From the NCBI RefSeq assembly GCF_010993745.1, contig NZ_WOTN01000002.1, positions 992,001 to 1,056,000 on the forward strand: a stretch of DNA of 64,000 nucleotides, given 5' to 3'. The translations under genes and the position numbers were made by a program. Source of the stretch: Fodinicola acaciae (GTDB lineage Bacteria > Actinomycetota > Actinomycetes > Mycobacteriales > HKI-0501). Of the stretch, positions 1 to 64,000 are shown piece after piece; position 1 is the stretch's first letter, and each line of letters begins with the position of its first letter. The notes below the pieces were generated by a model, which was not told the origin of the DNA, ran no database searches, and saw only the letters and a program-made list of their open reading frames with translations.

Positions 1-12
1 AACCCTAGCTAT

Positions 13-125
13 GAGGCCGTCCAAAAGCTGTGGCGGCCGATAGCCGAGCCCAAACGCCGCCTGCCGGCACCGGCAGACGACGTTTGGATCTCGACTCTCG
101 ACCACCACAGCTTCCGGACGGCCTC
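13..125. repeat. Long imperfect inverted repeat with an internal hairpin
   Basis: Arms 13-56 and 81-125 are reverse complements over about 44 bases with few differences. Most differences are transitions that would form G-U pairs in a minus-strand transcript. The loop (57-80) holds a second small dyad (62-66 with 71-75). The structure ends 13 bases before the SDR gene. No T-run follows, and no clean target duplication flanks it, so terminator, MITE-like element and structured RNA all remain possible. Confidence 0.6.
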
Positions 126-137
126 TAAGGTCTGATC

Positions 138-911
138 ATGGAGCTTGGACTTGACGGCAAGGTGGCGCTGGTCGGCGGCGCGTCCAGCGGCATCGGTCTC
201 GGCATCGCGACGGCGCTCGCGGCCGAAGGCGTACGCGTGGCGCTCGGTGCGCGGCGAGCGGACCTGGTGCGCGCCGAGGCGGAGCGGCTCGACGGCGCGA
301 TTGGCGTCGACCTGGACGTACGCGACGCGGCCAGCACGAGCGCCGCGGTCACCGAGGTCACCGACCGGCTCGGACCGGTCGACATCCTGGTCCTCAACGG
401 CGGCGGACCGCCCCCGGCGACCGCGCTCGAGGTGACCGAGGAGATGGCGCGCGATGCCGCTGAGCTGCTGCTTTACGGCCATCTGCGGCTGGTGGCCGGT
501 TGCCTGCCGGGCATGCGCGAGCGCGGCTGGGGCCGGATCGTCGCGGTCAGCTCCACCTCGATCGACCAGCCGATCGAGAATCTCGCGACCTCCGGCATGT
601 TCCGCAGCGCGCTCGCCGCGTACCTGAAGATGCTCGCCGACCAGCTGGCGACCAGCGGCGTGACCGTCAACCTCCTGCTGCCCGGCCGCATCTCCACCGC
701 TCGTGTCGACGACATGGACAAACGCGCTGCTCAGGCGCACGACATCACGGTCGAGGAGGTGCAGTTCCGGTCGCAGCGGTCGATCCCCGCTGGCCGCTAT
801 GGGACCGTCCAGGAGTTCGCGTCGGCGGCCGCCTTCCTCTGCTCGGCCTCCGCCGCGTACATCACCGGCCAGCGTCTGCGCGTCGACGGAGGCCTCGTAC
901 GCGGCGTCTGA
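138..911 (+). CDS. SDR-family oxidoreductase, atypical BKR-like subgroup lacking the catalytic Tyr
   Basis: A 257-residue cytoplasmic protein with a Rossmann fold. The glycine-rich dinucleotide site GGASSGIG is at residues 13-20, NGGG at 87-90, the serine strand at 138-140 and a C-terminal DGGLVRGV tail. The usual YxxxK catalytic pair is missing: where Tyr should stand the sequence reads SGMFRSAL (about 152-159). This matches a known subgroup of beta-ketoacyl-ACP-reductase-like SDRs that lack a perfect catalytic tetrad, so the gene need not be damaged. It may bind NAD(P)H without classical SDR catalysis. The substrate cannot be told. The ATG at 138 puts the glycine motif at the normal distance from the N-terminus. 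Confidence 0.85.
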   Translation: MELGLDGKVALVGGASSGIGLGIATALAAEGVRVALGARRADLVRAEAERLDGAIGVDLDVRDAASTSAAVTEVTDRLGPVDILVLNGGGPPPATALEVTEEMARDAAELLLYGHLRLVAGCLPGMRERGWGRIVAVSSTSIDQPIENLATSGMFRSALAAYLKMLADQLATSGVTVNLLLPGRISTARVDDMDKRAAQAHDITVEEVQFRSQRSIPAGRYGTVQEFASAAAFLCSASAAYITGQRLRVDGGLVRGV

Positions 912-953
912 TTTCAGTTGTGACTGAAACTTGTAGCGACTAATGTAAGTCGG
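912..953 (+). promoter_or_regulatory. Promoter and operator for the GbsR/MarR-type regulator
   Basis: TTTCAGT (912-918) and ACTGAAA (923-929) form a perfect 7-base inverted repeat around TGTG. A -35-like TTGTGA (918-923) overlaps it. A -10-like TAATGT (941-946) follows after 17 bases. The GTG start at 954 is only 7 bases past the -10 and has no Shine-Dalgarno, so the mRNA is probably leaderless. The dyad over the -35 suggests autorepression by the regulator encoded next. Confidence 0.6.
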
Positions 954-1418
954 GTGGGCGAACCTGACCTCGAAGAGTTGCGCGCGTGGTCCGAGCAAGT
1001 GGCCACGTTCTTCGCCAGCATGGCCGGCTGGCCGCCGATCACCGGCCGGGTGCTCGGCTGGCTGATGGTGTGCGACCCGGCCGAGCAGTCGGCCGCCGAC
1101 ATCGTCGAGGCGACCGGCGCCAGCCGCGCGTCGCTGACCTCGACCATGCGGATGCTGGTCGCGTCCGGCATGGTGCGGCGGCTGACTCGCGCCGGCGGCC
1201 GTACGACGTATTTCCGCATCGACGACAACGCGTGGTCGCAGGTCCTGCGTCAGCGTTTCCAGTTGGTCGCGGCTTTCGCGAAAATCACCGGCGACGGCGT
1301 CCAGCTGCTCGGCGAGGGCTCGCCGCGATCCGCGCGCGTACGCGCCGCCCACGACATTTTCCGTTGGTTTGACCAGGAAATCGAACCGCTGTGGCGGCGT
1401 TATGAGGCAGGTAGATGA
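954..1418 (+). CDS. GbsR/MarR-family winged-helix transcriptional regulator
   Basis: A 154-residue DNA-binding protein. A winged helix-turn-helix lies at about residues 45-95 (SAADIVEATGASRASLTSTM, then the wing RAGGRTTYF), flanked by helices that would form the dimer interface. The N-terminal ELRAWSEQVATFFA segment and the overall length fit the GbsR branch of the MarR fold. The gene overlaps the following glycosyltransferase by four bases (ATGA), so the two are translationally coupled and the glycosyltransferase is the likely target. The palindrome at 912-929 is the probable operator. The inducer is unknown; a glycosylatable natural product is a reasonable guess. Confidence 0.85.
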   Translation: MGEPDLEELRAWSEQVATFFASMAGWPPITGRVLGWLMVCDPAEQSAADIVEATGASRASLTSTMRMLVASGMVRRLTRAGGRTTYFRIDDNAWSQVLRQRFQLVAAFAKITGDGVQLLGEGSPRSARVRAAHDIFRWFDQEIEPLWRRYEAGR

Positions 1419-2659
1419 AAATCGTCATCGTGGCGGTTGGATCGCGTGGCGACATCGCACCTTTCACCGGACTGGCCATGCGGCTGCGATCGGCCGGCCA
1501 TGACGTGGCGATCGCGACGCAGCGGATCTTCGCCGACACCGTACGCGCGACCGGATGCGAGTTTCGCGTTATTCCTGGCAACATCCAGGAACTGCTGGCC
1601 GCCAACGCGGAGTGGGCCGAGGCCGGCGGGGGACTGCGCGGCATAAAGGTGAATCTCCAGCTGAGCCGGCAGTTGATGGACGACGTGGCCGCCGGCATCG
1701 TGCCGGCCTGCGAAGGCGCCGATGTCTTGTTGCTGCAGCGGGCGGCGCAGGTGCACGGCTATCTGGTGGGTCGGGCGATGAGCATCCCGACGATCGGGCT
1801 GGAGCTGTTTCCGGGAGCGCCGACCGAGGAGTTCGCGCCGGCCGCGTACGGTGCGCGTTCGCTCGGAAAATGGGGAAACCGATCGCTGATTCGGCTGCTC
1901 GCGCGTATTCCCAACAATCTCGACGGACCGCTCAAGGATTTCTGCCGTACGCTGGGACTTCCGGCTCGCGGCGTCGGCGCGGTCCGGATCGAGATGACCG
2001 ACGATCGGCACTGGCCGCTGCTGCATGGTTTCAGTCCCGAGATCGTGCCGCGACCGGCGGACTGGCGGCCGGGGATAGAGGTGGTCGGCTATTGGTGGCC
2101 GGCCGAGTCGTCATGGACGCCGCCGGCCGAGCTGGTTTCCTTTCTGGCCGCCGGTCCGGCGCCGGTCTTCGTCGGTTTCGGCAGCATGGCTGGTGGTCAC
2201 GGCGGCAGCATCGGCGAAGTCGTTGCCGCGGCGGTGAGATCCGCCGGCGTGCGCGCCGTCGTCCAGGCTGGCTGGGCCGGGCTGGATGTGGCTGGCGACG
2301 ACATCCTGCGGATCGGCAGTGCGCCGCACGACTGGCTCTTTCCACGGATGGCGGCGGTCGTGCACCACTGCGGTGCCGGCACGACCGGAGCCGGCGTACG
2401 GGCCGCGGTGCCGGCCGTCGGTGTGCCGGTGATCGCCGACCAGCCGTTCTGGGCCGCACGGCTCGGCCGGTTGGGGGTCAGTCCCGGTGCCATCCGGCTC
2501 AGGGACCTGACCGCCGAGCCGCTGGCCGCGCTGATCCGGCAGGCTGTCGAGGATCCTTCGTACGCGGTCACGGCAAAAGCGCTGGCGGCGCGGGTCACCG
2601 CCGAGGATGGCGCCGCGGCGGTCATCGCCGCGGTCGACCGGGTGACCGCCGCGGCCTAG
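1415..2659 (+). CDS. GT1-family glycosyltransferase (MGT/UGT type)
   Basis: A 414-residue GT-B fold enzyme expected to move a sugar from a nucleotide donor to a small hydrophobic acceptor. The N-terminal half starts with MKIVIVAVGSRGDIAP, typical of macrolide/sterol glycosyltransferases. The C-terminal half carries the strand FVGFGSM (about 252-258) and the donor-site motif HHCGAGTTGAG (about 315-325), followed by VPVIADQPFWAARL. It has no signal peptide or membrane segment. It overlaps the upstream regulator by four bases and forms a two-gene inducible unit with it. A role in inactivating a macrolide-like compound or decorating a metabolite fits the context, but the acceptor is unknown. Confidence 0.85.
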   Translation: MKIVIVAVGSRGDIAPFTGLAMRLRSAGHDVAIATQRIFADTVRATGCEFRVIPGNIQELLAANAEWAEAGGGLRGIKVNLQLSRQLMDDVAAGIVPACEGADVLLLQRAAQVHGYLVGRAMSIPTIGLELFPGAPTEEFAPAAYGARSLGKWGNRSLIRLLARIPNNLDGPLKDFCRTLGLPARGVGAVRIEMTDDRHWPLLHGFSPEIVPRPADWRPGIEVVGYWWPAESSWTPPAELVSFLAAGPAPVFVGFGSMAGGHGGSIGEVVAAAVRSAGVRAVVQAGWAGLDVAGDDILRIGSAPHDWLFPRMAAVVHHCGAGTTGAGVRAAVPAVGVPVIADQPFWAARLGRLGVSPGAIRLRDLTAEPLAALIRQAVEDPSYAVTAKALAARVTAEDGAAAVIAAVDRVTAAA

Positions 2660-2708
2660 AACGGTCGATCCTATTGCCTATCGGATCTTTCCGATCGAAG
2701 ATGGCTCA

Positions 2709-4922
2709 ATGGTGTCTCGGCGTACGTTCCTCGGTGCGACCTCCGCGCTGGTCGGTGTGGCAGGCGCTGGCCTGCCGGTGCGCTGGCCAGCCGGCGTACA
2801 CGCCGACATTGTGGCCGATGCCGCGATGGTCTGGAAGCGGCCGCCGGCCAGCTGGCAGGATGCTCCGTTTCTCGGCAACGGTTTGCTCGGCGTGCAGGTC
2901 TATCGAGGTGCCGGCAACAGCCTGACTTTCATGCTCAGCCACACCAAAGTCATCGACCAGCGCCCGCAGTGGGTCGCCGCCGTCGGCCTGTCGCGGCTGC
3001 CGATCGGCTCACTTGCTCTCATTTTCCAGGGAAGCATCACGGCGGTCGACTGGACCCTCGACCTGTGGAATGCCGAGCTGACCGGCACGGTGACCACGAC
3101 GCGGGGAAGCACGTCTTTCGCGGCACTGGTGCAAAACGACCGCGGCATCCTGCTCGTCGAGCTGGTGCCGAGCGATGGCGAACGAGACGCCGCGTGGACG
3201 TTCACGCCGTTGCCGGCGGCCACGACCCGCAACCCCAAGCCGCCGGACTATGCCGGCAATCCGCCGGTGAATCTCGGCGACGGCTATGCCGAGCAGCCGC
3301 TGTCGGCTGGCGGCGGCTACACGACTGCTTGGCAAGAAAGGCAGATCGGTACGCGCCGCCTGCTGGCCGCGACAGTGAACTACGGGTTTCCGTCCACGAC
3401 AGGCAAAGCCCAGGCGATCGCCAGCGTACGATCAGCGCTTTCCACGTACGAGCCGCTGATCGTCAAGCACCGGCGTTGGTGGAACGCCTTTTACGTGCGC
3501 AGCCTGGTGTCGGTGCCCGACAAGAAGATCCAGCGGTTCTACTGGATCCAGCTCTACAAGACGGCCGCGGCGACCAGAGCCGATGCGCCGGTGGTCACCG
3601 AGTGGGGACCCTGGTTTCCGGCCAAAGGCAACAACTGGACCGCCGTCTGGTGGAATCTCAACGTCCAGATCGCATACTGGCACATCCAGGGCTCCAACCA
3701 TCACGAGCTCGACGCGGTCACGAACACGCTGTACCGCTCGCGCGAGAACCTGGCGCTGTCGGTGCCGGAGGAATATCGCGACGGGCAGTCCTACGCACTC
3801 GCGCATCCGTCCGACTGGCTGCTGCGACCCGGCGCGAAGACCGTCGGAATCCCCGGTACGAGCACGAAAACCGACAACACCGGCAACCTGATCTGGGCTG
3901 TGCACAACGTCTGGCTGACCTATCGGCACACGATGGACCGGCGGATCCTGGGTGAGATCATCGTGCCGATCCTGAGCAAGGCGGTGAACTTCTACGCGCA
4001 TTTCCTTTCCCCGCAGGCAGACGGATATCTGCATTTGGCGCTGACGAGGTCGCCGGAGTACGCCGACGCCGAGGACTGCACGTACGACCTGTCGCTGATC
4101 CGCTGGGCCTGCCGGACATTGGTGGCCGCTGGCGCTGAGCCGATCCAGCGATGGCGCGACATTCTGGTGAAGCTGGTGCCATATCACCGCGACGCGACCG
4201 GCGTGATGATCGGCAAGGACGTACCGCTGTCGAGCTCGCATCGGCATTTCTCGCATTTGTTGTGGCTCTATCCGCTGCAGGAGGCGAGCGATCCAGCGCT
4301 CATGCGGCAGAGTTTCGACCACTGGGCCGGCATGCAGAGCCTGTGGCACGGCTACAGCCTGGCCGTCGCATCATCGATGGCGTCGGTGATGAACTCGCCG
4401 GAGGAAGCACTGCGATATCTGCGTGCCTTCATCGACGGCACGGTCATCGGCGACACACAGATCACGCCGAACACCATGTATCGCGAGGGCAACAACTTCG
4501 CGCTGGAGAGTCCCCTCACCGGCGCGCAGTCGCTGCTGGACATGGTGTCGCAGAGTGCACACGGCGTCGTGAAGGTCTTTCCGTCGATATCGGCGAGCTG
4601 GCCGGAGGCCAGCATCCAGAACATCCGCTGCCAAGGTGCGTTTTTGCTGGATGCGTCGAGGAAAGCCGGCGCTACGGAGTGGGTCAGGATCCGCAGTGAG
4701 GCCGGCGCAGCGCTCGTCCTGCAGCACGGCATAGCCGGCGACATCGACGTACGCGACGAAAACGGCCGCCGCCTGCCGTGGAAACCGGCTGGCGACGGCC
4801 GGATTTCGGTGCCGCTGCGGCAAGGCCGCAGCGCGGTTGTCAGCCGTCGAGGCGAGCGGCCGGATCCGCGACCCCGTGACGTGCCGGCGTCGGAGCCGGC
4901 GCCACCGTGGGGCCTGCCGTAG
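2709..4922 (+). CDS. Secreted GH95-like glycoside hydrolase with Tat signal
   Basis: A 737-residue secreted protein. The N-terminus has a twin-arginine signal (SRRTFLGATSALVGVAGAG) ending near residue 33. The catalytic region resembles GH95 (alpha-L-fucosidase/galactosidase) enzymes: FLGNGLLG near the start of the mature protein, GNNWTAVWWNLNVQIAYW in the (alpha/alpha)6 barrel and HRHFSHLLWLYPLQE further on, matching the family's HRHxSHLyxLYP block. The substrate is not certain, because the family acts on fucosides and L-galactosides. The last 83 bases overlap the convergent efflux gene, and the low-complexity Pro/Arg tail there is probably dispensable. Confidence 0.75.
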   Translation: MVSRRTFLGATSALVGVAGAGLPVRWPAGVHADIVADAAMVWKRPPASWQDAPFLGNGLLGVQVYRGAGNSLTFMLSHTKVIDQRPQWVAAVGLSRLPIGSLALIFQGSITAVDWTLDLWNAELTGTVTTTRGSTSFAALVQNDRGILLVELVPSDGERDAAWTFTPLPAATTRNPKPPDYAGNPPVNLGDGYAEQPLSAGGGYTTAWQERQIGTRRLLAATVNYGFPSTTGKAQAIASVRSALSTYEPLIVKHRRWWNAFYVRSLVSVPDKKIQRFYWIQLYKTAAATRADAPVVTEWGPWFPAKGNNWTAVWWNLNVQIAYWHIQGSNHHELDAVTNTLYRSRENLALSVPEEYRDGQSYALAHPSDWLLRPGAKTVGIPGTSTKTDNTGNLIWAVHNVWLTYRHTMDRRILGEIIVPILSKAVNFYAHFLSPQADGYLHLALTRSPEYADAEDCTYDLSLIRWACRTLVAAGAEPIQRWRDILVKLVPYHRDATGVMIGKDVPLSSSHRHFSHLLWLYPLQEASDPALMRQSFDHWAGMQSLWHGYSLAVASSMASVMNSPEEALRYLRAFIDGTVIGDTQITPNTMYREGNNFALESPLTGAQSLLDMVSQSAHGVVKVFPSISASWPEASIQNIRCQGAFLLDASRKAGATEWVRIRSEAGAALVLQHGIAGDIDVRDENGRRLPWKPAGDGRISVPLRQGRSAVVSRRGERPDPRPRDVPASEPAPPWGLP

Positions 4923-6279
4923 CGACGAAGTCCTTCGTACGGATCAACCCGAAGGCGGCGACGCCGCTGACGACGGCCACGACGCCGCTGGTCAGCAGAA
5001 GTTCGTTGAGAGCGGTCGGAAAACCGCTGCCGGTGCGCATCGAGGCCGAGAACATCGTGCCGTACAAGGCAATGCCGACCGCGATGCCGAGCTGTCGGAA
5101 GGTCTGGTTGATGCCGGAGGCCATGCCGGAGCGGTGCACCGGCACCACACCGACGGCGGTCGAGCTGAGCGGCGGCGCGACCAGACCGATGCCGACGCCG
5201 GAAATGACGAGTCCTGGCACCAGATGTGTCCAGTCGGAGCGCGCGTCCAGGCCGAGCATCGCCAGCAGGCCGATGCCTTCCAGCACCAGGCCCGGGCCGA
5301 TCAGCCAGCGCACCGGCAGCTGGCTGGACAACCGGCCGGCGACCGTCGCGGCGATGACCGAGCCGGCCGACACGATCAGCAGCCGCAGGCCGGTGCCGAA
5401 CGCGCTGATGCCGAGGCCGCTCTGCAGGTAGAGGACGATGTAGAGAAACATCGCGTTCAACGCGCCGTTCATGGCGAAGGCGGCGACCGAGCCGCCGAGA
5501 AATGTGGGCGTACGCAACAAAGACAGGTCGAACATCGGCTCGCGTACGCGCGACTGGATCACCACGAAGGCGGTCAGGAAGACCGCGGCCAGGCCGAAAC
5601 AGACGATTACGCCGGCCTCGGTCCAGCCGGTGTCGGTGGCGCGGATCAGGCCGTACACGAGGCTGAAAAGGCCTGCGGTGAAGGAAACCACACCAGGCCA
5701 GTCGATCCGCGCGGCGTGCGGCGAACGTGACTCGTCGACCATGAACGCCGCGATGGCGATGGTGAGGGCACCGATCGGCAGGTTGACGAGGAAAATGCCA
5801 CGCCAGCCGATGCCGGTCGCGATCGCGCCGCCGACGAGCGGACCGAGCGCGGTGGCCATGCCGGCCACCGCACCCCACACACCGAAGGCCATGCCGCGTT
5901 CTTTACCCTGGAACGTGCTTGCCAGCAATGCCAACGAAGTCGGAAACACGATCGCCCCGCCGACACCCTGCACCGCACGCGCCGCGATCAGCATCAACGG
6001 ACTGCCGGCGACGCCGCAAATCAACGACGCCAGTGTGAAAATCGCCAGCCCGACAAGGAAAACTCTGCGCCGGCCACACCGGTCGGCGAACGAGCCGGCG
6101 GTCAGCAGCAACGCGGCCAGTGTCAGCGCGTACGCGTCGGTGACCCACTGCAGGTCGCTCAGCTTTGCCGTCAGGCCGTGCTGGATGTCCGGCAGTGCGA
6201 CATTGACGATCGTGACGTCGAGCAGCAACATGAAAGACGCCGCGCAGACGACCGTCAACGTCCACGATTTGCGGCTCAT
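4840..6279 (-). CDS. DHA2-family (EmrB/QacA) MFS drug efflux transporter
   Basis: A 479-residue integral membrane protein with about 14 hydrophobic segments. The first helix contains LDVTIVNVALP, the DHA2 signature, and ADRCGRRRVF follows helix 2-3. It is expected to export toxic compounds by proton antiport. I place the start at the ATG at 6279, which overlaps the VOC gene stop by four bases (ATGA), rather than at an upstream ATG at 6297 inside the VOC gene. It is the last gene of a three-gene minus-strand operon (RHH regulator, VOC protein, pump), an arrangement suggesting sequestration plus export of one compound. Its 3' end overlaps the convergent GH95-like gene. Confidence 0.88.
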   Translation of the reverse strand: MSRKSWTLTVVCAASFMLLLDVTIVNVALPDIQHGLTAKLSDLQWVTDAYALTLAALLLTAGSFADRCGRRRVFLVGLAIFTLASLICGVAGSPLMLIAARAVQGVGGAIVFPTSLALLASTFQGKERGMAFGVWGAVAGMATALGPLVGGAIATGIGWRGIFLVNLPIGALTIAIAAFMVDESRSPHAARIDWPGVVSFTAGLFSLVYGLIRATDTGWTEAGVIVCFGLAAVFLTAFVVIQSRVREPMFDLSLLRTPTFLGGSVAAFAMNGALNAMFLYIVLYLQSGLGISAFGTGLRLLIVSAGSVIAATVAGRLSSQLPVRWLIGPGLVLEGIGLLAMLGLDARSDWTHLVPGLVISGVGIGLVAPPLSSTAVGVVPVHRSGMASGINQTFRQLGIAVGIALYGTMFSASMRTGSGFPTALNELLLTSGVVAVVSGVAAFGLIRTKDFVATAGPTVAPAPTPARHGVADPAARLDG

Positions 6280-6605
6280 TTGGCTTCGATGCTCCACAGC
6301 CGGCCGTCCGGGTCGCGTACGGTCATCCGCTTGGCGCCGTAATGCGTGTCCTCGAACGGCGTCACCACGTCCACGTCCGGCTGGAACGAGCCGGGATCGG
6401 TGACCTTCAGCACGAGCTGCATCTGCGGTTGCTGACTTTCCGGCACCTCGACCAACACCAGGTAGGGCGCGGTGCCGTTCTGCAGCACGCCGGAGCCGTC
6501 GTCGGACGAGAACCGCACCTCATAGCCGAGCTTCTGGAAGAACTTCGCCGACTTTCCCCAGTTGTGCGTCTCCAGGAAAACGCCTTCGATGCCTTCGGTG
6601 GTCAT
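6276..6605 (-). CDS. VOC-superfamily (glyoxalase/bleomycin-resistance fold) protein
   Basis: A 109-residue single-unit VOC protein with paired beta-alpha-beta-beta-beta modules: GVFLETHNWGKSAKFFQKLG at the start, and RMTVRDPDGRLWSIEAK at the end, where the terminal Glu is the usual metal ligand. Members act as metal-dependent enzymes or as drug-binding proteins. The position between an RHH protein (one base upstream) and a DHA2 pump (four-base overlap) favours a role in drug resistance. The start ATG at 6605 is preceded by AAGGAGA within the end of the upstream gene. Confidence 0.8.
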   Translation of the reverse strand: MTTEGIEGVFLETHNWGKSAKFFQKLGYEVRFSSDDGSGVLQNGTAPYLVLVEVPESQQPQMQLVLKVTDPGSFQPDVDVVTPFEDTHYGAKRMTVRDPDGRLWSIEAK

Positions 6606-6606
6606 G

Positions 6607-6780
6607 TCATTTCTCCTTGTTCGAGGTGGTGGCGAGATAGCCGCGAAGAGCGTCGGTGACCAGCGCGGAGAGTGACATCTCCGCCTCGATGGCGTGGTGC
6701 TTGAGCTGCTTGATCAGCTCCACCGGCAGATACACCTTGAACTGCTTCACGTCCTCGGTCACAAGGTCCAATGCTAGCAT
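6607..6780 (-). CDS. Small ribbon-helix-helix (CopG/Arc-type) DNA-binding protein
   Basis: A 57-residue protein starting [20 protein letters not shown] beta strand (VKQFKVYLP, 11-19) is followed by two helices ([15 protein letters not shown] and [14 protein letters not shown]), the compact RHH fold of CopG/Arc repressors and antitoxins. No toxin gene follows. A VOC protein and an efflux pump come next, with only one base between the stop at 6607 and the VOC ATG. It is therefore best read as the autoregulated repressor of this resistance operon. The start codon lies inside a perfect palindrome that could be its own operator. Confidence 0.75.
6771..6780. promoter_or_regulatory. Perfect palindrome ATGCTAGCAT over the RHH start codon
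   Basis: A 10-base perfect palindrome that includes the ATG of the RHH gene. RHH repressors bind short palindromes as dimers of dimers, so this is a candidate autoregulatory operator. If the transcript is leaderless or has a very short leader, binding here would directly block the operon. No experimental support is possible from sequence. Confidence 0.4.
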
Positions 6781-7217
6781 CCTATGTCAGTACCGTAAAC
6801 GGGGCGGCGGGTTTCCGGTCGCGTTGGGACTGATCGAGGCCGGCGCTACGACGGTCGCTCGGCGCCCGTGGGACTCGGCCCGAGGTTGCGGGGAGGTCGT
6901 CGAATTTGTCCAGTGCAGGTGTCAAAAGCGGAAAGTCGTGGTGGAGCGCGCCGGCCAGAATCCGGTCCAGCGGAACGCGCCAGCCATTCACGCTGGTACT
7001 GGGCAGTCAAGCATTACCTGATCACGACCGCCTATGGCATGTCAGGATCGCCGTGTTGTGCGCATGACGATAGGCCGGCCGTGGATGCGCCGCTGGCGTA
7101 CCAGTATTGAGGTCGCCAGGTGTGCAACGGGACTGGCTGGTGGCGGTGGCTACCGAGAACCGACGCGAGGGGTCGCTTTTCGGGTGCGGACAGGCGCAGG
7201 CAAGATGCTGGGTCGGC
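6781..7217. other. Intergenic stretch without a convincing gene
   Basis: About 440 bases between the RHH gene start and the HNH remnant. Short open frames exist on both strands but none has a ribosome-binding site, a domain or convincing codon use. The right part is likely eroded flank of the degenerate mobile and HNH sequence next to it. It must also contain the promoter for the minus-strand RHH-VOC-MFS operon near 6781-6830. Confidence 0.5.
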
Positions 7218-7610
7218 TCAGCATTTCATGCTGTAGCGGGCGTGCCGTATCGGCGTGCGGGTCGGGTCGATGAACGCTGGTGGGATGAAGTACGGGATCC
7301 CTCCGCGCATTTTGATTTTCCATTTGCGAATGGTGCACGATTTGGTGATGTGCGAAGCACAGCAGCACGAGGTTGTGGAGCTTGGTTTCTCCGCCGAAAC
7401 GCACAAAGCGTACGTGGTGGCCTTCGCACCAGTGCGCCTGGCGATCGCACCCCGGGAAGGCGCATCCGACATCGCGCAGGATCAGTGCGCGCCGTAGCGC
7501 GGGGCTGATGGTTCGTGTGCTGGTGCCGATGTCCAGCGGCATGCTGCGTCCGCCGATCACCGCCGGGTCGACCAGGCTGATCGCATCACCCATAGTCGAG
7601 ACGCATGTTC
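7218..7610 (-). pseudogene. Remnant of a DUF222/HNH endonuclease gene, frameshifted
   Basis: The minus strand encodes the C-terminal part of a DUF222-HNH protein. The block PALRRALILRDVGCAFPGCD is followed by HWCEGHHVRF and LVLLCFAHHQIVHH, which is the HNH core. Near 7325-7340 the match leaves this frame and resumes in another as MRGGIPYFIPPAFIDPTRTP, the usual family C-terminus, ending at 7218. The N-terminal DUF222 domain is absent. Truncation plus frameshift make it a dead fragment. Such genes are repetitive in actinobacterial genomes and often sit at recombination scars. Confidence 0.75.
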
Positions 7611-7769
7611 CCATGATATCACCTGCAAACGGTGATTCCAAACCAGGTTTCGGCTCTCTGCGTAAGAAAGTCGGAGCGGTTTTGGTTTTGGCCCACTTTC
7701 CGAGATGGATTCCGGCCCTACAGCCATTCCCTGGAGGAGATCGAAGTTCGCCAGAATCGACCCGCTCTC

Positions 7770-8035
7770 TAGGCGCCACCGGTTGGCCACCTGCACCGCT
7801 GTTGGAGCCCTCGTCCTCGCGCCGCAGCGTACGCGCCGGCGGTCTCTGCAGATCAGTTCGGTCCCAGGGTGTTTGCGCATCCAGTCGGCGAATGTATCCG
7901 CTTCCCGGTCAGGAAGCAGATCGACCGGCATCCCCAGTGTGTCGGTGAGCCGGGCTCTGGCGCAGTAACGGTGTCGACGCAGGTCCGCGCCGGACAATCG
8001 TTGTTGTCACAGAAGACCAGGCACCCCCGGCTCAG
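7770..8035 (-). pseudogene. Degenerate ISL3-family transposase fragment
   Basis: Two pieces of an ISL3 transposase can be read on the minus strand. One is the N-terminal zinc-finger segment, [13 protein letters not shown] (about 8015-7975). The other is the segment before the first catalytic Asp, [21 protein letters not shown], continuing to [13 protein letters not shown] (about 7928-7773). They lie in different frames and the intervening region is deleted. No terminal repeats could be assigned with confidence. Together with the neighbouring HNH remnant this marks an old insertion scar between the efflux operon and the GH31 gene. Confidence 0.65.
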
Positions 8036-8081
8036 GCTGCCTCCAACGTCACTTGCGGGCGGCGGGAGTGGGATTTGGCGG

Positions 8082-11000
8082 TTAGTGGTACGAGACGGTG
8101 GTGTGCGTGCCGAGGTTGACGGTGAGCGTACGTGCGTCGGCGTTCCACTGCCAGGCGGTGGTTGGCCGGCCGTCGACGAGCACCAGTCGTGGAGCGGTCG
8201 CGCCGAGAAAGCGTACGGTCCAGGTCCGCTGCCGCGCTGGCGCGATTGTCAGCCGGTGTGCGGCATCCGCGTACGAGACGGCGGTCGTCGCGCCACCGTC
8301 CTCGGCGAGCGCGTACCTCCCGTTCGCGCCGACGGCCACGTCGAGGGTTGCCGCGGTCAGCGGGTTCTGTACGTCATTGGCCACATTGGTGCTGCGCAAC
8401 GAAAGAATGCCGCCAGCGCGTACGAGCACCGGCATCGTCGACCAGTCCGTCTTGACGTCCACTGTGGACGGTCCGGTGTAGGTCCTGCCGGTGAAATAGT
8501 CGGTCCAGCTGCCTGGCGGGACCCACACCGAGGTCGTCGCGGTCGTCCCCGGATCGGTCGCCGGCGCCACCAACACGTCCGGGCCGTAGAAATACTCGCC
8601 GCCGGCCGCCGCGTAAGCGTCGGGATCGTTGGGATACTGCAGATACGTCGGTCGTACGATCGGCACGCCGGTGCGGTTTGCCAGTCGTGCCAACGAATAG
8701 GTGTACGGCACCAGCCGCTCGCGCAGGTTCATCGACTTCTCCACCGAAACCCGCGCCGCGTCGCCATATTCCCACGGCAGCCGGTTGCTGTGGTTGCCGT
8801 GAAATCTGAAGATCGGCTGGAAGACCGCCAGCTGCGACCAGCGCACGTAGAGGTCGTCCGGCAGGTTTGCCTGGTTGGCGTTGAAACCGCCGATGTCGTG
8901 GCTGGTCGCCGACAGGCCGGTGGACGCCGCCTCGCCAGGTGTGTAGCCGACCTCGAACCGCAGCGTGTCCCAGCTCGACGTGGTGTCGCCGGTGAAGTGT
9001 ACGGTCGTCCGCTTGTCAGCCCATGGTCCGGTCGGCAGGCCCTGCTGGCCACTGTAGCCACCGGCCTGCAACGAGCCGAAGGCACGCGAGAAGGCGAAAC
9101 CGTTGCGGTTGGCGTATTGGTAGTTGATCCAGGCGTCCGGTGTCACGCCGGCGGCGGAATACCGCGACGGCTCGCAACACCAGTCCAGCCACCAGAAGTC
9201 GACGCCCTGCCGCTCCATCCCCTTGTGCAGGTCGAAATACGCCTTGAGCTGGTCGGGATCGGACCAGTCGAAGACATAGCAGTCACCCTGGTGTGAGGTG
9301 TCGGTGTAGCAACCGGAGGCGGCCTTGGTGAGTTTTCCTTTCGCCGTGGCCATCGCCTGGGCAAACTGCGGATCGGTGCTCAGTACGCTCGGATGGATGT
9401 TGATCGTGTTGTGCAGTCCCATCGACGCCGACCAGTCGAAGAATCCGGTCGGATCGGGAAACTTCGTGGTGTCGATCTGCCAGCCGTCCCAGGTGTCCGG
9501 CGACTTGATGTCGGTGTCGGTGACGAGTACGTCCAGCGGCACGCCTTCCGAGCGAAACTTCGCCAGCATCGCTCGATAGTCGCTTTCGTGGTAGTCGTAA
9601 TATTTCGAATACCACACGCCGTAGGCCCAGCGCGGCAACAGGATCGACGGTCCGGTCAGCGTGGCGAGGTCGCTCAGACCATGCTGGAAATCCGTGCCGT
9701 AGCCGAAAAGATAGCCGTCCTGGTATGGCGTGCCGCCGTGACCGGGTCGTGGACTGACCGCCGCGCCGTCGAAGATGGCCGACGCGGTGTCGTCGAGGAG
9801 ATACCAACCGTCCTGGTAGAGCAGGCCGGGCGTGGTACGCGCCGAGCCGTTCACCCCGTCGAGGCCACGCCGATATCCGCCGAGTGGCGCGTGCGGCAGC
9901 AGCTGTGCGGCGCCGGCTGTGGTGACCGCCACGGTGTCGAGGTTGAGGTGGCACGAGTCGGCGTCAGGACAGCCGATCGTGACGGTGTTGTCGCCTTTTC
10001 GCAACGAAACCGGCACGGACACGATCCGCCACGAGTCCCAGCTGCTGGTCGGCGCCAATGTGACGCGCGACTGGTCGACGGAAACAGAGCGCGGCGTCCC
10101 GACATTCGCATAGCGCAGCTGCAGATCGTACGCGCCATCCGCCGGCAGGCCGGTGATCCGCACGGCATCCGAGGCGCCGGCAACCGTCAGGCCAGCCGCG
10201 AAACCGTCACCGGAAAATCCGTTGTGGTCGGTCTGCGCCGACGCGCCACCGGAAAGATTTCCGTTCTCCGCCTCGCAGATCGCGCCGTACGTGCACGACT
10301 TGACCAGTTGCCCAGGAGGATATCCGGCATCTGGCGCGGTCACCGCCAGGCTGTCGAGGTTGACATGGCCGGAGTCCGCGGCGGTTTTGCTGACCGAGAT
10401 CGAATGTTTGCCCGCCGTCAACGACAGGTCGGCGCTGGTGAAACCCCAGGTGTCCCAGCTGCCGGTGACCGGAAGCGTGAGCGTGTGCGCGGTGCCGTCG
10501 ACCGTCAGTGTGAGCGTACGCGTGACGCTCTGGCCATCGCCGCCGACCGCATTGGCATAGCGGGCGCGGAAAACGTACGGGCCGGCGGTCGCGACCTTGA
10601 GCTGGTAGGTCAGCGAGCCGCCGTTCTGCTCGAAGCCGGCGACAAACCCGCTGCCGGTGTAGCCACTGTGGTCGGCAGCGACCGAGACTCCGTCGAGGCT
10701 GGCGTTTTCCGCCTCGCAGAGCGCGCCAGCCGCGCATTCGGCGGCGGCGGGAAAGGTCGGCCGCGCGGTCACGCCGTTGGCCAGCCGCACGGCGACGTTG
10801 TCGGCGGTGAACGGACCGGAATCGAGCTTGTATCGCAACGAAAGCGCGCTCGTACGGATCGTCAGCCAGCCGTCTTTGCGCTCCGTGCTGAAAGCGGGAG
10901 GCCGAAAGCTGGCCCGACCGATCGCGTTGAAGGTCGCCGCGTCGACGAACTTCGCGTCACCGGCGTATTCCATCCGTACGAGCGTCGGCGACAACACCTC

Positions 11001-11111
11001 GAAACGCGCGTCGCCAGCGACGACAGACGCACGATCTGGCGGTCGTGCCACGACCGGTGTCGGATAAAGGAGAGCCAAAGCGGTGACGGCGGCGGCGATT
11101 CGAGTACGCAT
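8082..11111 (-). CDS. Secreted GH31-family glycosidase with two CBM35-like modules
   Basis: A 1009-residue secreted enzyme. I start at the ATG at 11111, which has GAGGAG six bases upstream and begins MRTRIAAAVTALALL, a Sec signal; an in-frame start 24 bases earlier lacks this. After a GH31 N-terminal beta region, two CBM35-like modules are inserted in tandem (about 130-265 and 280-400), each beginning with a CEAEN motif and ending with NLDSLAV or NLDTVAV. The GH31 barrel follows. The nucleophile Asp is in WWLDWCCEP (about residue 642) and the acid/base Asp is in FTGDTTSSWD (about 705). It probably cleaves alpha-glucosidic or alpha-xylosidic bonds in an external polysaccharide. It lies downstream of a two-component system on the same strand. 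Confidence 0.85.
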   Translation of the reverse strand: MRTRIAAAVTALALLYPTPVVARPPDRASVVAGDARFEVLSPTLVRMEYAGDAKFVDAATFNAIGRASFRPPAFSTERKDGWLTIRTSALSLRYKLDSGPFTADNVAVRLANGVTARPTFPAAAECAAGALCEAENASLDGVSVAADHSGYTGSGFVAGFEQNGGSLTYQLKVATAGPYVFRARYANAVGGDGQSVTRTLTLTVDGTAHTLTLPVTGSWDTWGFTSADLSLTAGKHSISVSKTAADSGHVNLDSLAVTAPDAGYPPGQLVKSCTYGAICEAENGNLSGGASAQTDHNGFSGDGFAAGLTVAGASDAVRITGLPADGAYDLQLRYANVGTPRSVSVDQSRVTLAPTSSWDSWRIVSVPVSLRKGDNTVTIGCPDADSCHLNLDTVAVTTAGAAQLLPHAPLGGYRRGLDGVNGSARTTPGLLYQDGWYLLDDTASAIFDGAAVSPRPGHGGTPYQDGYLFGYGTDFQHGLSDLATLTGPSILLPRWAYGVWYSKYYDYHESDYRAMLAKFRSEGVPLDVLVTDTDIKSPDTWDGWQIDTTKFPDPTGFFDWSASMGLHNTINIHPSVLSTDPQFAQAMATAKGKLTKAASGCYTDTSHQGDCYVFDWSDPDQLKAYFDLHKGMERQGVDFWWLDWCCEPSRYSAAGVTPDAWINYQYANRNGFAFSRAFGSLQAGGYSGQQGLPTGPWADKRTTVHFTGDTTSSWDTLRFEVGYTPGEAASTGLSATSHDIGGFNANQANLPDDLYVRWSQLAVFQPIFRFHGNHSNRLPWEYGDAARVSVEKSMNLRERLVPYTYSLARLANRTGVPIVRPTYLQYPNDPDAYAAAGGEYFYGPDVLVAPATDPGTTATTSVWVPPGSWTDYFTGRTYTGPSTVDVKTDWSTMPVLVRAGGILSLRSTNVANDVQNPLTAATLDVAVGANGRYALAEDGGATTAVSYADAAHRLTIAPARQRTWTVRFLGATAPRLVLVDGRPTTAWQWNADARTLTVNLGTHTTVSYH

Positions 11112-11180
11112 GCAGACTCCTCGCGCAGACGGCAAAAGGACTCTACAGCGGCAATATCGCCAATTCGTGGCCGAAACAGG

Positions 11181-11831
11181 TCAGCGGGTGACCAGGCCGG
11201 CGTCGTAGGCGAGCAGGCCGGCCTGCGTGCGGTTGGCGCAGTCCAGCTTCACCAGCATCCGCGACACATAGCCTTTGACGGTCGCCTCGGACAGGAAGAG
11301 CCGCTCGGCGATCTGCGCGTTGGACAGCCCTTCGCCGAGGCAGGTGAGCACGTCGATCTCGCGTTCGGTGAGGCCGCGCACCAGTTTCCGGGCCCGGTCG
11401 CGCACGTCCTGCTCACCGGCGGACGCGGCGACGAGCCGGCGCGCGGCCGCCGGAGACAGCACGGTGTGACCGTCGGCGGCGACGCGTACGAGACCGATCA
11501 GGTCCTCGGGCGGCGTCGATTTCACCAGGAAACCGGCCGCGCCGGCGCGCAAAGCCCGTACGACATACTGGTCGGCGTCGAAGGTCGTCAACGCGACCAC
11601 CGCTGGCGGATCCGGCAGCTGTTTGATCCGTTCGATGGCGGTCAGGCCGTCGACGCCGGGCATCCGCAGGTCCATCAGCACGACGCGCGGCCGCTCCCGT
11701 ACGACCGACTCCACCGCCGCGGCGCCGTCGTGCGCCACGTCGACCACCTCGATGTCATCGGCCGAGCCGAGAATTGTCCGCAGGTGCGCACAAACCATCG
11801 GCTCATCGTCGACCACCACCACGCGGATCAT
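11181..11831 (-). CDS. NarL/LuxR-family response regulator
   Basis: A 216-residue two-domain regulator. The receiver domain starts MIRVVVVDDEP and carries the phosphoacceptor Asp at about residue 54 in VLMDLRMPGVDG, with the switch Thr and Lys at about 82 and 104 (VALTTFD, LVKST). The C-terminal LuxR helix-turn-helix spans about 148-205 (LTEREIDVLTCLGEGLSNAQ). The start overlaps the upstream truncated kinase by four bases, so kinase and regulator are coupled. The next gene on the strand is the GH31 enzyme 70 bases away, a plausible target or simply the next unit. Confidence 0.92.
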   Translation of the reverse strand: MIRVVVVDDEPMVCAHLRTILGSADDIEVVDVAHDGAAAVESVVRERPRVVLMDLRMPGVDGLTAIERIKQLPDPPAVVALTTFDADQYVVRALRAGAAGFLVKSTPPEDLIGLVRVAADGHTVLSPAAARRLVAASAGEQDVRDRARKLVRGLTEREIDVLTCLGEGLSNAQIAERLFLSEATVKGYVSRMLVKLDCANRTQAGLLAYDAGLVTR

Positions 11832-12616
11832 GCCAATTCCTTCACGTCGATACGCAAAACGCCGATCATGTCTCGCAACTCCTCAAGTGCCTCACAGCCG
11901 ACGGTACGCAGCCGCTCGGCCGCTTCGCGCACCTCCGGGTCCACAGTGGACATCCGGATCGCGCCAGCCTGCAACACCATCAGGCTGATCCGGTGCGTGA
12001 CCACGTCGTGCAGGTCGGAGGCGAGCCGCATCCGCTCCTGCGCGCGGGCCAGCTCGGCCGCCTGCTCCTGGTCGCGCTCGGCCTGCTCGGCGCGCTCGCG
12101 CAGCTCCTGGACGAGCCGGCCGCGCGCGGCAAGGTACGCACCGACCAGCGCTGGGGCGCTGATCAGCGTGAGACCACCATAGACAGAGCCAAAATGTGGA
12201 TCCCACGGCCGTGCCGCGACGACCGTGACCACGGCGAGCAGTCCCCAGATGATCCACACTCGGCGCGTACGTTTGCCGTAATGCACCATGCTGTTGACCG
12301 TCACGCTGGTGGAAATCTGCATCCACACGTTCACCGACAGGAAAACCGACAGCTGGCCGGTCTCGGCCGGCGGTGACAGCAGCACGGCCAACAGCGATCC
12401 GAGGGTGCCGACGACTCCGGAGAGAATCGGGATTTCCTTGCGCCACAGGAAAATCGGCGAGATCATCGCCTCGATGGCGAGCGCGATCCAGGGTCCTGGC
12501 GTGTCGAAATGGCCGACCCACGGCAGTGCGCCGACAACGCCGGTCGCGACAACGAGGACGAGCAGGACGATCACCGAACCGATGTCCCAGCGGTCGGCCG
12601 GCGGCGGCCACCTCAT
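11828..12616 (-). CDS. Histidine-kinase-like protein lacking the ATPase domain
   Basis: A 262-residue membrane protein with about four to five transmembrane segments (residues 12-160), a cytoplasmic coiled coil (165-195) and an intact HisKA_3 dimerisation and phosphotransfer segment. The phosphoacceptor His is in SDLHDVVTHR (His203). The protein stops at GVLRIDVKELA, just where the HATPase_c domain should begin. No N, G1 or G2 box is present in it or in the following sequence, which is the response regulator. It overlaps its neighbours on both sides by four bases. It is a paralogue of the full kinase encoded immediately upstream. It could be phosphorylated in trans, act as a heterodimeric sensor subunit, or be a decaying duplicate. 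Confidence 0.85.
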   Translation of the reverse strand: MRWPPPADRWDIGSVIVLLVLVVATGVVGALPWVGHFDTPGPWIALAIEAMISPIFLWRKEIPILSGVVGTLGSLLAVLLSPPAETGQLSVFLSVNVWMQISTSVTVNSMVHYGKRTRRVWIIWGLLAVVTVVAARPWDPHFGSVYGGLTLISAPALVGAYLAARGRLVQELRERAEQAERDQEQAAELARAQERMRLASDLHDVVTHRISLMVLQAGAIRMSTVDPEVREAAERLRTVGCEALEELRDMIGVLRIDVKELA

Positions 12617-13893
12617 GCGTGTGCCGCCGTCGGTACGTACGCCGGCAACGTCACCTCGACGGCGAACCCGCCTTCGCCGTCGGGGCCGGCGTGGAAGGCG
12701 CCATGCACCAGCTCGACGCGGTGGCGCAGGCCGGTCAGTCCGGAACCAGAGCCGCTGCGGCTGAGCGCCCTGTCGGGCGACGCGGCGCTGTTGCGTACGG
12801 TCAGACGCACCTGATCGGCGCCGTAGTGCACACGAATACGCACGTCAGCGTCCGGAGCGTGCTTGTGGACGTTGGTCAGGGCCTCCTGGACGACGCGATA
12901 CGCCGTACGCGCGACCGCCGGTGAGGTCATGAGCGGGTTGCCGGCCTCGGTCAGCGTCACGCGTACGCCTGCGGCTTCGGAGTCTGCCACGAGCGCCGAC
13001 AGATCAGGCAGCGAAGCCGGCGTCTCCGGTCGTTCCGGCTCCTCCATGCGGGCGGTCTGCAGCACGCCAAGGAGCTCGTGCAGCTCAGAGAGCGCCTGGC
13101 GACCGGCTTCGCTGAGGTCGGTCGCGGCGGTCCTGGTCGCCTCGTCGGCGGCGACACTCAACGCGCCGGCCTGCAACACCATGAGGTTGACGCGATCGCT
13201 GACGACGTCATGCATCTCCGAGGCGAGACGTCGGCGTTCCTCCGCGCGCGCTTGCTCGGCGAGCCGGTGTTGCTCGCGTACGGCCCGCTCGGCGCGGTCT
13301 TTCAGCGCCTGGATCAGCCGGCGGCGCGCCGACACGTAAAGGCCGAGCAGCGCGGGGATCGCGGTGAAGACGAGGCCACCGGCGATCGCGTTGACCCCCG
13401 GCTGCCATGGACGTACGGCGATGATCGTCATGATCGCGATCGATCCCCACGCATATGCGCGCTTGCGGCCGCTGGTGTACGCGATCGCGGCGTAGCAGAC
13501 GAACGGCGCCTCGAGCGTGGCCCATGCGCCGTTGAGCGTGTCGCCGGAGACGATGAGCGTGCCGGTGGTGACCAGGAAGTATGCCGGTGTGAACAGGAAG
13601 GCGATCAGCTGGAGGCCGCACAGCAGCACCGGCACGCGCCGGCGCAGGAGCAGCGTCGCCGACTCGACCACGTGCGTGACCAGCAGAAACCACGGAATTT
13701 CCAGGACCAGACGCTGCTGGTCGGCATGCCACGAGACGATGCCGATCAGCACCGGCACGCCGAGCACCGCAACGCCGGCGGCCAGCAGGATGTCGGTGAC
13801 CGCATCCCGGCGCGAGTCCCAGAACGGCCGCCTGAACATGTGCTTCACGCTAGCCGCGGCGCGTACGCCAACGACAGCGCTGTGCGACGACAC
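12613..13893 (-). CDS. NarL-type sensor histidine kinase, full length
   Basis: A protein of up to 426 residues with a membrane domain of several helices (about 33-185), a coiled coil, HisKA_3 with the phosphoacceptor His228 in SEMHDVVSDR, and a complete HATPase_c region including VVQEALTNVHKHA (N box) and SGSGLTGLRHRVEL (G box). It would sense an envelope or membrane signal and phosphorylate the NarL-type regulator two genes downstream. The start is uncertain: a GTG at 13893 and an ATG at 13839 (MFRRPFWDSRRD) are both possible and neither has a strong Shine-Dalgarno. It overlaps the truncated paralogue by four bases. Confidence 0.9.
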   Translation of the reverse strand: MSSHSAVVGVRAAASVKHMFRRPFWDSRRDAVTDILLAAGVAVLGVPVLIGIVSWHADQQRLVLEIPWFLLVTHVVESATLLLRRRVPVLLCGLQLIAFLFTPAYFLVTTGTLIVSGDTLNGAWATLEAPFVCYAAIAYTSGRKRAYAWGSIAIMTIIAVRPWQPGVNAIAGGLVFTAIPALLGLYVSARRRLIQALKDRAERAVREQHRLAEQARAEERRRLASEMHDVVSDRVNLMVLQAGALSVAADEATRTAATDLSEAGRQALSELHELLGVLQTARMEEPERPETPASLPDLSALVADSEAAGVRVTLTEAGNPLMTSPAVARTAYRVVQEALTNVHKHAPDADVRIRVHYGADQVRLTVRNSAASPDRALSRSGSGSGLTGLRHRVELVHGAFHAGPDGEGGFAVEVTLPAYVPTAAHA

Positions 13894-13938
13894 GATACGA
13901 AAGTCGCACCGGTTACCTACGTACGCAACTGCGACCTC

Positions 13939-16869
13939 TCAACTCTCGCGCAGGTCGGCGCGGGACCGGGCGCCGGACTTGTGCAGCACCCGCGCCACGT
14001 GATGCTCGACCGTACGCGGAGACAGGAACAGCACCTCGGCGATCTCGCGGTTGGAGTGGCCGCGCGCGAGCAGCCGCGCCACGTCCTTCTCGCGCGGCGA
14101 CAGCTCGTCGCCGTAACCGCGCCGGCCGCGCCGGGACCGTACGACGTTTCCGTGGCCGCGCAACGCATGCTGGCACCGTGCCGCGTCGCGTGTCGCACCG
14201 AGAGCGGTGAACGTCTCGGCCAACGGCCCGAGCTCGTGCGCCGCGTCCGCGCCGCGTACGACCACCGCTCGCTCCGCCGCCAGCGCGGCGTCATAGGGCG
14301 CGGGCAGCGCCGCGTAGGCGTCGGCCGCGGCGGTCAACCGCGCGACCGCCGCTCGGCTTTCTCCTGAGTACGAATGCAAAATCCCGAGCCCGTGCAGCAG
14401 GCCGGCGTGCGCGAGCGGCGCGCTGCGGCCGACGATGCCGCTGCCGTACGAGTCGACCAGCACGCGTGCCGCCGGCACGTCCCCGGACCGGCAGAAGGCC
14501 TCGACCGCGACCGGCAGCAGCTCGGCGGCCCAGACCCACACGCCTTTGCGGCGAGCCAACGAAATCGCGCCGCGTACGGCCAGAACGGCCTCCGCCACCT
14601 CGTCGCGGGACAGGTGCAGCCGCGCTCGCGCCGCCGCCGCGCTGATGACCATCGGCGCGCACGACTCCGCCGCACTGCGCAGGCCCGGCCGGTCGAGCCG
14701 GGTCAGCGCGCTGTCCCACTCGCCGGCCGCGATCGCCAGCGACGCCAACACCAACGACAGCTCGTCGGCGACGATCTGTACGTCGATGTAGCGCTCAAGC
14801 AGGTCCTCGGACCGCTGGCTCAACCCCTGCCACTGACCAGTCCACCAGTCCAGGTGCGCGCCGGTCGCGTCGCTGACACTGCACACGTACGGCACCCCGC
14901 CGCCGGCGTCGGCCAGCTCGCGGCTGATCCGTAGAAACCGCCGCGCCGGACGGAAATAGCCGACCCAGCCGCATGCGTCGGCAACGTTCGCATGAGCGCG
15001 CGTCAACGCTCGCCGTTCCTCCGCGTCAGCGGCCCGCTCCGGCAAGTCCGCTGCCAGGTTGAGGCCATCGGGGTCGCCGAGCTGGATCAACGTGTGCATG
15101 TGGTTGGCCGAAGCGCTGAACCGTACGGCCAGATCTGCCGTTTCCTGGATGCCCCGCGCGACCTTCGGCAGCCACCGCTCGGCCTCGCGCGCCGGAGTCT
15201 CGCCAAACTGGGCCACCGCGAGCACCGACATGCCCAGCAGCGCGGACGCCGGGTTGGAGTCGGCCATCTGTGCGACCGCCTGCTCCAGGTCGGCGCGGCC
15301 GGCGTCCAGGCTGCCGGATCGCCGCAGGGCCAGCAGGCCACGGTGAAACCGCAGCTCACCGCGGGTCGGACCGGTCAGTCGCGGGTCCTCCAGCAGCTGG
15401 CCGAGAGTGGCGATCATGCCGCCGCTGCCGACCATCCCCAGCGCGTACGCGCCAAGGGACCGCGCGACCCGGTTGACCTGGTCACCGGAGATCGTCGGCT
15501 CGTCGATCAGCTCCAGCAGCAGCTCACACGCCAGCGCCGAGTCGCCGTTGTCGTGTGCGGCCGCGGCCGCGCGCTCGGCGGTCGCGAGCCACTCGCCGAT
15601 CTGCTCGGCGGCGCGCAGGTGCTTGGCGATCTGTACGAGCGGCAGCTCCGGCTCGCCGCGCAGCACCGACGCCGCGCGCGCGTGCAGGCCGCGGCGGTAT
15701 GGCCCGTCGAGCGCGTCGTACACCGCCTGCCGCGCCAGCGCGTGCCGGAATCCGTATCGGTTGGGCGAGGCCTCGACCAACACGCCCGCGCGCAACGCGG
15801 CGACGATGCCTTCGTCCGTGTCCATTTCCGACAGGTCGGCCACCGCGCCGACCAGCGCTGCCGACGCCGGCACCGCGAGCACGGCGGCGGCCTGCGCGAC
15901 GAGTACGGCCTCCGGCGACAGCCGGTCGAGCCGGTCGGCCATGCCTTGGCGCAGCAGCGTCGGCACCTCGACGCTGTCCAGCAGCGACTCGGCGGCACTG
16001 CCCGTGCTGCGTACGGCTCCGGCCGGATCGCGCAGCGCGTGCAGAGTTTCCTCGACGACGAAAGGAATTCCGGCCGTACGGTGGAACAGCCGGCCGGCGA
16101 AGTCGGAGGAGACGTCGGGTTCGCCGACCAGCGCGGCGGTCAGCCGCGAGACGTGTCCCTCGTCCAGCGGCGCCAGCCGGATCACCGCGGACGTCGTGCC
16201 GGGTCCCTGCCGGTGCGCGCCGGTCAGCGGCACCGCCGCCGGCTCCTCCGGCCGGTAGGTGGCGAGCACGCAGACGTTGTCGGCCGGCTGCGCCACCAGG
16301 AAGTTGAGCACGTCGCGCGTGCCCTCGTCGGCCCAGTGCAGGTCCTCGACGACCAGCAGGGTGGGGCCACATGTGGACAGAAGCTCGCGGATCGCGCGGA
16401 ACATCCGGTGCCGCTCGGCGCGCGCGTCGCCCAGCGACTCGGGCATCGGTGGCAGCTGGTCGGCGATCTCGTCGAGCAACGGACGCAGCGCGCCGACGAC
16501 CGGATTGAGCGTACGGCCGGCGCGTTGCAGCCGGTCGAGCTGCTCGGCCGCGTTGCCGAGCGCGTCGACGATCGGGCCGTACGGGAAGGGCTCGCGCAGC
16601 GGCTGACACCAGCCGACCGCGGCCCAGTGCCGGCGCAGCTCCGGCTGCTGGAGCAGCTCCTGGACCAGCCGGCTCTTGCCGATGCCGGCCTCGCCTTCCA
16701 GCAGTACGACAGCGGGCGGCTGGCTCGCCACGTCGACCAGCGCACGCAGCTCGGCGGACCGGCCGACCAGCACCGGCGACGTGGCACGCACGACGATCGC
16801 CGAGCTACCGGTGACCAGACCGGCCGGGCCGGCAGCGTGCGGTGCTGCGATGACCTGCTCCTGGTGCAT
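13939..16869 (-). CDS. LAL-type LuxR regulator with AAA ATPase domain
   Basis: A 976-residue cytoplasmic regulator of the large ATP-binding LuxR class. I choose the ATG at 16869 (MHQEQVIAAP), which has GAGGAC at good distance; an in-frame start 78 bases upstream has no such site. Near residues 45-65 it has LVGRSAELRAL and the Walker A GEAGIGKSR. A Walker B-like LLVVEDLHWADEGT follows near 150. A long helical (TPR-like) middle follows, and a LuxR HTH at the C-terminus begins LSPREKDVARLLARGHSNRE. These proteins typically activate secondary metabolism or sugar use. The gene ends 46 bases before the sensor kinase gene on the same strand, so it may lead a four-gene regulatory operon. Confidence 0.9.
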   Translation of the reverse strand: MHQEQVIAAPHAAGPAGLVTGSSAIVVRATSPVLVGRSAELRALVDVASQPPAVVLLEGEAGIGKSRLVQELLQQPELRRHWAAVGWCQPLREPFPYGPIVDALGNAAEQLDRLQRAGRTLNPVVGALRPLLDEIADQLPPMPESLGDARAERHRMFRAIRELLSTCGPTLLVVEDLHWADEGTRDVLNFLVAQPADNVCVLATYRPEEPAAVPLTGAHRQGPGTTSAVIRLAPLDEGHVSRLTAALVGEPDVSSDFAGRLFHRTAGIPFVVEETLHALRDPAGAVRSTGSAAESLLDSVEVPTLLRQGMADRLDRLSPEAVLVAQAAAVLAVPASAALVGAVADLSEMDTDEGIVAALRAGVLVEASPNRYGFRHALARQAVYDALDGPYRRGLHARAASVLRGEPELPLVQIAKHLRAAEQIGEWLATAERAAAAAHDNGDSALACELLLELIDEPTISGDQVNRVARSLGAYALGMVGSGGMIATLGQLLEDPRLTGPTRGELRFHRGLLALRRSGSLDAGRADLEQAVAQMADSNPASALLGMSVLAVAQFGETPAREAERWLPKVARGIQETADLAVRFSASANHMHTLIQLGDPDGLNLAADLPERAADAEERRALTRAHANVADACGWVGYFRPARRFLRISRELADAGGGVPYVCSVSDATGAHLDWWTGQWQGLSQRSEDLLERYIDVQIVADELSLVLASLAIAAGEWDSALTRLDRPGLRSAAESCAPMVISAAAARARLHLSRDEVAEAVLAVRGAISLARRKGVWVWAAELLPVAVEAFCRSGDVPAARVLVDSYGSGIVGRSAPLAHAGLLHGLGILHSYSGESRAAVARLTAAADAYAALPAPYDAALAAERAVVVRGADAAHELGPLAETFTALGATRDAARCQHALRGHGNVVRSRRGRRGYGDELSPREKDVARLLARGHSNREIAEVLFLSPRTVEHHVARVLHKSGARSRADLRES

Positions 16870-17362
16870 ATAGCGTCCTCGTTCGGTCGGAAACGAGTGG
16901 CCGATGCTGGACTTTGCGTGACACCGGCCGTTTCGTACGCGCGGCACATTTGGCGATAAAAGGCGTGTTACTACCCAGTATAACCCCGACTACGTCACGG
17001 AAGGTAACGGTTTGCCGAACCGGCTTCCTGGCTGGCGGAGGTATCGCATCAATTCCTACCAATTCGGACGACGATCGCGGGATGAGCTGTCCTGTCCATC
17101 AATAGTGCCGGATGATCCCAACCTCCGCAGTCTGGCGAGAGCCGGCATGCATCCACCAATACGCGGCAAAAAGACAGCATTAGTCAAGCATTAGTTAGGT
17201 GGGGCCTACGCATTGTTTCGGCGGCGGCCGGCACCGAAGGTGATGGGAACGCGGCCGCGTGATCTTGATTCCCCGCTCCGTACGCCGACCTGCCCGGAAA
17301 CCGGATTTCCGTGCGCTCGGTCGGTTACGGACAGTGACCTCGCGTGCCCCAAGGAGGCAGCC
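16870..17362. other. Divergent intergenic region between the LAL regulator and the subtilisin gene
   Basis: Nearly 500 bases with no convincing gene. A minus-strand -10-like TATACT lies at 16982-16977, about 108 bases before the LAL start, without a clear -35. An 8-base direct repeat is at 17177-17195, on the subtilisin side. An open frame upstream of the subtilisin start is not taken as coding because a strong Shine-Dalgarno sits directly before the GTG at 17363. Confidence 0.5.
17177..17195 (+). promoter_or_regulatory. Direct repeat GCATTAGT, spaced one helical turn
   Basis: Two identical 8-base copies at 17177-17184 and 17188-17195, with an 11-base period. Repeats in phase with the helix are typical binding sites for a dimeric or tandem-binding regulator. 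The site lies about 170 bases upstream of the subtilisin GTG and is noticeably AT-rich for this genome. Confidence 0.35.
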
Positions 17363-18523
17363 GTGAAACCGATCGCTCGACGCCTGTTACTCGCTGCCGT
17401 GGTGGCCGCGACGGCCGCAGGCACGTCCCTGGCCGCTGTGCCGGCGCACGCCGCCGGCGACCGCACCGCTCCGGCGCCGTACACCGCGCACGGCGCGAAA
17501 GGCGTGGCCGGCGCGTACATCGTCAAGGTCGCCAACGGCAGCGACCCGGCCGCGGTGGCCAGCTCGCTCGGCGTCAAGCCGGACCACGTCTACTCGGCGG
17601 TGCTGCACGGTTTTTCCGCCCACCTGACCGACAAACAGCTCAACAGTGCGCGAATGAAGCAGGCCGTCGCGGCGGTCAGCCAGGACGCGAAGATCAAGGT
17701 CACCGACGTGGCCTCGTGGGGCCTGGACCGGATCGACCAGCCGAAACTGCCGCTGGACAACTCGTACAAGGCCACCTCGACCGGTGAAGGCGTCAACGCG
17801 TACGTCATCGACACCGGCATCGACACCGCGCATCCGGACTTCGGCGGCCGCGCCTCGATCGCGTACGACGCGACCGGCGGCGACGGCAAGGACTGCAACG
17901 GCCACGGCACGCACGTCGCCGGCACCATCGGCAGCACCACGTACGGCATCGCCAAGAAGGTCAGCCTGCACGCCGTACGCGTGCTCGACTGCAACGGCTC
18001 GGGCACGTACGAGAACGTCATCGCCGGCATGGACTGGGTCGCCAAGAACGCCAAGAAGCCGGCCGTCGCCAACATGTCGCTCGGCGGACCGAGTGACTCC
18101 AATGTGGACAGTGCGGCCACCGCGCTGGCCAAGTCCGGCGTCTTTTTGGCCGTGGCGGCAGGAAACGACGGCGCCGATGCCAAGGGCCACTCGCCGGCCG
18201 AGGCCGACGGCGTGTTCACCACGGCGGCCAGCGACAAGACCGACAAGAACGCGAGCTTCAGCAACTTCGGCTCGCTGGTGGAGGGCTACGCGCCAGGCGT
18301 GGACATCAAGTCGACCTGGCTCAACGGCGGCACCAACACCATCTCCGGCACCTCGATGGCCACCCCGCACGTCGTCGGTGTCGCGGCGCTTTACAAGGCC
18401 GCCAAGGGAGACGCGTCGACCGCGGACGTGATCAAGTGGCTGCAGGACAACGCGTCGAAGGGTGTCATCTCCAACGCGCCGGCCGGCACCACCAAGGATC
18501 TGTTGCAGACCGCGGGTTTGTAG
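17363..18523 (+). CDS. Secreted subtilisin-family (S8) serine protease precursor
   Basis: A 386-residue preproprotein. The GTG at 17363 is preceded by AAGGAGG at ideal spacing and begins [17 protein letters not shown], a Sec signal cleaved after an AHA-like site near residue 31. An I9-type propeptide follows ([13 protein letters not shown] to about residue 120). The catalytic triad is clear: Asp in VIDTGID (about 152), His in NGHGTHVAG (about 183) and Ser in SGTSMATPH (about 330), with the oxyanion Asn in AAGNDG (about 268). The closest type is the proteinase K/aqualysin group. It is a stand-alone extracellular enzyme ending at a strong terminator. Confidence 0.93.
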
Positions 18524-18540
18524 GTCCCTCCTGGGGGATG

Positions 18541-18582
18541 CCGAGGCGCCGGGCGAGCCTTCCGTCCGGCGCCTCGGTTTTT
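18541..18582 (+). terminator. Rho-independent terminator after the subtilisin gene
   Basis: A perfect 12-base stem (18541-18552 with 18566-18577), a 13-base loop and a T-run from 18578. It lies between the subtilisin stop and the end of the convergent GlxA-type gene and probably serves the plus strand. Confidence 0.85.
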
Positions 18583-19508
18583 CATTCGACAGAGCGGAAA
18601 GCGCGGCGATAGTCGGTCGGTGTGGTGCCGACGACGGCGGTGAAGTGCTGGCGCAGGTTGGCGGCCGAGCCGAGGCCGCTGCGCTCGCTCACCTGGTCGA
18701 TGGACAGCGTCGTGGACTCCAGCAGCTCGCGGGCGCGGTTGAGCCGCTGGCTGAGCAGCCACTGCCGCGGTGTCGTGCCGGTCGCCTCGCCGAACCGCCG
18801 GACAAACGTCCGCTCGCTCATTTTCGCCTGCCTGGCCCACAAACTGACGGTCACCGGCTGGTCGAGCCGGGCCAGCGCCCAGTCCAGCACCTCGCCGAGC
18901 CGTTCGGTCGGTGGCAGCGGCTGGGCCACATACTGTGCCTGTCCGCCGGACCGGTGTGCCGCGACGACCATCGTACGCGCCAGGGAATTCGCCACGTGCG
19001 CACCGAAATCCTGGCGTACGACATGGAGGCAGAGGTCGAGCGCGGCGCTGCGGCCGGCGCTGGTCAGCACGTTTCCGTTGTCCACATAGAGAACCGACGG
19101 ATCCACTCGTACGGCCGGATGGCGGGCCGCGAGCTTCGCGCATTGCTGCCAATGCGTGGTCGCGCGCATTCCGTCCAGCACGCCGGCGGCCGCGAGCACG
19201 AACGCGCCACTGCACAGCGACACCATCCGAGCGCCCGCCGCCGCGGCCGCCGCCACGGCCTTGACCAGCGGCGCCGGAATCGGCCGGTCGGCCATGCAGG
19301 CATGCGGCAGCGCGGGGATGACAACCGTGTCCGCCTCGGCCAGCGACCGCAGCGGATGTCCCGGCCGTACGGTGAAACCCGACTCGATACGGACGCGGCT
19401 GGCTCCGCACAGCCGCAGCTCGTAGAACGGCTCGTAGAACACCTCGCAGGCGATCCCCAGCTCGTACATCGGCATGTCCTCGACCACCGCCACGGCCACC
19501 GTCCTCAT
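18582..19508 (-). CDS. GlxA-family transcriptional regulator (DJ-1/PfpI plus AraC HTH)
   Basis: A 308-residue regulator. The N-terminal DJ-1/PfpI-like domain (about 1-175) contains the elbow motif VSLCSGAFVLAAAG with the conserved Cys near residue 98. The C-terminal AraC domain (about 200-305) has two helix-turn-helix units, ending with the signature GLGSAANLRQHFTAVVGTTP. In this family the DJ-1 part is thought to be a sensor rather than an amidase. The gene is divergent from a NIPSNAP gene, a common pairing in actinobacteria, and probably controls it from the 84-base shared promoter region. Confidence 0.9.
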   Translation of the reverse strand: MRTVAVAVVEDMPMYELGIACEVFYEPFYELRLCGASRVRIESGFTVRPGHPLRSLAEADTVVIPALPHACMADRPIPAPLVKAVAAAAAAGARMVSLCSGAFVLAAAGVLDGMRATTHWQQCAKLAARHPAVRVDPSVLYVDNGNVLTSAGRSAALDLCLHVVRQDFGAHVANSLARTMVVAAHRSGGQAQYVAQPLPPTERLGEVLDWALARLDQPVTVSLWARQAKMSERTFVRRFGEATGTTPRQWLLSQRLNRARELLESTTLSIDQVSERSGLGSAANLRQHFTAVVGTTPTDYRRAFRSVE

Positions 19509-19592
19509 GCCGCCAGCCTACGGCAGGAAAGTTGCGGACATCGGCAGATCCGCCACTCGATCGCCGGCCTTCCGGTCGCCATGCTGGGACGC

Positions 19593-20150
19593 ATGAGCGA
19601 AGTCGTGGAACTCCGGCAGTACACCTTGCGTCCCGGCCAGCGCGACACGCTGACCGAGCTGTTCCTGCGCCATTTCGTCGACAGCCAGGAAGCGGTCGGC
19701 ATGCGGATCCTCGGCGTCTACCACGACCTGGACCGTGACGACCGCTTCGTCTGGCTGCGGAGTTTTCCCGACATGGCCGTACGAAAGTCCGCACTCAACC
19801 GCTTCTACTTCGAGAGCGAGGCGTGGAAGACGTACGGTCCGGCCGCCAACGCCACCATGCTCGACGTGTCGGACGTGTTGTTGCTGAATCCCCTGACCGC
19901 ACTCGACCTGCCGCGAACGCCGCGACTGGTCGCGACGATCCATCCGCTGGAGACCGCTCCTGACGTAAAAGCCGCTGTGTGGCTGGAAACCGATCCGTCC
20001 GAGAACGACTTCCCGCGGCTGCCGGTGCGCACCGACGGGCGGAAAGCGGTGTGGTTCAACGGCTTCGAGACGGACGCGGACGTGGAGGCGTACCTGACCG
20101 AGCTCAACCTCAACCGCACCTGGTCGATCCGCCTGAAACCAGTTGGCTAG
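19593..20150 (+). CDS. NIPSNAP-family protein
   Basis: A 185-residue cytoplasmic protein made of two dimeric alpha-beta-barrel (ferredoxin-like) repeats. The first begins VVELRQYTLRPGQRDTLTEL, the hallmark NIPSNAP start. The ATG at 19593 is preceded by GGGAC, so it is preferred to one 12 bases upstream. The function of bacterial members is unknown; related folds include small monooxygenases. It is divergent from the GlxA-type regulator. Its stop codon lies inside a 16-base perfect palindrome. Confidence 0.85.
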   Translation: MSEVVELRQYTLRPGQRDTLTELFLRHFVDSQEAVGMRILGVYHDLDRDDRFVWLRSFPDMAVRKSALNRFYFESEAWKTYGPAANATMLDVSDVLLLNPLTALDLPRTPRLVATIHPLETAPDVKAAVWLETDPSENDFPRLPVRTDGRKAVWFNGFETDADVEAYLTELNLNRTWSIRLKPVG

Positions 20151-20162
20151 TAGTACTACTAG
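20147..20162. repeat. Perfect 16-base palindrome CTAGTAGTACTACTAG
   Basis: A perfect palindrome spanning the NIPSNAP stop codon (TAG 20148-20150). It is AT-rich for this genome and lacks the T-run of a terminator. It could be a protein-binding site or a junction of an eroded insertion; what follows (20163-20389) holds no clear gene. Confidence 0.6.
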
Positions 20163-20389
20163 GCCGTGTTTGAAACTGTGGCGGTTATCGTTGTGTCGCT
20201 GGTGTGTCCGAGCTGTTAAACGACCGCGGGTGGGCCGCCGTGGTGGGCGGCACCGGAAGTTCGCAGACAGAACACCGATTCCGCTCGATGGACGGCGTCC
20301 GCCGCGACCGCCGTGTGATCCGGTCCGTTTACCCACTGGTGATATCTGAACACCGTGAGTGGCAACAGCGTCGGCCGACTATCGTGACT

Positions 20390-21166
20390 ATGGAAAACGA
20401 GGATTCAAGGAACAGAGTGCCGGGCGCGACCCGGAAGGCGGTCGAACTCGCGGCGATCTTCCTGGCCGCGGGCGCCGTTCATACCCTGGTCAGCGTCGCC
20501 GGAGAACAGGCCTACGGGCCGCTCGTCCTCATTGTCATCGGTCTGGCGACAGTCGTCGGCGCCTTCGTCTTCAGATGGCGTCCGCGTCGACACCTACCAC
20601 CTCCGCGACAGGGAAACCTGTGGCTCGTTCGCGCGACCATCGACGACCGACCGGGCCGGCTGGCCGTGCTCGCCGGTGCGATGGGTGCGCTTGGTTGTGA
20701 CATTCAGTCGCTGGACGTACAACCAAGCCCGGCCGGCGTGGTGGACGAGATGCTGGTGGCGGCTCCTCCGAACACCGCTGAGAGCGCCATCGAACGAGCC
20801 GCTCGCAGCGCGGGTGGCCGCGAGATAAGCATTGCGCCGGCCGACGTCCACGAGTTGACCGATCCGTCGTGTCGATCGCTGGTCCTGGCCAGACAGCTTG
20901 TCTCCGGCCAACTGGAGCTCCCCGCGGCCGTTTCCGCGTTGCTGAGCGCGGACGTACGCTGGCAGGCCGAAGCGAATCCGTTGCGTCGACCCGGTTTCAC
21001 CCATCGCGAACGGCTCCTGCTCAATCATCCACGCAGCGGGATCATGGTCGTACGCCGGCCGCATCGTCCGTTCACCGCGACAGAATACGCACGCGCCCGT
21101 TCACTGACCGACGTCGCCGCCGCGCTACACAGCAAGGATTTCGCCGAACCAGACAGGCAGAAGTGA
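20390..21166 (+). CDS. Membrane-anchored ACT-domain protein of unknown function
   Basis: A 258-residue protein starting MENEDSRNRVPG. Two hydrophobic helices (about 18-36 and 42-60) end in the basic RWRPRRH, giving an anchor with the rest in the cytoplasm. An ACT domain follows (about 72-155; LVRATIDDRPGRLAVLAGAM and the strand GCDIQSLDVQ), the fold that binds amino acids allosterically. The C-terminal 100 residues have a GNAT-like flavour but no clear motif. No amino-acid biosynthesis gene is nearby. The ATG at 20390 is preferred because the sequence upstream has neither a ribosome-binding site nor coding character. Confidence 0.65.
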   Translation: MENEDSRNRVPGATRKAVELAAIFLAAGAVHTLVSVAGEQAYGPLVLIVIGLATVVGAFVFRWRPRRHLPPPRQGNLWLVRATIDDRPGRLAVLAGAMGALGCDIQSLDVQPSPAGVVDEMLVAAPPNTAESAIERAARSAGGREISIAPADVHELTDPSCRSLVLARQLVSGQLELPAAVSALLSADVRWQAEANPLRRPGFTHRERLLLNHPRSGIMVVRRPHRPFTATEYARARSLTDVAAALHSKDFAEPDRQK

Positions 21167-21238
21167 GACGGCTGCCGTAGGTCTGCTCCGAGAGTCGATC
21201 CGGCACGCACGATGCGTGACGGAGGGCCGATCGTGTCG

Positions 21239-22939
21239 TCAGCGGGCCTGCAGGGCGGCTGGAGCGTTGGTGGGGACGGCTGGTGAACGGGGAGCGACGA
21301 ACGGCACCGGCTGGTACGGCGCGTCCTGTGGCGGACGCTGGTCGGCCTCGCCTTTGTTGGGCCACATGGAAAACGCGCGCTCGGCCTGCGCGGTGATGGT
21401 CAGCGACGGGTTCACGCCGAGGTTGGCGGTGATCGCCGAACCGTCCACAATGGACATCGTCGGATAGCCGAAAGCGCGGTGATACGGGTCGATCACGCCG
21501 TTGTCCGCGCTCGTGCCGATCGGGCAGCCGCCGATGAAATGCGCGGTGAGCGGGATGTTGAACAGCTCACCCCAGGTGCCGCCGGCCTGTCCGTCCATGT
21601 GCTCGGCGGCCAGGCTGGTCGCCTGGTACGCGGCCGGGATGAACGCCGGGTTCGGCTCGCCGTGGCCCTGCCGTGAGGTCATCTTGCGGCCGAGCAGCCC
21701 GCGTTTGGTGTAGGTCGTCAGGGAATTGTCGACGCTCTGCATCACCAGCAGGATGACCGTCCGCTCACTCCAGCGGTGCACGGAAAACAGCCGGAGCGTC
21801 TTGATCGGATGCCGGCCGAGGAAACTCAGGAACTGTTTCCACCGCGGCACGTCCGAGTCGCCGTCGGTCGCCAGCGTCTGCAACATTCCCATGGCGTTGC
21901 TGCCGGGGCCATAGCGTACGGGTTCGATGTGCGTGTGGTCGTCGGGGTGGATCGACGAGGTGATCGCGACGCCGGAGGAGAAATCCTCGGACGGGTCGAC
22001 GGACGTACGGCTGGCGCCGGTGATCGCCTCGGAGTTCGTCCGCGTCAGCTCACCGAGCCGCGGCGACAGGCCGGCGAGCGCGCCGGAGTCCTTCATCCGG
22101 TGCAGAAGTTGCTGCGTGCCCCAGGTGCCGGCGGCCATCACGACGTGGCCGGCGGTGAACGTACGCCGGTCGCGGCGCAGCTTCGAGCCGGTACGCAGCA
22201 CGTCGATGACCCACGAACCGTCGTCCCGGCAACGAAGATGGGTGACGGTCGTCAACGGCATCACCCGCGCGCCGGCTTTTTCGGCCAGATAAAGGTAGTT
22301 CTTCACCAGCGTGTTCTTGGCGCCGACGCGGCAGCCGGTCATGCAGGAGCCGCACTCCGTGCAGCCGGTACGCGCCGGCCCGGCGCCGCCGAAATACGGG
22401 TCGGGCACGGTTTCGCCTGGCTTGCCAAAGAAAACGCCGACCGGCGTCGGATGGTAGGACTCCGCCACACCGAGGTCGGCGGCCACCTTGCGCAGCACCT
22501 CGTCCGACGGTGTGGTCGTCGGATTCGTGACGACGCCGAGCATCCGGCTCGCCTGCGCGTAATGCGGCGCGAGCTCGCTCTCCCAGTCGGTGATGTGCGA
22601 CCACTGCGGATCCTGGTAGAACGGCCGCAGCGGTCGATACAGGGTGTTGGCGTAGACCAGCGATCCGCCGCCGACGCCGGCGCCGGCCAGCACCATCACG
22701 TTACGCAGCAGGTGGATACGCTGGATGCCATAAAGCCCCAAATCCGGCGCAAACAGATAATTGCGCAGATTCCACGACGTACGCGCGAAATCGTCGTCGG
22801 AGAACCGCCGGCCGGCCTCCGCGACCGCGACCCGATAGCCCTTCTCGGTCAGCCGCAGAGCGGCCACGCTTCCGCCGAAGCCCGACCCGACGACGAAGAC
22901 GTCAAAGTCGTGAGCTTTGTTACTCGCGAGTTGGGACAT
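21239..22939 (-). CDS. GMC-family FAD oxidoreductase, ChoD/cholesterol-oxidase-like
   Basis: A 566-residue flavoprotein. The FAD-binding VVGSGFGGS motif is at about 16-24, the GMC signature GAGVGGGSLVYAN is near residue 85, and IVDGSAITANLGVNPSLTITA near the C-terminus closes the flavin site. A cysteine cluster, CTECGSCMTGC (about 193-203), could hold an iron-sulfur centre as in other ChoD-like proteins. The closest family is the mycobacterial ChoD type. A sterol or long-chain alcohol is the likely substrate, but no sterol catabolism genes are in the window. No signal peptide is evident. Confidence 0.85.
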   Translation of the reverse strand: MSQLASNKAHDFDVFVVGSGFGGSVAALRLTEKGYRVAVAEAGRRFSDDDFARTSWNLRNYLFAPDLGLYGIQRIHLLRNVMVLAGAGVGGGSLVYANTLYRPLRPFYQDPQWSHITDWESELAPHYAQASRMLGVVTNPTTTPSDEVLRKVAADLGVAESYHPTPVGVFFGKPGETVPDPYFGGAGPARTGCTECGSCMTGCRVGAKNTLVKNYLYLAEKAGARVMPLTTVTHLRCRDDGSWVIDVLRTGSKLRRDRRTFTAGHVVMAAGTWGTQQLLHRMKDSGALAGLSPRLGELTRTNSEAITGASRTSVDPSEDFSSGVAITSSIHPDDHTHIEPVRYGPGSNAMGMLQTLATDGDSDVPRWKQFLSFLGRHPIKTLRLFSVHRWSERTVILLVMQSVDNSLTTYTKRGLLGRKMTSRQGHGEPNPAFIPAAYQATSLAAEHMDGQAGGTWGELFNIPLTAHFIGGCPIGTSADNGVIDPYHRAFGYPTMSIVDGSAITANLGVNPSLTITAQAERAFSMWPNKGEADQRPPQDAPYQPVPFVAPRSPAVPTNAPAALQAR

Positions 22940-23020
22940 GGAGGACAGATTAGGGCTACGCCGCGTATCACACCAGGTGTGCGAACGTTTTCCCAGTCAG
23001 GGGGCCAGTTGGCCTCCGGC

Positions 23021-23039
23021 TTAGGTGGCCCTATCCTAA
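23021..23039. promoter_or_regulatory. Iron box (IdeR/DmdR-type operator) of efeUOB
   Basis: TTAGGTGGCCCTATCCTAA matches the DtxR/IdeR consensus TTAGGTTAGGCTAACCTAA at 14 of 19 positions. It lies 31 bases upstream of the efeU start. A second overlapping dyad (CCTAAGGCA at 23034-23042 with TGCCTTAGG at 23052-23060) extends it towards the start codon, so two dimers could bind. This predicts repression when iron is plentiful. Confidence 0.75.
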
Positions 23040-23069
23040 GGCAGGCTTGCCTTGCCTTAGGAGATGGTC

Positions 23070-23906
23070 ATGCTTCCCACGTTCGTGATCGGACTGCGTG
23101 AGGGCCTCGAAGCTTCCCTGATCGTCGGCATCATCGCCGCTTTCCTCGTGCAGAGAGGAAAACGCGACGCGCTGCGGTCGGTGTGGATCGGGGTCGTCAT
23201 CGCCGTGCTGATCTGCCTCGGCATCGGGATCGCGCTGCAGGTGATCACCGCGGAGCTGCCGCAGGCGCAGCAGGAAGGCCTGGAAACCGTCATCGGGCTG
23301 GCCGCTGTGGTCATGGTCACGTACATGATTGTCTGGATGCGCCGGCATTCGCGCGATCTCAAAGGCGAGCTGGAAGGCTCGGCCGGCGCCGCGCTGGCCT
23401 CCGGCTCGGCGTGGGCCCTGATCGCGATGGCCTTCCTGGCCGTGCTGCGCGAAGGCTTCGAGACCTCGGTCTTCCTGCTCGCCGCGTTCCAGGCCAGCTC
23501 CTCGGCCATCCTGCCAGGCATCGGCGCGCTGCTCGGCGTGCTCGTCGCGGTGGCGATCGGCTATGGCATCTATCGCGGTGGCGTACGCCTCAACCTGAGC
23601 CGGTTCTTCCGCGCCACCGGTCTGGTGCTGGTGTTCGTCGCGGCCGGCCTGGTGATGAGCGCGCTGCACACCGCGCACGAGGCTGGCTGGCTCAACGTCG
23701 GCCAGCAGCAGGTGGTCGACCTCACCTGGCTGGTCGGGCCGGGCACCATCCAGGCCTCGCTGATCACCGGCGTGCTCGGCATCCAGCCGCGGCCGGTGGT
23801 GATCGAGGTGATCGGCTGGCTGGTCTACCTGATCCCAGTCGGCATCTACGTCGCGTGGCCAGCCGCCAAGCGCCAGAAGGCCGTCCCAGCAACCACAAAC
23901 GCATAG
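23070..23906 (+). CDS. efeU: EfeU/FTR1-type iron permease
   Basis: A 278-residue integral membrane protein with seven predicted helices. The two FTR1 iron-ligand motifs are present: REGLEA at about residues 9-14 and REGFET at about 126-131. It transports ferric iron after oxidation or haem handling by EfeO and EfeB. I start at the ATG at 23070 because AGGAG (23059-23063) is six bases away; the ATG at 23064 would touch the Shine-Dalgarno. It is the first gene of efeUOB and is preceded by an iron box. Confidence 0.92.
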   Translation: MLPTFVIGLREGLEASLIVGIIAAFLVQRGKRDALRSVWIGVVIAVLICLGIGIALQVITAELPQAQQEGLETVIGLAAVVMVTYMIVWMRRHSRDLKGELEGSAGAALASGSAWALIAMAFLAVLREGFETSVFLLAAFQASSSAILPGIGALLGVLVAVAIGYGIYRGGVRLNLSRFFRATGLVLVFVAAGLVMSALHTAHEAGWLNVGQQQVVDLTWLVGPGTIQASLITGVLGIQPRPVVIEVIGWLVYLIPVGIYVAWPAAKRQKAVPATTNA

Positions 23907-23918
23907 GGAGAACGCACA

Positions 23919-25064
23919 ATGCGCACAGTCCGCTCACCTCTCGCGCTGGCCGCGGTGGCAGTCGCGGGTCTCGCTCTGATCGCGGGCTGCGGAGGATCGC
24001 CGGCGGCGACCGGTGGCGCGTCCTCGAACAAGATCAAGGTGACGCTCACCGACGACGGCTGCACGCCGGACCGTACGACCGTGCCGGCCGGCTCGTACGT
24101 CTTCTCGATCACCAACCAGAGCGCGACCAAGTCGACCGAGGTCGAGCTGCTGGACGGCGAGCGGATCATGGGGGAGAAGGAAAACCTCACCCCGGGACTG
24201 TCCGGCGAGTTCACCCTGGCGCTGACCGCGGGCACCTACAGCCTCTACTGTCCCGGCGCGAAGACCGACACCGTCAAGTTCACCGTCACGGGCGCCGCCG
24301 CCGGGTCGAAAGACCAGGCCACCGCTGCGCTGCTGAAGACGGCCGTGCAGCAGTACGCCGCGTACGTGAAGACCGAGGTCGGTGCGCTGGTGACCTCGAC
24401 GAAACCGTTCGTCGACGCGGTGAAGGCCGGCAACGTGGCGCAGGCCAAGCAGCTCTACGCCGCCGCGCGCGTGCACTACGAGCGCGTGGAGCCGGTCGCG
24501 GAAAGCTTCTCCGGTCTCGACCCGGCGATCGACGCGCGCGAAAACGACGTGCCGGCGGCGCAGTGGACCGGCTTCCACAAGATCGAGCAGGCGTTGTGGG
24601 TCAAGAACTCGACGGCCGGGATGGCGCCGGTGGCCGACAAGCTGCTGGTGGACGTACAGAAGCTCAACACCCAGGTGGCGGCCGCGACCTACCAGCCGGC
24701 GCAGCTGGCCAACGGCGCCGGCGAGCTGCTCAGCGAGGTGTCCAAGAGCAAGATCACCGGCGAGGAGGAGCGCTATTCGCACATCGACCTGGTCGACATC
24801 CGGGCCAACGTCGATGGCGCGAAGCAGGCGTACGCGCCGCTGGTGCCGGCGCTGAAGCGGGTCGACGCGACCCTGGCGAACACGGTCAGCGCCAAGTTCG
24901 CCGCGGTCGACACACTGCTGGACAAATACAAGGACGCCGGCCAGCCGGGCGGCTACAAGCTCTACACGCAGCTGGCGCAGACGGACACCAGGGCCATCGC
25001 GCAGGCGATCGACGCGCTGGCCGAGGCCGAGTCGAAGGTGGCGGGCAAAGTTGTCGGAAAGTAG
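23919..25064 (+). CDS. efeO: EfeO-type iron-binding lipoprotein (cupredoxin plus imelysin-like)
   Basis: A 381-residue exported lipoprotein. The signal peptide ends in the lipobox LIAGC, so Cys24 would be acylated. The N-terminal cupredoxin-like domain (about 30-125) is followed by the helical M75/imelysin-like domain (about 130-381) typical of full-length EfeO. It is thought to bind iron outside the membrane and pass it to EfeU. It starts 12 bases after efeU and overlaps efeB by 14 bases. Confidence 0.9.
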   Translation: MRTVRSPLALAAVAVAGLALIAGCGGSPAATGGASSNKIKVTLTDDGCTPDRTTVPAGSYVFSITNQSATKSTEVELLDGERIMGEKENLTPGLSGEFTLALTAGTYSLYCPGAKTDTVKFTVTGAAAGSKDQATAALLKTAVQQYAAYVKTEVGALVTSTKPFVDAVKAGNVAQAKQLYAAARVHYERVEPVAESFSGLDPAIDARENDVPAAQWTGFHKIEQALWVKNSTAGMAPVADKLLVDVQKLNTQVAAATYQPAQLANGAGELLSEVSKSKITGEEERYSHIDLVDIRANVDGAKQAYAPLVPALKRVDATLANTVSAKFAAVDTLLDKYKDAGQPGGYKLYTQLAQTDTRAIAQAIDALAEAESKVAGKVVGK

Positions 25065-26283
25065 GCGGATCTCGCGGCGCGGACTGCTCGGCGCGGCCAT
25101 CGGCGGCGGCGTCGCCGTCGGCGCTGGTGGTTACGCGCTCGGCCACACGCTGAGCTCCACCGCCGCGGCGGCCTCGACCGGCTCGCCGGCCGTACCGTTC
25201 TACGGTGAGCACCAGGCCGGCATCGCGACCCCGGCGCAGGACCGGCTCGCGTTCGCGGCCTTCGACCTGACCAGTACGAGCCGCGACGACCTGCGTGAGC
25301 TGCTGGTCACGTGGACGCAGGCGGCGGTGAAGATGACCGCCGGCCAGCCGGTCGGGCCGACCGAGACGCTGCCGGACGAGCCGCCGGTCGACACCGGCGA
25401 GGCGATGGGCCTCGCGGCCGGCGGCCTGACGCTCACCATCGGTTTCGGACCGTCGCTGTTCGACAAGCGCTTCGGCCTGGCCGCGAGGAAACCGGCGGCC
25501 CTGCAGCCGCTGCCGCCGCTGCCCGGCGACGAGCTGCGGCCGGAGATCAGCAACGGCGACATCGGCGTACAGGCCTGCGCCGACGACCCGCAGGTGGCCT
25601 TCCACGCCATCCGCAACTTCGCCCGGCTGGCCCGCGGTGTGGCGGTGCTGCGCTGGTCCCAGCTTGGGTTTGGCCGTACGGCCACGACCAGCAGCAGCCA
25701 GGCGACGCCGCGCAACCTGATGGGTTTCAAGGACGGCACCAACAACATCAAGCTGGAGGACGACGCCGACCTGCGCGACTTCGTCTGGGTCGGCGACGAG
25801 ACCGACCAGCCGTGGCTGCGCGGCGGCAGCTACCTGGTGACCCGGCGGATCCGGATGCACATCGAGTCGTGGGACCGCGACCGGCTCGGCGACCAGGAGG
25901 CGGTCTTCGGCCGGGTCAAGACGACCGGCGCGCCGCTCGGCGGCAAGGACGAGTTCGACCCGGTCGACCTCGGCAGCCAGTCGCGGGTCGCCGCCAACGC
26001 GCACATCCGGCTGGCCGCGCCGGCCAGCAACGGCGGCCGGAAGATCCTGCGGCGCGGCTACTCCTACACCGACGGCATCGACGCGCGTACCGGTGAGTTG
26101 GACGCCGGCCTGTTCTTCATCTGCTACCAGCGGGATCCGGCCAAGCAGTTCGTTCCCATCCAGCGCAAACTCGGTGCCAACGACGCGCTGAACGAATACA
26201 TCACGCACACCTCCAGCGCCGTCTTCGCCTGTCCGCCAGGAGCGTCCGCCGGCAAACCGTGGGGTGCCGACCTGTTCCGGTAG
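25051..26283 (+). CDS. efeB: EfeB-type DyP peroxidase, Tat-exported
   Basis: A 410-residue haem peroxidase starting at an unusual TTG at 25051, inside the end of efeO; no ATG or GTG is available in frame upstream of the Tat motif. The Tat signal reads SRRGLLGAAIGGG. The catalytic GFKDGTNN motif (about residue 226) and the proximal haem His in NAHIRLAAP (about 316) are present. As part of EfeUOB it probably oxidises ferrous iron or acts on haem outside the membrane. The weak start and overlap suggest translation is coupled to efeO and set low. Confidence 0.92.
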   Translation: MSESRRISRRGLLGAAIGGGVAVGAGGYALGHTLSSTAAAASTGSPAVPFYGEHQAGIATPAQDRLAFAAFDLTSTSRDDLRELLVTWTQAAVKMTAGQPVGPTETLPDEPPVDTGEAMGLAAGGLTLTIGFGPSLFDKRFGLAARKPAALQPLPPLPGDELRPEISNGDIGVQACADDPQVAFHAIRNFARLARGVAVLRWSQLGFGRTATTSSSQATPRNLMGFKDGTNNIKLEDDADLRDFVWVGDETDQPWLRGGSYLVTRRIRMHIESWDRDRLGDQEAVFGRVKTTGAPLGGKDEFDPVDLGSQSRVAANAHIRLAAPASNGGRKILRRGYSYTDGIDARTGELDAGLFFICYQRDPAKQFVPIQRKLGANDALNEYITHTSSAVFACPPGASAGKPWGADLFR

Positions 26284-26286
26284 GCC

Positions 26287-26298
26287 TTTAGCGCTAAA
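26287..26298. promoter_or_regulatory. Palindrome TTTAGCGCTAAA upstream of the small Cys-rich gene
   Basis: A perfect 12-base palindrome that begins four bases after the efeB stop. The AT-rich stretch just downstream (26296-26316) is where a promoter for the peptide cassette would be expected. It is a candidate operator. Confidence 0.4.
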
Positions 26299-26395
26299 TA
26301 TGTTATTGGTACTCACGAGTCGGGAAATTTTCCGCCGCTGCCGGCTCGCGTATTGCGCCGCCAACCGGCGGCGGCTACATTCCGCGCTGTCTCCA

Positions 26396-26425
26396 CCCGG
26401 GTACGCCGCCGGCAGCGTACCCGGG
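26396..26425 (+). promoter_or_regulatory. Strong hairpin in the leader of the Cys-rich peptide gene
   Basis: Perfect 11-base arms (26396-26406 and 26415-26425) with an 8-base loop, 35 bases before the start codon at 26461. There is no T-run, so it is more likely a leader structure that stabilises the mRNA or controls translation. A smaller GC-rich dyad lies just upstream, at about 26357-26374. Confidence 0.55.
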
Positions 26426-26460
26426 CTCATCACGGCATCCTGACGAAGAGAGCTGATGGC

Positions 26461-26682
26461 ATGGTGGCAACGATCAGGGACAGAATCGAGCGGCTGAGCG
26501 ACCGGATGCTCGGCCGTCTCGTTCCGAAGATGACCGCGGACGCGGTGGTGTGTACGTGGGCGAAGTGCGGCTGTGGCTACGGATTTCCGCCGACGATGTA
26601 TCTCCGGCAGGCCTACCAGCTGCGCGACGAGCTCCACGACACCGCCTGCGGTGACTGCGCGCTGAGCAACGACCGCTGCTGA
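26461..26682 (+). CDS. Small six-cysteine protein, candidate precursor peptide
   Basis: A 73-residue protein. The N-terminal 25 residues are charged and helical (MVATIRDRIERLSDRMLG, then RLVPKMTADA). The C-terminal part is Cys-rich, with Cys31, Cys36, Cys38, Cys63, Cys66 and Cys73, the last being the final residue, plus CGCGYGFPPTMY in the middle. This leader-plus-core layout resembles a ribosomal peptide precursor, and six Cys could give three disulfides. A strong hairpin separates it from genes for a membrane thioredoxin-like protein, an ABC exporter and an S26 peptidase. I do not recognise a named family. No lanthipeptide, sactipeptide or lasso enzyme is nearby. GAAGAGAG upstream supports the start. 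Confidence 0.65.
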   Translation: MVATIRDRIERLSDRMLGRLVPKMTADAVVCTWAKCGCGYGFPPTMYLRQAYQLRDELHDTACGDCALSNDRC

Positions 26683-26697
26683 CCGAGGTCCGACGAT

Positions 26698-26733
26698 CGC
26701 GGTGGTGCCGATTCTTCGGCATCACCGCGGCTT
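26698..26733 (+). terminator. Terminator or attenuator hairpin after the Cys-rich gene
   Basis: A 14-base stem (26698-26711 with 26716-26729) broken only by one G-T pair, a TTCT loop, then GCTTTT. It lies 15 bases after the stop codon. A leaky terminator here would yield much more peptide mRNA than mRNA for the downstream genes, as is common for peptide precursors. Confidence 0.75.
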
Positions 26734-26766
26734 TTCCGGTGTCCCTTTCTCGACGAGGCGGAACTG

Positions 26767-27285
26767 ATGGCCGTATTGATCGCGATCGTGGTCCTGGTCG
26801 GTGCGCTGTGCCTGCTCGACCTTGTCCTGACTTTTGGTGTGGTGCGGCGGTTACGTGAGCACGCCGAGACCCTCGAGCGGCTCCTGGAACGGCGTAGCAG
26901 CGCGAATGTCCCGGCGGCGGGCCGGTCGGTCGGTCAGCTCACCGCCGCCACGGTCGACGGCGAGCGGCTGTCGTTCGTCGGCGCCACGGCCGTGGTTTTC
27001 GTGTCCCCGGAATGCGAAAGCTGTCGTACGGACCTGCCTGACCTGGTGGCGTGGGCCGGCGACCGCGACCGTGAGCGCGTACTCGTCGTGGTCGACACGA
27101 CCTATTCCGACGGCGCTGATTTCGTGGCGGCGTTGGAAAAAGTCGCGCAGGTCGTGCTCGACGGAGCTGACTCGGGAATTCGCGAGACCTTCGGAGTGGA
27201 GGGCTATCCGATGTCCTGCGTCGTCGTGGACGGCGTGGTCACCGAGTTCGTGCCGCGCTTCTCCCGACTGCCGGCATTGGTGTGA
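26767..27285 (+). CDS. Membrane-anchored thioredoxin-like (TlpA-type) protein
   Basis: A 172-residue protein with one N-terminal membrane helix (MAVLIAIVVLVGALCLLDLVL), a short coiled coil (residues 27-46) and a thioredoxin-like domain. The redox motif CESC (about residues 83-86) follows the strand TAVVFVSPE, and a cis-Pro candidate is in GVEGYPMSCVVV. It would act outside the membrane as a dithiol oxidase or reductase. It follows the Cys-rich small protein and overlaps the ABC transporter gene by four bases (GTGA), so forming or shuffling that peptide's disulfides is the natural guess. Confidence 0.75.
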   Translation: MAVLIAIVVLVGALCLLDLVLTFGVVRRLREHAETLERLLERRSSANVPAAGRSVGQLTAATVDGERLSFVGATAVVFVSPECESCRTDLPDLVAWAGDRDRERVLVVVDTTYSDGADFVAALEKVAQVVLDGADSGIRETFGVEGYPMSCVVVDGVVTEFVPRFSRLPALV

Positions 27286-29075
27286 CCGCCGCGTTCCGGC
27301 TGACCGGCCTGGTCTGGCGGTCGGCTCCATGGCATGCCGTCGCGTACCTGCTGGTGACCCTGCTCGGCGGCCTCACGCCGGTGTTCGTGGCGTGGCTGAC
27401 GAAGCTGGCACTGGACCGGTTGGTGAGGCCAGGTCCGGTCGGTGTGCTGCTCGCGCTGGCAACCGGCATCGCGGTCTGGGGACTGGCCGGCGCGCTCAAC
27501 CCGCAGATCGCCGACTATCTGCGCGCCGAGCTCGACCGCCGCGCGAGCCTGCGTGCCAAGGACACGCTTTTCGCTGCCGTGGAACGGCTTTCCGGCCTGT
27601 CGAGGTTGGAGGATCCGGAGTTCCTGGACCGGCTGCGGCTGGCCGAGCAGAGCGTGATTAACCCGGGTCAGCTGATCGACTCGACGCTCCAGCTCGGCCG
27701 CGGCGGCATCACCCTGATCGGATTTGTCGGCTCGCTCGCGATCGTCAGTCCGTGGTTCACCGCCGTCGTGCTGGCCGCGGCCGCACCGGCTCTGCTCGTC
27801 GAGCTGCGGTTGGCCAGGCAGCGTACGGACATGATGCTCGCCCTTACCCCAATCCAGCGCCGCGAGCTGTTCTACGCGACGCTGCTCGGTGCGGCGCCGG
27901 CGGCGAAGGAAATCCGGCTCTTCGGCATCGGCGCGTTCCTGCGCGAGCGCATGATCGCCGAAGTGCGGCGCGGCAACGCCACTCGTCACCAGATGGACCG
28001 CAGGGAACTGGTGCGCCACGGCGCACTGATCGCGCTCGCCAGCACGATCGCCGGTGGCGGTCTGCTGTGGGCCTTGTTGTCGGCCGGCCGCGGCGAGCTC
28101 ACCGTCGGCGACGTTTCGTTGTTCGTCGCGGCAACCGCCGCCGTGCAGGGGGCCGTGACCGCGATGGTGAGCGCGGCCGCGCGTACGAGACAACAGGCGT
28201 TGCTTTTCCAGCATTTCGACGCTGTCGTGTCGGCCGGACCGGACCTGCCGGTGTCGTCGCGCCCGTGCGAGATTTCCGAGCTGCGCAACGGAATCGAGCT
28301 GCGGGATGTCTGGTTTCGTTACTCCGACTCGCATCCCTGGGTCCTGCGCGGTGTGAACCTTTTCCTGCCGCACCGGTCGACGGTCGCGCTGGTCGGTCTC
28401 AACGGTGGCGGCAAAAGTACGATCGTGAAGCTGCTGTGCCGGTTCTACGATCCGACGCGCGGTCAGATCCGCTGGGACGGCGTCGATGTCCGCGACCTTC
28501 CGGTCACCGAGCTGCGCGGCCGGATGGGGGCCGTTTTCCAGGACTTCATGGCATACGACCTCAGCGCGACCGACAACATCGCGGTCGGTGACCTGTCCGC
28601 GATCGCCGACCCGAGCCGGATCGAACTCGCGGCTCGACGCGCCGGCGTACACGACGCGATCCAGGCTTTGCCGCGCGGCTATGACACGTTGTTGACCAGG
28701 GCCTTCTTCAGCGCATCCGGCGACGGCAAGGAGACCGGCGTGATGCTGTCCGGCGGTCAATGGCAACGTGTCGCGCTGGCCAGGGCGTTTCTGCGTGAGG
28801 ATCGCGACCTGGTGATCCTGGACGAGCCGAGCGCGGGCCTGGACGCCGAAGCCGAGCACGAGGTGCACTCGCGGCTGCGCGAGATCCGGTCGGGACGTAC
28901 CAGCCTGCTGATCTCGCACCGGCTCGGCACGATCCGCGACGCCGACCTCATCGCCGTACTCGCCGACGGCGTCATCGCCGAGCAGGGCACGCACGCCGAG
29001 CTGCTGGCGGCGGGCGGCGCGTACGCGCGGCTGTTCAACCTGCAGGCCGAAGGGTATGCGGCGGCGACCGCGTGA
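27282..29075 (+). CDS. ABC exporter, fused permease and ATPase
   Basis: A 597-residue half-transporter. The N-terminal membrane domain (about 1-310) has six helices and no C39 peptidase domain. The ATPase domain has Walker A GLNGGGKST (about 372-380), Q-loop FQDF, signature LSGGQWQRVALARA (about 489-502) and Walker B LVILDEPSAG. It probably works as a homodimer and exports a peptide. It starts with a GTG overlapping the thioredoxin-like gene and ends overlapping the S26 peptidase gene, also by GTGA. Lacking its own protease, it would need the S26 enzyme to process its cargo. Confidence 0.88.
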   Translation: MTAAFRLTGLVWRSAPWHAVAYLLVTLLGGLTPVFVAWLTKLALDRLVRPGPVGVLLALATGIAVWGLAGALNPQIADYLRAELDRRASLRAKDTLFAAVERLSGLSRLEDPEFLDRLRLAEQSVINPGQLIDSTLQLGRGGITLIGFVGSLAIVSPWFTAVVLAAAAPALLVELRLARQRTDMMLALTPIQRRELFYATLLGAAPAAKEIRLFGIGAFLRERMIAEVRRGNATRHQMDRRELVRHGALIALASTIAGGGLLWALLSAGRGELTVGDVSLFVAATAAVQGAVTAMVSAAARTRQQALLFQHFDAVVSAGPDLPVSSRPCEISELRNGIELRDVWFRYSDSHPWVLRGVNLFLPHRSTVALVGLNGGGKSTIVKLLCRFYDPTRGQIRWDGVDVRDLPVTELRGRMGAVFQDFMAYDLSATDNIAVGDLSAIADPSRIELAARRAGVHDAIQALPRGYDTLLTRAFFSASGDGKETGVMLSGGQWQRVALARAFLREDRDLVILDEPSAGLDAEAEHEVHSRLREIRSGRTSLLISHRLGTIRDADLIAVLADGVIAEQGTHAELLAAGGAYARLFNLQAEGYAAATA

Positions 29076-29470
29076 TCGCCGTCGTCGCGTTGCTGGCGTT
29101 GGCGGTCGGCGGAGTTTTCTGGCTGCGCGCACGATATGCGATGATCACCGTACGCGGCCAGAGCATGAGTCCCGCGTACGCGCACGGCGACCGCCTGCTC
29201 GTAGTGCGCCGTAAGCGCTGCGGCGTCGGCCAGTGCGTGGTGTTCGCCGACCGGCGGCGTGAGGGCCGTAACGGCTGGATCCTGAAGCGCGTCGCCGCGG
29301 CGCCAGGTGATCCCGTGCCCGCGCAGGTCCGCGCGGCCGTACGCGACGAGCGGGTGCCAGCCGGACAGCTGGTCGTACTCGGCGACAACGCGGCTCACTC
29401 CACCGACTCGCGGCAGTTTGGCTATGTGGCGGTCAGCCGCGTACTCGGAGTCGTGCTGCGGCGGCTGTGA
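29072..29470 (+). CDS. S26-family signal-peptidase-like serine protease
   Basis: A 132-residue membrane protease. One N-terminal helix (IAVVALLALAVGGVFWL) is followed by box B with the catalytic Ser in VRGQSMSPAY (about residue 30) and the general-base Lys in ILKRVAAAPGD (about 70), then the GDN-containing box E (VLGDNAAHSTDSR). It is shorter than type I signal peptidases and resembles the SodX-like/small S26 group that processes dedicated substrates. It is the last gene of the cassette and is coupled to the exporter, so the likely substrate is the Cys-rich small protein. Confidence 0.8.
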   Translation: MIAVVALLALAVGGVFWLRARYAMITVRGQSMSPAYAHGDRLLVVRRKRCGVGQCVVFADRRREGRNGWILKRVAAAPGDPVPAQVRAAVRDERVPAGQLVVLGDNAAHSTDSRQFGYVAVSRVLGVVLRRL

Positions 29471-29481
29471 CGCCGTGGCTT

Positions 29482-29493
29482 AGTACGGTGTAC
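29482..29493. promoter_or_regulatory. Candidate TetR operator upstream of the tetR gene
   Basis: AGTACGGTGTAC places two GTAC half-sites 17 bases before the tetR start. The same half-site recurs in the region after tetR (30266-30280). This fits autoregulation, but GTAC is common in this genome. Confidence 0.3.
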
Positions 29494-29509
29494 GCAGAGG
29501 AGGACGCGT

Positions 29510-30235
29510 ATGCCGGACAACCAGGTCCCGTCGGTGTGGATGCGACCGGAGAAGTCCGGCCGCGGCCCGCATCCGGGGCTGAGCCGGGCGGAGATCACCG
29601 CGGCCGCGATCCGGCTCGCCGACGCCGAAGGTCTGGAGGCGGTCTCGATGCGCCGCGTGGCGGCCGAGCTCGGCTCCGGCACGATGTCGCTCTATCGGTA
29701 CGTACGCCGGCGGGACGAGCTCGTCGAGCTGATGTACGACGAGGTGCTCGGCGAGCACGAGCTGCCGGCCGAGCCGTCCGGCGACTGGCGCGCCGACCTG
29801 CGGCGGCTCGCTGTGCAGAGCCGGCTGGTCATGCTGCGTCACCAGTGGATGGCCGCCCTGTTCATCGCCCGGCCGTCGATCGGGCCGCGGTCGCTGCGGC
29901 TGATGAACTTCGAGTTGTCCACTATGGATAGCCTTGGCCTCGATATCGACAGGGTGATGGGTTTCGCCGGCATGGTCAGCGCCTTCACGCGCGGGTTCGT
30001 GCAGGCCGAGCTCGCGGAGTCCGAGGCGGTACGCCGGACGGGGCTGACGGAGGACGAATGGCGGACGGCGACGGCGCCGTACATCGGACAGGTGATCACC
30101 CCCGACCGCTATCCGGCCCTCTATCGCTTCATGGTGGAGGCCGACGACAACCCGGATCTGGACCAGGCTTTCGAGGCCGGTGTCGACATCGTGCTGGACG
30201 GGATCGAGCTGGCCATCCAACGTCACTCTCGGTAG
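29510..30235 (+). CDS. TetR/AcrR-family transcriptional regulator
   Basis: A 241-residue repressor. The helix-turn-helix lies at about residues 28-70 (ITAAAIRLADAEGLEAVSM, then MSLYRYVRRRDELVELM) and is followed by an all-helical ligand-binding domain of the TetR_C type. AGAGGAGG sits upstream of the ATG. The nearest downstream gene is a membrane GAF-domain protein, 61 bases away on the same strand, with a GTAC dyad between them. The ligand is unknown. The gene starts 39 bases after the peptide cassette, so control of that cassette is also conceivable. Confidence 0.9.
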   Translation: MPDNQVPSVWMRPEKSGRGPHPGLSRAEITAAAIRLADAEGLEAVSMRRVAAELGSGTMSLYRYVRRRDELVELMYDEVLGEHELPAEPSGDWRADLRRLAVQSRLVMLRHQWMAALFIARPSIGPRSLRLMNFELSTMDSLGLDIDRVMGFAGMVSAFTRGFVQAELAESEAVRRTGLTEDEWRTATAPYIGQVITPDRYPALYRFMVEADDNPDLDQAFEAGVDIVLDGIELAIQRHSR

Positions 30236-30265
30236 TGACAGATGTGACCAGTCGGGCCAATGTGG

Positions 30266-30280
30266 TGTACTCTCTGTACA
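30266..30280. promoter_or_regulatory. Dyad TGTAC-N5-GTACA before the GAF-domain gene
   Basis: Perfect 5-base arms at 30266-30270 and 30276-30280, 16 bases before the GTG at 30297. This is a plausible operator for the TetR protein encoded just upstream. Confidence 0.4.
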
Positions 30281-30296
30281 TGAGAGGCGACGGACA

Positions 30297-31052
30297 GTGA
30301 CGATTGACTGGTGGCGGCGTAACTGGCTGACGCTGACCCTCACCGCGGTGGGTGTCGGCGCGGCGGTCGGCGCCTTCGTCATCGGCATCCAGGCCGGCGC
30401 CGCCTCCGGCCTGCGGCAGGTCCTGCTGGTCACCGCCGGTGCCGTGCTGACCGGCCTGGGGATCGTCGTCGCCGCGCTGGAGAGCTATCGGCGCGAGCGC
30501 GCGCGGCGCAGTGCCGAACAGGTCGCCGAGGCAGCGCAGGAAAGCCTCATGCTCACGCTCAACGGCACGCTGGCGCCGATCACCAGCTATCTCGGCGAGC
30601 TGGCCGTCACCCGCGACAAGTCCGACCGGCGGTTGCTAGTCGGTCAGGTGCTGCAGGCGGCCGTCGATGCCGCCGTACGGCTCACGTCGCCCAACGCGCG
30701 CAGCACGTACTACGAGTACGACCCCGGCCACAACGTGCTCACCAGGGTCGTCTGGGGTGGCCGGTCGAGCCAGCCACGCGAGCGTTTCCTGCCCGGCACC
30801 GACGACGGTGACCTGGTGCTTGGCCTGGTCCGCAGCGGCGACATGGTGTTCGTCAGGGACATCGACGCGGAGACGACCGTGCTGCCGCGGTCGGACTATC
30901 GCACCCTGATCGCCGTGACGGTGACGGCCGGGCCGGCTCGGCTCGGTCTGCTCACCGTCGACTCGCTCATGCCGGGTGAGCTCACCGAGATCGACAAAGA
31001 GCTGGTCAGAGTGCTGGGGAACCTGCTCGCCGGCGGTATCGCTCAGGTCTGA
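30297..31052 (+). CDS. Membrane protein with a GAF-like sensory domain
   Basis: A 251-residue protein. Two N-terminal membrane helices (about 10-35 and 40-62) are followed by a charged coiled coil (ESYRRERARRSAEQVAEAAQ) and a GAF-like domain (about 115-250; TYYEYDPGHNVLTRVVWGG, RLGLLTVDS). No kinase, cyclase or HTH output is attached. It may pass a signal through partner proteins. The start is the GTG that overlaps a six-codon frame (ATG at 30280). GAGAGG upstream is a usable ribosome-binding site. Confidence 0.65.
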   Translation: MTIDWWRRNWLTLTLTAVGVGAAVGAFVIGIQAGAASGLRQVLLVTAGAVLTGLGIVVAALESYRRERARRSAEQVAEAAQESLMLTLNGTLAPITSYLGELAVTRDKSDRRLLVGQVLQAAVDAAVRLTSPNARSTYYEYDPGHNVLTRVVWGGRSSQPRERFLPGTDDGDLVLGLVRSGDMVFVRDIDAETTVLPRSDYRTLIAVTVTAGPARLGLLTVDSLMPGELTEIDKELVRVLGNLLAGGIAQV

Positions 31053-31094
31053 TGACGAGTAAACTCGTGGATCGGGTTTGTGAGGGGGAGTCGG

Positions 31095-31268
31095 ATGGTC
31101 CGCGAGAAGGTCTCCCAGGAGTCTGGCCGGCGCTGGATCAAGGGCGAGCTGCCGGCCGCGGAATACTTCCGCAGAGCGAAGAATGTCGCCGCCGAGACCG
31201 CGAAGAAGACCGTGCAGGCACGGATCGCGCGTACGTCCAAGCTGTCGCTGCTGGCGTTTTGGCGCTAA
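31095..31268 (+). CDS. Small basic protein of unknown function
   Basis: A 57-residue, lysine- and arginine-rich protein (MVREKVSQESGRRWIKGELP at the start, ending SKLSLLAFWR). GGGGGAG lies four bases before the ATG, and codon use matches the backbone. No cysteines or membrane segment are seen. The family is not recognised. It lies between the GAF-domain gene and a MerR gene. An in-frame GTG 15 bases upstream is possible but overlaps the Shine-Dalgarno. Confidence 0.55.
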   Translation: MVREKVSQESGRRWIKGELPAAEYFRRAKNVAAETAKKTVQARIARTSKLSLLAFWR

Positions 31269-31274
31269 TCACAC

Positions 31275-31311
31275 TTGAGTCTCCAGTAGCTGGAGAGTGC
31301 ACGGTGGTCGC
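31275..31311 (+). promoter_or_regulatory. MerR-type promoter/operator
   Basis: CTCCAG (31281-31286) and CTGGAG (31290-31295) form a perfect dyad around TAG, directly after a -35-like TTGAGT (31275-31280). A dyad in the long spacer of a promoter is the hallmark of MerR regulation, and the sequence resembles operators of drug-responsive MerR proteins. It lies 16 bases upstream of the merR start, so autoregulation is likely. Confidence 0.65.
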
Positions 31312-32238
31312 ATGACCTCTGGCGACACCCTGTACTCGATCGGCGAGCTGTCCCGGCGTACCGGCCTCACGGTCCGGACGATCCGGTTCTACTCGGACGA
31401 GGGCCTGGTGGAGCCGACCGACCGGACTTCCGCCGGTTACCGCCGTTACGACATCACCGCGATGGCGCAGCTGGACCTGGTCCGCACCCTGCGTGAGCTC
31501 GGCGTCGACCTCGACACGATCCGCGGCCTGCTGGCCGGCGAGCGGACCGTCGGCGAGGTGGCCGCCGCGCACGCCGAGGCGCTGGACGTGCAGATCCGTA
31601 CGCTGCGGCTGCGGCGAGCCGTGCTGCGCGCGGTGGCCGCGCGGGGGTCAGCACCCGAGGAGCTCAAGCTCATGCACAAGCTGGCGCGCCTTTCCGAGCA
31701 GGAGCGCAACCGGATCCTGACCGACTTCATCGACGAGGTGTCGGAGGTGGCGCCGACCTCGGACTTCGCCACCATGATGCGTACCGTCACGCCGGACCTG
31801 CCGGACGACCCGACGCCGGCGCAGGTGGACGCCTGGGTCGAGTTCGTCGACCTGGTCTCCGACCCGGACTTTCGCGCTCGTATCAAGGGAATGTTCGTAC
31901 GCGGCGCGACGAACCCGGACGCGCCGAAGGTCTCGGCGGAGGCGCAGAAGGCAGTGCTGGAGGCCGCACACCTGGCCCGGCAGGCGATCGCCGACGGCAT
32001 CGCCCCGGAGTCGGCCGAAGGCGGCCGGCTGGTCGGCGGCATGGTCGTACGCATCGCCGGCGACGACTCCGCCGAGGTGCGCGCGAAGCTGCTCGACGAC
32101 ATGGCCGCCGGCACCGACGCACGCGCCGAGCGCTATTGGCAACTGCTGGCGGTGATCCGCGGACAGCAGCCATGGCCGGAAACCACGCCAGCCGCCACCT
32201 GGATCATGGACGCCATCCGCGCGCATCCGCAGCCGTAA
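31312..32238 (+). CDS. MerR-family transcriptional regulator
   Basis: A 308-residue regulator. The MerR winged helix is at about residues 6-75 (YSIGELSRRTGLTVRTIRFY and SAGYRRYD). A dimerisation helix follows (VGEVAAAHAEALDVQIRTLR), then a 170-residue helical effector domain of unknown ligand. There are no conserved metal-binding cysteines, so a small-molecule inducer is more likely than a metal. The ATG at 31312 begins MTSGDTLYSIGEL; another start 15 bases upstream would lie in the operator. The promoter dyad upstream points to autoregulation. Confidence 0.88.
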   Translation: MTSGDTLYSIGELSRRTGLTVRTIRFYSDEGLVEPTDRTSAGYRRYDITAMAQLDLVRTLRELGVDLDTIRGLLAGERTVGEVAAAHAEALDVQIRTLRLRRAVLRAVAARGSAPEELKLMHKLARLSEQERNRILTDFIDEVSEVAPTSDFATMMRTVTPDLPDDPTPAQVDAWVEFVDLVSDPDFRARIKGMFVRGATNPDAPKVSAEAQKAVLEAAHLARQAIADGIAPESAEGGRLVGGMVVRIAGDDSAEVRAKLLDDMAAGTDARAERYWQLLAVIRGQQPWPETTPAATWIMDAIRAHPQP

Positions 32239-32363
32239 GCCCGCTGCGCGGCCGGCGGTCTCGGCGATCAGGGGTCGCCGAAACTGTCGGCCAGCGCTGC
32301 CGCCTCCGACCGACATTTCAGCGCCGGCCGGAATATCAACCGGCCGGCGATGTTGGACGGGAC

Positions 32364-32774
32364 ATGAGCGAAGACGCGCTGACCAAACTGATCGCCGGGT
32401 CGCACCACGGCGTACTCGTGACGCTCAAGCGGGACGGCAGGCCGCAGCTGTCCAACGTCTCCTACGCGTACGACGCCGGCGTCATCCGCGTGTCGGTCAC
32501 CGACGACCGGGCCAAGACGCGCAACCTGCGCCGCGACCCGCGCGCCAGTTTTTACGTCACCAGCGGCGATTTCCGCTCGTACGTGGTGGCTGAAGGCGAC
32601 GCCGAGCTGTCCGCGGTCACCACCGACCCGCACGACGCGGCGGCCGACGAGCTCGTCGAGGTCTATCGGTCGATCGCCGGCGAACATCCCGACTGGGACG
32701 AGTTCCGCGCGGCCATGGTCGAGCAGCGCCGGCTGGTCGCACGCATCCCGGTCGGCCGCGTGTACGGCATGTGA
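32364..32774 (+). CDS. PPOX-class F420- or FMN-dependent oxidoreductase
   Basis: A 136-residue split-barrel flavin/deazaflavin protein. Typical features are HHGVLVTLKRDGRPQLSNVSY near the N-terminus, DDRAKTRNLRRDPRASFYV in the cofactor region and RIPVGRVYGM at the end. Members of this size in actinobacteria commonly use F420. The substrate is unknown. The ATG at 32364 follows GGACGGGAC. It stands alone between the MerR gene and a methyltransferase. Confidence 0.8.
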   Translation: MSEDALTKLIAGSHHGVLVTLKRDGRPQLSNVSYAYDAGVIRVSVTDDRAKTRNLRRDPRASFYVTSGDFRSYVVAEGDAELSAVTTDPHDAAADELVEVYRSIAGEHPDWDEFRAAMVEQRRLVARIPVGRVYGM

Positions 32775-32814
32775 GTCGAGGCCGCCGCGAGGCAGCGCGG
32801 CTAGCCTGCCAGCC

Positions 32815-33531
32815 ATGTGGGATGACGACGTAGCCGGCGTGTACGACCTCGTCTACCAGGCTCGCGGCAAGGACTATCGGGCCGAGGCAAAGGAAATCGC
32901 CGACATCGTACGCGGCCACAACGCGGCCGCCGACTCACTGCTCGACGTGGCCTGCGGCACCGGAGCGCACCTCGCCGCGATGGCCGAGCTGTTCGGCCAC
33001 GTCGAGGGACTCGAGCTGTCGGAGGGGATGCTCGGCGTCGCCAGGGCAAAGCTGCCGCAGGTGGCGATCCACGCCGCCGACATGTGTACGTTCGCGCTGG
33101 ACCGCGGTTTCGACGCCATCACCTGCCTTTTCAGCTCGGTCGGCTATCTGCCGTCTCTCGACGCGCTCAACGCCGCGATCGGCCGGATGGCCGCGCATCT
33201 CGCGCCAGGTGGCGTGCTTGTCGTGGAGCCGTGGTGGACGCCGGACCGCTACGTCGACGGCTACGTCTCCAGCCAGCTGATCCAAGAGGACTGGGGATCG
33301 ATCGCGCGGCTTTCCCGCACCCGACGCGAAAATCAGCGTTTCGTCCGGATGGACCTGCATTTCCTTCACGCGACAGCCGATGGCATTCGGCATTTCCAGG
33401 AAAACCACCGCATCGCGCTGTTCAGCCAGGCCGAGTATCTGGCCGCCTTCGACCTTGCCGGTTGTCCGGCCACTCTGGTCGAGGACACCTCGACCTACCT
33501 CGGCCTCTACGTGGCGGTCAAATCCGGCTAG
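32815..33531 (+). CDS. SAM-dependent methyltransferase, TylM1/DesVI-like
   Basis: A 238-residue class I methyltransferase. The SAM-binding motif I, LLDVACGTGAHLA, is at about 43-55, the acidic ribose-binding residue is in GLELSEGM, and the motif IV region is AITCLFSSVGYL. The N-terminus (YDLVYQARGKDYRAEA) and the overall length resemble TDP-aminosugar N,N-dimethyltransferases such as TylM1 and DesVI. No deoxysugar pathway surrounds it, so the substrate may be different or encoded elsewhere. The next gene starts 12 bases after its end. Confidence 0.8.
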   Translation: MWDDDVAGVYDLVYQARGKDYRAEAKEIADIVRGHNAAADSLLDVACGTGAHLAAMAELFGHVEGLELSEGMLGVARAKLPQVAIHAADMCTFALDRGFDAITCLFSSVGYLPSLDALNAAIGRMAAHLAPGGVLVVEPWWTPDRYVDGYVSSQLIQEDWGSIARLSRTRRENQRFVRMDLHFLHATADGIRHFQENHRIALFSQAEYLAAFDLAGCPATLVEDTSTYLGLYVAVKSG

Positions 33532-33542
33532 CCTGCTGTCCG

Positions 33543-34355
33543 ATGAGCAGAACACGCCAGCCGGGCACGTTTCCGACCGACAACGGGACCGCCGAGCTGT
33601 CCAAGGACCTGGATGTCGCCGACGGCTGGCTGCTCCGCCTCGACGGCGTCCCCAACTCCTACGTCGACCTCGACGATCCGACCCGGCTGGAGTTCGAGTA
33701 CGTGCGGTGGATCGGCGACGTGCTCGACGCACTTCGGCCGGCCGGCGAGTCGCTGGACACCGCGCATCTCGGCGGCGGCGGCTTCACCCTGCCGCGATAT
33801 GTGGCCGCCACCCGGCGAAACTCGATGCAGGTGGTGTTCGAGTACGACGAGCAGCTGGTCGCCCTGGCGCGATCGGAGCTCGGACTGCGTACGACTCCAC
33901 GGCTGCGAGTGCGGGTCACCGACGCGCGCCGCGGCGTCGAACGGCTGCCGGCGGCGCGCTATGACGTGGTGATCCGCGACGCGTTCGTGGGCGAGCTGGT
34001 GCCGGATCACCTGACCACGGTCGAGTTCGCCGAGCAGGTACGCCGGGTGCTGCGCGCCGACGGCACCTACCTGTGCAATGTCGCCGACCGGCCGCCGCTG
34101 CCGGTCGCCCGCCGGGAAATCGCCACGCTGCGCGCGGTTTTCGAGCACCTGCTGGTGATCACCGAGCCGGCGATCCTGCGCGGCCGGCGATACGGCAACC
34201 TCGTGCTGGTCGGCTCGAACGCGCCGCTGCCGGAGCAGGCCGTGACGCGCGCCGCCGCTCGCGGCGCCGTCGCCGGCCGCGTGCTGGGGACCGAGCGTGC
34301 GATGGAGCTGGCGGGCTCCGCGGCCGTACTCACCGATCCGCTGGAACCCGCCTGA
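33543..34355 (+). CDS. Spermidine-synthase-like class I methyltransferase-fold protein
   Basis: A 270-residue protein with the PABS fold. The HLGGGGFTLPRY motif (about 77-88) is the spermidine-synthase variant of the nucleotide-binding loop, followed by VVFEYDEQLVALA and the acidic strand YDVVIRDAFVGELVP. The aminopropyltransferase tetramer domain is missing and the key active-site Asp context differs. It is therefore more likely one of the actinobacterial PABS-like proteins of unknown function than a true spermidine synthase. It follows the methyltransferase by 12 bases and may be co-transcribed. Confidence 0.75.
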   Translation: MSRTRQPGTFPTDNGTAELSKDLDVADGWLLRLDGVPNSYVDLDDPTRLEFEYVRWIGDVLDALRPAGESLDTAHLGGGGFTLPRYVAATRRNSMQVVFEYDEQLVALARSELGLRTTPRLRVRVTDARRGVERLPAARYDVVIRDAFVGELVPDHLTTVEFAEQVRRVLRADGTYLCNVADRPPLPVARREIATLRAVFEHLLVITEPAILRGRRYGNLVLVGSNAPLPEQAVTRAAARGAVAGRVLGTERAMELAGSAAVLTDPLEPA

Positions 34356-34364
34356 CGGTCCGCT

Positions 34365-35012
34365 CTACCAGCGGTCGCGATGGATGATCGTCTCCACCGG
34401 CGGCCGCTTTGCCGGCTTGAAGGTGTCGCCGGTGTAGTACGCGGTCGGCAGCAGCACTCCGGTGTAGATGTTGTCCGGGATGCCGAGCAGCTTCTTGATG
34501 TCCTCCTCGTACGGGAGGTGCAGCGTCGTCCACGCGGTCCCCAGGCCGCGAGCGCGCGCGGCCAGCGCGTACGACCATGCCGCCGGCAACAGCGAGCCCC
34601 ACAGACCGGCCTGGGTGCCCGGCGGGAGCGTGCCGCCCGGCACGTGGATCGCGGCGATCACCAGCGCCGGCACCTCGTGCATGTGGTCGGCCAGGTAGGT
34701 CGCGCTGTCGACGACCCGGCCCTGCTGCGCGATCCGGTCGTCGTCGCCCTTGTAGAGTTCCTCGGCCGGCTTGCCGGCGCTTCGGTAGGCGTAGAACGAC
34801 TTCCGGTAGTAGTCGGCGATCTGCTTGCGCAGCTCCGGATCGGTCACGACGATCCAGTGCCAGCCCTGCGAGTTGGAGCCGGTCGGGGCCTGCGTGGAGA
34901 TCTCGATGCATTCCCTGATGAGCTCTTCGGGCACCGGCCGGGTCAGGTCCAGCCGTTTGCGTACGCTGCGCGTCGTGGTGAGCAGTTCGTCCAACGTGAG
35001 TTCGCTCGTCAT
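34365..35012 (-). CDS. Nitroreductase-family FMN oxidoreductase
   Basis: A 215-residue FMN enzyme. The N-terminal TTTRSVRKRLDLTRPVPEEL and QAPTGSNSQGWHWIVV carry the FMN phosphate-binding residues, and GLGTAWTTLHL is the conserved late strand and loop. It would reduce nitro or quinone compounds with NAD(P)H as a homodimer. I start at the ATG at 35012 because GGGG lies upstream; an ATG nine bases earlier abuts a purine tract. The gene is convergent with the spermidine-synthase-like gene and divergent from the YqgE gene. Confidence 0.85.
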   Translation of the reverse strand: MTSELTLDELLTTTRSVRKRLDLTRPVPEELIRECIEISTQAPTGSNSQGWHWIVVTDPELRKQIADYYRKSFYAYRSAGKPAEELYKGDDDRIAQQGRVVDSATYLADHMHEVPALVIAAIHVPGGTLPPGTQAGLWGSLLPAAWSYALAARARGLGTAWTTLHLPYEEDIKKLLGIPDNIYTGVLLPTAYYTGDTFKPAKRPPVETIIHRDRW

Positions 35013-35102
35013 AAGCCCCATCCTGACCGCTGATCGACGTTTTGTAAGAAGCGGTCGAGATGCATTCGGCGGCCGGCAGGACACAGGGCCGTCCCGCTTG
35101 GC

Positions 35103-35675
35103 ATGATCTGGACCATGGCGGACAGACAGCTGACGGGACGGCTGCTGGTCGCTACGCCTGATCTGAAGGATCCGCACTTCGAGCGTACGGTCGTGCTGCT
35201 GGTCGCCGACGAGCCAGGCGGCACGCTCGGCGTGGTGCTCAACCGGGCGACCGAGGTGCCGGTCGCCGACGTACTCGACAAGTGGGCTCACCTGGTCGGC
35301 ACGCCGCCGGTGCTCTTCGAGGGTGGTCCGGTGCAGCCGGACGCGGCGATCTGCCTCGCGCTGGCCAACCCGGAGGGCTCGCCGTCCGACGGCTTCACGC
35401 GTATCGACGGACCGGTCGGCACCGTCGACCTGTCCAGCGACCCGGACGACCTGGCAGCCGGCGTACGGCAGCTGCGGGTCTTCTCCGGCTATGCGGGCTG
35501 GGAGCCCGGTCAGCTGGAGCGCGAGATCCGCGAGGGCTCGTGGTTCGTACTCGACACGCTGCCGGGCGACGCCTTCGTGGAGGCGCCGGACGACCTGTGG
35601 TCGATGGTGCTGCGCCGGCAGGGCGGCATCATGGCCGCGGTCGCCGTCTATCCGTCCGACCCGACACTCAACTGA
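35103..35675 (+). CDS. YqgE/AlgH-family (UPF0301) protein
   Basis: A 190-residue protein with the YqgE fold. Key blocks are LTGRLLVATPDLKDPHFERT near the start, GGTLGVVLNRATEVPVADVL, FEGGPVQPD and VFSGYAGWEPGQLEREI. The family is widespread and the biochemical role is still unclear. A second ATG 12 bases downstream (MADRQLTG) could be the true start, because conserved sequence begins right after it. No operon partner is obvious. Confidence 0.88.
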   Translation: MIWTMADRQLTGRLLVATPDLKDPHFERTVVLLVADEPGGTLGVVLNRATEVPVADVLDKWAHLVGTPPVLFEGGPVQPDAAICLALANPEGSPSDGFTRIDGPVGTVDLSSDPDDLAAGVRQLRVFSGYAGWEPGQLEREIREGSWFVLDTLPGDAFVEAPDDLWSMVLRRQGGIMAAVAVYPSDPTLN

Positions 35676-35743
35676 CACTGGTCCGGGATTTCCGGCCGAA
35701 ACTGGCGCGGTTCAGCAGACCAGATCGTGCGTACGGTCGACGC

Positions 35744-36121
35744 ATGACCACATTGACAACACTGCTTCACGAGGTGCCGCCCTTCCTGCCGGACAACGGC
35801 GAGGTGATGACGGCGATCATCGAACTGCCGCCAGGAGACTCCGGCACACCACCGCACCGGCACAGCGGACCGGTCTTCGGATATCTGCTCGAAGGCGAGC
35901 TGCTCTTCGAACTGGAAGGCGAGGCGCCGTACGTCATCCGCGCCGGCGAGGCCTTCTGGGAACCTGGCGGCGACGTCATCCACTACCAGGCGGCCAACAA
36001 CCTGCCGGACGCCTGGACACGGTTCGTCGTCGTCATGGTCGGCATGCCAGGCCAACCGATGCTCACCCTGGTCGACGAGGCCGAGCTTCGCGCGCGAGCG
36101 GATCGGCGGGTCGTACGGTGA
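35744..36121 (+). CDS. Cupin-domain protein
   Basis: A 125-residue single-domain cupin. Motif 1 contains the metal ligands in PPHRHSGPVFGYLLEGE, and motif 2 reads GEAFWEPGGDVIHY. It may be a metal-dependent enzyme or sensor; the substrate is unknown. The start ATG at 35744 has no strong Shine-Dalgarno. It ends four bases before purU, so the two are probably co-transcribed. Confidence 0.8.
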   Translation: MTTLTTLLHEVPPFLPDNGEVMTAIIELPPGDSGTPPHRHSGPVFGYLLEGELLFELEGEAPYVIRAGEAFWEPGGDVIHYQAANNLPDAWTRFVVVMVGMPGQPMLTLVDEAELRARADRRVVR

Positions 36122-36125
36122 GGCG

Positions 36126-36980
36126 GTGCACCGTGGACGACGCTTCGTACTGACCCTGTCGTGTCCCGACCGAGTCGGCGTGGTCGCCGAGGTCGCCGGC
36201 CTGCTCGCGCGGCACGGCGGCTGGATCGTGGAGGCGAGCCATCACTCCGACAGCGAGTCGGGACGCTTCTTCATGCGCCAGGAGGTGCGCGCCGACTCGC
36301 TGCCCTTCGACGCCGATGGCCTGCGTGCCGCGTTTGAGCCGGTGGCCGCGCGATTCGACATGGACTGGCAGGTCACCGACACCGCGCGTCGCAAGAAGAT
36401 GGTCGTACTCGTGAGCCGGCAGGAACACTGCCTCTACGATCTGCTGGCCAGCTGGCGCTCCGGCGACCTGGAGGTCGACCTGGCCGCGGTGATCAGCAAC
36501 CACGACGTGCTCCGCGGCGTCGTCGAATGGCACGGCGCGCCATACCACCACCTGCCGATCGCCGACAAGGCTCAGCACTTCACGGCGATCGGCGACCTGC
36601 TCGAACGCATCCAACCGGACTGCGTCGTGCTCGCGCGCTACATGCAGGTGCTGCCGGAGTGGCTCTGCCGCGCGTACGCCGGCCGGATCGTCAACATCCA
36701 CCACAGCTTCCTGCCGTCCTTCGCCGGCGCGCGGCCGTACCACCAGGCATACGAGCGCGGCGTCAAACTGATCGGCGCGACCTGCCACTACGTCACCGCC
36801 GACCTCGACGCCGGCCCGATCATCGAGCAGGACGTCGTACGCATCGACCACTCCGACTCGCCGGAGGACTACGTACGCTATGGCAAGGACGTGGAGCGTA
36901 CGGTGCTGGCGCGCGGCGTACGGCTGCACCTCGAGGACCGCGTGCTGCTCAACGGGAACCGTACGGTTGTCTTCAGCTGA
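36126..36980 (+). CDS. purU: Formyltetrahydrofolate deformylase
   Basis: A 284-residue cytoplasmic enzyme that hydrolyses 10-formyl-THF to THF and formate, supplying formate for purine synthesis and balancing one-carbon pools. The N-terminal ACT domain (about 6-85) begins LTLSCPDRVGVVAEVAG and contains HHSDSESGRFFMR. The formyltransferase-like catalytic domain (90-284) has NIHHSFLPSFAGARPY with the active-site His and DLDAGPIIEQD with the catalytic Asp. The GTG start at 36126 lies just after the cupin gene. It is the last backbone gene before the tRNA. Confidence 0.93.
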   Translation: MHRGRRFVLTLSCPDRVGVVAEVAGLLARHGGWIVEASHHSDSESGRFFMRQEVRADSLPFDADGLRAAFEPVAARFDMDWQVTDTARRKKMVVLVSRQEHCLYDLLASWRSGDLEVDLAAVISNHDVLRGVVEWHGAPYHHLPIADKAQHFTAIGDLLERIQPDCVVLARYMQVLPEWLCRAYAGRIVNIHHSFLPSFAGARPYHQAYERGVKLIGATCHYVTADLDAGPIIEQDVVRIDHSDSPEDYVRYGKDVERTVLARGVRLHLEDRVLLNGNRTVVFS

Positions 36981-37053
36981 CCCCCTCTCGTACGGGGGGC
37001 GTACCGGTGCATGTAAGCTTTCTCTTGCGTGTCCGGCCGGTGAGGCCAGGCAT

Positions 37054-37126
37054 GGGGCTGTGGCGCAGCTGGTAGCGCACCACACTGGCAGTGTGGGGGT
37101 CAGGGGTTCGAGTCCCCTCAGCTCCA
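37054..37126 (+). tRNA. tRNA-Ala (anticodon GGC)
   Basis: A 73-base cloverleaf. The acceptor stem pairs 37054-37060 with 37119-37125 and includes the alanine identity pair G3-U70. The anticodon stem CCACA/TGTGG carries loop CTGGCAG (anticodon GGC). The T-arm contains GGTTCGAGTCC. CCA is not encoded. Sequence to the right is accessory, so the 3' end is a candidate integration site, although I did not find a second copy in the window. Confidence 0.95.
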
Positions 37127-37133
37127 CAGAGGT

Positions 37134-37178
37134 AGGACCTTTGACAAGCGGCATTCCCGCAGGTCAGAGGTCCTTTTC
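37134..37178 (+). terminator. Terminator after tRNA-Ala
   Basis: AGGACCT (37134-37140) pairs with AGGTCCT (37168-37174), with a second inner pairing possible, followed by TTTT. It lies eight bases past the tRNA. Confidence 0.65.
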
Positions 37179-37252
37179 TGCTTCTAAACGATCTTGCTAA
37201 CTGTCCACAGTAGACACTTAGCAATGCTTTGTTCATATTTTTGGGAGGATTC

Positions 37253-37345
37253 ATGGGAGCGAAAGGTGTGGGGGTCACCCTCTCGCGCAGTGATCTACAT
37301 CACGCCGCGTCGCTGATCTCTCGCAACCTCCGTCAACTGCTCTGA
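37253..37345 (+). CDS. Possible 30-residue small protein with a strong ribosome-binding site
   Basis: The open frame starts at an ATG preceded by GGGAGGA and a four-base spacer, one of the best Shine-Dalgarno sequences in the window. It encodes MGAKGVGVTLSRSDLHHAAS, then ten more residues ending RQLL. The product would be basic, with one amphipathic helix. An AT-rich stretch (37220-37241) upstream could hold its promoter. It resembles no family I know. The support is the start site and position, not homology. Confidence 0.4.
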   Translation: MGAKGVGVTLSRSDLHHAASLISRNLRQLL

Positions 37346-37495
37346 ACGGCACCCAACGCCTTCAGGTTTTTCCTCGCGAGCAGCGCCCAGTCGGAGTTCG
37401 TGGCACCAGATCTCCTTGAGTCGATGACGCCGGGTCTGGGGGTCACGACGACCGCGCTCGCGTGCAGTCGCTTTCGCGGCCGAGAATGGGCGCCG

Positions 37496-37777
37496 ATGAT
37501 GAACGATGAGTGCATGAGCGGATCATCGGAGCCGTGGGTTTACGACGGCCGCTACTACCAGGTCGTCAAGTTCAGTGATGTCAACGATCGGGACGGGTAT
37601 GGGTGGGAACTGGAGGATCTGGCCCCATCGCCGGTTCGGGGTCCTCTGCTTGAAGTCTTCCTGGATGACACCAGTCGTGCATTCACCTTCAGAGCCTTCA
37701 CCGACCAGCCGTTGCCGGTCGACCTCGTCCATCGCCTTGTCACCGAGGCCATGCGCGACGTCTCATTGATGGAGTGA
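37496..37777 (+). CDS. Hypothetical acidic protein
   Basis: A protein of about 93 residues with three clustered ATG codons (37496, 37499, 37514). The body reads WVYDGRYYQVVKFSDVNDRD and later LLEVFLDDTSRAFTFRAF, suggesting a small alpha/beta fold. It is not recognised. It is the first gene-sized frame of the accessory region, with codon use less GC-biased than the backbone. There is no Shine-Dalgarno of note. It might be an immunity- or defence-associated small protein, but nothing in the sequence shows this. Confidence 0.45.
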   Translation: MMNDECMSGSSEPWVYDGRYYQVVKFSDVNDRDGYGWELEDLAPSPVRGPLLEVFLDDTSRAFTFRAFTDQPLPVDLVHRLVTEAMRDVSLME

Positions 37778-37924
37778 TTGCTAGCTTCGCTCGGTCGACC
37801 TCCGCCGTTTGGGCACCCTGTCGGTAAGCCCGCCAGGTCAGAGACGACATCGGCGTAGGGTCCACCGCATGGAGAGCGTTGTCGGTAGCGCGTCCGAGAA
37901 GGACGGTTGCCAAAGTAGCCGGCC

Positions 37925-38854
37925 GTGGTGACCGGCGCGCCGCCAGCGAGTCCGGCCGAGGCTGCTCAATTGGCGGGTCGGCACGGCAACCAGGTTGGCC
38001 GACTATTGGTGAGTGAGTCACGAGGTCATCATGCACCCGGAAAATGCGAATGGGACCTCGTGGCAATGGTTGGCCTCTCCGCCGACCGTCGCAGCGCAGT
38101 CGCGTGGATAATCGCAGAGGCGATCATGGAGTTCCGATGTGGAAAGTCACGGGCGTTTCCTTGTTGGCGAGCCGCAGCCCTGTCCGAGAACGCGGTATCC
38201 GTCGATGATCGAGAGCTCGTCTTATCATTTGTCGCATCTGTTTTTGGCCGACCCGAAGCGGTTGAGCCCTGCGACGCCGAGGTAAAAAAGAGCAAGAGTC
38301 ACAACCATCTAGAGGGGTTCGTTGCGGAGTGGTTGTGGCATCTCATTATGAAAGAACAGCAGGCTGCACATCGTGAGCGTAGATACCTGAGTGAACCGAG
38401 TTACTCTGTAACAGAACAAGGCGAAGATGGCTTCGTGGTTTATGCACCGCCAGGCGCGAACGTATCGCTCTTCTTCAGGCTATGGGAGATAAAGAAACAC
38501 AATACAGAAAATACAGCAGTCACTGCGACCGTGCGGCGCGCTTCGGACCAGCTCAATATTAGGGGTCTGCAGTATCTTGCCAAGCTCACCAGCGCTCATC
38601 GCCAGACAGACGGTGATCTCGGGCGGCTCTTCGCTGAACTGGGTGATCTGTGGATCAACGCAGACCCACGAGCGGGAGCCGGGGTCGGGGTTGCCACGAA
38701 CACGTTAACACCTCCCGCTACGTGCTTCTCGCCGCTAGAGACCACCCTCGATCGGTTCGTCAATGCAGGGCAGCTTGAAGGGCTGCTTTGCGTGATCGAA
38801 GACTTCACGGAGTTCGCCGACGAAGTCAGGAGGATGGTATGGAGCGCGCTCTGA
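37925..38854 (+). CDS. HamA-like nuclease of a Hachiman-type defence locus
   Basis: A protein of up to 309 residues. The C-terminal two-thirds looks like a PD-(D/E)XK nuclease of the HamA/DUF1837 kind: HLEGFVAEWLWHLIMKEQQ (about 129-147, with Glu), GEDGFVVYA, then LWEIKKHN with the ExK motif (about 187-194), then a helix RRASDQLNIRGLQYLAKLT. In Hachiman, HamA is the DNA-degrading effector held by the helicase HamB. Here a large SAGKT helicase follows with a 16-base overlap. Assignment to HamA rests on motifs and on this pairing, not on a full alignment. The GTG start is uncertain because the N-terminus lacks a Shine-Dalgarno; GTG 38009 is an alternative. GC content drops visibly inside the gene. 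Confidence 0.6.
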   Translation: MVTGAPPASPAEAAQLAGRHGNQVGRLLVSESRGHHAPGKCEWDLVAMVGLSADRRSAVAWIIAEAIMEFRCGKSRAFPCWRAAALSENAVSVDDRELVLSFVASVFGRPEAVEPCDAEVKKSKSHNHLEGFVAEWLWHLIMKEQQAAHRERRYLSEPSYSVTEQGEDGFVVYAPPGANVSLFFRLWEIKKHNTENTAVTATVRRASDQLNIRGLQYLAKLTSAHRQTDGDLGRLFAELGDLWINADPRAGAGVGVATNTLTPPATCFSPLETTLDRFVNAGQLEGLLCVIEDFTEFADEVRRMVWSAL

Positions 38855-40660
38855 ACCTGCCGGACCTCGTTGAGGCGCTTGGTGAACACCAGACGGACGT
38901 CTTGCCCTCGCCGCAAGAGTTGGCGAGTCTGATCGCCGACGTCGAAATACGGGCCTTCCGGGGAGATTTCGCCGTTGACGAGAGCCTCGAACGTGCCGCG
39001 TGGTACCTCCACGCTGTCGCCTCGGCAGCGGAAGCCGCCGAGCTGTACACACCTGCACGACAACGTCGGGCTTTCGCCGTAAGCGCACATGTCTTCGACT
39101 TGACCTTGGCAGACCCCCGTCATGATGCACGTCAACGCCTGAATCTCGCTTTCGGTGCACAGGTCGGCTACCGGCGGGCGGACCTCGACCCGAACGCGAC
39201 AGCCGTGTATCGCCGTGTCTCGGATCTGCTGATCCGCAACGCTCCACTGGTCGATCACGTCGACACGCTGGCGATCGAGGCCGGTGTCGCCTTCCTCGGC
39301 CTCGATACGAGATTCCTGTTCCCCCTACTTCGCAGTTGGCGACGCCAACTCACCGAACTCGCCGCGACAGTCGAACTCGACGACCTGCAGACGACGATGT
39401 TTGGTCCGGCACAACAGATAGTGCGCGCGGTGTGGTCGCTGCTTCACTTCCTGGCGTTCGGCACCAGCAGCCAGCTTCCCGTAGCGCGAGCGGCCTTGGT
39501 GTCCGTCCTGGACGGTACTGCGGGAACCGGAGACCTCGACGCTCGCTGGGTCGCCGCGCACCTGTTGTCGATAGCCGATGGCCTTGAAACTGGCAGTCTC
39601 TACTCGATCCTTCCTCCCGGAACTCCGAACGCGGTGGCGCAGGCGTTTTGCCTCGCTGACCCACCGGTCCTGACTCTGTGGCCGCCTCAAAGGGAACTGC
39701 TTGAGCGGCCAGGAATGAATCCTTTGGATTCAGCCACCCGCCGGCTGCTCTTGTCGGTACCTACCAGTGCTGGGAAGACATTGCTCGCGCAGCTGATCAT
39801 CTGCACTCACATCGCAACGCAGCCGGGTGGAGTCTGTTACGTCACGCCGTTGCGCAGCCTTGGACGGGAGATGCGGAAGGCGCTGTCGGCACGGCTCCGG
39901 GTCCTTAACCGCGAGTTGAGTGATGACAGCGACCTGTTCGACATCTCGTCCTTCTCGCACGACCCCTCCGATGTCGAGGTCACGACCCCCGAACGACTGA
40001 TGCACTTGCTGCGCCATGACGCTGACGCCGTCATGCAGCGCTTTTCATTGTTCGTCATCGACGAAGCACACCTACTCGCGCAACCGGGGCGGGGGTTCAC
40101 CGTCGAAGGACTGCTCACGTACCTCATGGCGGCAGACGTAAATCCGCGGATCGTGCTTCTGTCCGGCGTACTCGGGAATGCCGCCTCGCTCGCGTCCTGG
40201 CTTGACGCCGAGCGCCCAGAAGTACTGTTCACGTCTGATTGGCGGGGACCTCGCCGCCTCCATGCACTACTGAACACTCAGCCAGTCTGGGAAGCTGAAG
40301 TACGGAGTTCTCGCAATTCGGCCCAGTGGCCCATACGCGTTACTGTGCCACAGGTAGCGCAGTTCCGACTACGTCCCGCCGAGGCTGGGCCAGTTACAAC
40401 ACTGACGACGCGCCCTGAAGACCCACTTGGAAACTTGGTCCTCAAAGAAGACCTCCGCGGCAAACTAAGCAAGGACAGCGGTGGCACACCGGCGTACAAG
40501 ATCTTCGCCGCAGCAGCATCAATACTGACGCACGCAGGCAGCTTGCTGATGATCGTCTCGTCGCGGACGATGGCTCGTGATGCCGCCAAGGCTTTGACAG
40601 ACTATCTACCTCCGCGTGAATCCACGCGTGAGCTAGTCGAGTTTCTTCGCGAGCGGCTAG
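38839..40660 (+). pseudogene. HamB-like DEAD/DEAH helicase, 5' part, interrupted by an IS
   Basis: This holds codons 1-607 of a large helicase. The ATG at 38839 is preceded by AGGAGG and overlaps the HamA-like gene by 16 bases. Walker A reads PTSAGKT (about residue 308) and the DEAH box VIDEAH (about 407), after a 300-residue N-terminal region. An IS701-family element then follows the CTAG at 40657-40660. Reading on into the IS adds nine codons and stops at 40686, so a truncated 615-residue product with only the first RecA lobe could be made. Joining 40660 to 42138 restores an uninterrupted 1171-residue protein, so the break is a clean recent insertion rather than decay. Confidence 0.8.
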
Positions 40661-40682
40661 TACTCCAACCGCACTTCGTGAT
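40661..40682 (+). repeat. Left terminal inverted repeat of the IS701-family element
   Basis: A 22-base repeat that begins TACTCCAACCGCAC and pairs with 42112-42133 with one mismatch (A versus G at the eighth base). Confidence 0.92.
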
Positions 40683-42077
40683 TTAGGCCTGTAGCGCCTG
40701 TTGTCGCTGGTAGTGGGCTTGCTTGGCGGTGGCTTGATGGTGTCGACGCCAGAGTGACCAATGGAGAACTTCGTTGACTGTTTGGCGGATGTGGATGACG
40801 AACGCGTTGAAGAGGCGGCGGATCTCGGCAAGTGTTAAGGGAATGACTGGCTTTCCGTTGACGATCGGCGACTGGGGAGCGGTTGCCGCGAGCGCGGTGA
40901 GGAATGCGTGCGCGAGCATGACCAGGACTGTCCATCGGTACCAGGAGATCCAGTGCCGGACCTGGTGGGCGTCCAGGCCGGTTTGCCCTTTACTGGTTTG
41001 GAAGTTCTCCTCTATTGGCCAACGCTGGCCGGCGACACCGACCAGAGTGGCCAGTTTGACCGGACGTGGTGAATAGCAGTGGTAGTAGGCCAGTTCCCCG
41101 GTGCTGATGCTGCGACGCACCAGCAGCCATTGGTGACCATCCTCGGCGGCGATGGGGACTCTGGCCCAGTCGTAGAGGCGCTGCCCTTTGGCGCCATCAC
41201 CGGCCGAGTAGCGACCCCACCTGGAAGCGTCGAGGCCGGCGATCAGCGCGTCAGCGCGAACTCGCCGGCCATCTCCGGTATCTGCGTCAGTGGTCGGCAC
41301 CAGATAGGAGCACGGCACGGCGAGCACGTAGCCGATCCGGGCCGCGGACAGGGTCTCACGCAGACCAGGATTTTGCCCGTACACCTCATCCGCTGTCGCC
41401 CATTTCGCCAGAACACCGGCATCCAGCGCGGCCAGGATCATCATCCTCGCCAGCTCCGGCTTGGTGGCGAACTCGATGTCCTCGGGAACCCCGGCGACAG
41501 CTCGACGGCCCTGGCAGCTGGGATCGTCGTCCATCCAGCTGCGCGGCAGATACAGTTCGCGATCGATGAAAGCGTGCCCACGTTTGGTGACGTAGCTGAG
41601 ATAAACGGCGATCTGGCAGTTCTCGATCCGTCCCGCGGTGCCGGAGTACTGCCGCTGCACCCCGACTGTCTTATTGCCCTTCTTCAGATCTCCAGTCTCG
41701 TCAACGACCAGCACCGCGTCGGCATCAGCCAACCGGTCCACCACATAGGCACGCAGATCATCACGCACGCCATCCTGATCCCACGCCGCGTTGGCCAGCA
41801 GCCGTTGCATCCCATCCGGCCCCGTCTCACCTGCATGCTCGGCGATCGTCCAGCAGTTCTTCACGGGCATATCCGACAACAAACCAGCCAGGAACCGTTG
41901 GACCCTCAGACGAGGCTCCACCCGAAAGAACCGCGGCCCGATACTCGCGACCAGCTCATCGAACTCCGCCTGCCATCGGACCGGGTCCACCCCGTGTTCT
42001 ACGCTGTGACCAGCGGCCACCGCAAAATCATTGGTTGTCTTCACAAACACTGCATGATCACGCGGTGGCCGCGCCAT
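40683..42077 (-). CDS. IS701-family DDE transposase
   Basis: A 464-residue transposase. The first catalytic Asp is in AVLVVDETGDLKKGNKTVG and is followed by QRQYSGTAGRIENCQIAVYL, the IS701 signature. WATADEVYGQNPGLRE carries the second acidic residue, and WPIEENFQTSKGQTGLD the final Glu. The frame starts at 42077 inside the right end and stops one base inside the left inverted repeat, filling the element. It is transcribed against the helicase it interrupts. Confidence 0.93.
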   Translation of the reverse strand: MARPPRDHAVFVKTTNDFAVAAGHSVEHGVDPVRWQAEFDELVASIGPRFFRVEPRLRVQRFLAGLLSDMPVKNCWTIAEHAGETGPDGMQRLLANAAWDQDGVRDDLRAYVVDRLADADAVLVVDETGDLKKGNKTVGVQRQYSGTAGRIENCQIAVYLSYVTKRGHAFIDRELYLPRSWMDDDPSCQGRRAVAGVPEDIEFATKPELARMMILAALDAGVLAKWATADEVYGQNPGLRETLSAARIGYVLAVPCSYLVPTTDADTGDGRRVRADALIAGLDASRWGRYSAGDGAKGQRLYDWARVPIAAEDGHQWLLVRRSISTGELAYYHCYSPRPVKLATLVGVAGQRWPIEENFQTSKGQTGLDAHQVRHWISWYRWTVLVMLAHAFLTALAATAPQSPIVNGKPVIPLTLAEIRRLFNAFVIHIRQTVNEVLHWSLWRRHHQATAKQAHYQRQQALQA

Positions 42078-42111
42078 CTCACCACGCCACGCCGACGGCC
42101 CTCAAACCAAG

Positions 42112-42133
42112 ATCACGAAGTGCGGCTGGAGTA
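42112..42133 (-). repeat. Right terminal inverted repeat of the IS701-family element
   Basis: The reverse complement begins TACTCCAGCCGCAC and matches the left end at 21 of 22 positions. The CTAG at 42134-42137 is the second target copy. Confidence 0.92.
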
Positions 42134-42137
42134 CTAG

Positions 42138-43831
42138 GTGACCAGCATCCGCTCATTTCCTGCGCGAAGCACGGCGTCGCCTACCACCACGCCGGGCTGC
42201 CTATAGATGTCCTTGACGCGATCGAGGAGGCGGTCCGGACCGAGATCGTCTTGGCGATCGTTTCTACGAGCACGTTGACCGACGGAGTAAACCTGCCGGT
42301 TCGGACCGTCGTGATCGCCGAGACTCGATTCGAAGGTCAGCATCCCGGAGCTCAACTCGGCGCCGCACGGCTCATGAACGCCATCGGACGAGCTGGGCGA
42401 GCCGGCCGCGAGTCCGAGGGCTGGATCGTGCTTGCGCTGCAGAAGCAGTCCGACCTCAAGGATTTCGACGAGCTCCGCCCCAACGACGAGGCACTCGAAG
42501 CCAACTCGACCCTTTTGGCAGAGGAGTCCCTTGCTGCACTGGCTGGTGCCGAAGAGCTCGTCGCCACCACATCTGACGCGATCTTTCGCCTCGCGCCGGA
42601 CACGGCTGCGTCTGACTTCGTGTCGTACACCTGGTTTGTTCTGACGATGCTGCAGCCACTGTGGACACCGTTCGACGATCCCATCCAGATGGATATTGTC
42701 ATCGGCAACCTTCTGGCCTTCCAACAGATGGACCCCGTGCTGCGGCAACGTTGGATGCAGCTCGCCGAGCAGGTTCGAGCCACGTATGAACGTACGAGCC
42801 CGGAACAACGGAGGCGTTGGACAGCCGCTGGGACATCGCTCGGTACTGCGGCGCGGCTCGATGCGATAACCCGCGAGGTAGTTGACGCGGTAGCCACGCG
42901 CGAAAGCGAGCTTCGCCAACTCGGGTCTACCATGCTCGATGACGTGTGGTACTGGCCGCTTAATGACACTATCCGTCTGCTGTCACAACAAGAAGTGCTC
43001 ACGCGGCTACTGGCGCAACCGGAAGCAGGCAACTGCTGGAAGTTCTGGTCAACGAGAGCCAAGGGAGATGGAAACCTTATCCGTGTGTCCATTGTGGATG
43101 GACTGACGGGATGGGTAGATGGTCTTGACGTCCCCGCCCTTGCTGAACGGATTCTTCCGGGCCTGGCCGTCGAATGGCAGCTGGAACAGACTGTCGATGC
43201 CATCAGTTCGACATTCGAACACTACTTGGCTTGGACTGTCGGGGTGCTCATAGAACAAGCCAACGCTCGCCTTCATGAGATCGGTCTGGTAAGCCGCATT
43301 CGGCCAGACACTGCATGGTGTATCCGACACGGCGTCAACACCCCACATGCCCTGGCACTGCTCAATAAAGGAGTGCGTTCTCGTCGACTGGCGCATGTCA
43401 TAGGAAGTGAGGCGCAGCGCCAAGGTGTCGAAGTCGACGACATTCGGTCCTGGCTTGCAGATATGCATATCCGAGGATGGCGAAGCACATTTGGCGCGGC
43501 GGCGCGCGAGGTGCTCGATCTCTTGCAGTTCATCCGGGCTCGCCGTAACAATGTTCTGCGGTCCCTGCTTGAGACAGGACAGGCCCAGGTGACGCTTCGC
43601 AGCGATCTTTCAATTGCCTATCAGACGCCGGAAACCGTCTATATTTCGCCAACGACCGACACGACCTCCGAACTGCAGATCGTAAGTGACTCTGGTCAAG
43701 CGGTCGCAGTTGTCGATGTCGATCTACATGCAGATGTCGATGCTGTCCTCATGAGCGGGCTTGACATCGTCATAACCATGCAAGGCCATGACCTGAACTT
43801 TATGGCTTCTGAGATCGTGGCGTCCGACTAG
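42138..43831 (+). pseudogene. HamB-like helicase, 3' part after the IS
   Basis: This part encodes GDQHPLISCAKHGVAYHHAG onwards to residue 1171 of the reconstructed helicase. It contains the second RecA lobe, with TDGVNLPVRTVVI and motif VI AIGRAGRAGR (about residue 688), and a 450-residue C-terminal region. The frame is open and undamaged. An ATG-less but open frame continues upstream into the IS right end, with an ATG at 42049 and an alternative start at 42035, so a fusion product bearing IS-encoded residues is possible. Without the first lobe it cannot be an ATP-driven helicase. Confidence 0.8.
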
Positions 43832-44159
43832 CAGGTGAGGAGGTTGATCGTTGATCGTGAAGAACCTGGCAAAGGGCAACTGTCCCTGCGGGGTCGCAGC
43901 ATGCCGCAGCGACTGCAAGTCCGCGGTCGGTACGCTCCACAGCATTGGGCGCGCGGCGATTTCCTCCGTGTGCATGTCCGGTCGCGTGGACCTGGCAGCT
44001 TCCACCGAGGGCGGCTCACGCTCGACCTTTTCTCAGGGTGCACGATGAGGGTCACGGTGAAGACGGCGTACTCGTCGAGTCAGGTGAAACCGATCGCATT
44101 GACGCGACCGGCTGGGCCTGATGCTGTATCCACTTGCTGGTCCGGGGCTGGGGTCTGAG
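43832..44159. other. Gap between the helicase and the AbiJ-like gene
   Basis: A region of about 330 bases. The only candidate gene is the low-confidence small frame at 43851-44048. The remainder shows no hairpin with a T-run and no recognisable protein. It presumably carries the promoter or leader of the AbiJ-like gene. Confidence 0.4.
43851..44048 (+). CDS. Possible small Cys-containing protein downstream of the helicase
   Basis: A 65-codon frame starting with TTG, seven bases after GAGGAGG. The product begins MIVKNLAKGNCPCGVAAC and contains five cysteines, with CPCG and CRSDC near the N-terminus. It starts 19 bases after the helicase stop, as expected of a co-transcribed accessory gene. 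Codon use is not decisive, another frame is open over the same stretch, and no family is recognised. Confidence 0.3.
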   Translation: MIVKNLAKGNCPCGVAACRSDCKSAVGTLHSIGRAAISSVCMSGRVDLAASTEGGSRSTFSQGAR

Positions 44160-45545
44160 ATGACAGCCGACCCGACTGAGGGAGATATCGATACTCACGA
44201 CCTGGTCAGAGAGCTTGTGTCAAGTCTGCACCATCTCCGGCACGTCGACCTGGACGCAGTCGGGCCGGCGTTGGGGCTGGCCATCCCCCCGCAGCATCCG
44301 GATCCGTCGCAGGCCGGTGAAGTGAAGTCGTTGTCCAAACAGGAGCGGCTCGACCTGGCATTCGACGCTCTCGCACAGAATAACCACGAGGCCGTGTGTG
44401 CTCGCTTCCTCCAGCGCAGCGATCTGGCCATCGAATTGAGGCACCGAGTCGAGGATCTAATCTGGGAGCGAGAGAACTGGCCGCAGATCACCACCCGGAC
44501 ACGCCGCGACATCGCCGAAGCGCTCGACGCTTTCGATGCGATCTGGTTGGAGGCCGACGGGCTTCTCAACCTGGTCAAGCGGCACTGGGTGCCGCGCTCG
44601 CACGAGTGGTCGTTCGACCCCAAGGACCCTTACGAGCCGGTCGTGCGGCACATGTTCCGTTTCCCCAACGACTGGACGACGGTCGAGTTCTTCAAGGAAA
44701 TCGGTGCTCTCGACGGTGGAGATCGCCGGTTCGCGCTGTTCCTGGAGGGATTGCTGTCCGGCTCGGTGAACCCGAGCGAGGCGCGACAGCGGAAGATGGC
44801 CGCGGCGATCTCGCCAATCCTTGCCCGTGCGGGCCTAAAGATCACGGAGTCCGGCTCGACTGACGGCTACCCAGCATTCGCGATCGTTGCCGCGGGAACC
44901 CGACCTCGGCCGGCTCAACTCATCCTCTTTGCCAGCCGGCACGGCAAGCCTGCGCTGCGACTGCGCGATGTGCTCGATCAGAGCATCGAAGTATTGACTG
45001 GAGATGACACCGTGCTCGCCTACGACGTCCCCGTCAGCGACCGCGGCCTGACCTGGCGGGACGTCGAGTCGTGGTGGTCGCACCGCAAGGGCATCTCCGC
45101 TGACCAGGCCAAGCTTGAGCTCTGGCGGCGCCTGGTGACAGTTTGCGCTGACGTGTCCCCCGTTCAGCATGCTCTCTTTACCACGTATTACGACTACGCG
45201 AAGGACCATGACCCACTGTTCGCGCTGCTGCCGGAGGTTTGGCTGCACTGGGACCCGGTCTCACGACGACAGCGCGGGGAGAACGCCTTCCTTGACCAAC
45301 GCATGGACTTCCTAATGCTGTTGCCGGGGCTCAGACGAGTCGTGCTTGAGGTCGATGGGGAACAGCACTACGCGACCTCCTCCCGCCAACCAAGCCCCCG
45401 TATTTACAGCGAGACCACTCGCGGCGATCGCGACCTTCGCCTGACCGGATACGAGGTCTACCGCTTCAGTGGATACGAACTCAGCGAAGATCGAGCCACC
45501 AACACCGTCGCGGAGTTCTTCAACCGGCTCCTGGCTAGAATATGA
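44160..45545 (+). CDS. AbiJ-NTD3-domain protein with C-terminal nuclease-like domain
   Basis: A 461-residue protein. Residues about 65-240 match the AbiJ N-terminal domain 3 found in abortive-infection proteins: LIWERENWPQITTRTRRDIA, then HMFRFPNDWTTVEFFKEIGA, then RRFALFLEGLLSGSVNPSEA. The last 100 residues resemble a DUF559/Vsr-like endonuclease fold: FLDQRMDFLMLLPG, RVVLEVDGEQHYA (acidic-xQ motif) and LTGYEVYRFSGYEL. A phage-sensing module fused to a nuclease effector is the best reading. Its place right after the Hachiman-like pair supports a defence role. The start could instead be the ATG at 44121. Confidence 0.7.
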   Translation: MTADPTEGDIDTHDLVRELVSSLHHLRHVDLDAVGPALGLAIPPQHPDPSQAGEVKSLSKQERLDLAFDALAQNNHEAVCARFLQRSDLAIELRHRVEDLIWERENWPQITTRTRRDIAEALDAFDAIWLEADGLLNLVKRHWVPRSHEWSFDPKDPYEPVVRHMFRFPNDWTTVEFFKEIGALDGGDRRFALFLEGLLSGSVNPSEARQRKMAAAISPILARAGLKITESGSTDGYPAFAIVAAGTRPRPAQLILFASRHGKPALRLRDVLDQSIEVLTGDDTVLAYDVPVSDRGLTWRDVESWWSHRKGISADQAKLELWRRLVTVCADVSPVQHALFTTYYDYAKDHDPLFALLPEVWLHWDPVSRRQRGENAFLDQRMDFLMLLPGLRRVVLEVDGEQHYATSSRQPSPRIYSETTRGDRDLRLTGYEVYRFSGYELSEDRATNTVAEFFNRLLARI

Positions 45546-46045
45546 ACGGAGCATCAACGACCGGTTTGCTTTGCACAGCAGCCCTCTTTAACCCGATGAC
45601 CTTGAGGAAGCGATCCAGGCAACGGATCACAAAACCGTGGCACAGCACGCCGAAGGACAGGGCATGACCTGCGGAAACGTCAACGCGATTCGATGTTGTG
45701 CCCCCAAATTCCGGGAAATCGACTCCGCATGTGCTCGAGCCAGCCGCCCTAACGATAAGTGATGGACGCCGATTCGCCATTTTCGCCTTGAAACAACCGC
45801 ATCAGGTGTCTAACTGCGCTGAACGGCGGCGTGAAATCGCTACTCGATGTGATATCGGCAGGGCAATGGACTTTTAATCCGTTCAGGTAGGTTCAGGTAC
45901 GTTGAGCGAACTCACGATCAATCTCCTGACCTGCGATTATGTGTCTCCGGTTATATATCCAACTCTGCTCGGTGTGCTCCGTCGCCGAGCAGTAGGCGGT
46001 GGCGTGAGTGCCGCCTTGTGTCGGGCAGTGTCGCTGAGGCGCCAA
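45546..46045. other. Region downstream of integrase 1 with possible attachment site
   Basis: 500 bases without a convincing gene. A short minus-strand frame (45535-45780) has no domain or Shine-Dalgarno. The stretch 45868-45880 is identical to an anticodon arm of tRNA-Lys(UUU): GGA stem, CTTTTAA loop, TCC stem. A direct repeat follows at once (45881-45899). Actinobacterial integrative elements usually have their attachment site just downstream of int, so this is where one would look. Confidence 0.4.
45881..45899 (+). repeat. Tandem repeat GTTCAGGTA, possible integrase arm site
   Basis: Two identical 9-base copies (45881-45889 and 45891-45899) with a 10-base period, directly after a tRNA-Lys-like anticodon arm and about 150 bases beyond the 3' end of the integrase gene. 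Tandem repeats beside an att core are typical integrase arm-binding sites. Confidence 0.4.
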
Positions 46046-47560
46046 TCATCTTCGCTGGACAGGTGATAGGGCCGGTGCTGTCGTGACGGAGAGCGCAACG
46101 GATTCTTCGGGATCGGAATCCGTTGGTGTGGGCTGAATGTAGTGCGGCACTTGCGCTGCCATAAGTTCGGCTGCCTGGATTGCGAGGTCGGGAATCGTGG
46201 TGCCGTAGCAGTCTTCGGTGAAGGCGTAGGTGGCGTGGCCGAGCAGTTCTTGGATCTGCCGGGTGTCGACGCGTGCTTCCCGGTTGCGGGTGGCGACGCC
46301 GTGCCGTAGGCCGTGCAGGCGGATGGGCGGCAGTTCGGCGGCGTTGGTGATTTCGTGGAATCGGATGCTGACTTTGGCGGGGGAGAGGGCGGTTCCGTCG
46401 GGTTGGGTGAAGACGAGGCCGGTGTCGGTCCATTCGTTTCTCGTGGTGCGTTGGCGTTGTTGGATGTGATGGCGACGTCGGAGGGCGGTGTGTGCGGCGG
46501 GGCCGAGGGGGATGACGCGTGCGCCGGCGCGGCTTTTGGGGGTGTCGATGATGATGGTGGAGCCGTTCTGGATGATCTGCTGGCTGATGGTTGCGGTCTG
46601 AGCGGTGTCGTCGATGTCGATCCAGCGCAGTCCGCAGGCTTCACCGCGGCGCAGGCCGCGGTAGGCGAGCAGGACGAACAGTTCGTACAGCGGGTCCTCG
46701 CGCGCGGCGTCGAGGAATCTTCCGGTGTGTCGCGCGGTCCACGTCATGACGGGCCCGGGAAGAGTTCTGGTTTGCTGCCAGGCACGGACACGCTCTGCGG
46801 TCCATTCCAGAGGTTTGGCTGGTGCGGCGGATGGTAGCTCGATGAGGGTGGCGACGTTGACGGTGATGAGCCGGTAGACGCGGATAGCATCGTTGAGTGC
46901 TTTGCGCAGGGTGGAGTTGATGCGGTGCATGGTTGCCGGCGCGGTGGCTCGTTGACCGCGGACGGCGGCCTTCTGCTCGGGTGTCCCGTTGGCTCGGACG
47001 CGTCGGACGTAGTCGCTGTGTTCGGTGATGGAGTCGAACATGGCCATGAGGTGTTCGGGTTGGAGCGTGTCGAGGAGATAGTGGCCAAGGTGAGGGATGA
47101 GGTGTACGCGGATGTGGCTGCCGTAGGAGGTTCGGGTGTTTTCCTTGATACGGCGCCGGTTGGCGATCCACATGCGTAGGTATGCCTCGACGGTGACGGA
47201 GGCGTTCAGCGCGGCGCCGGTGCTGACGCGGCGGCGTAGCTCCTCCACTGTCGGCAGGACCTGGCGCCGGCGTAGTCGTTCCTGGACGGTGTCGGCGATG
47301 GCGAGCGCGGTGGCGAGGTCGTTGGTGCCGAGTCGGAGCAGGGCGATGATGTGGTCGCGTTGTTCGCGTGCGGCGTCGGCGATGGGGAATCCGCATCGCC
47401 GCTCGTAGCGGCGCTTGCCGCCCATGCTGTGCGGGAGTTCGAGTTGGTAGCCCCAGCTTCCGTGAGCGCGGCTCCATCCGCCGCCTGGCCGTCGTAGCTT
47501 CGGGCATCGTGCGCCGAGCGGGATGCCGGTGGTCGCGTTGCAGCAGCCGCACTTTTTCAT
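46046..47560 (-). CDS. Tyrosine recombinase/integrase (module 1)
   Basis: A 504-residue phage/ICE-type integrase. I start at the ATG at 47560 (MKKCGCCNATTG), because upstream codons look non-coding. An N-terminal Cys cluster is followed by an SAM-like core-binding domain (about 130-260) and the catalytic domain. The first Arg is in YRGLRRGEACGLRW (about 300), HxxR in LHGLRHG (about 416), GHATYAFTEDCYG carries the late His and nucleophile Tyr (about 452). The excisionase-like gene lies upstream on the same strand, as in actinomycete integrative elements. Confidence 0.88.
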   Translation of the reverse strand: MKKCGCCNATTGIPLGARCPKLRRPGGGWSRAHGSWGYQLELPHSMGGKRRYERRCGFPIADAAREQRDHIIALLRLGTNDLATALAIADTVQERLRRRQVLPTVEELRRRVSTGAALNASVTVEAYLRMWIANRRRIKENTRTSYGSHIRVHLIPHLGHYLLDTLQPEHLMAMFDSITEHSDYVRRVRANGTPEQKAAVRGQRATAPATMHRINSTLRKALNDAIRVYRLITVNVATLIELPSAAPAKPLEWTAERVRAWQQTRTLPGPVMTWTARHTGRFLDAAREDPLYELFVLLAYRGLRRGEACGLRWIDIDDTAQTATISQQIIQNGSTIIIDTPKSRAGARVIPLGPAAHTALRRRHHIQQRQRTTRNEWTDTGLVFTQPDGTALSPAKVSIRFHEITNAAELPPIRLHGLRHGVATRNREARVDTRQIQELLGHATYAFTEDCYGTTIPDLAIQAAELMAAQVPHYIQPTPTDSDPEESVALSVTTAPALSPVQRR

Positions 47561-47774
47561 GATCGATCCGGGCGCCACCGAGTACCTCTGTGGCGCTGCA
47601 GATGTCGCGTACAGCAGTGTCGAGGCAGGCGGCGGAACGGCAGCCATCGTATGTGGAATCGCCGGCGTCGACGCTCGGGCTGGTTTGATGCGATTGGAGC
47701 TAGTCAGTTTGGTTCCGTTCCCTGAACGGTCGCGCGGACTCGATGTCGTCTTGTGGGTGCGAGTAGTGCGTGTT

Positions 47775-48122
47775 TCATGCTCGGGGCTGAAACGTGTCGA
47801 CGATGAGACCGCTGCTTGCGGCCGGAGATGAGGATGGTGTGGTCGGTGGCGCCGGTTCGATGCCGATTGCCTGGAGGAGCGAGGGTACGGATACGCGGTA
47901 TTTCCGGCTGAAGCGCAACACGGCGGCCGGGAATTGGTTGGTGCGGGCCAGTTCGTAGGCTTTGGTTTGCCCGATGCCGAGTATTTCGGCCGCGGTCATG
48001 AGGTCCGTGGTGACGCCAAGGGCGGTAATTCGGTCGATTGTCCAGCGCGGGACTTGGTCGGTCGGTGAGATGCCGGCTGTGGGATCAGGCATTGGGGTGA
48101 GGTGACTGCTGGTGCGTGGCAT
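47775..48122 (-). CDS. Excisionase-like helix-turn-helix protein (module 1)
   Basis: A 115-residue protein with a MerR/excisionase-type winged HTH: LMTAAEILGIGQTKAYELAR then the wing FSRKYRVSVPSLLQAIGI (about 41-88). Such proteins bend DNA at the attachment site to direct excision. It is encoded upstream of integrase 1 on the same strand, leaving a 214-base gap. The Pro/Ser-rich tail is unremarkable. Confidence 0.75.
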   Translation of the reverse strand: MPRTSSHLTPMPDPTAGISPTDQVPRWTIDRITALGVTTDLMTAAEILGIGQTKAYELARTNQFPAAVLRFSRKYRVSVPSLLQAIGIEPAPPTTPSSSPAASSGLIVDTFQPRA

Positions 48123-48627
48123 GGCGATTTCTCTTTCGTAAGAATAGATACAGGGTCGGCGCGGTCGGGATTGAGCATGTGCGTTGCTGGGGGTGCCGCG
48201 CGTTGTGGTCGTGAGAGATCCATTTGCGGCACCGTTGGAGACAATGAGGTTGATTCAATGTGCCGCCACGCGGGGCCTGCAGAATGCGAACCGCAGCGCC
48301 TGCGCGGCTCCACAACATTCTGGTGACGTGGCCGATATGCATCTGCGTTGACCCGATGGGGTTCGCCGACGGGTCATTCGCAACACGCCCTTCAACGTGA
48401 TGATGCCACTGGTGAGCCGCTGCCGCAAACAGTGTTCCGGATGTAGGGCGACCACTGACGTGCCTGTACGCGCCGGGGAGGGAAACGGCGATACTGGACG
48501 ATACGAGACGGCAGTAGTCGGCTTTTCTGTTTCGATACAGAACAAATCCGGTATTTTTTCGCTTTCTAAATCGCGGATCCGATCGCTATTAGGTCAGTGT
48601 CCGGGTCCTTACCCATGAGGAGTGACA
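48123..48627. other. Region between the two integrase modules
   Basis: About 500 bases separating the two divergently oriented xis/int modules. It must hold both promoters. The right part (48520-48600) is AT-rich and includes the dyad TTCTGT-N6-ACAGAA at 48525-48542. No gene with a ribosome-binding site or domain was found. Confidence 0.45.
48525..48542. promoter_or_regulatory. Dyad TTCTGT-N6-ACAGAA before integrase module 2
   Basis: Perfect 6-base arms (48525-48530 and 48537-48542) in an AT-rich stretch 86 bases upstream of the small TTG-start gene. It is a plausible repressor site controlling the second module. Confidence 0.4.
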
Positions 48628-48780
48628 TTGACTATCACCACCAACCCCAACGTCCAATCCCGCATCGCCCCTGCGACGAGAGCAGCTACTCAGGCCGCGC
48701 GAGCAACCGTCGCGCGACGCTTCCACGGCGGCAGGTCGCGTAGCCGGTCCGTGCTCAGCCCGACAAGAGTCGACTGGTGA
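48628..48780 (+). CDS. Small basic protein at the head of integrase module 2
   Basis: A 50-residue arginine-rich protein starting with TTG, preceded by GAGGAG with a five-base spacer. It reads LTITTNPNVQSRIAPATRAA and ends VLSPTRVDW. Its TGA overlaps the GTG of the following excisionase-like gene by GTGA, which supports a real coupled gene. An alternative ATG frame at 48615 covers part of the same region. The family is not recognised; it could be an accessory recombination directionality factor. Confidence 0.45.
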   Translation: MTITTNPNVQSRIAPATRAATQAARATVARRFHGGRSRSRSVLSPTRVDW

Positions 48781-49085
48781 CGCCGCCGCAGCGCCGCTTC
48801 GAGGACCATCCCGACGCTGAAGGCCGCCCGGCCGCGGCGACAGGCGGCGCCGACGAATCGGGTCTTGCTCCAGTGTTGCTGTTGCTGCCTTCTGAGGCGG
48901 CGCAACGACTGCGCGTGCTGGAGTCGTGGCTGCGCAGAAAAGCGGCCGCTGGCGCTGTCCCGTGCACGTTCGTGGGTAAGCATCTTCGGTTCTCCGAAGC
49001 CGACCTCCGCCAGATCGCCGCTTTGGGAGCGCGCCCCGCGCGGCCGGGTCGCGGGCGACCGCGGCAATGTGACCTGCCGCGTTGA
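48777..49085 (+). CDS. Excisionase-like DNA-binding protein (module 2)
   Basis: A 102-residue protein starting with a GTG that overlaps the upstream stop. The C-terminal half has the helix-wing pattern of excisionases: SWLRRKAAAGAVPCTFVGKH then LRFSEADLRQIAALG, followed by a basic RPARPGRGRPR tail. It lies 132 bases upstream of integrase 2 on the same strand. It would control excision of the second module. Confidence 0.65.
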   Translation: MTPPQRRFEDHPDAEGRPAAATGGADESGLAPVLLLLPSEAAQRLRVLESWLRRKAAAGAVPCTFVGKHLRFSEADLRQIAALGARPARPGRGRPRQCDLPR

Positions 49086-49217
49086 CGTTGACAGAGGTTG
49101 TCTGGTGGCTCGCATCGGTCGACTTGATCTTCGCCGCCGAGTTGAGCTGGATGGACGGCAACGCCCGGCCGGTTGGCCGACGTGTGAAGGGCAGCAGCGA
49201 ACGGAGGCTGGCGGTCG

Positions 49218-50462
49218 ATGGGCTGGGCTGAAAAACGAGGTCCAGGAAGCTATCGTGCCCGGTACACCAAGCCCGACGGCACACTTGGCTCCAAGAGCGG
49301 TTTCCGCACTCGTGGCGCGGCGCTGGACTACGCCAACGGCAGGGACAACCCCGCCGCAGGGGACGACGACCGTGACGACACCGCTGATCGGTTGCTGGTC
49401 CGGGTTTCCCGTCCTGCCAACAACAGGGAGTCGGTGATCCTCACGTTGGCCGAGTGGGCTCCGACCTGGCTGGACTCGATGGACGTGGCGATTCGGACCG
49501 AGGAAGGCTACCGGACCCGCCTGAAATGCCACATCCTGCCGGACTGGGGCGATTACCCGCTTGACGCGATCACCAACAGCGGCGTACGGGCCTGGGCAAA
49601 GAAACTCCGTGTCGCCGGGTACTCCCCGGTCACCGTCTCTGGGCTGACCAAAGCTCTTCGGTTGATGCTCAGCGACGCCGTCGACGAAGGCATTTTGAAA
49701 GCAAACCCAGTCCAACTGCGCCGCCGCGGTCGCCGGGAGCACGTATCCGTGACCGAACGCGTCTGGGCTACACCCGAGCAGGCGATGCGGTTCGCCGTCA
49801 ACGCTGCGATGTTGGACAGCCCGACCGCCGGCGTGTTGGCGCTGACGGCTGCCTGGACTGGCGCGCGTTGGGGCGAACTCGCCGGGCTACAGCGAATGAA
49901 CGTCCATCTCGACGAGGACGGCAGTGGTCGCATCGTGATCGATCCCAAGATCGGTTCGCTCCATGAAACCGACTCCGGCAGGCTCATGCTCGGCCCGCCC
50001 AAGACCGCCAAATCGGCCCGTACGATCGCCTTGCCACCCACGCTGGCGAAGGTGCTTCGCAACCACCTTGATATGTGCCGAGGCAGTTTCGTTTTCACTG
50101 GCCGTGACGGCGGGTTGTTGCGGCGCAGCAACGTCTCACGCCGGGTCACTCGTCCAGCAGTTGACGGCACCCTGCATCTCACGCGTCCCCGTATCAAGAT
50201 CGAGGGCGCCTGCCCTGGGCTGACCATGCATGGTTTCCGACATGGTCACAAGACATGGATGATCGCCGACGGCATACCCGAGGCCGCGCAAGGCCTGCGT
50301 CTCGGTCACGAACAAGCCGACCAGATCCGCGAGGTCTATTCACACGTCGAAGAAGCCATCGAACAAAAGCTGCTCGACTGCCTAGAAAACCGGTGGAGCA
50401 GGGCCATCGCGGCTCTTGGCGAGAATATCAATCTCACTCATAGATGGCTCAATGCCGCCTGA
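49218..50462 (+). CDS. Tyrosine recombinase/integrase (module 2)
   Basis: A 414-residue integrase. An N-terminal AP2-like/arm-binding segment (GSYRARYTKPDGTLGSKSGF) leads to the SAM-like domain (about 75-170) and the catalytic domain, with Arg in GARWGELAGL (about 217), HxxR in HGFRHGHKTW (about 338), GH at LRLGHE and the nucleophile Tyr in REVYSHV (about 374). All catalytic residues are present. It points away from integrase 1. Its last 19 bases overlap the longest possible reading of the next gene. Confidence 0.9.
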   Translation: MGWAEKRGPGSYRARYTKPDGTLGSKSGFRTRGAALDYANGRDNPAAGDDDRDDTADRLLVRVSRPANNRESVILTLAEWAPTWLDSMDVAIRTEEGYRTRLKCHILPDWGDYPLDAITNSGVRAWAKKLRVAGYSPVTVSGLTKALRLMLSDAVDEGILKANPVQLRRRGRREHVSVTERVWATPEQAMRFAVNAAMLDSPTAGVLALTAAWTGARWGELAGLQRMNVHLDEDGSGRIVIDPKIGSLHETDSGRLMLGPPKTAKSARTIALPPTLAKVLRNHLDMCRGSFVFTGRDGGLLRRSNVSRRVTRPAVDGTLHLTRPRIKIEGACPGLTMHGFRHGHKTWMIADGIPEAAQGLRLGHEQADQIREVYSHVEEAIEQKLLDCLENRWSRAIAALGENINLTHRWLNAA

Positions 50463-50578
50463 ATATCTGCTCGCGCCGCTCCGGTGCTTCGACGTTTCGG
50501 AATCAGCCAAAGCTTTGTCCTGCACGGAGCGGTGTCCTCGAGGCCATGGTGAAACATGACGGCTCTAGGCTGGGGCGT

Positions 50579-52870
50579 ATGGCGATGACGGCGCGGGAAC
50601 GACTGGCGCGAGAGCTCGGTGGTTCCGAACAGGCTGGGTCGTTCAGCGCACAAATGCTGGCACCTGCTCATCTTCTGCAGCTTCAGGTGTCGGGTGTCGG
50701 GCCGGTTAGTCTTCCGATCCGAGCGGCTCTGGCGAAGAAGCTGATCGCGGCGGCGCGACCGGCGATGTTCGGGCGGGGAGAGGAGACGCTGACTGACACC
50801 AGTGTCCGCGATACGTGGGAGCTCACCCCCGATCAGGTCGCGCTTGGCGGGTCTGATTGGGCGGCGTTGATGGCTCGTGCGTTGGAGCATTTTCGTGATG
50901 AGCTTGGCCTTCCTTTGACGACTCGCTTGCGGGTCGAGCTGCACTCGATGTTGGTTTACGGCAAAGGGCAGTTCTTTCTTCCCCACCAGGATTCGGAAAA
51001 AGACGATGCCATGGTGGGCACGTTGGTGGTGTCGCTGCCATCTGTCCATACCGGCGGTGAACTGGTCATCGACCACGCGGGGGAGCGCAAGACGTTTCGC
51101 GCGTCGAAGGAGGAGTTGACCTTCGTCGTGTTCTACTGTGACTGTCGTCATCAGGTGATGCCTGTCCGGTCCGGGTATCGGGTGACGCTGACATTTAACC
51201 TTCTCGCTGATGCCAGGGTGCCGGCCGCGGAGGTTGGCCCGATCGCCGAGGTGACGCATTGCCTGACCGAGCACTTCAGCGGGCCGGCGACCCCTTCGTA
51301 CGGAGGCCGCGACCTTGCCCCACCGAACCGGTTGGTCGTACTGCTCGACCATGAGTACACCCAGCGAGGGTTGAACTGGCGCTGCCTCAAGGGCGCCGAC
51401 GTGGGACGTGCTGCTCTGCTGCGAGCGGCAGCGGAGCAGGCCGGGTGCGACGCGGTGCTGGCGCTGGCCGAGGTCAAGGAGACCTGGGACGCCCTGCCCG
51501 TCGGCGACGATCCATGGGATGGGTCATGGGATGGGTCATGGGATGGTGACTACGACGAGACCGAGCCAGGCGAGGGCGCCGATGACTTCGAGCTCAATGA
51601 GCTGATCGACGACGAGATCACCCTCACGTGGTGGACCGCCCCGGACGGCGCCGGAGGCGAGCCGATCTCGCTGTACGTCCCCGACCACGAGGCGTGTGCT
51701 GCCACCTCAAGCGCGCATCTGGAGCCGTATCAGTCGGAGTACGAGGGTTATATGGGCAACTACGGCAACACGCTGGATCGGTGGTACCGGCGGGCCGCGA
51801 TTGTCCTGTGGCCGCGGGAACGGGCCTTCGCGGCGCGCGCCGAGGCCAGCTCGCTGTGGGCTCTGCAGCAGCTCCGCGACCGCATCGAAGCCGGAGATCT
51901 GGAGGGTGCGAATGCGGCCGCTGAGTCGCTCGCGCCGTTCTGGACAAGGACGGCAGCGCAGGCCGGCCTACTCGGCCTTTGTCTGCAGGTAGCGGCGGGC
52001 TTGAGCGTTGCCGAGACGGCATCAATGCTGCTGGAGCCGTTCCACATTGAGATGATCACGCACGAGCAGGTGGCCGGACTGGTAGCGGTGGCCCGCCGAT
52101 ACGGCGATGAGTGGACGCGGAACGTCGTCGATGGATGGTTCGGGACGCACCGCTACTACGGAGCCGACCGTGGCGAGTGGGTCAACAAAAAGTTGGCGGA
52201 GCTGTGCGCGACGTTGCGTACGGCCGGCAGTCCGGGCGTGGCGCGGCTGCTGGGTGCCGGTGCGTGGCGCTGGATGGATCGCGAGCTGCGGCGCTGGACG
52301 ACCACCGCGGGAAGCAAGATCCGGCAGCCGCAGCTGGAGATGCTGAGCACGCCGTTTGCGCGACTGGTGGAGGCGGCGGACGACAAGCTACGCGACGAGA
52401 TCATCGGCGCGCTGCGCGAGTACGACGACAGCGTCCTGGAGTGCACGTTTCCAGCGCTGCGGCTGGCCGGCGCGTCGCCAGCTGTCGGGCTCGACGCGGT
52501 TGCGCGGGACTGCGCGGGTCGGCTCGGCAAGATTGTCGCGCGGCCGCTACGTGAAGACGACGATTGGTCGATCGAATGGACCGGTTGTGGGTGTGAGCTC
52601 TGCGCCACGCTGGCGACGTTCCTCGGCTCTCGTACGCGCCAGACGCTGGAGTGGCCGCTGGTCACAGCTGGACGCCGGCATGTGCATTCTCAGATCGACG
52701 CGGCAGAGCTGCCGGTGCGGCACCAAACCCGGCGGCAGGGGCGACCGTACACGTTGGTTTTGGTGAAAACCGACGAACTGTTCAGTCGGGCCGTGGAGGC
52801 GCGGCATAAGGCGGTAATGGACCTGGCGTGGCTGGCCTCGACCTGGGACAACGCCACGCTGCGGACGTAA
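50579..52870 (+). CDS. Large protein with N-terminal 2OG-Fe(II) oxygenase domain
   Basis: A 763-residue protein; the start is uncertain (ATG 50546, 50579 or 50585). Residues about 115-210 form a prolyl-4-hydroxylase-like double-stranded beta helix: the Fe ligands HxD in LPHQDSEKDD (about 135), the distal His in CDCRHQVMPV (about 190) and the 2OG-binding Arg in SGYRVTLTF. An acidic low-complexity segment with a WDGS repeat (about 312-323) precedes a long helical C-terminal region of unknown function with a CxC-type pair (GCGCELC). The substrate could be a protein or nucleic acid. Similar proteins are scattered among accessory genes; no role in defence is established. Confidence 0.75.
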   Translation: MAMTARERLARELGGSEQAGSFSAQMLAPAHLLQLQVSGVGPVSLPIRAALAKKLIAAARPAMFGRGEETLTDTSVRDTWELTPDQVALGGSDWAALMARALEHFRDELGLPLTTRLRVELHSMLVYGKGQFFLPHQDSEKDDAMVGTLVVSLPSVHTGGELVIDHAGERKTFRASKEELTFVVFYCDCRHQVMPVRSGYRVTLTFNLLADARVPAAEVGPIAEVTHCLTEHFSGPATPSYGGRDLAPPNRLVVLLDHEYTQRGLNWRCLKGADVGRAALLRAAAEQAGCDAVLALAEVKETWDALPVGDDPWDGSWDGSWDGDYDETEPGEGADDFELNELIDDEITLTWWTAPDGAGGEPISLYVPDHEACAATSSAHLEPYQSEYEGYMGNYGNTLDRWYRRAAIVLWPRERAFAARAEASSLWALQQLRDRIEAGDLEGANAAAESLAPFWTRTAAQAGLLGLCLQVAAGLSVAETASMLLEPFHIEMITHEQVAGLVAVARRYGDEWTRNVVDGWFGTHRYYGADRGEWVNKKLAELCATLRTAGSPGVARLLGAGAWRWMDRELRRWTTTAGSKIRQPQLEMLSTPFARLVEAADDKLRDEIIGALREYDDSVLECTFPALRLAGASPAVGLDAVARDCAGRLGKIVARPLREDDDWSIEWTGCGCELCATLATFLGSRTRQTLEWPLVTAGRRHVHSQIDAAELPVRHQTRRQGRPYTLVLVKTDELFSRAVEARHKAVMDLAWLASTWDNATLRT
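51513..51547 (+). repeat. In-frame 12-base tandem repeat (WDGS repeat)
   Basis: Three near-identical copies of CATGGGATGGGT (51513-51524, 51525-51536 and a partial copy 51537-51547), encoding repeated WDGS. The identity at DNA level implies recent expansion, and copy number may vary by slippage without shifting frame. Confidence 0.85.
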
Positions 52871-52904
52871 CCACGGCTCAAGCGTGCCTCTTGGGTGGGT
52901 TCGT

Positions 52905-53342
52905 TCAGGTGACGAGCGGGTTTCGTACGGCAACGGCGGTGCTGAAGCGCCCGAAGTCGCGGTCGGCTGACCACAGTTCGCGTACGCCATGCGCGGCACA
53001 GAGCGCGGCGATCCTCGCGTCGTGAACCATCGGGCCCACGACCTTGCCGTTGGCGAGCAGGGCCTTCAGCTGTTTCCAGTACCCCGCGGGCTCGGCCAGC
53101 AGCGTCAGTGTCGGTGCCGCCAGCCAGGCGTCGAGTTGGTCGATGGCCTGGTCCCGCGTGCTGGGTGGGTCGTAGATCTTCGGATGGGTGGCGATGGCGA
53201 AGAACTCGTGCACGCACGGCCATGGGATGGCCCAGCCGGATCGTCCTTCGGCGAGGCTTTTGACCAGATCGGCCGCGGCGGCGTGGAAGTCGGAGTCGCA
53301 GCGATGCGCGTAGACGAGGATGTTGGTGTCGACGGCGATCAT
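52905..53342 (-). CDS. vapC: VapC-type PIN-domain toxin
   Basis: A 145-residue PIN-domain RNase. The acidic catalytic residues are in MIAVDTNILVYAHR (Asp5), VHEFFAIATH (Glu), VHDARIAALC (Asp) and SADRDFGRF (Asp). The ATG at 53342 overlaps the antitoxin stop by four bases (ATGA), the normal vapBC layout. It would cleave tRNA or rRNA when the antitoxin is degraded, acting in stabilisation of the island or in growth arrest. Confidence 0.88.
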   Translation of the reverse strand: MIAVDTNILVYAHRCDSDFHAAAADLVKSLAEGRSGWAIPWPCVHEFFAIATHPKIYDPPSTRDQAIDQLDAWLAAPTLTLLAEPAGYWKQLKALLANGKVVGPMVHDARIAALCAAHGVRELWSADRDFGRFSTAVAVRNPLVT

Positions 53343-53581
53343 GCCGGCTGCTGGTAGATCTCGTCGCGGATTTGCTCCCAATGCGCGCCGCGGAACTCTG
53401 GCTGCAGGCCGCGGCCATCCACACTCGCATCCGTCAAGACGAATGGCGGCTCGCCGGTGCGCTGCCTGATCACGGTGCGCAGTCCAGCCTCAATCAGCGC
53501 CTTCAGTGTCGTGTGCTGCCGTTGCGCGAGCTCCTGCGCCTCCCGTATCAGCTCATCCGGCAGGTTCACGGTCGTCTTCAT
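53339..53581 (-). CDS. vapB: VapB-type ribbon-helix-helix antitoxin
   Basis: An 80-residue antitoxin. The RHH domain starts MKTTVNLPDELIREAQELAQ (strand then helix) and continues TTLKALIEAGLRTVIRQR. The C-terminal part (GLQPEFRGAHWEQIRDEIYQ) would wrap around VapC. I use the ATG at 53581; an in-frame ATG at 53593 is possible. The inverted repeat just upstream is the likely operator for VapB or VapBC. Confidence 0.85.
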   Translation of the reverse strand: MKTTVNLPDELIREAQELAQRQHTTLKALIEAGLRTVIRQRTGEPPFVLTDASVDGRGLQPEFRGAHWEQIRDEIYQQPA

Positions 53582-53597
53582 ATGGCGGACCATACCA

Positions 53598-53625
53598 TGA
53601 CAGCCGTACGCCCATACAGCTGTCA
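53598..53625. promoter_or_regulatory. Inverted repeat upstream of vapB, likely autoregulatory operator
   Basis: TGACAGC (53598-53604) and GCTGTCA (53619-53625) form a perfect 7-base dyad with a 14-base spacer, 17 bases beyond the vapB start. Spaced dyads over the promoter are typical VapBC operators. Confidence 0.6.
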
Positions 53626-54004
53626 GATGCCTCGACGTTAGCGTCGATTTCTTCGAGTACGCCTTGGTCTTGTTTGAAATCGACGAGCTTTCAGCCGCGC
53701 TGTGGGCGCGCGGCGCAGGCCGATGCCGCCCCTGCGTGGCTGACCTCGACGTGAGGCGGCACCACGCTCCGAACCTAGCCATGGCCAGGCCTGATGGCGC
53801 GCCCTCGCCTCTGTTGTTCCGTCCAGCGGCGTGAACGGCCCGGTCATGAACGGCAGCAGATCTGCCGCATGGTGGACTGGCGCGTCATGGTCGACACATC
53901 AAGTGCCGGGAAGCAAGGTCACGTGAGCCGCACGCACGCTAAGTTATGAGCGAAGAGTGACCGGGCGAGTTGAATGAGTGTTGGAACGAGGAGCGACAAG
54001 GCGC
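53626..54004. other. Region between vapBC and the kinase gene
   Basis: About 380 bases without a gene I can support. It contains a perfect 10-base inverted repeat (53642-53651 with 53676-53685, 24-base loop) of unknown role. It also has the promoter for the kinase-DISARM genes, for which no clear -35/-10 pair stands out. Confidence 0.45.
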
Positions 54005-55177
54005 ATGAGCGGTCCACCCGCGCAAATAGGCCGTTACCTGGTGGAACGTCAACTGGGTTCTGGCGGTATGGGCGAGGTCTACCTGGCGTACTCACCAGCC
54101 GGCGATCCGGTCGCTGTCAAGTTGATTCGGACTGATCGATTGGACCCTGTCACGCGGGCACGATTCGAGAAGGAGGCTCAGATCGCTCGCACCATCATCG
54201 GTACGAACCGGGTAGCCAAGTTTCTCGACGCGGACCCGTACGCCGATCGTCCGTGGCTGGCAATGGAATACATCGCCGGCGACACGCTGCTTGCTCATGT
54301 CGACGCACATGGTCCACTGTCAGCACCTATGATCGCGAGCTTGGGAGCCCTGCTCTCCGAAGGACTGGCCGCGGTCCACGATGCCAAGCTGTTGCACCGG
54401 GACATCAAGCCGCAGAACGTAATCATGGGTGAGTACGGCCCGATTCTGATCGATTTCGGTCTCGGAGCGTTCCTGGATGCGGGCAAGGAGTCAATTGCCA
54501 GCAGCGGCATGATCATCGGAACCGTACGTTGCATGGCTCCTGAACAGGCAACTGGCAATTCGAGCGACGTCACCACTGCCGCAGACGTGTATGGCTTGGG
54601 TTCCGTCTTGCTCTACGCGGCGACCGGACACTACCCGTACGAAGGTCTGCGTTGGGAGGCCATCGTCGCCCAGGTGCGGGACCCAACCGAGCTCCCCGAC
54701 CTGCATGGGCTACCAGACCCGCTGCTGCCGATCGTTTCTTCGATGCTTGCGTACGACCCGGATAGTCGGCCTCACCTGGCTGCAGTCACCAGCGAATGCG
54801 CGAGGTTGCTCACGGAGTTCGGGATGTCGCCGGCAGATGCCCGCTACGCCTTGCTTGACCGGACGACCAAGGGGCCGGGAGCCGAGACCCGGAACTCCCC
54901 ATCGGCAGCGCTGCCAGAACGACTGGGCGTACCCGCGATTGGCCTCGCCGCCGCGGTGAGCATCGACAGCCCACTCGATCGTCCGGTCCAAGCATACGAG
55001 GATGCCGACGACGCGACATCGGTCGACGCCCTCATCGAAAAAGGAGCGCCGAGAGACGTGGTACGGGGCGAACCGGAGCCGTTCGCGGCCTCGGACTCGC
55101 GCCGCCGCAGGCAACCGGCCTCGGAACGTGTCGCAGAGGAACTGCGGAAGAAGTACGACGTACAGCCTGGCTTGTAG
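54005..55177 (+). CDS. Hanks-type Ser/Thr protein kinase preceding the DISARM genes
   Basis: A 390-residue kinase. The start ATG at 54005 (MSGPPAQIGRYLVERQ) is preferred to a TTG 27 bases upstream. The glycine loop GSGGMGEVYLA is at about 14-24, the ATP-binding Lys is in VAVKLI, the catalytic loop is HRDIKPQNV (about 133), DFGLG is the magnesium loop, and APEQ ends the activation segment. The C-terminal 120 residues are charged and disordered, with no membrane helix or extracellular sensor, so this is a soluble kinase. It ends 78 bases before drmD on the same strand, suggesting a function tied to DISARM, perhaps as a regulator or activation switch. Confidence 0.85.
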   Translation: MSGPPAQIGRYLVERQLGSGGMGEVYLAYSPAGDPVAVKLIRTDRLDPVTRARFEKEAQIARTIIGTNRVAKFLDADPYADRPWLAMEYIAGDTLLAHVDAHGPLSAPMIASLGALLSEGLAAVHDAKLLHRDIKPQNVIMGEYGPILIDFGLGAFLDAGKESIASSGMIIGTVRCMAPEQATGNSSDVTTAADVYGLGSVLLYAATGHYPYEGLRWEAIVAQVRDPTELPDLHGLPDPLLPIVSSMLAYDPDSRPHLAAVTSECARLLTEFGMSPADARYALLDRTTKGPGAETRNSPSAALPERLGVPAIGLAAAVSIDSPLDRPVQAYEDADDATSVDALIEKGAPRDVVRGEPEPFAASDSRRRRQPASERVAEELRKKYDVQPGL

Positions 55178-55255
55178 GAAAAGTCCGATCTCCAGGTCCG
55201 GCGGTCAGGTGAACAGGAGAAGCCGTGCGTTGCGGCTGGTGAGGAGCACAGCGGG

Positions 55256-58200
55256 GTGACGGGGCATACGGAGACTCACATCGAGCGAGACGTTGCCGAG
55301 CATAGGGGCGGGGACATGCATGCGGTCGGCGGAGCTCCGCCGTGTGCGCCGGGTGCTCAAGTTCGAATCCGGGACGAGCAGTGGTTCGTCAAGAAGATCA
55401 GCCAGGTTCGACCCGGCAGTTGGATGCTCGAAGTTACGGGCGTCTCCGCTTTCGTTCGAGGAATTGACTCCACCTTCTACGACGAGCTCGACGAAATTGA
55501 GGTGTTGGATCCGGAGAAGACCCGGCTGGTCGGCGACAACTCACCGAACCACCGCCGTGCCCGTTTGTATCTCGAGGCGATGATCCGCAAGACCGCTCTG
55601 CCGCAGACCGAGCACGGGTTGGCACTCGCAGGTAGCTTTCTGATGGACCAACAGACCCACCAGCTACGTCCGGCAGAGCTCGCTCTATCAATGAAGAACC
55701 CGCAGCCGCGCATCCTCATCGCAGACGTCGTCGGCCTCGGTAAGACCTTGGAAATAGGCCTGCTGCTCGCCGAGCTCATCCGAAGGGGACGCGGGGAGCG
55801 GATTCTGGTCGTCACACCGGCGCACGTACTTGAGCAATTCCAGCGAGAACTGTGGACCCGCTTCGCCATTCCGTTGGTACGGTTGGACTCTACCGGCATT
55901 CAGCGTGTCCAACAGGACATTCCCGCCGGCCGCAACCCCTTCGCCTATTTCAAGCGGGCCATCATTTCGGTAGATACGCTCAAGAGTGACGTTTACGCGC
56001 ACCATCTGGACAGCACCGACTGGGATGCCGTTGTTATCGACGAGTCGCACAACCTGGTCAACCGCGGCACCCGCAACAACGCGCTCGCTCGGCTACTCGC
56101 ACGACGCACGGATGCGCTGATCCTGGCCTCCGCGACCCCACACAACGGCAACGCCGAATCCTTCGCGGAGCTGGTCAAGCTGCTCGACGAAGCCGCGATA
56201 GCTGATCCTTCAAACTATGCTGTAGAAAACCTTGAGCACCTCTATATCCGTCGTACAAAGGCCTCCCCGGAGGTCCGGGACTCCCTCAAGGGCGCGTGGG
56301 CAGACCGAGGCCCATCTCTGCCAATTGAAGCCAAAGCGACAGCCAAAGAGCTGGCCGTCTTCGAGGAGCTCGCGTCCAGCTGGATTCCCCGCGACCAGGA
56401 CGAACGGTCCGTCAGTGGCCATCAACTCTTTCCGTACACGCTCTTCAAGTCCTTCCTCTCTTCTCACAAGGCGATGCAGGAGACGATTGCGACACGCCTT
56501 CGCACCATAGATAGGCAGGCGGCCGGCAAGGAGTCGCCCCGTAAAGCCGAGCAAGAGGCTCTGCTGAGCCTGCAGAGCCTGGTAAGCGCCATTGATGACA
56601 CGGACTCTGCGAAATTGAAGGAACTTCTGGTTTTACTGCGCCAGATCGGAGTCGGACCCAAATCCAGTACCCGAGTGGTGGTATTTTCCGAACGCATTCC
56701 GACCCTGAAATGGCTTGCGGAAGTGGTGCCCGCAGAACTGGGGTTCCGCAAAGGCGGCAGCGAGGACAGGAACAAGCCTTGGCTGGCGTACGGCGGTACC
56801 GTCCAGGTGATGCATGGTGAAGCCACCTCTGACGATGAGCAGAAGAACATCGTCGAGAAGTTCGGCCTGCGAGATGACCCTGTCCGCGTCCTCTTCACCG
56901 GCGATGTCGCGTCCGAGGGTGTGAACCTGCACCAGCAGTGCCATCACCTTGTCCATTACGACCTGCCGTGGTCACTCATCAGGATCGAGCAACGCAACGG
57001 TCGTATCGATCGCTACGGGCAACGTGAAGCACCGGAGTTTCGAGCGCTAATCCTCTGTAGCGACGTCGAATGGCGCGATGACGAAACCGGGCAGGCGCGT
57101 ACGTTGGACGACCGCTTGGTTGGAGCCAAGTTGTTGCGACGCGAGGAGGAAGCCAACCAGATTGAAGGGTCGGTGGAGACCGTCACCGGCCTGTACCGGG
57201 CGGCTGAGGAGGAGAACCGGCTGACCAGGGACATACTCGCGGGTCGCACCGTCGAGCAGTCCATCAAGCAGTCACGCCAGGAAGGCGACGGCTTCCTCGC
57301 CAACCTGATGGGAACAGTTGGCACGGTGTCCGCGCGAACCGAGGTGGCAACCGCGTCCGTCCCCACCCTCTTCGAGTCGAAGGCCGCCTATTTCGATGAA
57401 GCCTTGCGGCAGATTTGTCCCACGAGCCCGGAGAACGATCTTTCCCTCCGCCGCGACGAGAACGGTACGATCGCCTTCGACCCGCCCGCTGACCTGCAGT
57501 ACCGCCTGAAGGCACTTCCTAAATCGTACTTGGATGAGCAGGGCATTCTGACCAACCGGACGCGTCCTGGTCGGCTTCGAATCACCTTCTCCAAGGATTT
57601 GGCGGAGAAGCGCCTCAAGGCCGCGTTGGACTCCTCCAAAACCCAATGGCCGAACGTCAGCTACGTGTCCGACGTTCATCCAGTGCTGGACTGGGTGACT
57701 GACAAGGCCTTGGCGTCCCTCCGGTACGACGAGGCATTCGTCTTGGCGTACGCGCCAGATCTGGAACGAGTCGGCGAGCTCGATAGGTCGCTTGCGTCGT
57801 ACCTCAACTACCCGATCTTTCTTATTCAGGGCAGCTACAGTAACGCGCTTGGCAGACCCACTGTGGTCGAATGGATGGCGGTCCTCGGACTCTCCGACAA
57901 ACCCTGTGTGGTCGCAATGGATGGACGTTTCCTGGATATCTGCGGGGTAGGACCGAAGATGCCCGGCCGAACGGCAGCGGCACAGGATCTCGAGGAACTG
58001 CGGAAGCTCGTGCCACGCGCAATCTACGAGGCGCGGCGGCACCTGCAGAACCGTAGGGGCGAATACGACGAACGCACGAGGCGGATTCTCGAGCCGTATA
58101 GCACCCGAGTGCGGAAATGGCATCAGGATGCCCTGATCGCACCAGGCCGTCCGGATACAAAGGCTGTGAACCAGACGGCAAGTCGTCGTCAGGATCTGGT

Positions 58201-58288
58201 CAACTCACTGGAAACATCGGGAGCACCGATGCTACGTCTGCTGGCCGTTCTCCAGCCTCAGTTCACCGTCGGAGATAGTGTCCAATGA
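55256..58288 (+). CDS. drmD: DISARM class 1 SNF2-family helicase DrmD
   Basis: A 1010-residue SNF2-type ATPase. Motif I reads DVVGLGKTLEIGLLLAEL (about 155-172), motif II VVIDESHNL (about 260), motif III LILASATPHNGN and motif VI QRNGRIDRYGQRE (about 577-589). GAGGAG lies nine bases before the GTG start. The following gene is a very large adenine methyltransferase overlapping by four bases, then a DrmA-type helicase. That order is the class 1 DISARM layout, in which DrmD is a helicase partner of the methylase. Length and motifs match DrmD. Confidence 0.85.
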   Translation: MTGHTETHIERDVAEHRGGDMHAVGGAPPCAPGAQVRIRDEQWFVKKISQVRPGSWMLEVTGVSAFVRGIDSTFYDELDEIEVLDPEKTRLVGDNSPNHRRARLYLEAMIRKTALPQTEHGLALAGSFLMDQQTHQLRPAELALSMKNPQPRILIADVVGLGKTLEIGLLLAELIRRGRGERILVVTPAHVLEQFQRELWTRFAIPLVRLDSTGIQRVQQDIPAGRNPFAYFKRAIISVDTLKSDVYAHHLDSTDWDAVVIDESHNLVNRGTRNNALARLLARRTDALILASATPHNGNAESFAELVKLLDEAAIADPSNYAVENLEHLYIRRTKASPEVRDSLKGAWADRGPSLPIEAKATAKELAVFEELASSWIPRDQDERSVSGHQLFPYTLFKSFLSSHKAMQETIATRLRTIDRQAAGKESPRKAEQEALLSLQSLVSAIDDTDSAKLKELLVLLRQIGVGPKSSTRVVVFSERIPTLKWLAEVVPAELGFRKGGSEDRNKPWLAYGGTVQVMHGEATSDDEQKNIVEKFGLRDDPVRVLFTGDVASEGVNLHQQCHHLVHYDLPWSLIRIEQRNGRIDRYGQREAPEFRALILCSDVEWRDDETGQARTLDDRLVGAKLLRREEEANQIEGSVETVTGLYRAAEEENRLTRDILAGRTVEQSIKQSRQEGDGFLANLMGTVGTVSARTEVATASVPTLFESKAAYFDEALRQICPTSPENDLSLRRDENGTIAFDPPADLQYRLKALPKSYLDEQGILTNRTRPGRLRITFSKDLAEKRLKAALDSSKTQWPNVSYVSDVHPVLDWVTDKALASLRYDEAFVLAYAPDLERVGELDRSLASYLNYPIFLIQGSYSNALGRPTVVEWMAVLGLSDKPCVVAMDGRFLDICGVGPKMPGRTAAAQDLEELRKLVPRAIYEARRHLQNRRGEYDERTRRILEPYSTRVRKWHQDALIAPGRPDTKAVNQTASRRQDLVNSLETSGAPMLRLLAVLQPQFTVGDSVQ

Positions 58289-61200
58289 CTGCTGACTTCG
58301 ATTCGTTCACCAACCGCGGTGAGTACATTGCCGCACACTATTTCGCCGACCAGCTTGACACGGATCTGAAGAGGGGCATCTTCGACAAGTGGGCGGTTCG
58401 TGAAGGCGACAAGCACGACCCGCGAAGAACTCCTCGACAGCTACTCCGTGACCTGCGGGGCGACTACCTTTCGGGAAAGTTCCGTAGCTATTTTGCCGAA
58501 TGTGCCGATTTCGACATATCGGAGGACGCTGCGAACAGCCAGAACAGGCTAAGGCTACGGACGTACAACAACCCTGATTGGGTCGGGCGTCTCGGTGAAT
58601 GGCATGGGAAGGTACTAACCGCTCTCGGCTTCGAAGCTGAGTCGACCGAGCCACTCACACTCTCCGTCCGGCACGCTGGACGGGACAACGCGGTGACTGT
58701 CGCTTGGTCCGGCGATGGAATCGTGGCCATCGAATGTGGGTGGGCCGCGGTCACCGACACGACACTGGACGCCGACGGCTCAGGACGGCTGCTCCACCCG
58801 CTGAGGATCAGTGCCAGCGAGGCGTACGAGACTGGGCCAGCGCTGGCTACGTGGCTCTTCCAGAGCGAGATTCACGATCTCGGCGACGTGCCGCCGCGCT
58901 TCATTCTGCTGCTGTGCGGTGGAGTTATCGTGCTCGCAGACCGCCAGGCGTGGTCCGAGGGCCGCTTCCTGGCGGCGAACCTCGATGCGGCGCTGGAGCG
59001 CAACGATCGCCGGCAGCTCGGTGAGCTAGCCAGCATTGCGGCTCTCTTCAGCCGCGAGATGTTGGCTCCCAGCGATGACGGCAAAGGGTCGCCAATCGAC
59101 GCCATCCTCAAGGCTTCCCGTGACAATGCCGTCGGTGTCTCCGGAGACCTTCGCGACGGGCTCCAGCGTTCGGTGGAGATCATCGCCAACGAGGTGTTAG
59201 CTCGGCTCGACGACGCCAAAATCTCGCCGCGGCAGATCGAGGATCCTAAGCTAGCCGTTGAAAAGGAGCTCACGCGGGAATGCCTGCGGTATCTCTATCG
59301 CATCCTATTCCTTTTGTATGCAGAAGCGCGGCCGGAGCTAGGTATCCTGCCGGCGGATGACGGCACCTATGAAGCCGGCTATTCGGTCGCTCGGCTGCGG
59401 GAACTGGTTGAGCGTGACGAACAGCTTGTCGAAGAGGAAGCCAGGAATGGCTTCCACCTGTTCGCTTCGCTGGAAGTCCTTTTCGACAAGGTCAACAACG
59501 GCCACCGTCCCTACGGCACGGAAGCTGATGACGTACGTCTCGAAGATGACGAGGAGACCCGAAAGCTCAAGGAGAAACTTCGCAGCGAGAACCGCGGCCT
59601 GCGATTTGAACCGCTCCGGAGCGAGCTCTTCGAGCCCAAGGCCATTCGGCTCATCGGTCGCGAGGTCGTCGACCCCCGGTCCGAGGAGAACGGCAACGTC
59701 CGCCACCTAGATCTGCGACTACGCAACTCCGCCCTGCACGAGGTCTTGCGCCTGCTGACCATGAAGAAGGGGGCCAGGTCCGGTGACCGCGGCGGCTTCA
59801 TCTCTTATCGCAACCTAGGGATCAACCAACTCGGTGCTGTCTATGAAGGCCTAATGTCGTACACCGGCATCATCGCCACAGAAGAGTTGTGCGAGGTGGC
59901 CAAAGGCGGCGATCCCGAGAAAGGCTCCTGGCTGATCCCTGCCCACCGGCAGACGGCCTATCCGGAGAACACCGTCGTGATGTACGACGAGGTGGACATG
60001 CGTAAGGGTCTACGTGGTCCGAAGCGGTATAAACCCGGCTCATTCGTCTATCGACTGTCCGGCCGCGACAGGGAGACCTCTGCCTCGTACTACACGCCAG
60101 AGTCGCTGACCAAGGTCACGGTCGAGCTAGCACTTAAGCATAGGCTCGATCAGGAACACGACAGTGATGGCAATGTCATCAAGACGCGCGCATCGGAGCT
60201 TCTCAACTACAAGATCTGCGAGCCAGCCCTCGGTTCGGGTGCCTTCCTCAACGAAGCCATCAACCAAGTCGCCGAGGAGTATCTTCGCCGTCGCGAAGGC
60301 GAGCTTGGCACCTCGATTCCGACGGCCGAGGCCTTGACTGAGAAACAGCGAGTCAAGGCGTACATCGCCCTGCACAACGCCTACGGCGTGGACCTGAACG
60401 AGACGGGCGTTGAGCTGGCCGAGGTCTCGCTGTGGCTCAACACCATGCACCCCGGGATGCGGGCACCATGGTTCGGTCTGCATTTGCGCCGTGGCAACTC
60501 GCTCATCGGTGCTCGCCGAGCGGTTTACGCGGGCAAGGACGTCTTTTCAAAGGCCAAGGCGTGGCAGAAGGCCAGTGACCCTCTTGGGCCGACGCCCCTG
60601 CCGTTCCTATCCGACGGCAACGAACAGCTGCTGCCGACGGACGCGGTCCACCAGTTCCTCCTGCCAACACCGGGCTGGGCCGCCGTCGCACGATCGACCG
60701 AGGCCAAGAAACTCGCACCTGACGAAACGCGGACGCTTGGGGCGTGGAAGAAGGGCCTTCTCCATCGCCCTACGACGGCCCAATATGCGCGGCTGCGGGC
60801 AGCTGCCAAACGGATAGAGTTCCTCTGGTCGCTCGTGGTCAAGCGCATGGAGCTCTCGGAAGCAGCGATCTCCCGCAAGATCGATGTGTGGGGTGCGGAC
60901 CCGACCGATCCCGAGTACTCATTCCTGCGACAGCCAGATCAGCCTGAGACGAAGGAAAAGGTCTTCGAAGATCTTTTCGACGCCGTGGACACCCCGTACT
61001 GGCGGCTGAAGACTGTCATGGACGCGTGGTGCGCCCTGTGGTTCTGGCCAGCTGACAAAGCCCCACTGCTCGACGGCTCCGACACCGTGTATGACAGCTC
61101 TCTGATGCCGACGGGAGCGGACAGCCTGAGCGCCCTACTCGACAACGCACCCGTGCTCGACTCCGACGAACTTGGCAACCCACACGAATTCCCTTCGGCC

Positions 61201-63687
61201 AACGCCACAATCCCGCCGACGCAAGAGTCGCTGTTCGGCTCTGACCTCGACGTCGCGCCGCGCAATAATGAGTCGTCCGTGGGCCGCCCACAGCGCCAAA
61301 AGAACCCGCCAAAGTCGAAGCGCCGGCTGCTTCGGCAACACATTCCACTGAAAGACCTCGATGACTGGCTGGACTTCCTAGAGGCAATGGTTGGAACCAG
61401 CGAGGTCGACGCGGATCAGCTCATCGAGCACTTCAACAGCCTGGACGCCCTCAAAGACTACGAGGATGCGCTCCCGAAATTCATGGGCATGGACACCATG
61501 GATCCAGAGCAACGCTTCCCCTGGCTGCACACGGTCCGCAACATCGCTGCGGAACAGGGCTTCTTGCATTGGGAGCTCGAATTCGCCCTCATCTTCGCTC
61601 GCACCGGCGGCTTCGACCTCCAAGTCGGCAACCCGCCCTGGGTCCGACCCCGCTGGAACGAGTCCGAGGTCTTTGCTGAATACGAACCCTGGTTCGAACT
61701 ACAAGAGAAGGCATCCGTCAGGGAAAAGGAGAGCAGACGTCGCGAACTCCTGCAGAACCCCACGGCGTTTGGGGGCGCACTCCAAGAACTAACAACAACA
61801 AGTGCGCACGTCGGATTGTTTGGATCGCCGCAGGTTTACCCTCTTTTAGTTGGAACCCAGCCCGACCTCTATCGGGCATTCATGTGCCAGACTTGGACAC
61901 ACAGTGCGCCTTCAGGAACTGGTGGTCTTCTGCACTCTGATTCGCATTTTTATGGCGATAAGGAGGGTGCGCTGCGAGAAGCTGCGTATCAAAGGCTTCG
62001 TATTCATGGAGACTTCGTCAACTCAGGTCAGCGTTTCTTCCCTGAACCTGTTGGTCACGCAACCCATTTCGGAGTGCACATATATGGCGCTTCGAAAGAT
62101 GTCGGGTTTGACCATCTTTCTTGGTTGGTCTCTGCAGATGCACTGCGATTCTCTGGAAGTCATGATGGCTCAGGCGAGGTGCCGGGCGTTCGATATAGAA
62201 ATGCAGAGTTTGATGAACGACCGCATCGGACCAGAGTCATCAGGGTTGACGATCGAGTGCTCGGCGTTTGGCAACGGCTATTGGGTGAGAGTGATCAACC
62301 TGTCACGCAAGCTCGCCTTCTATTTCCCGTGAGCACGGCTGAAGCCTCTGCAATCGCGGCACTGGCTGACTATCCTTTGCGTCTAGCAAACCATGAGATG
62401 CAGATCTCTGCTGGTTATCATGAAAGTGGTTCAAAACGAGTCAATATTATTGACTATAATCGCCGCGACGAATTGACGGGCCGCGAATATCAGCCGAACC
62501 ATTGGAAAGACGTGATACTTAAAGGTCCACAGCTAAGCGTTGCTACCCCAGTCTTTAAGCGCCATGATGCCAACAGCAACGATACTTATGGCGCTGACTT
62601 AGTCAGTCTGTCGGTGAATTTTGTGCCAGACACTGCGTACGTCCGAGTGGCGAGCGAGACCCGTTCATATTTGGCGGCGCAGGATCGGTGGATAAATTTC
62701 AAGATTCTCAATCAGCTACGAGTCGACTCTAATGTGGTGGCACGAGCTCGCTCCACCATTGCCGAAGTCGAGCAGATTCCCGAAGAAGATGTCGCCCCGG
62801 AGAAGGTGGACGAGGCCCTGGTCTTACGCTCGCGTAGACGGTACACGACATTTACACGCCTTGCGTGGCGTAGGATGATCTCGCCGAACAGTGAGCGGGC
62901 TCTGTATGCGGCACTTTTTCCTCCCGGGCCTGCACATATCCACGCAATCCATAGTATGGCCATGCCTGACAACCTGCAGACAGCTATTGTGGCAGGATTC
63001 TGGGCGTCGTTACCTCTCGACTATTTCCTCCGGACGACTGGACGTGGCGATCTCCAGGTTAGCGGGGCCAAGGCGATGCCTGCCCCGGGCCTAGTAGATC
63101 ATCCTCTGGCATCCAGTCTGCTCATTCGCACACTACGTCTGAACTGCCTAACGCAAGCCTACTCTAAGTTGTGGGCCGAATTGTACGACCCGGGGTGGTT
63201 GAGATTAGAGGGATGGGTATGCGATTGGCCTGGGCTCGGCGCACTTCAGGATGTAGCCGCGGAGTGGCAGCCTGAAACACCGCTGCGGTCTGAGCGTGCA
63301 AGACGGTCGGCGCTCGTAGAGATTGATGCATTGGTGGCCGTATGGGTTGGTATGAGTGCTGACGCCCTCATCGCGGCGTACCGTGGCCGGTTTCCGGTGC
63401 TACAGAAGTACGAGGCAGCGACCTGGTTCGACGCTGATGGTTGGAAGATTGCGAGCTACGCACGGACATTCGGTCAACGCCAAACAAAGGCAAGTTGGGT
63501 TCAGTTCGAGGCCTATCGCGAGGATCCGGAGAATGTTCCACCGCCAGATGGATACACCGCGCCGTTCTATAAGGCGGATCGGGAGAAGGAGATGCGGGAG
63601 GCGCACGCTGTTTTTAAGGCTCGGTTGGATGCGGCGGTAGAGCGTGGCGAGTGGGATCCGGTCAAGCAGGAGGTGTCGAACGCATGA
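58285..63687 (+). CDS. drmMI: DISARM class 1 N6-adenine methyltransferase DrmMI
   Basis: A 1800-residue protein of the Eco57I/BREX PglX-like gamma-class methylases. Motif I is EPALGSGAFLNEAI (about 645-658), the linked acidic motif YGVDLNETGVELAEVSLWL (about 700), and motif IV is GNPPWVRPRW (about 1116), with an unusually long insert between. The N-terminal 600 residues include a helical domain with nuclease-like LLLCGGVIVLAD segments but no clear D/ExK. The C-terminal region (about 1180-1700) is the likely target-recognition part. Base composition falls sharply there, for example 20 G or C out of 60 at 62401-62460, suggesting exchange of specificity domains. It overlaps drmD and drmA by four bases each. 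Confidence 0.85.
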   Translation: MTADFDSFTNRGEYIAAHYFADQLDTDLKRGIFDKWAVREGDKHDPRRTPRQLLRDLRGDYLSGKFRSYFAECADFDISEDAANSQNRLRLRTYNNPDWVGRLGEWHGKVLTALGFEAESTEPLTLSVRHAGRDNAVTVAWSGDGIVAIECGWAAVTDTTLDADGSGRLLHPLRISASEAYETGPALATWLFQSEIHDLGDVPPRFILLLCGGVIVLADRQAWSEGRFLAANLDAALERNDRRQLGELASIAALFSREMLAPSDDGKGSPIDAILKASRDNAVGVSGDLRDGLQRSVEIIANEVLARLDDAKISPRQIEDPKLAVEKELTRECLRYLYRILFLLYAEARPELGILPADDGTYEAGYSVARLRELVERDEQLVEEEARNGFHLFASLEVLFDKVNNGHRPYGTEADDVRLEDDEETRKLKEKLRSENRGLRFEPLRSELFEPKAIRLIGREVVDPRSEENGNVRHLDLRLRNSALHEVLRLLTMKKGARSGDRGGFISYRNLGINQLGAVYEGLMSYTGIIATEELCEVAKGGDPEKGSWLIPAHRQTAYPENTVVMYDEVDMRKGLRGPKRYKPGSFVYRLSGRDRETSASYYTPESLTKVTVELALKHRLDQEHDSDGNVIKTRASELLNYKICEPALGSGAFLNEAINQVAEEYLRRREGELGTSIPTAEALTEKQRVKAYIALHNAYGVDLNETGVELAEVSLWLNTMHPGMRAPWFGLHLRRGNSLIGARRAVYAGKDVFSKAKAWQKASDPLGPTPLPFLSDGNEQLLPTDAVHQFLLPTPGWAAVARSTEAKKLAPDETRTLGAWKKGLLHRPTTAQYARLRAAAKRIEFLWSLVVKRMELSEAAISRKIDVWGADPTDPEYSFLRQPDQPETKEKVFEDLFDAVDTPYWRLKTVMDAWCALWFWPADKAPLLDGSDTVYDSSLMPTGADSLSALLDNAPVLDSDELGNPHEFPSANATIPPTQESLFGSDLDVAPRNNESSVGRPQRQKNPPKSKRRLLRQHIPLKDLDDWLDFLEAMVGTSEVDADQLIEHFNSLDALKDYEDALPKFMGMDTMDPEQRFPWLHTVRNIAAEQGFLHWELEFALIFARTGGFDLQVGNPPWVRPRWNESEVFAEYEPWFELQEKASVREKESRRRELLQNPTAFGGALQELTTTSAHVGLFGSPQVYPLLVGTQPDLYRAFMCQTWTHSAPSGTGGLLHSDSHFYGDKEGALREAAYQRLRIHGDFVNSGQRFFPEPVGHATHFGVHIYGASKDVGFDHLSWLVSADALRFSGSHDGSGEVPGVRYRNAEFDERPHRTRVIRVDDRVLGVWQRLLGESDQPVTQARLLFPVSTAEASAIAALADYPLRLANHEMQISAGYHESGSKRVNIIDYNRRDELTGREYQPNHWKDVILKGPQLSVATPVFKRHDANSNDTYGADLVSLSVNFVPDTAYVRVASETRSYLAAQDRWINFKILNQLRVDSNVVARARSTIAEVEQIPEEDVAPEKVDEALVLRSRRRYTTFTRLAWRRMISPNSERALYAALFPPGPAHIHAIHSMAMPDNLQTAIVAGFWASLPLDYFLRTTGRGDLQVSGAKAMPAPGLVDHPLASSLLIRTLRLNCLTQAYSKLWAELYDPGWLRLEGWVCDWPGLGALQDVAAEWQPETPLRSERARRSALVEIDALVAVWVGMSADALIAAYRGRFPVLQKYEAATWFDADGWKIASYARTFGQRQTKASWVQFEAYREDPENVPPPDGYTAPFYKADREKEMREAHAVFKARLDAAVERGEWDPVKQEVSNA

Positions 63688-64000
63688 GGCCGACGCTGGA
63701 AGCGCAGGGACTCAAGGAAAGCCTCCTGCAATACCTGTCAACCACGTACGCACTGACCGACGAAGGCGCGCGCGAGTCGCTACACCGGTTCCTGGGGGAC
63801 GAGACCGCTGGCATGTTTCGCGGTCCCTTCCTCCGTATCCGCGCGCCGTTTGTTACCGCCGACGCCAGCTGGCGTGACAGCCTGGACTGGCGGCCAGACA
63901 ACTGGACCCCGTACGCGCACCAAGCCGCCGCCTTTGCCCGCCTGACTTCGGCACACGACCACACTCCACAACCGACACTCGTCACCACCGGTACGGGATC
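63684..64000 (+). CDS. drmA: DISARM helicase DrmA, 5' end (runs off the window)
   Basis: Only the first 105 codons are in the window, with no stop. The ATG overlaps the drmMI stop (ATGA). The protein begins MRPTLEAQGLKESLLQYLST, then FRGPFLRIRAPF, WTPYAHQAAAFARLTS (a Q-motif-like segment) and QPTLVTTGTG, which is the start of Walker A. These blocks are characteristic of DrmA, the DISARM DEAD-like helicase. It fixes the order drmD-drmMI-drmA, so drmB (DUF1998) and drmC (PLD) are predicted just beyond the right edge. Confidence 0.85.
   Translation, partial: MRPTLEAQGLKESLLQYLSTTYALTDEGARESLHRFLGDETAGMFRGPFLRIRAPFVTADASWRDSLDWRPDNWTPYAHQAAAFARLTSAHDHTPQPTLVTTGTG

What the first reader, a model, noticed from the sequence alone, without database searches (positions are those of the whole stretch)
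26284..29470. Candidate undescribed disulfide-rich secreted peptide system
A 73-residue protein with a helical leader and six cysteines is followed by a terminator-like hairpin. Then come three coupled genes: a membrane thioredoxin-like protein with CESC, a peptidase-less ABC exporter and a small S26 signal-peptidase-like protease. Each of the three overlaps the next by GTGA. The layout says: make a peptide in excess, form its disulfides outside the membrane, export it, trim it. No lanthipeptide, sactipeptide or lasso enzyme is present, so it does not fit a standard RiPP class. The product could be a bacteriocin, a signal or a structural peptide.
Basis: partly seen in the sequence, partly recalled or inferred. 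Interest (0 to 1): 0.82.

Follow-up and report, generated by a model that had tools for sequence, protein, structure and literature searches.

The report
Shared-leader, disulfide-rich secreted peptide family
This bacterium carries several copies of a gene set that appears to export, trim and cross-link small cysteine-rich peptides which share one address tag but have very different active parts; the same arrangement recurs in many soil actinobacteria and is named in no protein-family library searched, though what the peptides do is unknown.

Summary
The 73-residue Cys6 frame (26461-26682) is a real precursor: leader + core, joined by VP-x3-A-x-A|. The same genome has four more loci with Trx-like and S26 genes, three with an ABC at 45-52% identity, encoding further Cys-rich precursors; six of them share this leader and junction but have unrelated cores. 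Across other actinobacteria, 45 of 50 Trx/ABC-selected loci encode a leader-matching precursor, against 0 of 75 unrelated ABC loci. Conversely, a 27-position leader-only profile run on 101 genomes found 40 new places, 34 with Trx, 34 with S26, 30 with the ABC and 26 with MauE nearby. Cores carry mostly 6, 8 or 10 Cys and are under purifying selection. The S26 Ser/Lys dyad is invariant in 45/45 and the Trx CxxC in 44/44. The leader is not Sec-like. Best reading: an ABC-exported, leader-guided peptide, cleaved after AxA by its own signal peptidase-like enzyme and oxidised outside the membrane. Biological activity is unknown. The decRiPPter study (PMC7794033) flagged MauE-containing, Cys-rich candidate clusters in Streptomyces that are probably related. 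The leader family, S26/AxA logic and breadth seem undescribed.

The parts
26461..26682 (+). precursor peptide gene (73 aa, 6 Cys)
   Evidence: homologue in same-genus genome G001; leader profile match E 9e-11 in own genome
26461..26544 (+). leader, residues 1-28 MVATIRDRIERLSDRMLGRLVPKMTADA, ending in VP-x3-ADA
   Evidence: leader/junction shared with 44 other precursors; predicted helix, pLDDT about 67-78 over residues 1-20
26545..26679 (+). core (mature) peptide, 45 residues VVCTWAKC...NDRC, six Cys
   Evidence: position inferred from the conserved AxA junction; cleavage itself not shown
26697..26730 (+). 15-bp perfect hairpin + CTTTT between precursor and Trx gene (partial terminator or 3' end of an abundant precursor mRNA)
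   Evidence: >=10-bp hairpins follow 23/45 precursors vs 5% of shuffles
26767..27285 (+). membrane-anchored TlpA/ResA-type thioredoxin-like protein, CESC at residues 83-86
   Evidence: AlphaFold model pLDDT 85, Foldseek to StoA, CcmG, ResA, DsbF, SdbA, E about 1e-5 to 1e-4; CxxC in 44/44 relatives
27282..29075 (+). ABC exporter, fused transmembrane + ATPase domains, no C39 peptidase
   Evidence: three in-genome paralogues at 45-52% identity
29072..29470 (+). small S26 signal-peptidase-like protease, Ser31/Lys72
   Evidence: Ser and Lys conserved in 45/45 relatives; PDB relatives are type I signal peptidases

Best explanation
A leader-guided secreted-peptide system. The precursor is made in excess of its machinery, with a hairpin after its gene. 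Its amphipathic helical leader, which is not a Sec signal, recruits it to the dedicated peptidase-less ABC exporter. On the outer face of the membrane the small S26 protease removes the leader after VP-x3-A-x-A. The membrane-anchored thioredoxin-like protein makes or shuffles the core's three disulfides, re-oxidised by MauE or, where no MauE lies nearby as here, by another oxidant. The product is a compact disulfide-bonded peptide of about 45 residues. Shown by sequence comparison: the leader family, the AxA junction, gene linkage, intact catalytic residues, and mostly even-numbered Cys under selection. Inferred: export by this ABC, cleavage by this S26, oxidation by this Trx, order of steps. 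The most likely use is antagonism of competitors (bacteriocin or defensin-like, perhaps 50%); a signal or surface peptide is possible.
For: Own genome: loci L018, L019 and L020 pair Trx/ABC/S26 with Cys-rich precursors sharing the leader but with unrelated cores. The leader profile finds only those loci at E <= 0.01 in 8.86 Mb. Forward test: 45/50 loci vs 0/75 controls. Reverse test: 40 leader-only hits in new genomes have Trx 34, S26 34, ABC 30 and MauE 26 nearby; controls have 0 Trx, S26 or MauE. Junction: Ala at -1 in 45/45 and at -3 in 42/45; Cys numbers 6 (30), 8 (11), 10 (1), 7 (2), 4 (1); S26 dyad 45/45; CxxC 44/44; leader maximum hydropathy averages 0.88 vs 2.65 for a lipoprotein signal in this window. 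pN/pS 0.33-0.85. Hairpin recurrence.
Against: No biochemical evidence for any step. TlpA-type proteins are often reductases, so the direction of the thiol chemistry is not shown. No MauE lies near the window locus. Two in-genome precursors (L018) have 7 Cys. Some precursors lie apart from any machinery (L221, L249, L250). No conserved immunity gene was found, which weakens the bacteriocin reading.
Confidence: 0.8

Rival explanations
1. The peptide is a Sec substrate: the leader is an odd signal peptide, the S26 enzyme a spare signal peptidase, and the ABC exports something else.
For: The AxA junction and the S26 enzyme are exactly what the Sec pathway uses.
Against: The leader lacks a hydrophobic h-region (average maximum 11-residue hydropathy 0.88; window leader 0.57 vs 2.65 for the EfeO signal), and the ABC co-occurs in 30 of 40 leader-only hits.
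Confidence: 0.07
2. The Cys bind metal: a small zinc or iron peptide or metallochaperone, with the Trx keeping it reduced.
For: The neighbouring upstream genes are an Efe iron-uptake operon; TlpA-type proteins can be reductases.
Against: Iron-uptake genes are not a recurrent family at the other loci; Cys spacing differs completely between cores; Cys occur with an export-type leader, an AxA junction, MauE and S26.
Confidence: 0.05
3. The core is further modified (thioether, glycosyl or other) by enzymes encoded elsewhere, so disulfides are not the main chemistry.
For: Unlinked precursors suggest that parts can act in trans.
Against: No modifying-enzyme family recurs among 85 loci; Cys parity and Trx/MauE linkage point to disulfides.
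Confidence: 0.06
4. The 73-residue frame is not translated and the neighbouring genes belong to something else.
For: Short frame; no promoter-like site found.
Against: Leader conservation, purifying selection and recurrent linkage.
Confidence: 0.01

Closest known systems
decRiPPter candidate families with mauE/mauD in Streptomyces (PLoS Biol 2020, PMC7794033)
   Same: Actinobacterial candidate clusters with MauE (one also with MauD), peptidase, transporter and regulator genes, and a Cys-rich precursor (at least 8 Cys); proposed role in modifying precursors. Probably overlaps with this system.
   Different: Left as uncharacterised candidates; no common leader, AxA junction or S26 logic described in the sections read; limited to Streptomyces; many precursors here have 6 Cys and the window locus has no MauE. 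Whether those exact clusters are members could not be checked (supplement not readable here).
Cinnamycin-type lanthipeptides (e.g. coerumycin, PMC12837462)
   Same: Leader ends in AFA/AYA, thought to be cut by a type I signal peptidase.
   Different: Those rely on the general signal peptidase and on lanthionine synthesis; here a dedicated S26 gene sits in the operon and no lanthionine enzyme recurs.
Actifensins / actinomycesin, defensin-like bacteriocins (PMC6989792, PMC8819291)
   Same: Actinobacterial leader + core peptides with three disulfides, multi-copy, ABC transporters nearby, very diverse cores.
   Different: Different operon (subtilisin-like protease, alpha/beta hydrolase, LuxR regulator), GA/G-x-E cleavage motif, one defensin fold with a fixed Cys pattern; here Cys patterns differ from core to core.
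Sublancin and other glycocins with dedicated thiol-disulfide oxidoreductases
   Same: Exported peptide with disulfides plus dedicated Trx-like proteins and an ABC exporter (own knowledge; papers listed but not read).
   Different: Double-glycine leader cut by the C39 domain of the ABC, and glycosylation (own knowledge); no C39 domain or GG site is present here.

Membership tests
Class II bacteriocin / double-glycine leader peptide | ABC exporter with C39 peptidase domain | tested here: not met
   No C39 domain among the Pfam matches of the 597-aa ABC; ABC_tran only above cut-off
Class II bacteriocin / double-glycine leader peptide | GG/GA cleavage site | tested here: not met
   Junction is x3-A-x-A after VP (or close variants) in the 45 precursors aligned
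Lanthipeptide, sactipeptide or lasso peptide | class-defining synthetase/cyclase in the cluster | tested here: not met
   No such enzyme among the immediate neighbours of the window locus; recurrent families in 85 loci are only ABC, Trx, MauE, S26 and BTAD regulators
Sec-secreted protein | hydrophobic h-region before the AxA site | tested here: not met
Type I signal peptidase (S26) | Ser/Lys catalytic dyad and membrane anchor | tested here: met
   Ser31/Lys72, conserved 45/45; N-terminal hydrophobic segment
TlpA/ResA-type extracytoplasmic thioredoxin | thioredoxin fold, CxxC, N-terminal anchor | tested here: met
   AlphaFold/Foldseek and alignment; Pfam AhpC-TSA/Redoxin over cut-off in relatives, though not in the window protein itself
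decRiPPter mauE candidate families | MauE homologue + Cys-rich precursor (>= 8 Cys) | tested here: inconclusive
Actifensin | CSab defensin Cys pattern and afnB-I genes | tested here: not met
   Window Cys spacing does not fit C-X5-12-C-X3-C-X9-10-C-X4-5-C-X-C (PMC6989792), and no afn-type gene set is present

The most novel reading that the evidence does not exclude
A separate class of secreted disulfide-rich peptides, spread over several actinobacterial families, in which one leader carries hypervariable cores through an ABC exporter to a dedicated type I signal peptidase: AxA cleavage uncoupled from Sec, with its own disulfide machinery. It would be a natural platform for making diverse disulfide-locked miniproteins.
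Probability: 0.6. Interest if true: 0.78.

Novelty: new variant of a known kind. Interest (0 to 1): 0.66.

Why it matters
If right, a set of precursor genes with no model in Pfam or NCBIfam becomes recognisable by one 27-position leader profile, in 32 of 101 genomes of one family sampled. The cores are a natural library of disulfide-bonded miniproteins with many Cys patterns. The pathway gives a test case for a dedicated signal peptidase acting on ABC-exported cargo, and for how bacteria fold multi-disulfide peptides outside the cell.

Tried and rejected
Pfam, NCBIfam and PDB sequence searches with the precursors: no family. A genome-wide scan with the window peptide alone found nothing; cores are too variable, so leader and machinery had to be used. 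AlphaFold of the precursor alone: leader helix only, core unreliable. Weak hits of the window peptide in G019, G042 and G111: no machinery beside those of G019 and G042, taken as chance; G111 not followed. The scan of genome contigs with the ABC gave five true family loci (L093-L097); the rest are other ABC proteins and served as controls. 'Three GTGA overlaps' reduced to two. The leader profile in a phylum-wide sample of 296 genomes found only the window's own genome, but fewer candidates per genome are scored there, so rarity outside the families found is only suggested.

Full report
Observation. The described genes are present: Cys73 26461-26682, hairpin 26697-26730, Trx-like 26767-27285, ABC 27282-29075, S26 29072-29470. 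Two junctions overlap by GTGA, not three. The S26 gene also ends in GTGA, but the next real gene is a TetR regulator at 29510.

Own genome. The window lies in an 8.86-Mb actinobacterial genome (G000). The ABC has three close paralogues at 45-52% identity; the next best are near 32%. Each paralogue sits with a Trx-like and an S26 gene and with one or more small Cys-rich frames: L018 ...ADGVLARFVPKIDAAAGC... and ...ADRLLATFVPSVDAAAGC...; L019 ...GDQLLQRFVPKAEAKAGAYYAC...; L020 ...TDRLLGLFVPATTAGACAC... and two frames ...VVxWLVPxTTAAAC.... The window peptide reads ...SDRMLGRLVPKMTADAVVC.... The leader is shared and the cores are unrelated, except that the last two L020 cores resemble each other. 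A fifth locus (L067) has MauE, Trx, S26 and a leader-variant frame with four Cys.

Forward test. Trx and ABC homologues were used to collect loci without regard to small genes. With a strict motif derived only from the window genome's precursors, 22 of 44 loci outside this genome have a match, 0 of 75 loci around unrelated ABC genes do, and shuffled loci give 0.05 per set. Every match carried at least five Cys although this was not required. With a leader profile (A2, partly trained on these loci), 45 of 50 have a match of 15 bits or more, and the best control scores 11.2.

Reverse test. The leader profile alone, run on 101 genomes of one other family, hit 32 genomes. Forty places in genomes not used for training were fetched: 34 have the Trx, 34 the S26, 30 the ABC and 26 a MauE protein nearby; controls have none of Trx, S26 or MauE. 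MauE assignments were confirmed in Pfam for two proteins. A few precursors stand alone.

Anatomy. In 45 aligned precursors the leader is mostly 24 residues, with D-R-L-L-x-R-L-V-P, then three residues, then A-x-A: Ala at -1 in 45/45 and at -3 in 42/45. The search motif permitted Gly or Ser there, so this is partly but not wholly built in. Cys per core: 6 in 30, 8 in 11, 10 in one, 7 in two, 4 in one. The S26 Ser and Lys are invariant (45/45), as is the Trx CxxC (44/44). The window Trx model (pLDDT 85) matches TlpA-class proteins such as StoA, CcmG, ResA, DsbF and SdbA. The leader's average maximum 11-residue hydropathy is 0.88, against 2.65 for a true lipoprotein signal in the same window, so Sec export is unlikely. 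Pairs of related precursors show pN/pS 0.33-0.85. Hairpins of 10 bp or more follow 23 of 45 precursors against 5% of shuffles; in the same-genus genome G001 the homologous position also holds a long inverted repeat of different sequence (read from the alignment).

Other linked genes. Clustering all likely genes of 85 or so loci gave only five recurrent families: ABC, Trx, MauE, S26 and a BTAD (SARP/AfsR-type) regulator. The regulator is in 44 of 90 loci against 0 of 35 GC-rich controls, but not beside the window locus. No immunity or modifying enzyme recurs.

Mechanism. The simplest account is leader-guided export by the ABC, removal of the leader after A-x-A by the S26 protease on the outer face, and disulfide formation by the anchored Trx with MauE where present. 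Gene linkage, junction and catalytic residues are shown by comparison; the reactions and their order are inferred. Whether the Trx oxidises, reduces or isomerises is not known. Cleavage by a dedicated enzyme is inferred from the match between an A-x-A junction and an S26 protease, not from an assay.

Literature and novelty. decRiPPter (PMC7794033) reported three Streptomyces candidate families with MauE, one also with MauD, and precursors of at least 8 Cys; these are probably related but were left uncharacterised. Actifensins (PMC6989792) and cinnamycin-like peptides (PMC12837462) share single features only. No Pfam or NCBIfam model matches the 11 precursors tested. Literature coverage here is limited to open-licence papers, so a description elsewhere cannot be excluded. 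Filed as a new variant of a known kind, with the class-level claim stated as the novel case.

Noticed in passing
window 23064-26283: Upstream neighbours form an EfeUOB-type iron uptake operon (FTR1-like permease, EfeO cupredoxin/imelysin protein, DyP-type EfeB); apparently unrelated to the peptide system.
   Followed up: partly
L017 (same-genus genome G001), about 8404-8619 and 5930-8240: The homologous locus in G001 shows frameshifts in the precursor, Trx and ABC genes although sequence is well conserved; either an error-prone draft assembly (74% complete) or recent decay.
   Followed up: partly
about half of the related loci, e.g. L086 3398-5581, L251 4799-5623: BTAD (SARP/AfsR-type) regulators are strongly enriched beside these loci (44/90 vs 0/35 controls), as in antibiotic gene clusters, but none lies beside the window locus.
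   Followed up: partly
L221, L249, L250: Leader-bearing Cys-rich precursors with no export machinery nearby, two of them in a genome (G538) that has nine leader hits; they may use machinery encoded elsewhere.
   Followed up: no
L225 5996-7120: A precursor whose core runs on into a long repetitive tail (QAAGKQ-like repeats) before a further open frame; possibly a decayed or fused copy.
   Followed up: no
L067 7905-8141 and L083 4085-4246: A leader variant without the VP motif (..MAPKAEAAA.., ..LLGRKATAHA..) followed by only four Cys, next to Trx/MauE/S26 (L067) or MauE/ABC/S26 (L083); may be a second subfamily.
   Followed up: no

What the first reader, a model, noticed from the sequence alone, without database searches (positions are those of the whole stretch)
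54005..64000. Class 1 DISARM locus led by a soluble Ser/Thr kinase
drmD, drmMI and drmA are coupled by four-base overlaps. A soluble Hanks-type kinase with a disordered tail precedes them by 78 bases on the same strand. Kinases are not core DISARM parts as I know them. Kinases do control other defence systems (for example Stk2-type and Pgl/BREX-associated PglW), so this one may gate DISARM by phosphorylation.
Basis: partly seen in the sequence, partly recalled or inferred. Interest (0 to 1): 0.6.

Follow-up and report, generated by a model that had tools for sequence, protein, structure and literature searches.

The report
Phage-defence operon with its own kinase
The locus is not a DISARM system but a related phage-defence operon called ARMADA Type II, and in one large branch of actinomycetes this operon carries its own protein kinase with a distinctive tail, which suggests that phosphorylation controls the defence.

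Summary
The genes, overlaps and kinase are real, but the name is wrong. Extending past the window shows armC (YprA/DruE-like helicase with the MZB/DUF1998 part fused in one 2244-aa protein) and armD (RelE/ParE-like N-terminus plus UvrD helicase), joined by four-base overlaps; there is no drmB or drmC. This is the gene order of ARMADA Type II (PMC12458937), a recently described relative of DISARM and Druantia. The kinase is not a passer-by. Of 117 ArmA loci examined, 57 have a co-directional kinase directly 5' of armA, 54 do not and 6 are undecidable. In an ArmA tree all 52 deduplicated kinase-bearing loci fall in one clade with no kinase-less locus inside. Kinase and ArmA trees agree (34 of 49 splits shared). 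Unbiased kinase searches return armA neighbours first: the top 15 of 30 loci fetched in one sample, 22 of 29 in another. All 52 kinases keep the catalytic residues and end in a conserved helix after a variable linker, a motif seen nowhere else in the loci held. Best reading: an actinomycete ARMADA II variant whose dedicated, tethered kinase signals to the Arm proteins, as PglW does in Pgl. The phosphorylation step and its target are inferred, not shown.

The parts
54005..55177 (+). Hanks-type Ser/Thr kinase (390 aa), dedicated fifth gene of the operon; kinase domain about residues 8-275, low-confidence linker about 318-366, conserved C-terminal helix 372-385
   Evidence: Pfam Pkinase 8e-35; catalytic residues invariant in 52 of 52; AF2 model mean pLDDT 83.9; a GTG 27 bases earlier (53978) is the longest start, ATG 54005 preferred because a GAGGAG lies just upstream
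55115..55174 (+). C-terminal conserved tail of the kinase (pattern R-V-A-x-x-L-R-x-x-Y-A-...-L/F at the carboxyl end)
   Evidence: tail alignment and HMM; R381 invariant and Y384 at least 90% in 52 kinases; seen in 22 of 22 armA-linked kinases and 0 of 6 others of the class sample
55178..55255 (+). 78-base gap between kinase stop (TAG) and armA start (GTG), with a GAGGAG before the start
55256..58288 (+). armA: BrxHII/RapA-like SNF2 helicase (1010 aa); Walker A GLGKT, DESH
   Evidence: Pfam SNF2-rel_dom and Helicase_C; PADLOC DrmD 8e-77; motifs
58285..63687 (+). armB: PglX/Eco57I-like DNA methyltransferase (1800 aa) with NPPW at residue 1116
   Evidence: Pfam Eco57I; PADLOC type IIG 4.5e-265 and DrmMI 1.4e-53; motif
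63684..64000 (+). armC, first 317 bases; the gene continues to window-equivalent 70418 (2244 aa). armD follows at 70415-72703, outside the window

Best explanation
The locus is an ARMADA Type II anti-phage operon (kinase-armA-armB-armC-armD) of an actinomycete-wide subclade in which a soluble, catalytically intact Hanks kinase is a dedicated fifth component. Shown here: identity and order of the genes, a single origin of the kinase association in the ArmA tree, co-inheritance, intact catalytic residues, and a conserved C-terminal helix on a variable tether. Inferred: the tail docks the kinase onto the Arm machinery (ArmA/ArmB, or the kinase itself), and the kinase acts as a PglW-like signal transducer that phosphorylates an Arm protein, most likely the ArmA/ArmB pair encoded next to it, so that restriction is licensed during infection and held back otherwise.
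For: Gene order, fused MZB/DUF1998 and RelE/UvrD match ARMADA II as described in PMC12458937. 57 of 117 ArmA loci have the kinase directly 5' and co-directional; one clade, one change on the tree against a shuffled mean of about 37. Mantel r 0.90 over 52 loci and 0.92 over 29 thinned loci; 34 of 49 splits shared, 0.14 by shuffling. Top 15 of 30 fetched kinase hits in 298 genomes lie 5' of armA, the next 15 do not; 22 of 29 fetched non-window hits in 394 genomes do, 6 do not, 1 ends at its contig. 3 of 3 plasmid matches that cover the whole kinase lie beside ArmA, one shown annotated as kinase-armA-B-C-D. Catalytic K39, E57, D133, N138, D150 invariant in 52 of 52. Precedent: PglW kinase activity is needed for Pgl, a system with the same kind of methyltransferase (PMC4365076, passages read).
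Against: ARMADA II works without a kinase in E. coli (PMC12458937), and 54 of 117 loci here lack it, so the kinase is not needed by the core mechanism. No conserved phosphorylation site was found: the longer ArmB linker of kinase-bearing loci is not conserved and ArmA has no clade-specific insert. The tail helix is not confidently placed on ArmA in the read-through model (pLDDT 47-59, only two alignment rows hold the tail), while it is about 90 in the kinase-only model. In the kinase tree the armA-linked kinases are not one clean clade. Co-inheritance shows linkage, not function. No experiment was possible.
Confidence: 0.55

Rival explanations
1. The kinase is the effector: on sensing infection it phosphorylates host proteins and stops growth, as I recall for Stk2 and the single-gene PD-T4-6 kinase, with the Arm genes acting separately as direct restriction.
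For: The closest PADLOC models are PD-T4-6 kinases (2.2e-53).
Against: Those scores come largely from the common kinase fold; the general kinase models of NCBIfam score in the same range. The kinase was never lost in the 52-row clade and is rarely found alone. ARMADA in E. coli acts by a direct, non-abortive route (PMC12458937).
Confidence: 0.2
2. The kinase restrains a toxic part of the operon, most likely the RelE/ParE-like domain of ArmD or the methyltransferase ArmB, by phosphorylating it (kinase as antitoxin).
For: ArmD carries a RelE/ParE-like N-terminus (A5 profile against PDB 2khe E 0.0012); PglX is toxic when not controlled in Pgl (PMC4365076).
Against: The same ArmD architecture occurs without the kinase (Klebsiella plasmid; its ArmD N-terminus aligns only weakly). 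armC and armD can lie far from the kinase while armA and armB do not.
Confidence: 0.12
3. The kinase is a neighbour with no role, fixed by descent in one lineage of operons.
For: All kinase-bearing loci are one ArmA clade, so the association may be a single event.
Against: The clade spans Streptomycetaceae, Micromonosporaceae, Pseudonocardiaceae, Frankiaceae, Kineosporiaceae, Streptosporangiaceae, Nocardiaceae, Nocardiopsidaceae and Glycomycetaceae with an intact active site and a conserved tail; cargo has entered between armB and armC but the kinase stays next to armA.
Confidence: 0.06
4. Class 1 DISARM led by a kinase.
For: ArmA and ArmB resemble DrmD and DrmMI (PADLOC 8e-77 and 1.4e-53).
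Against: No drmB or drmC; the helicase carries MZB itself and is closest to DruE (313.7 bits against 53 for DrmA); ArmB's best model is type IIG rather than DrmMI; DrmD below cut-off.
Confidence: 0.02

Closest known systems
ARMADA Type II (Bell et al., PMC12458937; abstract, Results and legends read)
   Same: BrxHII-like helicase, PglX-like methyltransferase, YprA-like helicase with fused MZB/DUF1998, RelE-UvrD fusion, in that strict order
   Different: A dedicated kinase opens the operon; the word kinase does not occur in the main text of that paper; large cargo can sit between armB and armC
DISARM Class 1
   Same: DrmD-like and DrmMI-like first two genes, a YprA-family helicase third
   Different: No drmB, no drmC; helicase of the DruE branch
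Pgl of Streptomyces coelicolor (PglW/PglX; PMC4365076, passages read)
   Same: A Hanks kinase works with a PglX-type methyltransferase in an actinomycete
   Different: PglW is far larger and this kinase scores 48 of the 990 bits needed; no PglY or PglZ seen among the genes examined here
MADS kinase MAD6
   Same: Kinase within a methylation-linked defence system
   Different: 112 of 460 bits needed; partners differ as I recall. The MADS paper was not found in the library
CapK/CapS (PMC13373217, passages read)
   Same: A kinase encoded upstream of immune operons
   Different: CapK is a GHKL kinase acting on a repressor encoded beside it; here the fold is Hanks-type and the next gene is armA

Membership tests
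ARMADA Type II | ArmA: BrxHII/RapA-like SNF2 helicase with Walker A and B | tested here: met
ARMADA Type II | ArmB: PglX-like methyltransferase with NPPW | tested here: met
ARMADA Type II | ArmC: YprA-like helicase of the ARMADA/Druantia branch with DUF1998/MZB in the same protein | tested here: met
   MZB 1.9e-11; best PADLOC model DruE3 7.7e-94. No helicase tree was built
ARMADA Type II | ArmC: C-terminal Vsr-type nuclease | tested here: inconclusive
   no Pfam nuclease hit at E 0.001; not tested by structure
ARMADA Type II | ArmD: UvrD helicase with RelE-like N-terminus | tested here: met
   UvrD 1.4e-23; N-terminal profile matches toxin-like 2khe at 0.0012; Pfam ParE below its cut-off
ARMADA Type II | Strict order armA-armB-armC-armD | tested here: met
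   also 9 of 9 fetched armC flanks of relatives are followed by armD
ARMADA Type II | Protects against phages | not testable with these tools
   needs bench work
DISARM Class 1 | drmB (separate DUF1998 protein) and drmC (PLD nuclease) | tested here: not met
   next genes are armD, a PIN_8 protein and others
DISARM Class 1 | DrmD above NCBI's curated cut-off | tested here: not met
   285.6 of 610 bits
DISARM Class 1 | Helicase is DrmA | tested here: not met
   DrmA 53.4 bits against DruE3 313.7
Pgl/BREX PglW kinase | PglW above curated cut-off | tested here: not met
   48.1 of 990 bits
MADS MAD6 kinase | MAD6 above curated cut-off | tested here: not met
   112.3 of 460 bits
PASTA (PknB/Stk1) kinases | Transmembrane helix and PASTA repeats, Stk1 model cut-off | tested here: not met
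   161.6 of 450 bits; no PASTA in Pfam; no membrane helix by hydropathy

The most novel reading that the evidence does not exclude
Actinomycete ARMADA is a five-part, phosphorylation-controlled defence machine: a dedicated kinase, tethered by a C-terminal docking helix, senses infection or helicase engagement and switches the ArmA/ArmB module (and through it ArmC/ArmD), making this the first member of the DISARM/ARMADA/Druantia group with a built-in kinase.
Probability: 0.45. Interest if true: 0.72.

Novelty: new variant of a known kind. Interest (0 to 1): 0.57.

Why it matters
ARMADA was described only recently and the papers read here do not say what triggers it. A subclade that never lost its own kinase in the sample gives a direct handle on how these multi-helicase systems are switched on: kinase-dead and tail-less mutants are simple to make in Streptomyces laboratory strains. 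It also links the YprA-helicase systems to Pgl, the older kinase-plus-PglX system of the same bacteria. It corrects a likely annotation error, since model libraries without ARMADA call the first two genes DISARM or type IIG restriction.

Tried and rejected
DISARM reading: rejected on drmB/drmC, DrmA and DrmD tests. Kinase-armA-armB as a stand-alone triad without armC: considered when many loci showed no armC within about 4.6 kb of armB, rejected because armC is present in 16 of 16 genomes searched (14 such genomes and 2 controls). Conserved phospho-target in the ArmB linker, and a clamp-binding-like QxxLF motif there (motif recalled): looked for and rejected, since the linker is not conserved in kinase-bearing loci. 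Clade-specific insert in ArmA as docking site: none; a few clade-specific residues only. The positions printed are one lower than the ArmA numbering, because the script's offset was -1. Tail docking on ArmA by a read-through model: inconclusive; tail-only rows misaligned and were left out of the model's alignment. PIN_8 gene after armD as a sixth part: rejected, not found in the nine armC flanks fetched. Phage carriage: no ArmA match in 50,697 phage records and only partial kinase matches.

Limits. ArmA loci were chosen by similarity, so the split 57/54/6 is not a natural frequency. Two truncated ArmA rows and five near-identical rows were dropped before the tree. Trees are quick trees with one support measure; the kinase of L081 and a few others sit on long branches, and in the kinase tree the armA-linked kinases need 3 changes (L064/L073/L077 fall with background kinases, L157 falls inside). 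In some searches only 30 hits each were fetched and looked at; the lower hits were not. Samples overlap. Supplements of PMC12458937 could not be searched, so the kinase may be listed there. Papers searched for a kinase in DISARM/ARMADA: and passages; none that I saw describes it (most listed papers were seen as listings only).

Full report
WHAT IS THERE. The window lies at G000:C2:992001-1056000 of an 8.86 Mb genome. On the + strand a 390-aa Hanks kinase (54005-55177) is followed after 78 bases by an SNF2 helicase (55256-58288), an 1800-aa methyltransferase (58285-63687) and a third gene starting at 63684; both later junctions are ATGA overlaps. Fetching the next stretch shows the third gene is a 2244-aa helicase and that a 762-aa UvrD helicase follows, again with a four-base overlap. 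Pfam places DEAD, Helicase_C and MZB in the third protein and UvrD in the fourth. PADLOC's best models are DrmD for the first (8e-77), type IIG for the second (4.5e-265, with DrmMI at 1.4e-53), DruE3 for the third (7.7e-94) and weak NERD-UvrD and GajB models for the fourth. The fourth protein's first 120 residues, aligned with ten relatives, match a toxin-like PDB chain at E 0.0012.

NOT DISARM BUT ARMADA II. DISARM Class 1 needs drmB and drmC; neither is present. DrmD falls below NCBI's cut-off (285.6 of 610). Gene content and order equal ARMADA Type II as defined in PMC12458937 (abstract, Results and legends read): armA, armB, armC with fused DUF1998, armD with RelE-like N-terminus. A Klebsiella plasmid found with ArmA (33% identity) shows the same four genes in a row without a kinase. 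The C-terminal Vsr nuclease of ArmC was not confirmed by Pfam.

THE KINASE IS PART OF THE SYSTEM. In the first set 21 of 37 loci have a co-directional kinase 5' of armA, 3 have one on the other strand, 13 none. Over all 117 loci 57 have it, 54 lack it with at least 1.3 kb of upstream sequence seen, 6 cannot be judged; one of the six, L067, holds a truncated kinase tail at its contig edge. In a tree of 110 ArmA proteins all 52 kinase-bearing rows form one clade (SH-aLRT 99) with two unjudgeable rows and no kinase-less row, one change in all, against a shuffled mean of about 37. The clade holds nine named actinomycete families.

Kinase and ArmA co-descend: Mantel r 0.90 (52 loci), 0.94 without the long-branch L081, 0.92 for 29 thinned loci, no permutation of 2000 as high; 34 of 49 splits shared against 0.14 by shuffling. 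The kinase tree is less tidy: armA-linked kinases need three changes against the background kinases, with L064/L073/L077 and L081 outside the main group, so a replacement in an early branch is possible.

Searching for the kinase without reference to armA gives the reverse view. In 298 genomes of the order, 30 hits were fetched: the top 15 (224 bits or more) all lie directly 5' of armA and the next 15 do not. Rank 16 (G184, L157) nests within the family in the tree but has no arm gene in 18 kb. In 394 genomes of the class, of 29 fetched non-window hits 22 have armA directly downstream, 6 do not and have longer, different proteins, and 1 ends at its contig. On plasmids the only three hits covering 100% of the kinase at 57-60% identity are the three records with ArmA at about 70%; one, NZ_CP108327, is annotated kinase-helicase-hypothetical-helicase-UvrD in a row.

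ANATOMY OF THE KINASE. K39, E57, H131, R132, D133, K135, N138, D150 and G152 are invariant in 52 of 52. After the kinase domain comes a linker of varying length and low conservation, then a C-terminal segment R-V-A-x-x-L-R-x-x-Y-A ending in L or F in most. R381 is invariant. The three kinases L064, L073 and L077 have a divergent form of this tail. An HMM of the tail finds, among 29,762 open frames of the loci then held, no other convincing match except the truncated L067 kinase. In the class sample the motif is visible at the C-terminus of 22 of 22 armA-linked kinases (HMM E 0.05 or better in 18; three of the 22 are loci already used to build the HMM) and in none of the 6 unlinked ones. AlphaFold2 gives a canonical kinase fold nearest to PknB/PknA, a linker below 50 and a helix at 372-385 near 90. 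A read-through model of the tail with ArmA leaves the tail helix at 47-59, with only two rows holding a tail, so what it binds is open.

SHAPE OF THE OPERON IN RELATIVES. armC was found in all 16 genomes searched, including 14 in which it had not been seen directly after armB. In eleven genomes with both on one contig the gap between armB and armC is about 2.7 to 36 kb (by hand), filled with genes that include GmrSD, AAA_15/DUF3696, caspase-AAA_11/12 and Beta proteins. armD follows armC in 9 of 9 fetched flanks. The kinase stays next to armA throughout.

MECHANISM. Steps shown: gene identity, linkage, single origin on the ArmA tree, active-site and tail conservation. Steps inferred: tethering through the tail, phosphorylation of an Arm protein, and infection as the trigger. 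The nearest tested precedent is PglW in Pgl, whose kinase lysine is required for phage resistance and which is proposed to activate the methyltransferase PglX (PMC4365076, passages). Against an essential role in the chemistry, ARMADA II from E. coli protects without a kinase (PMC12458937). The kinase would then be a control layer added once in actinomycetes. Effector and antitoxin roles remain open.

NOVELTY. ARMADA II is known; the kinase-bearing subclade and its tail motif were not found in the held literature (searches; 'kinase' occurs 0 times in the main text of PMC12458937, and of PMC13192584; supplements not searchable). I call it a new variant of a known kind.

ISLAND. The 3' part of tRNA-Ala (37054-37127) and the following bases recur at C2:1081068 (window-equivalent 89068), 99% over 97 bases, framing a 52 kb island with two integrases, an AbiJ-type gene, this operon and a Wadjet set.

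Noticed in passing
window 37084-37260 and C2:1081068 on (window-equivalent 89068): Direct repeat of the tRNA-Ala 3' end frames a 52 kb island holding this operon, with integrase genes at 46046-47647 (-) and 49218-50462 (+).
   Followed up: partly
L122-L132 (between armB and armC of Streptomyces, Micromonospora and Nocardia loci): The armB-armC junction takes in cargo of about 3 to 36 kb in these relatives, including GmrSD, AAA_15/DUF3696, caspase-helicase and Beta-protein genes; it may be an insertion slot for further defence genes.
   Followed up: partly
L135:6422-7684 (-): In Micromonospora sp. PLK6-60 a second kinase, fused to TPR repeats, follows armD within a few bases.
   Followed up: no
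L027, L028, L034: Three ARMADA loci outside the kinase clade have a different kinase on the opposite strand 5' of armA; in the kinase tree these group with the L135 kinase.
   Followed up: no
L003:12853-14274 (+), window-equivalent 75852-77273: Protein with DUF4145 and a kinase-like C-terminal half lacking a Pfam kinase hit, next to an AAA_11/AAA_12 helicase, downstream of the operon.
   Followed up: no
L003:18649-19839 (-), L004:839-4237 (-), L004:4911-6872 (-): JetD, an SbcC-like ATPase and DUF3375: looks like a Wadjet set in the same island.
   Followed up: no
window 44121-45545 (+): AbiJ N-terminal domain protein, likely another abortive-infection gene in the island.
   Followed up: no
window 52905-53782 (-): Two overlapping small genes that look like a VapBC toxin-antitoxin pair by eye, directly upstream of the kinase on the other strand; not tested with HMMs.
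   Followed up: no
window 50444-52870 (+): 808-aa protein with a 2OG-Fe(II) oxygenase domain between an integrase and the VapBC-like pair.
   Followed up: no
L172 (G184:C2:1911000-1929000): One member of the kinase family stands alone, with no arm gene within 18 kb and no tail-motif hit; possibly a remnant.
   Followed up: partly
L120: A Pseudomonadales MAG shows armC and armD 5' of armA, an order unlike the strict one described for ARMADA II.
   Followed up: no
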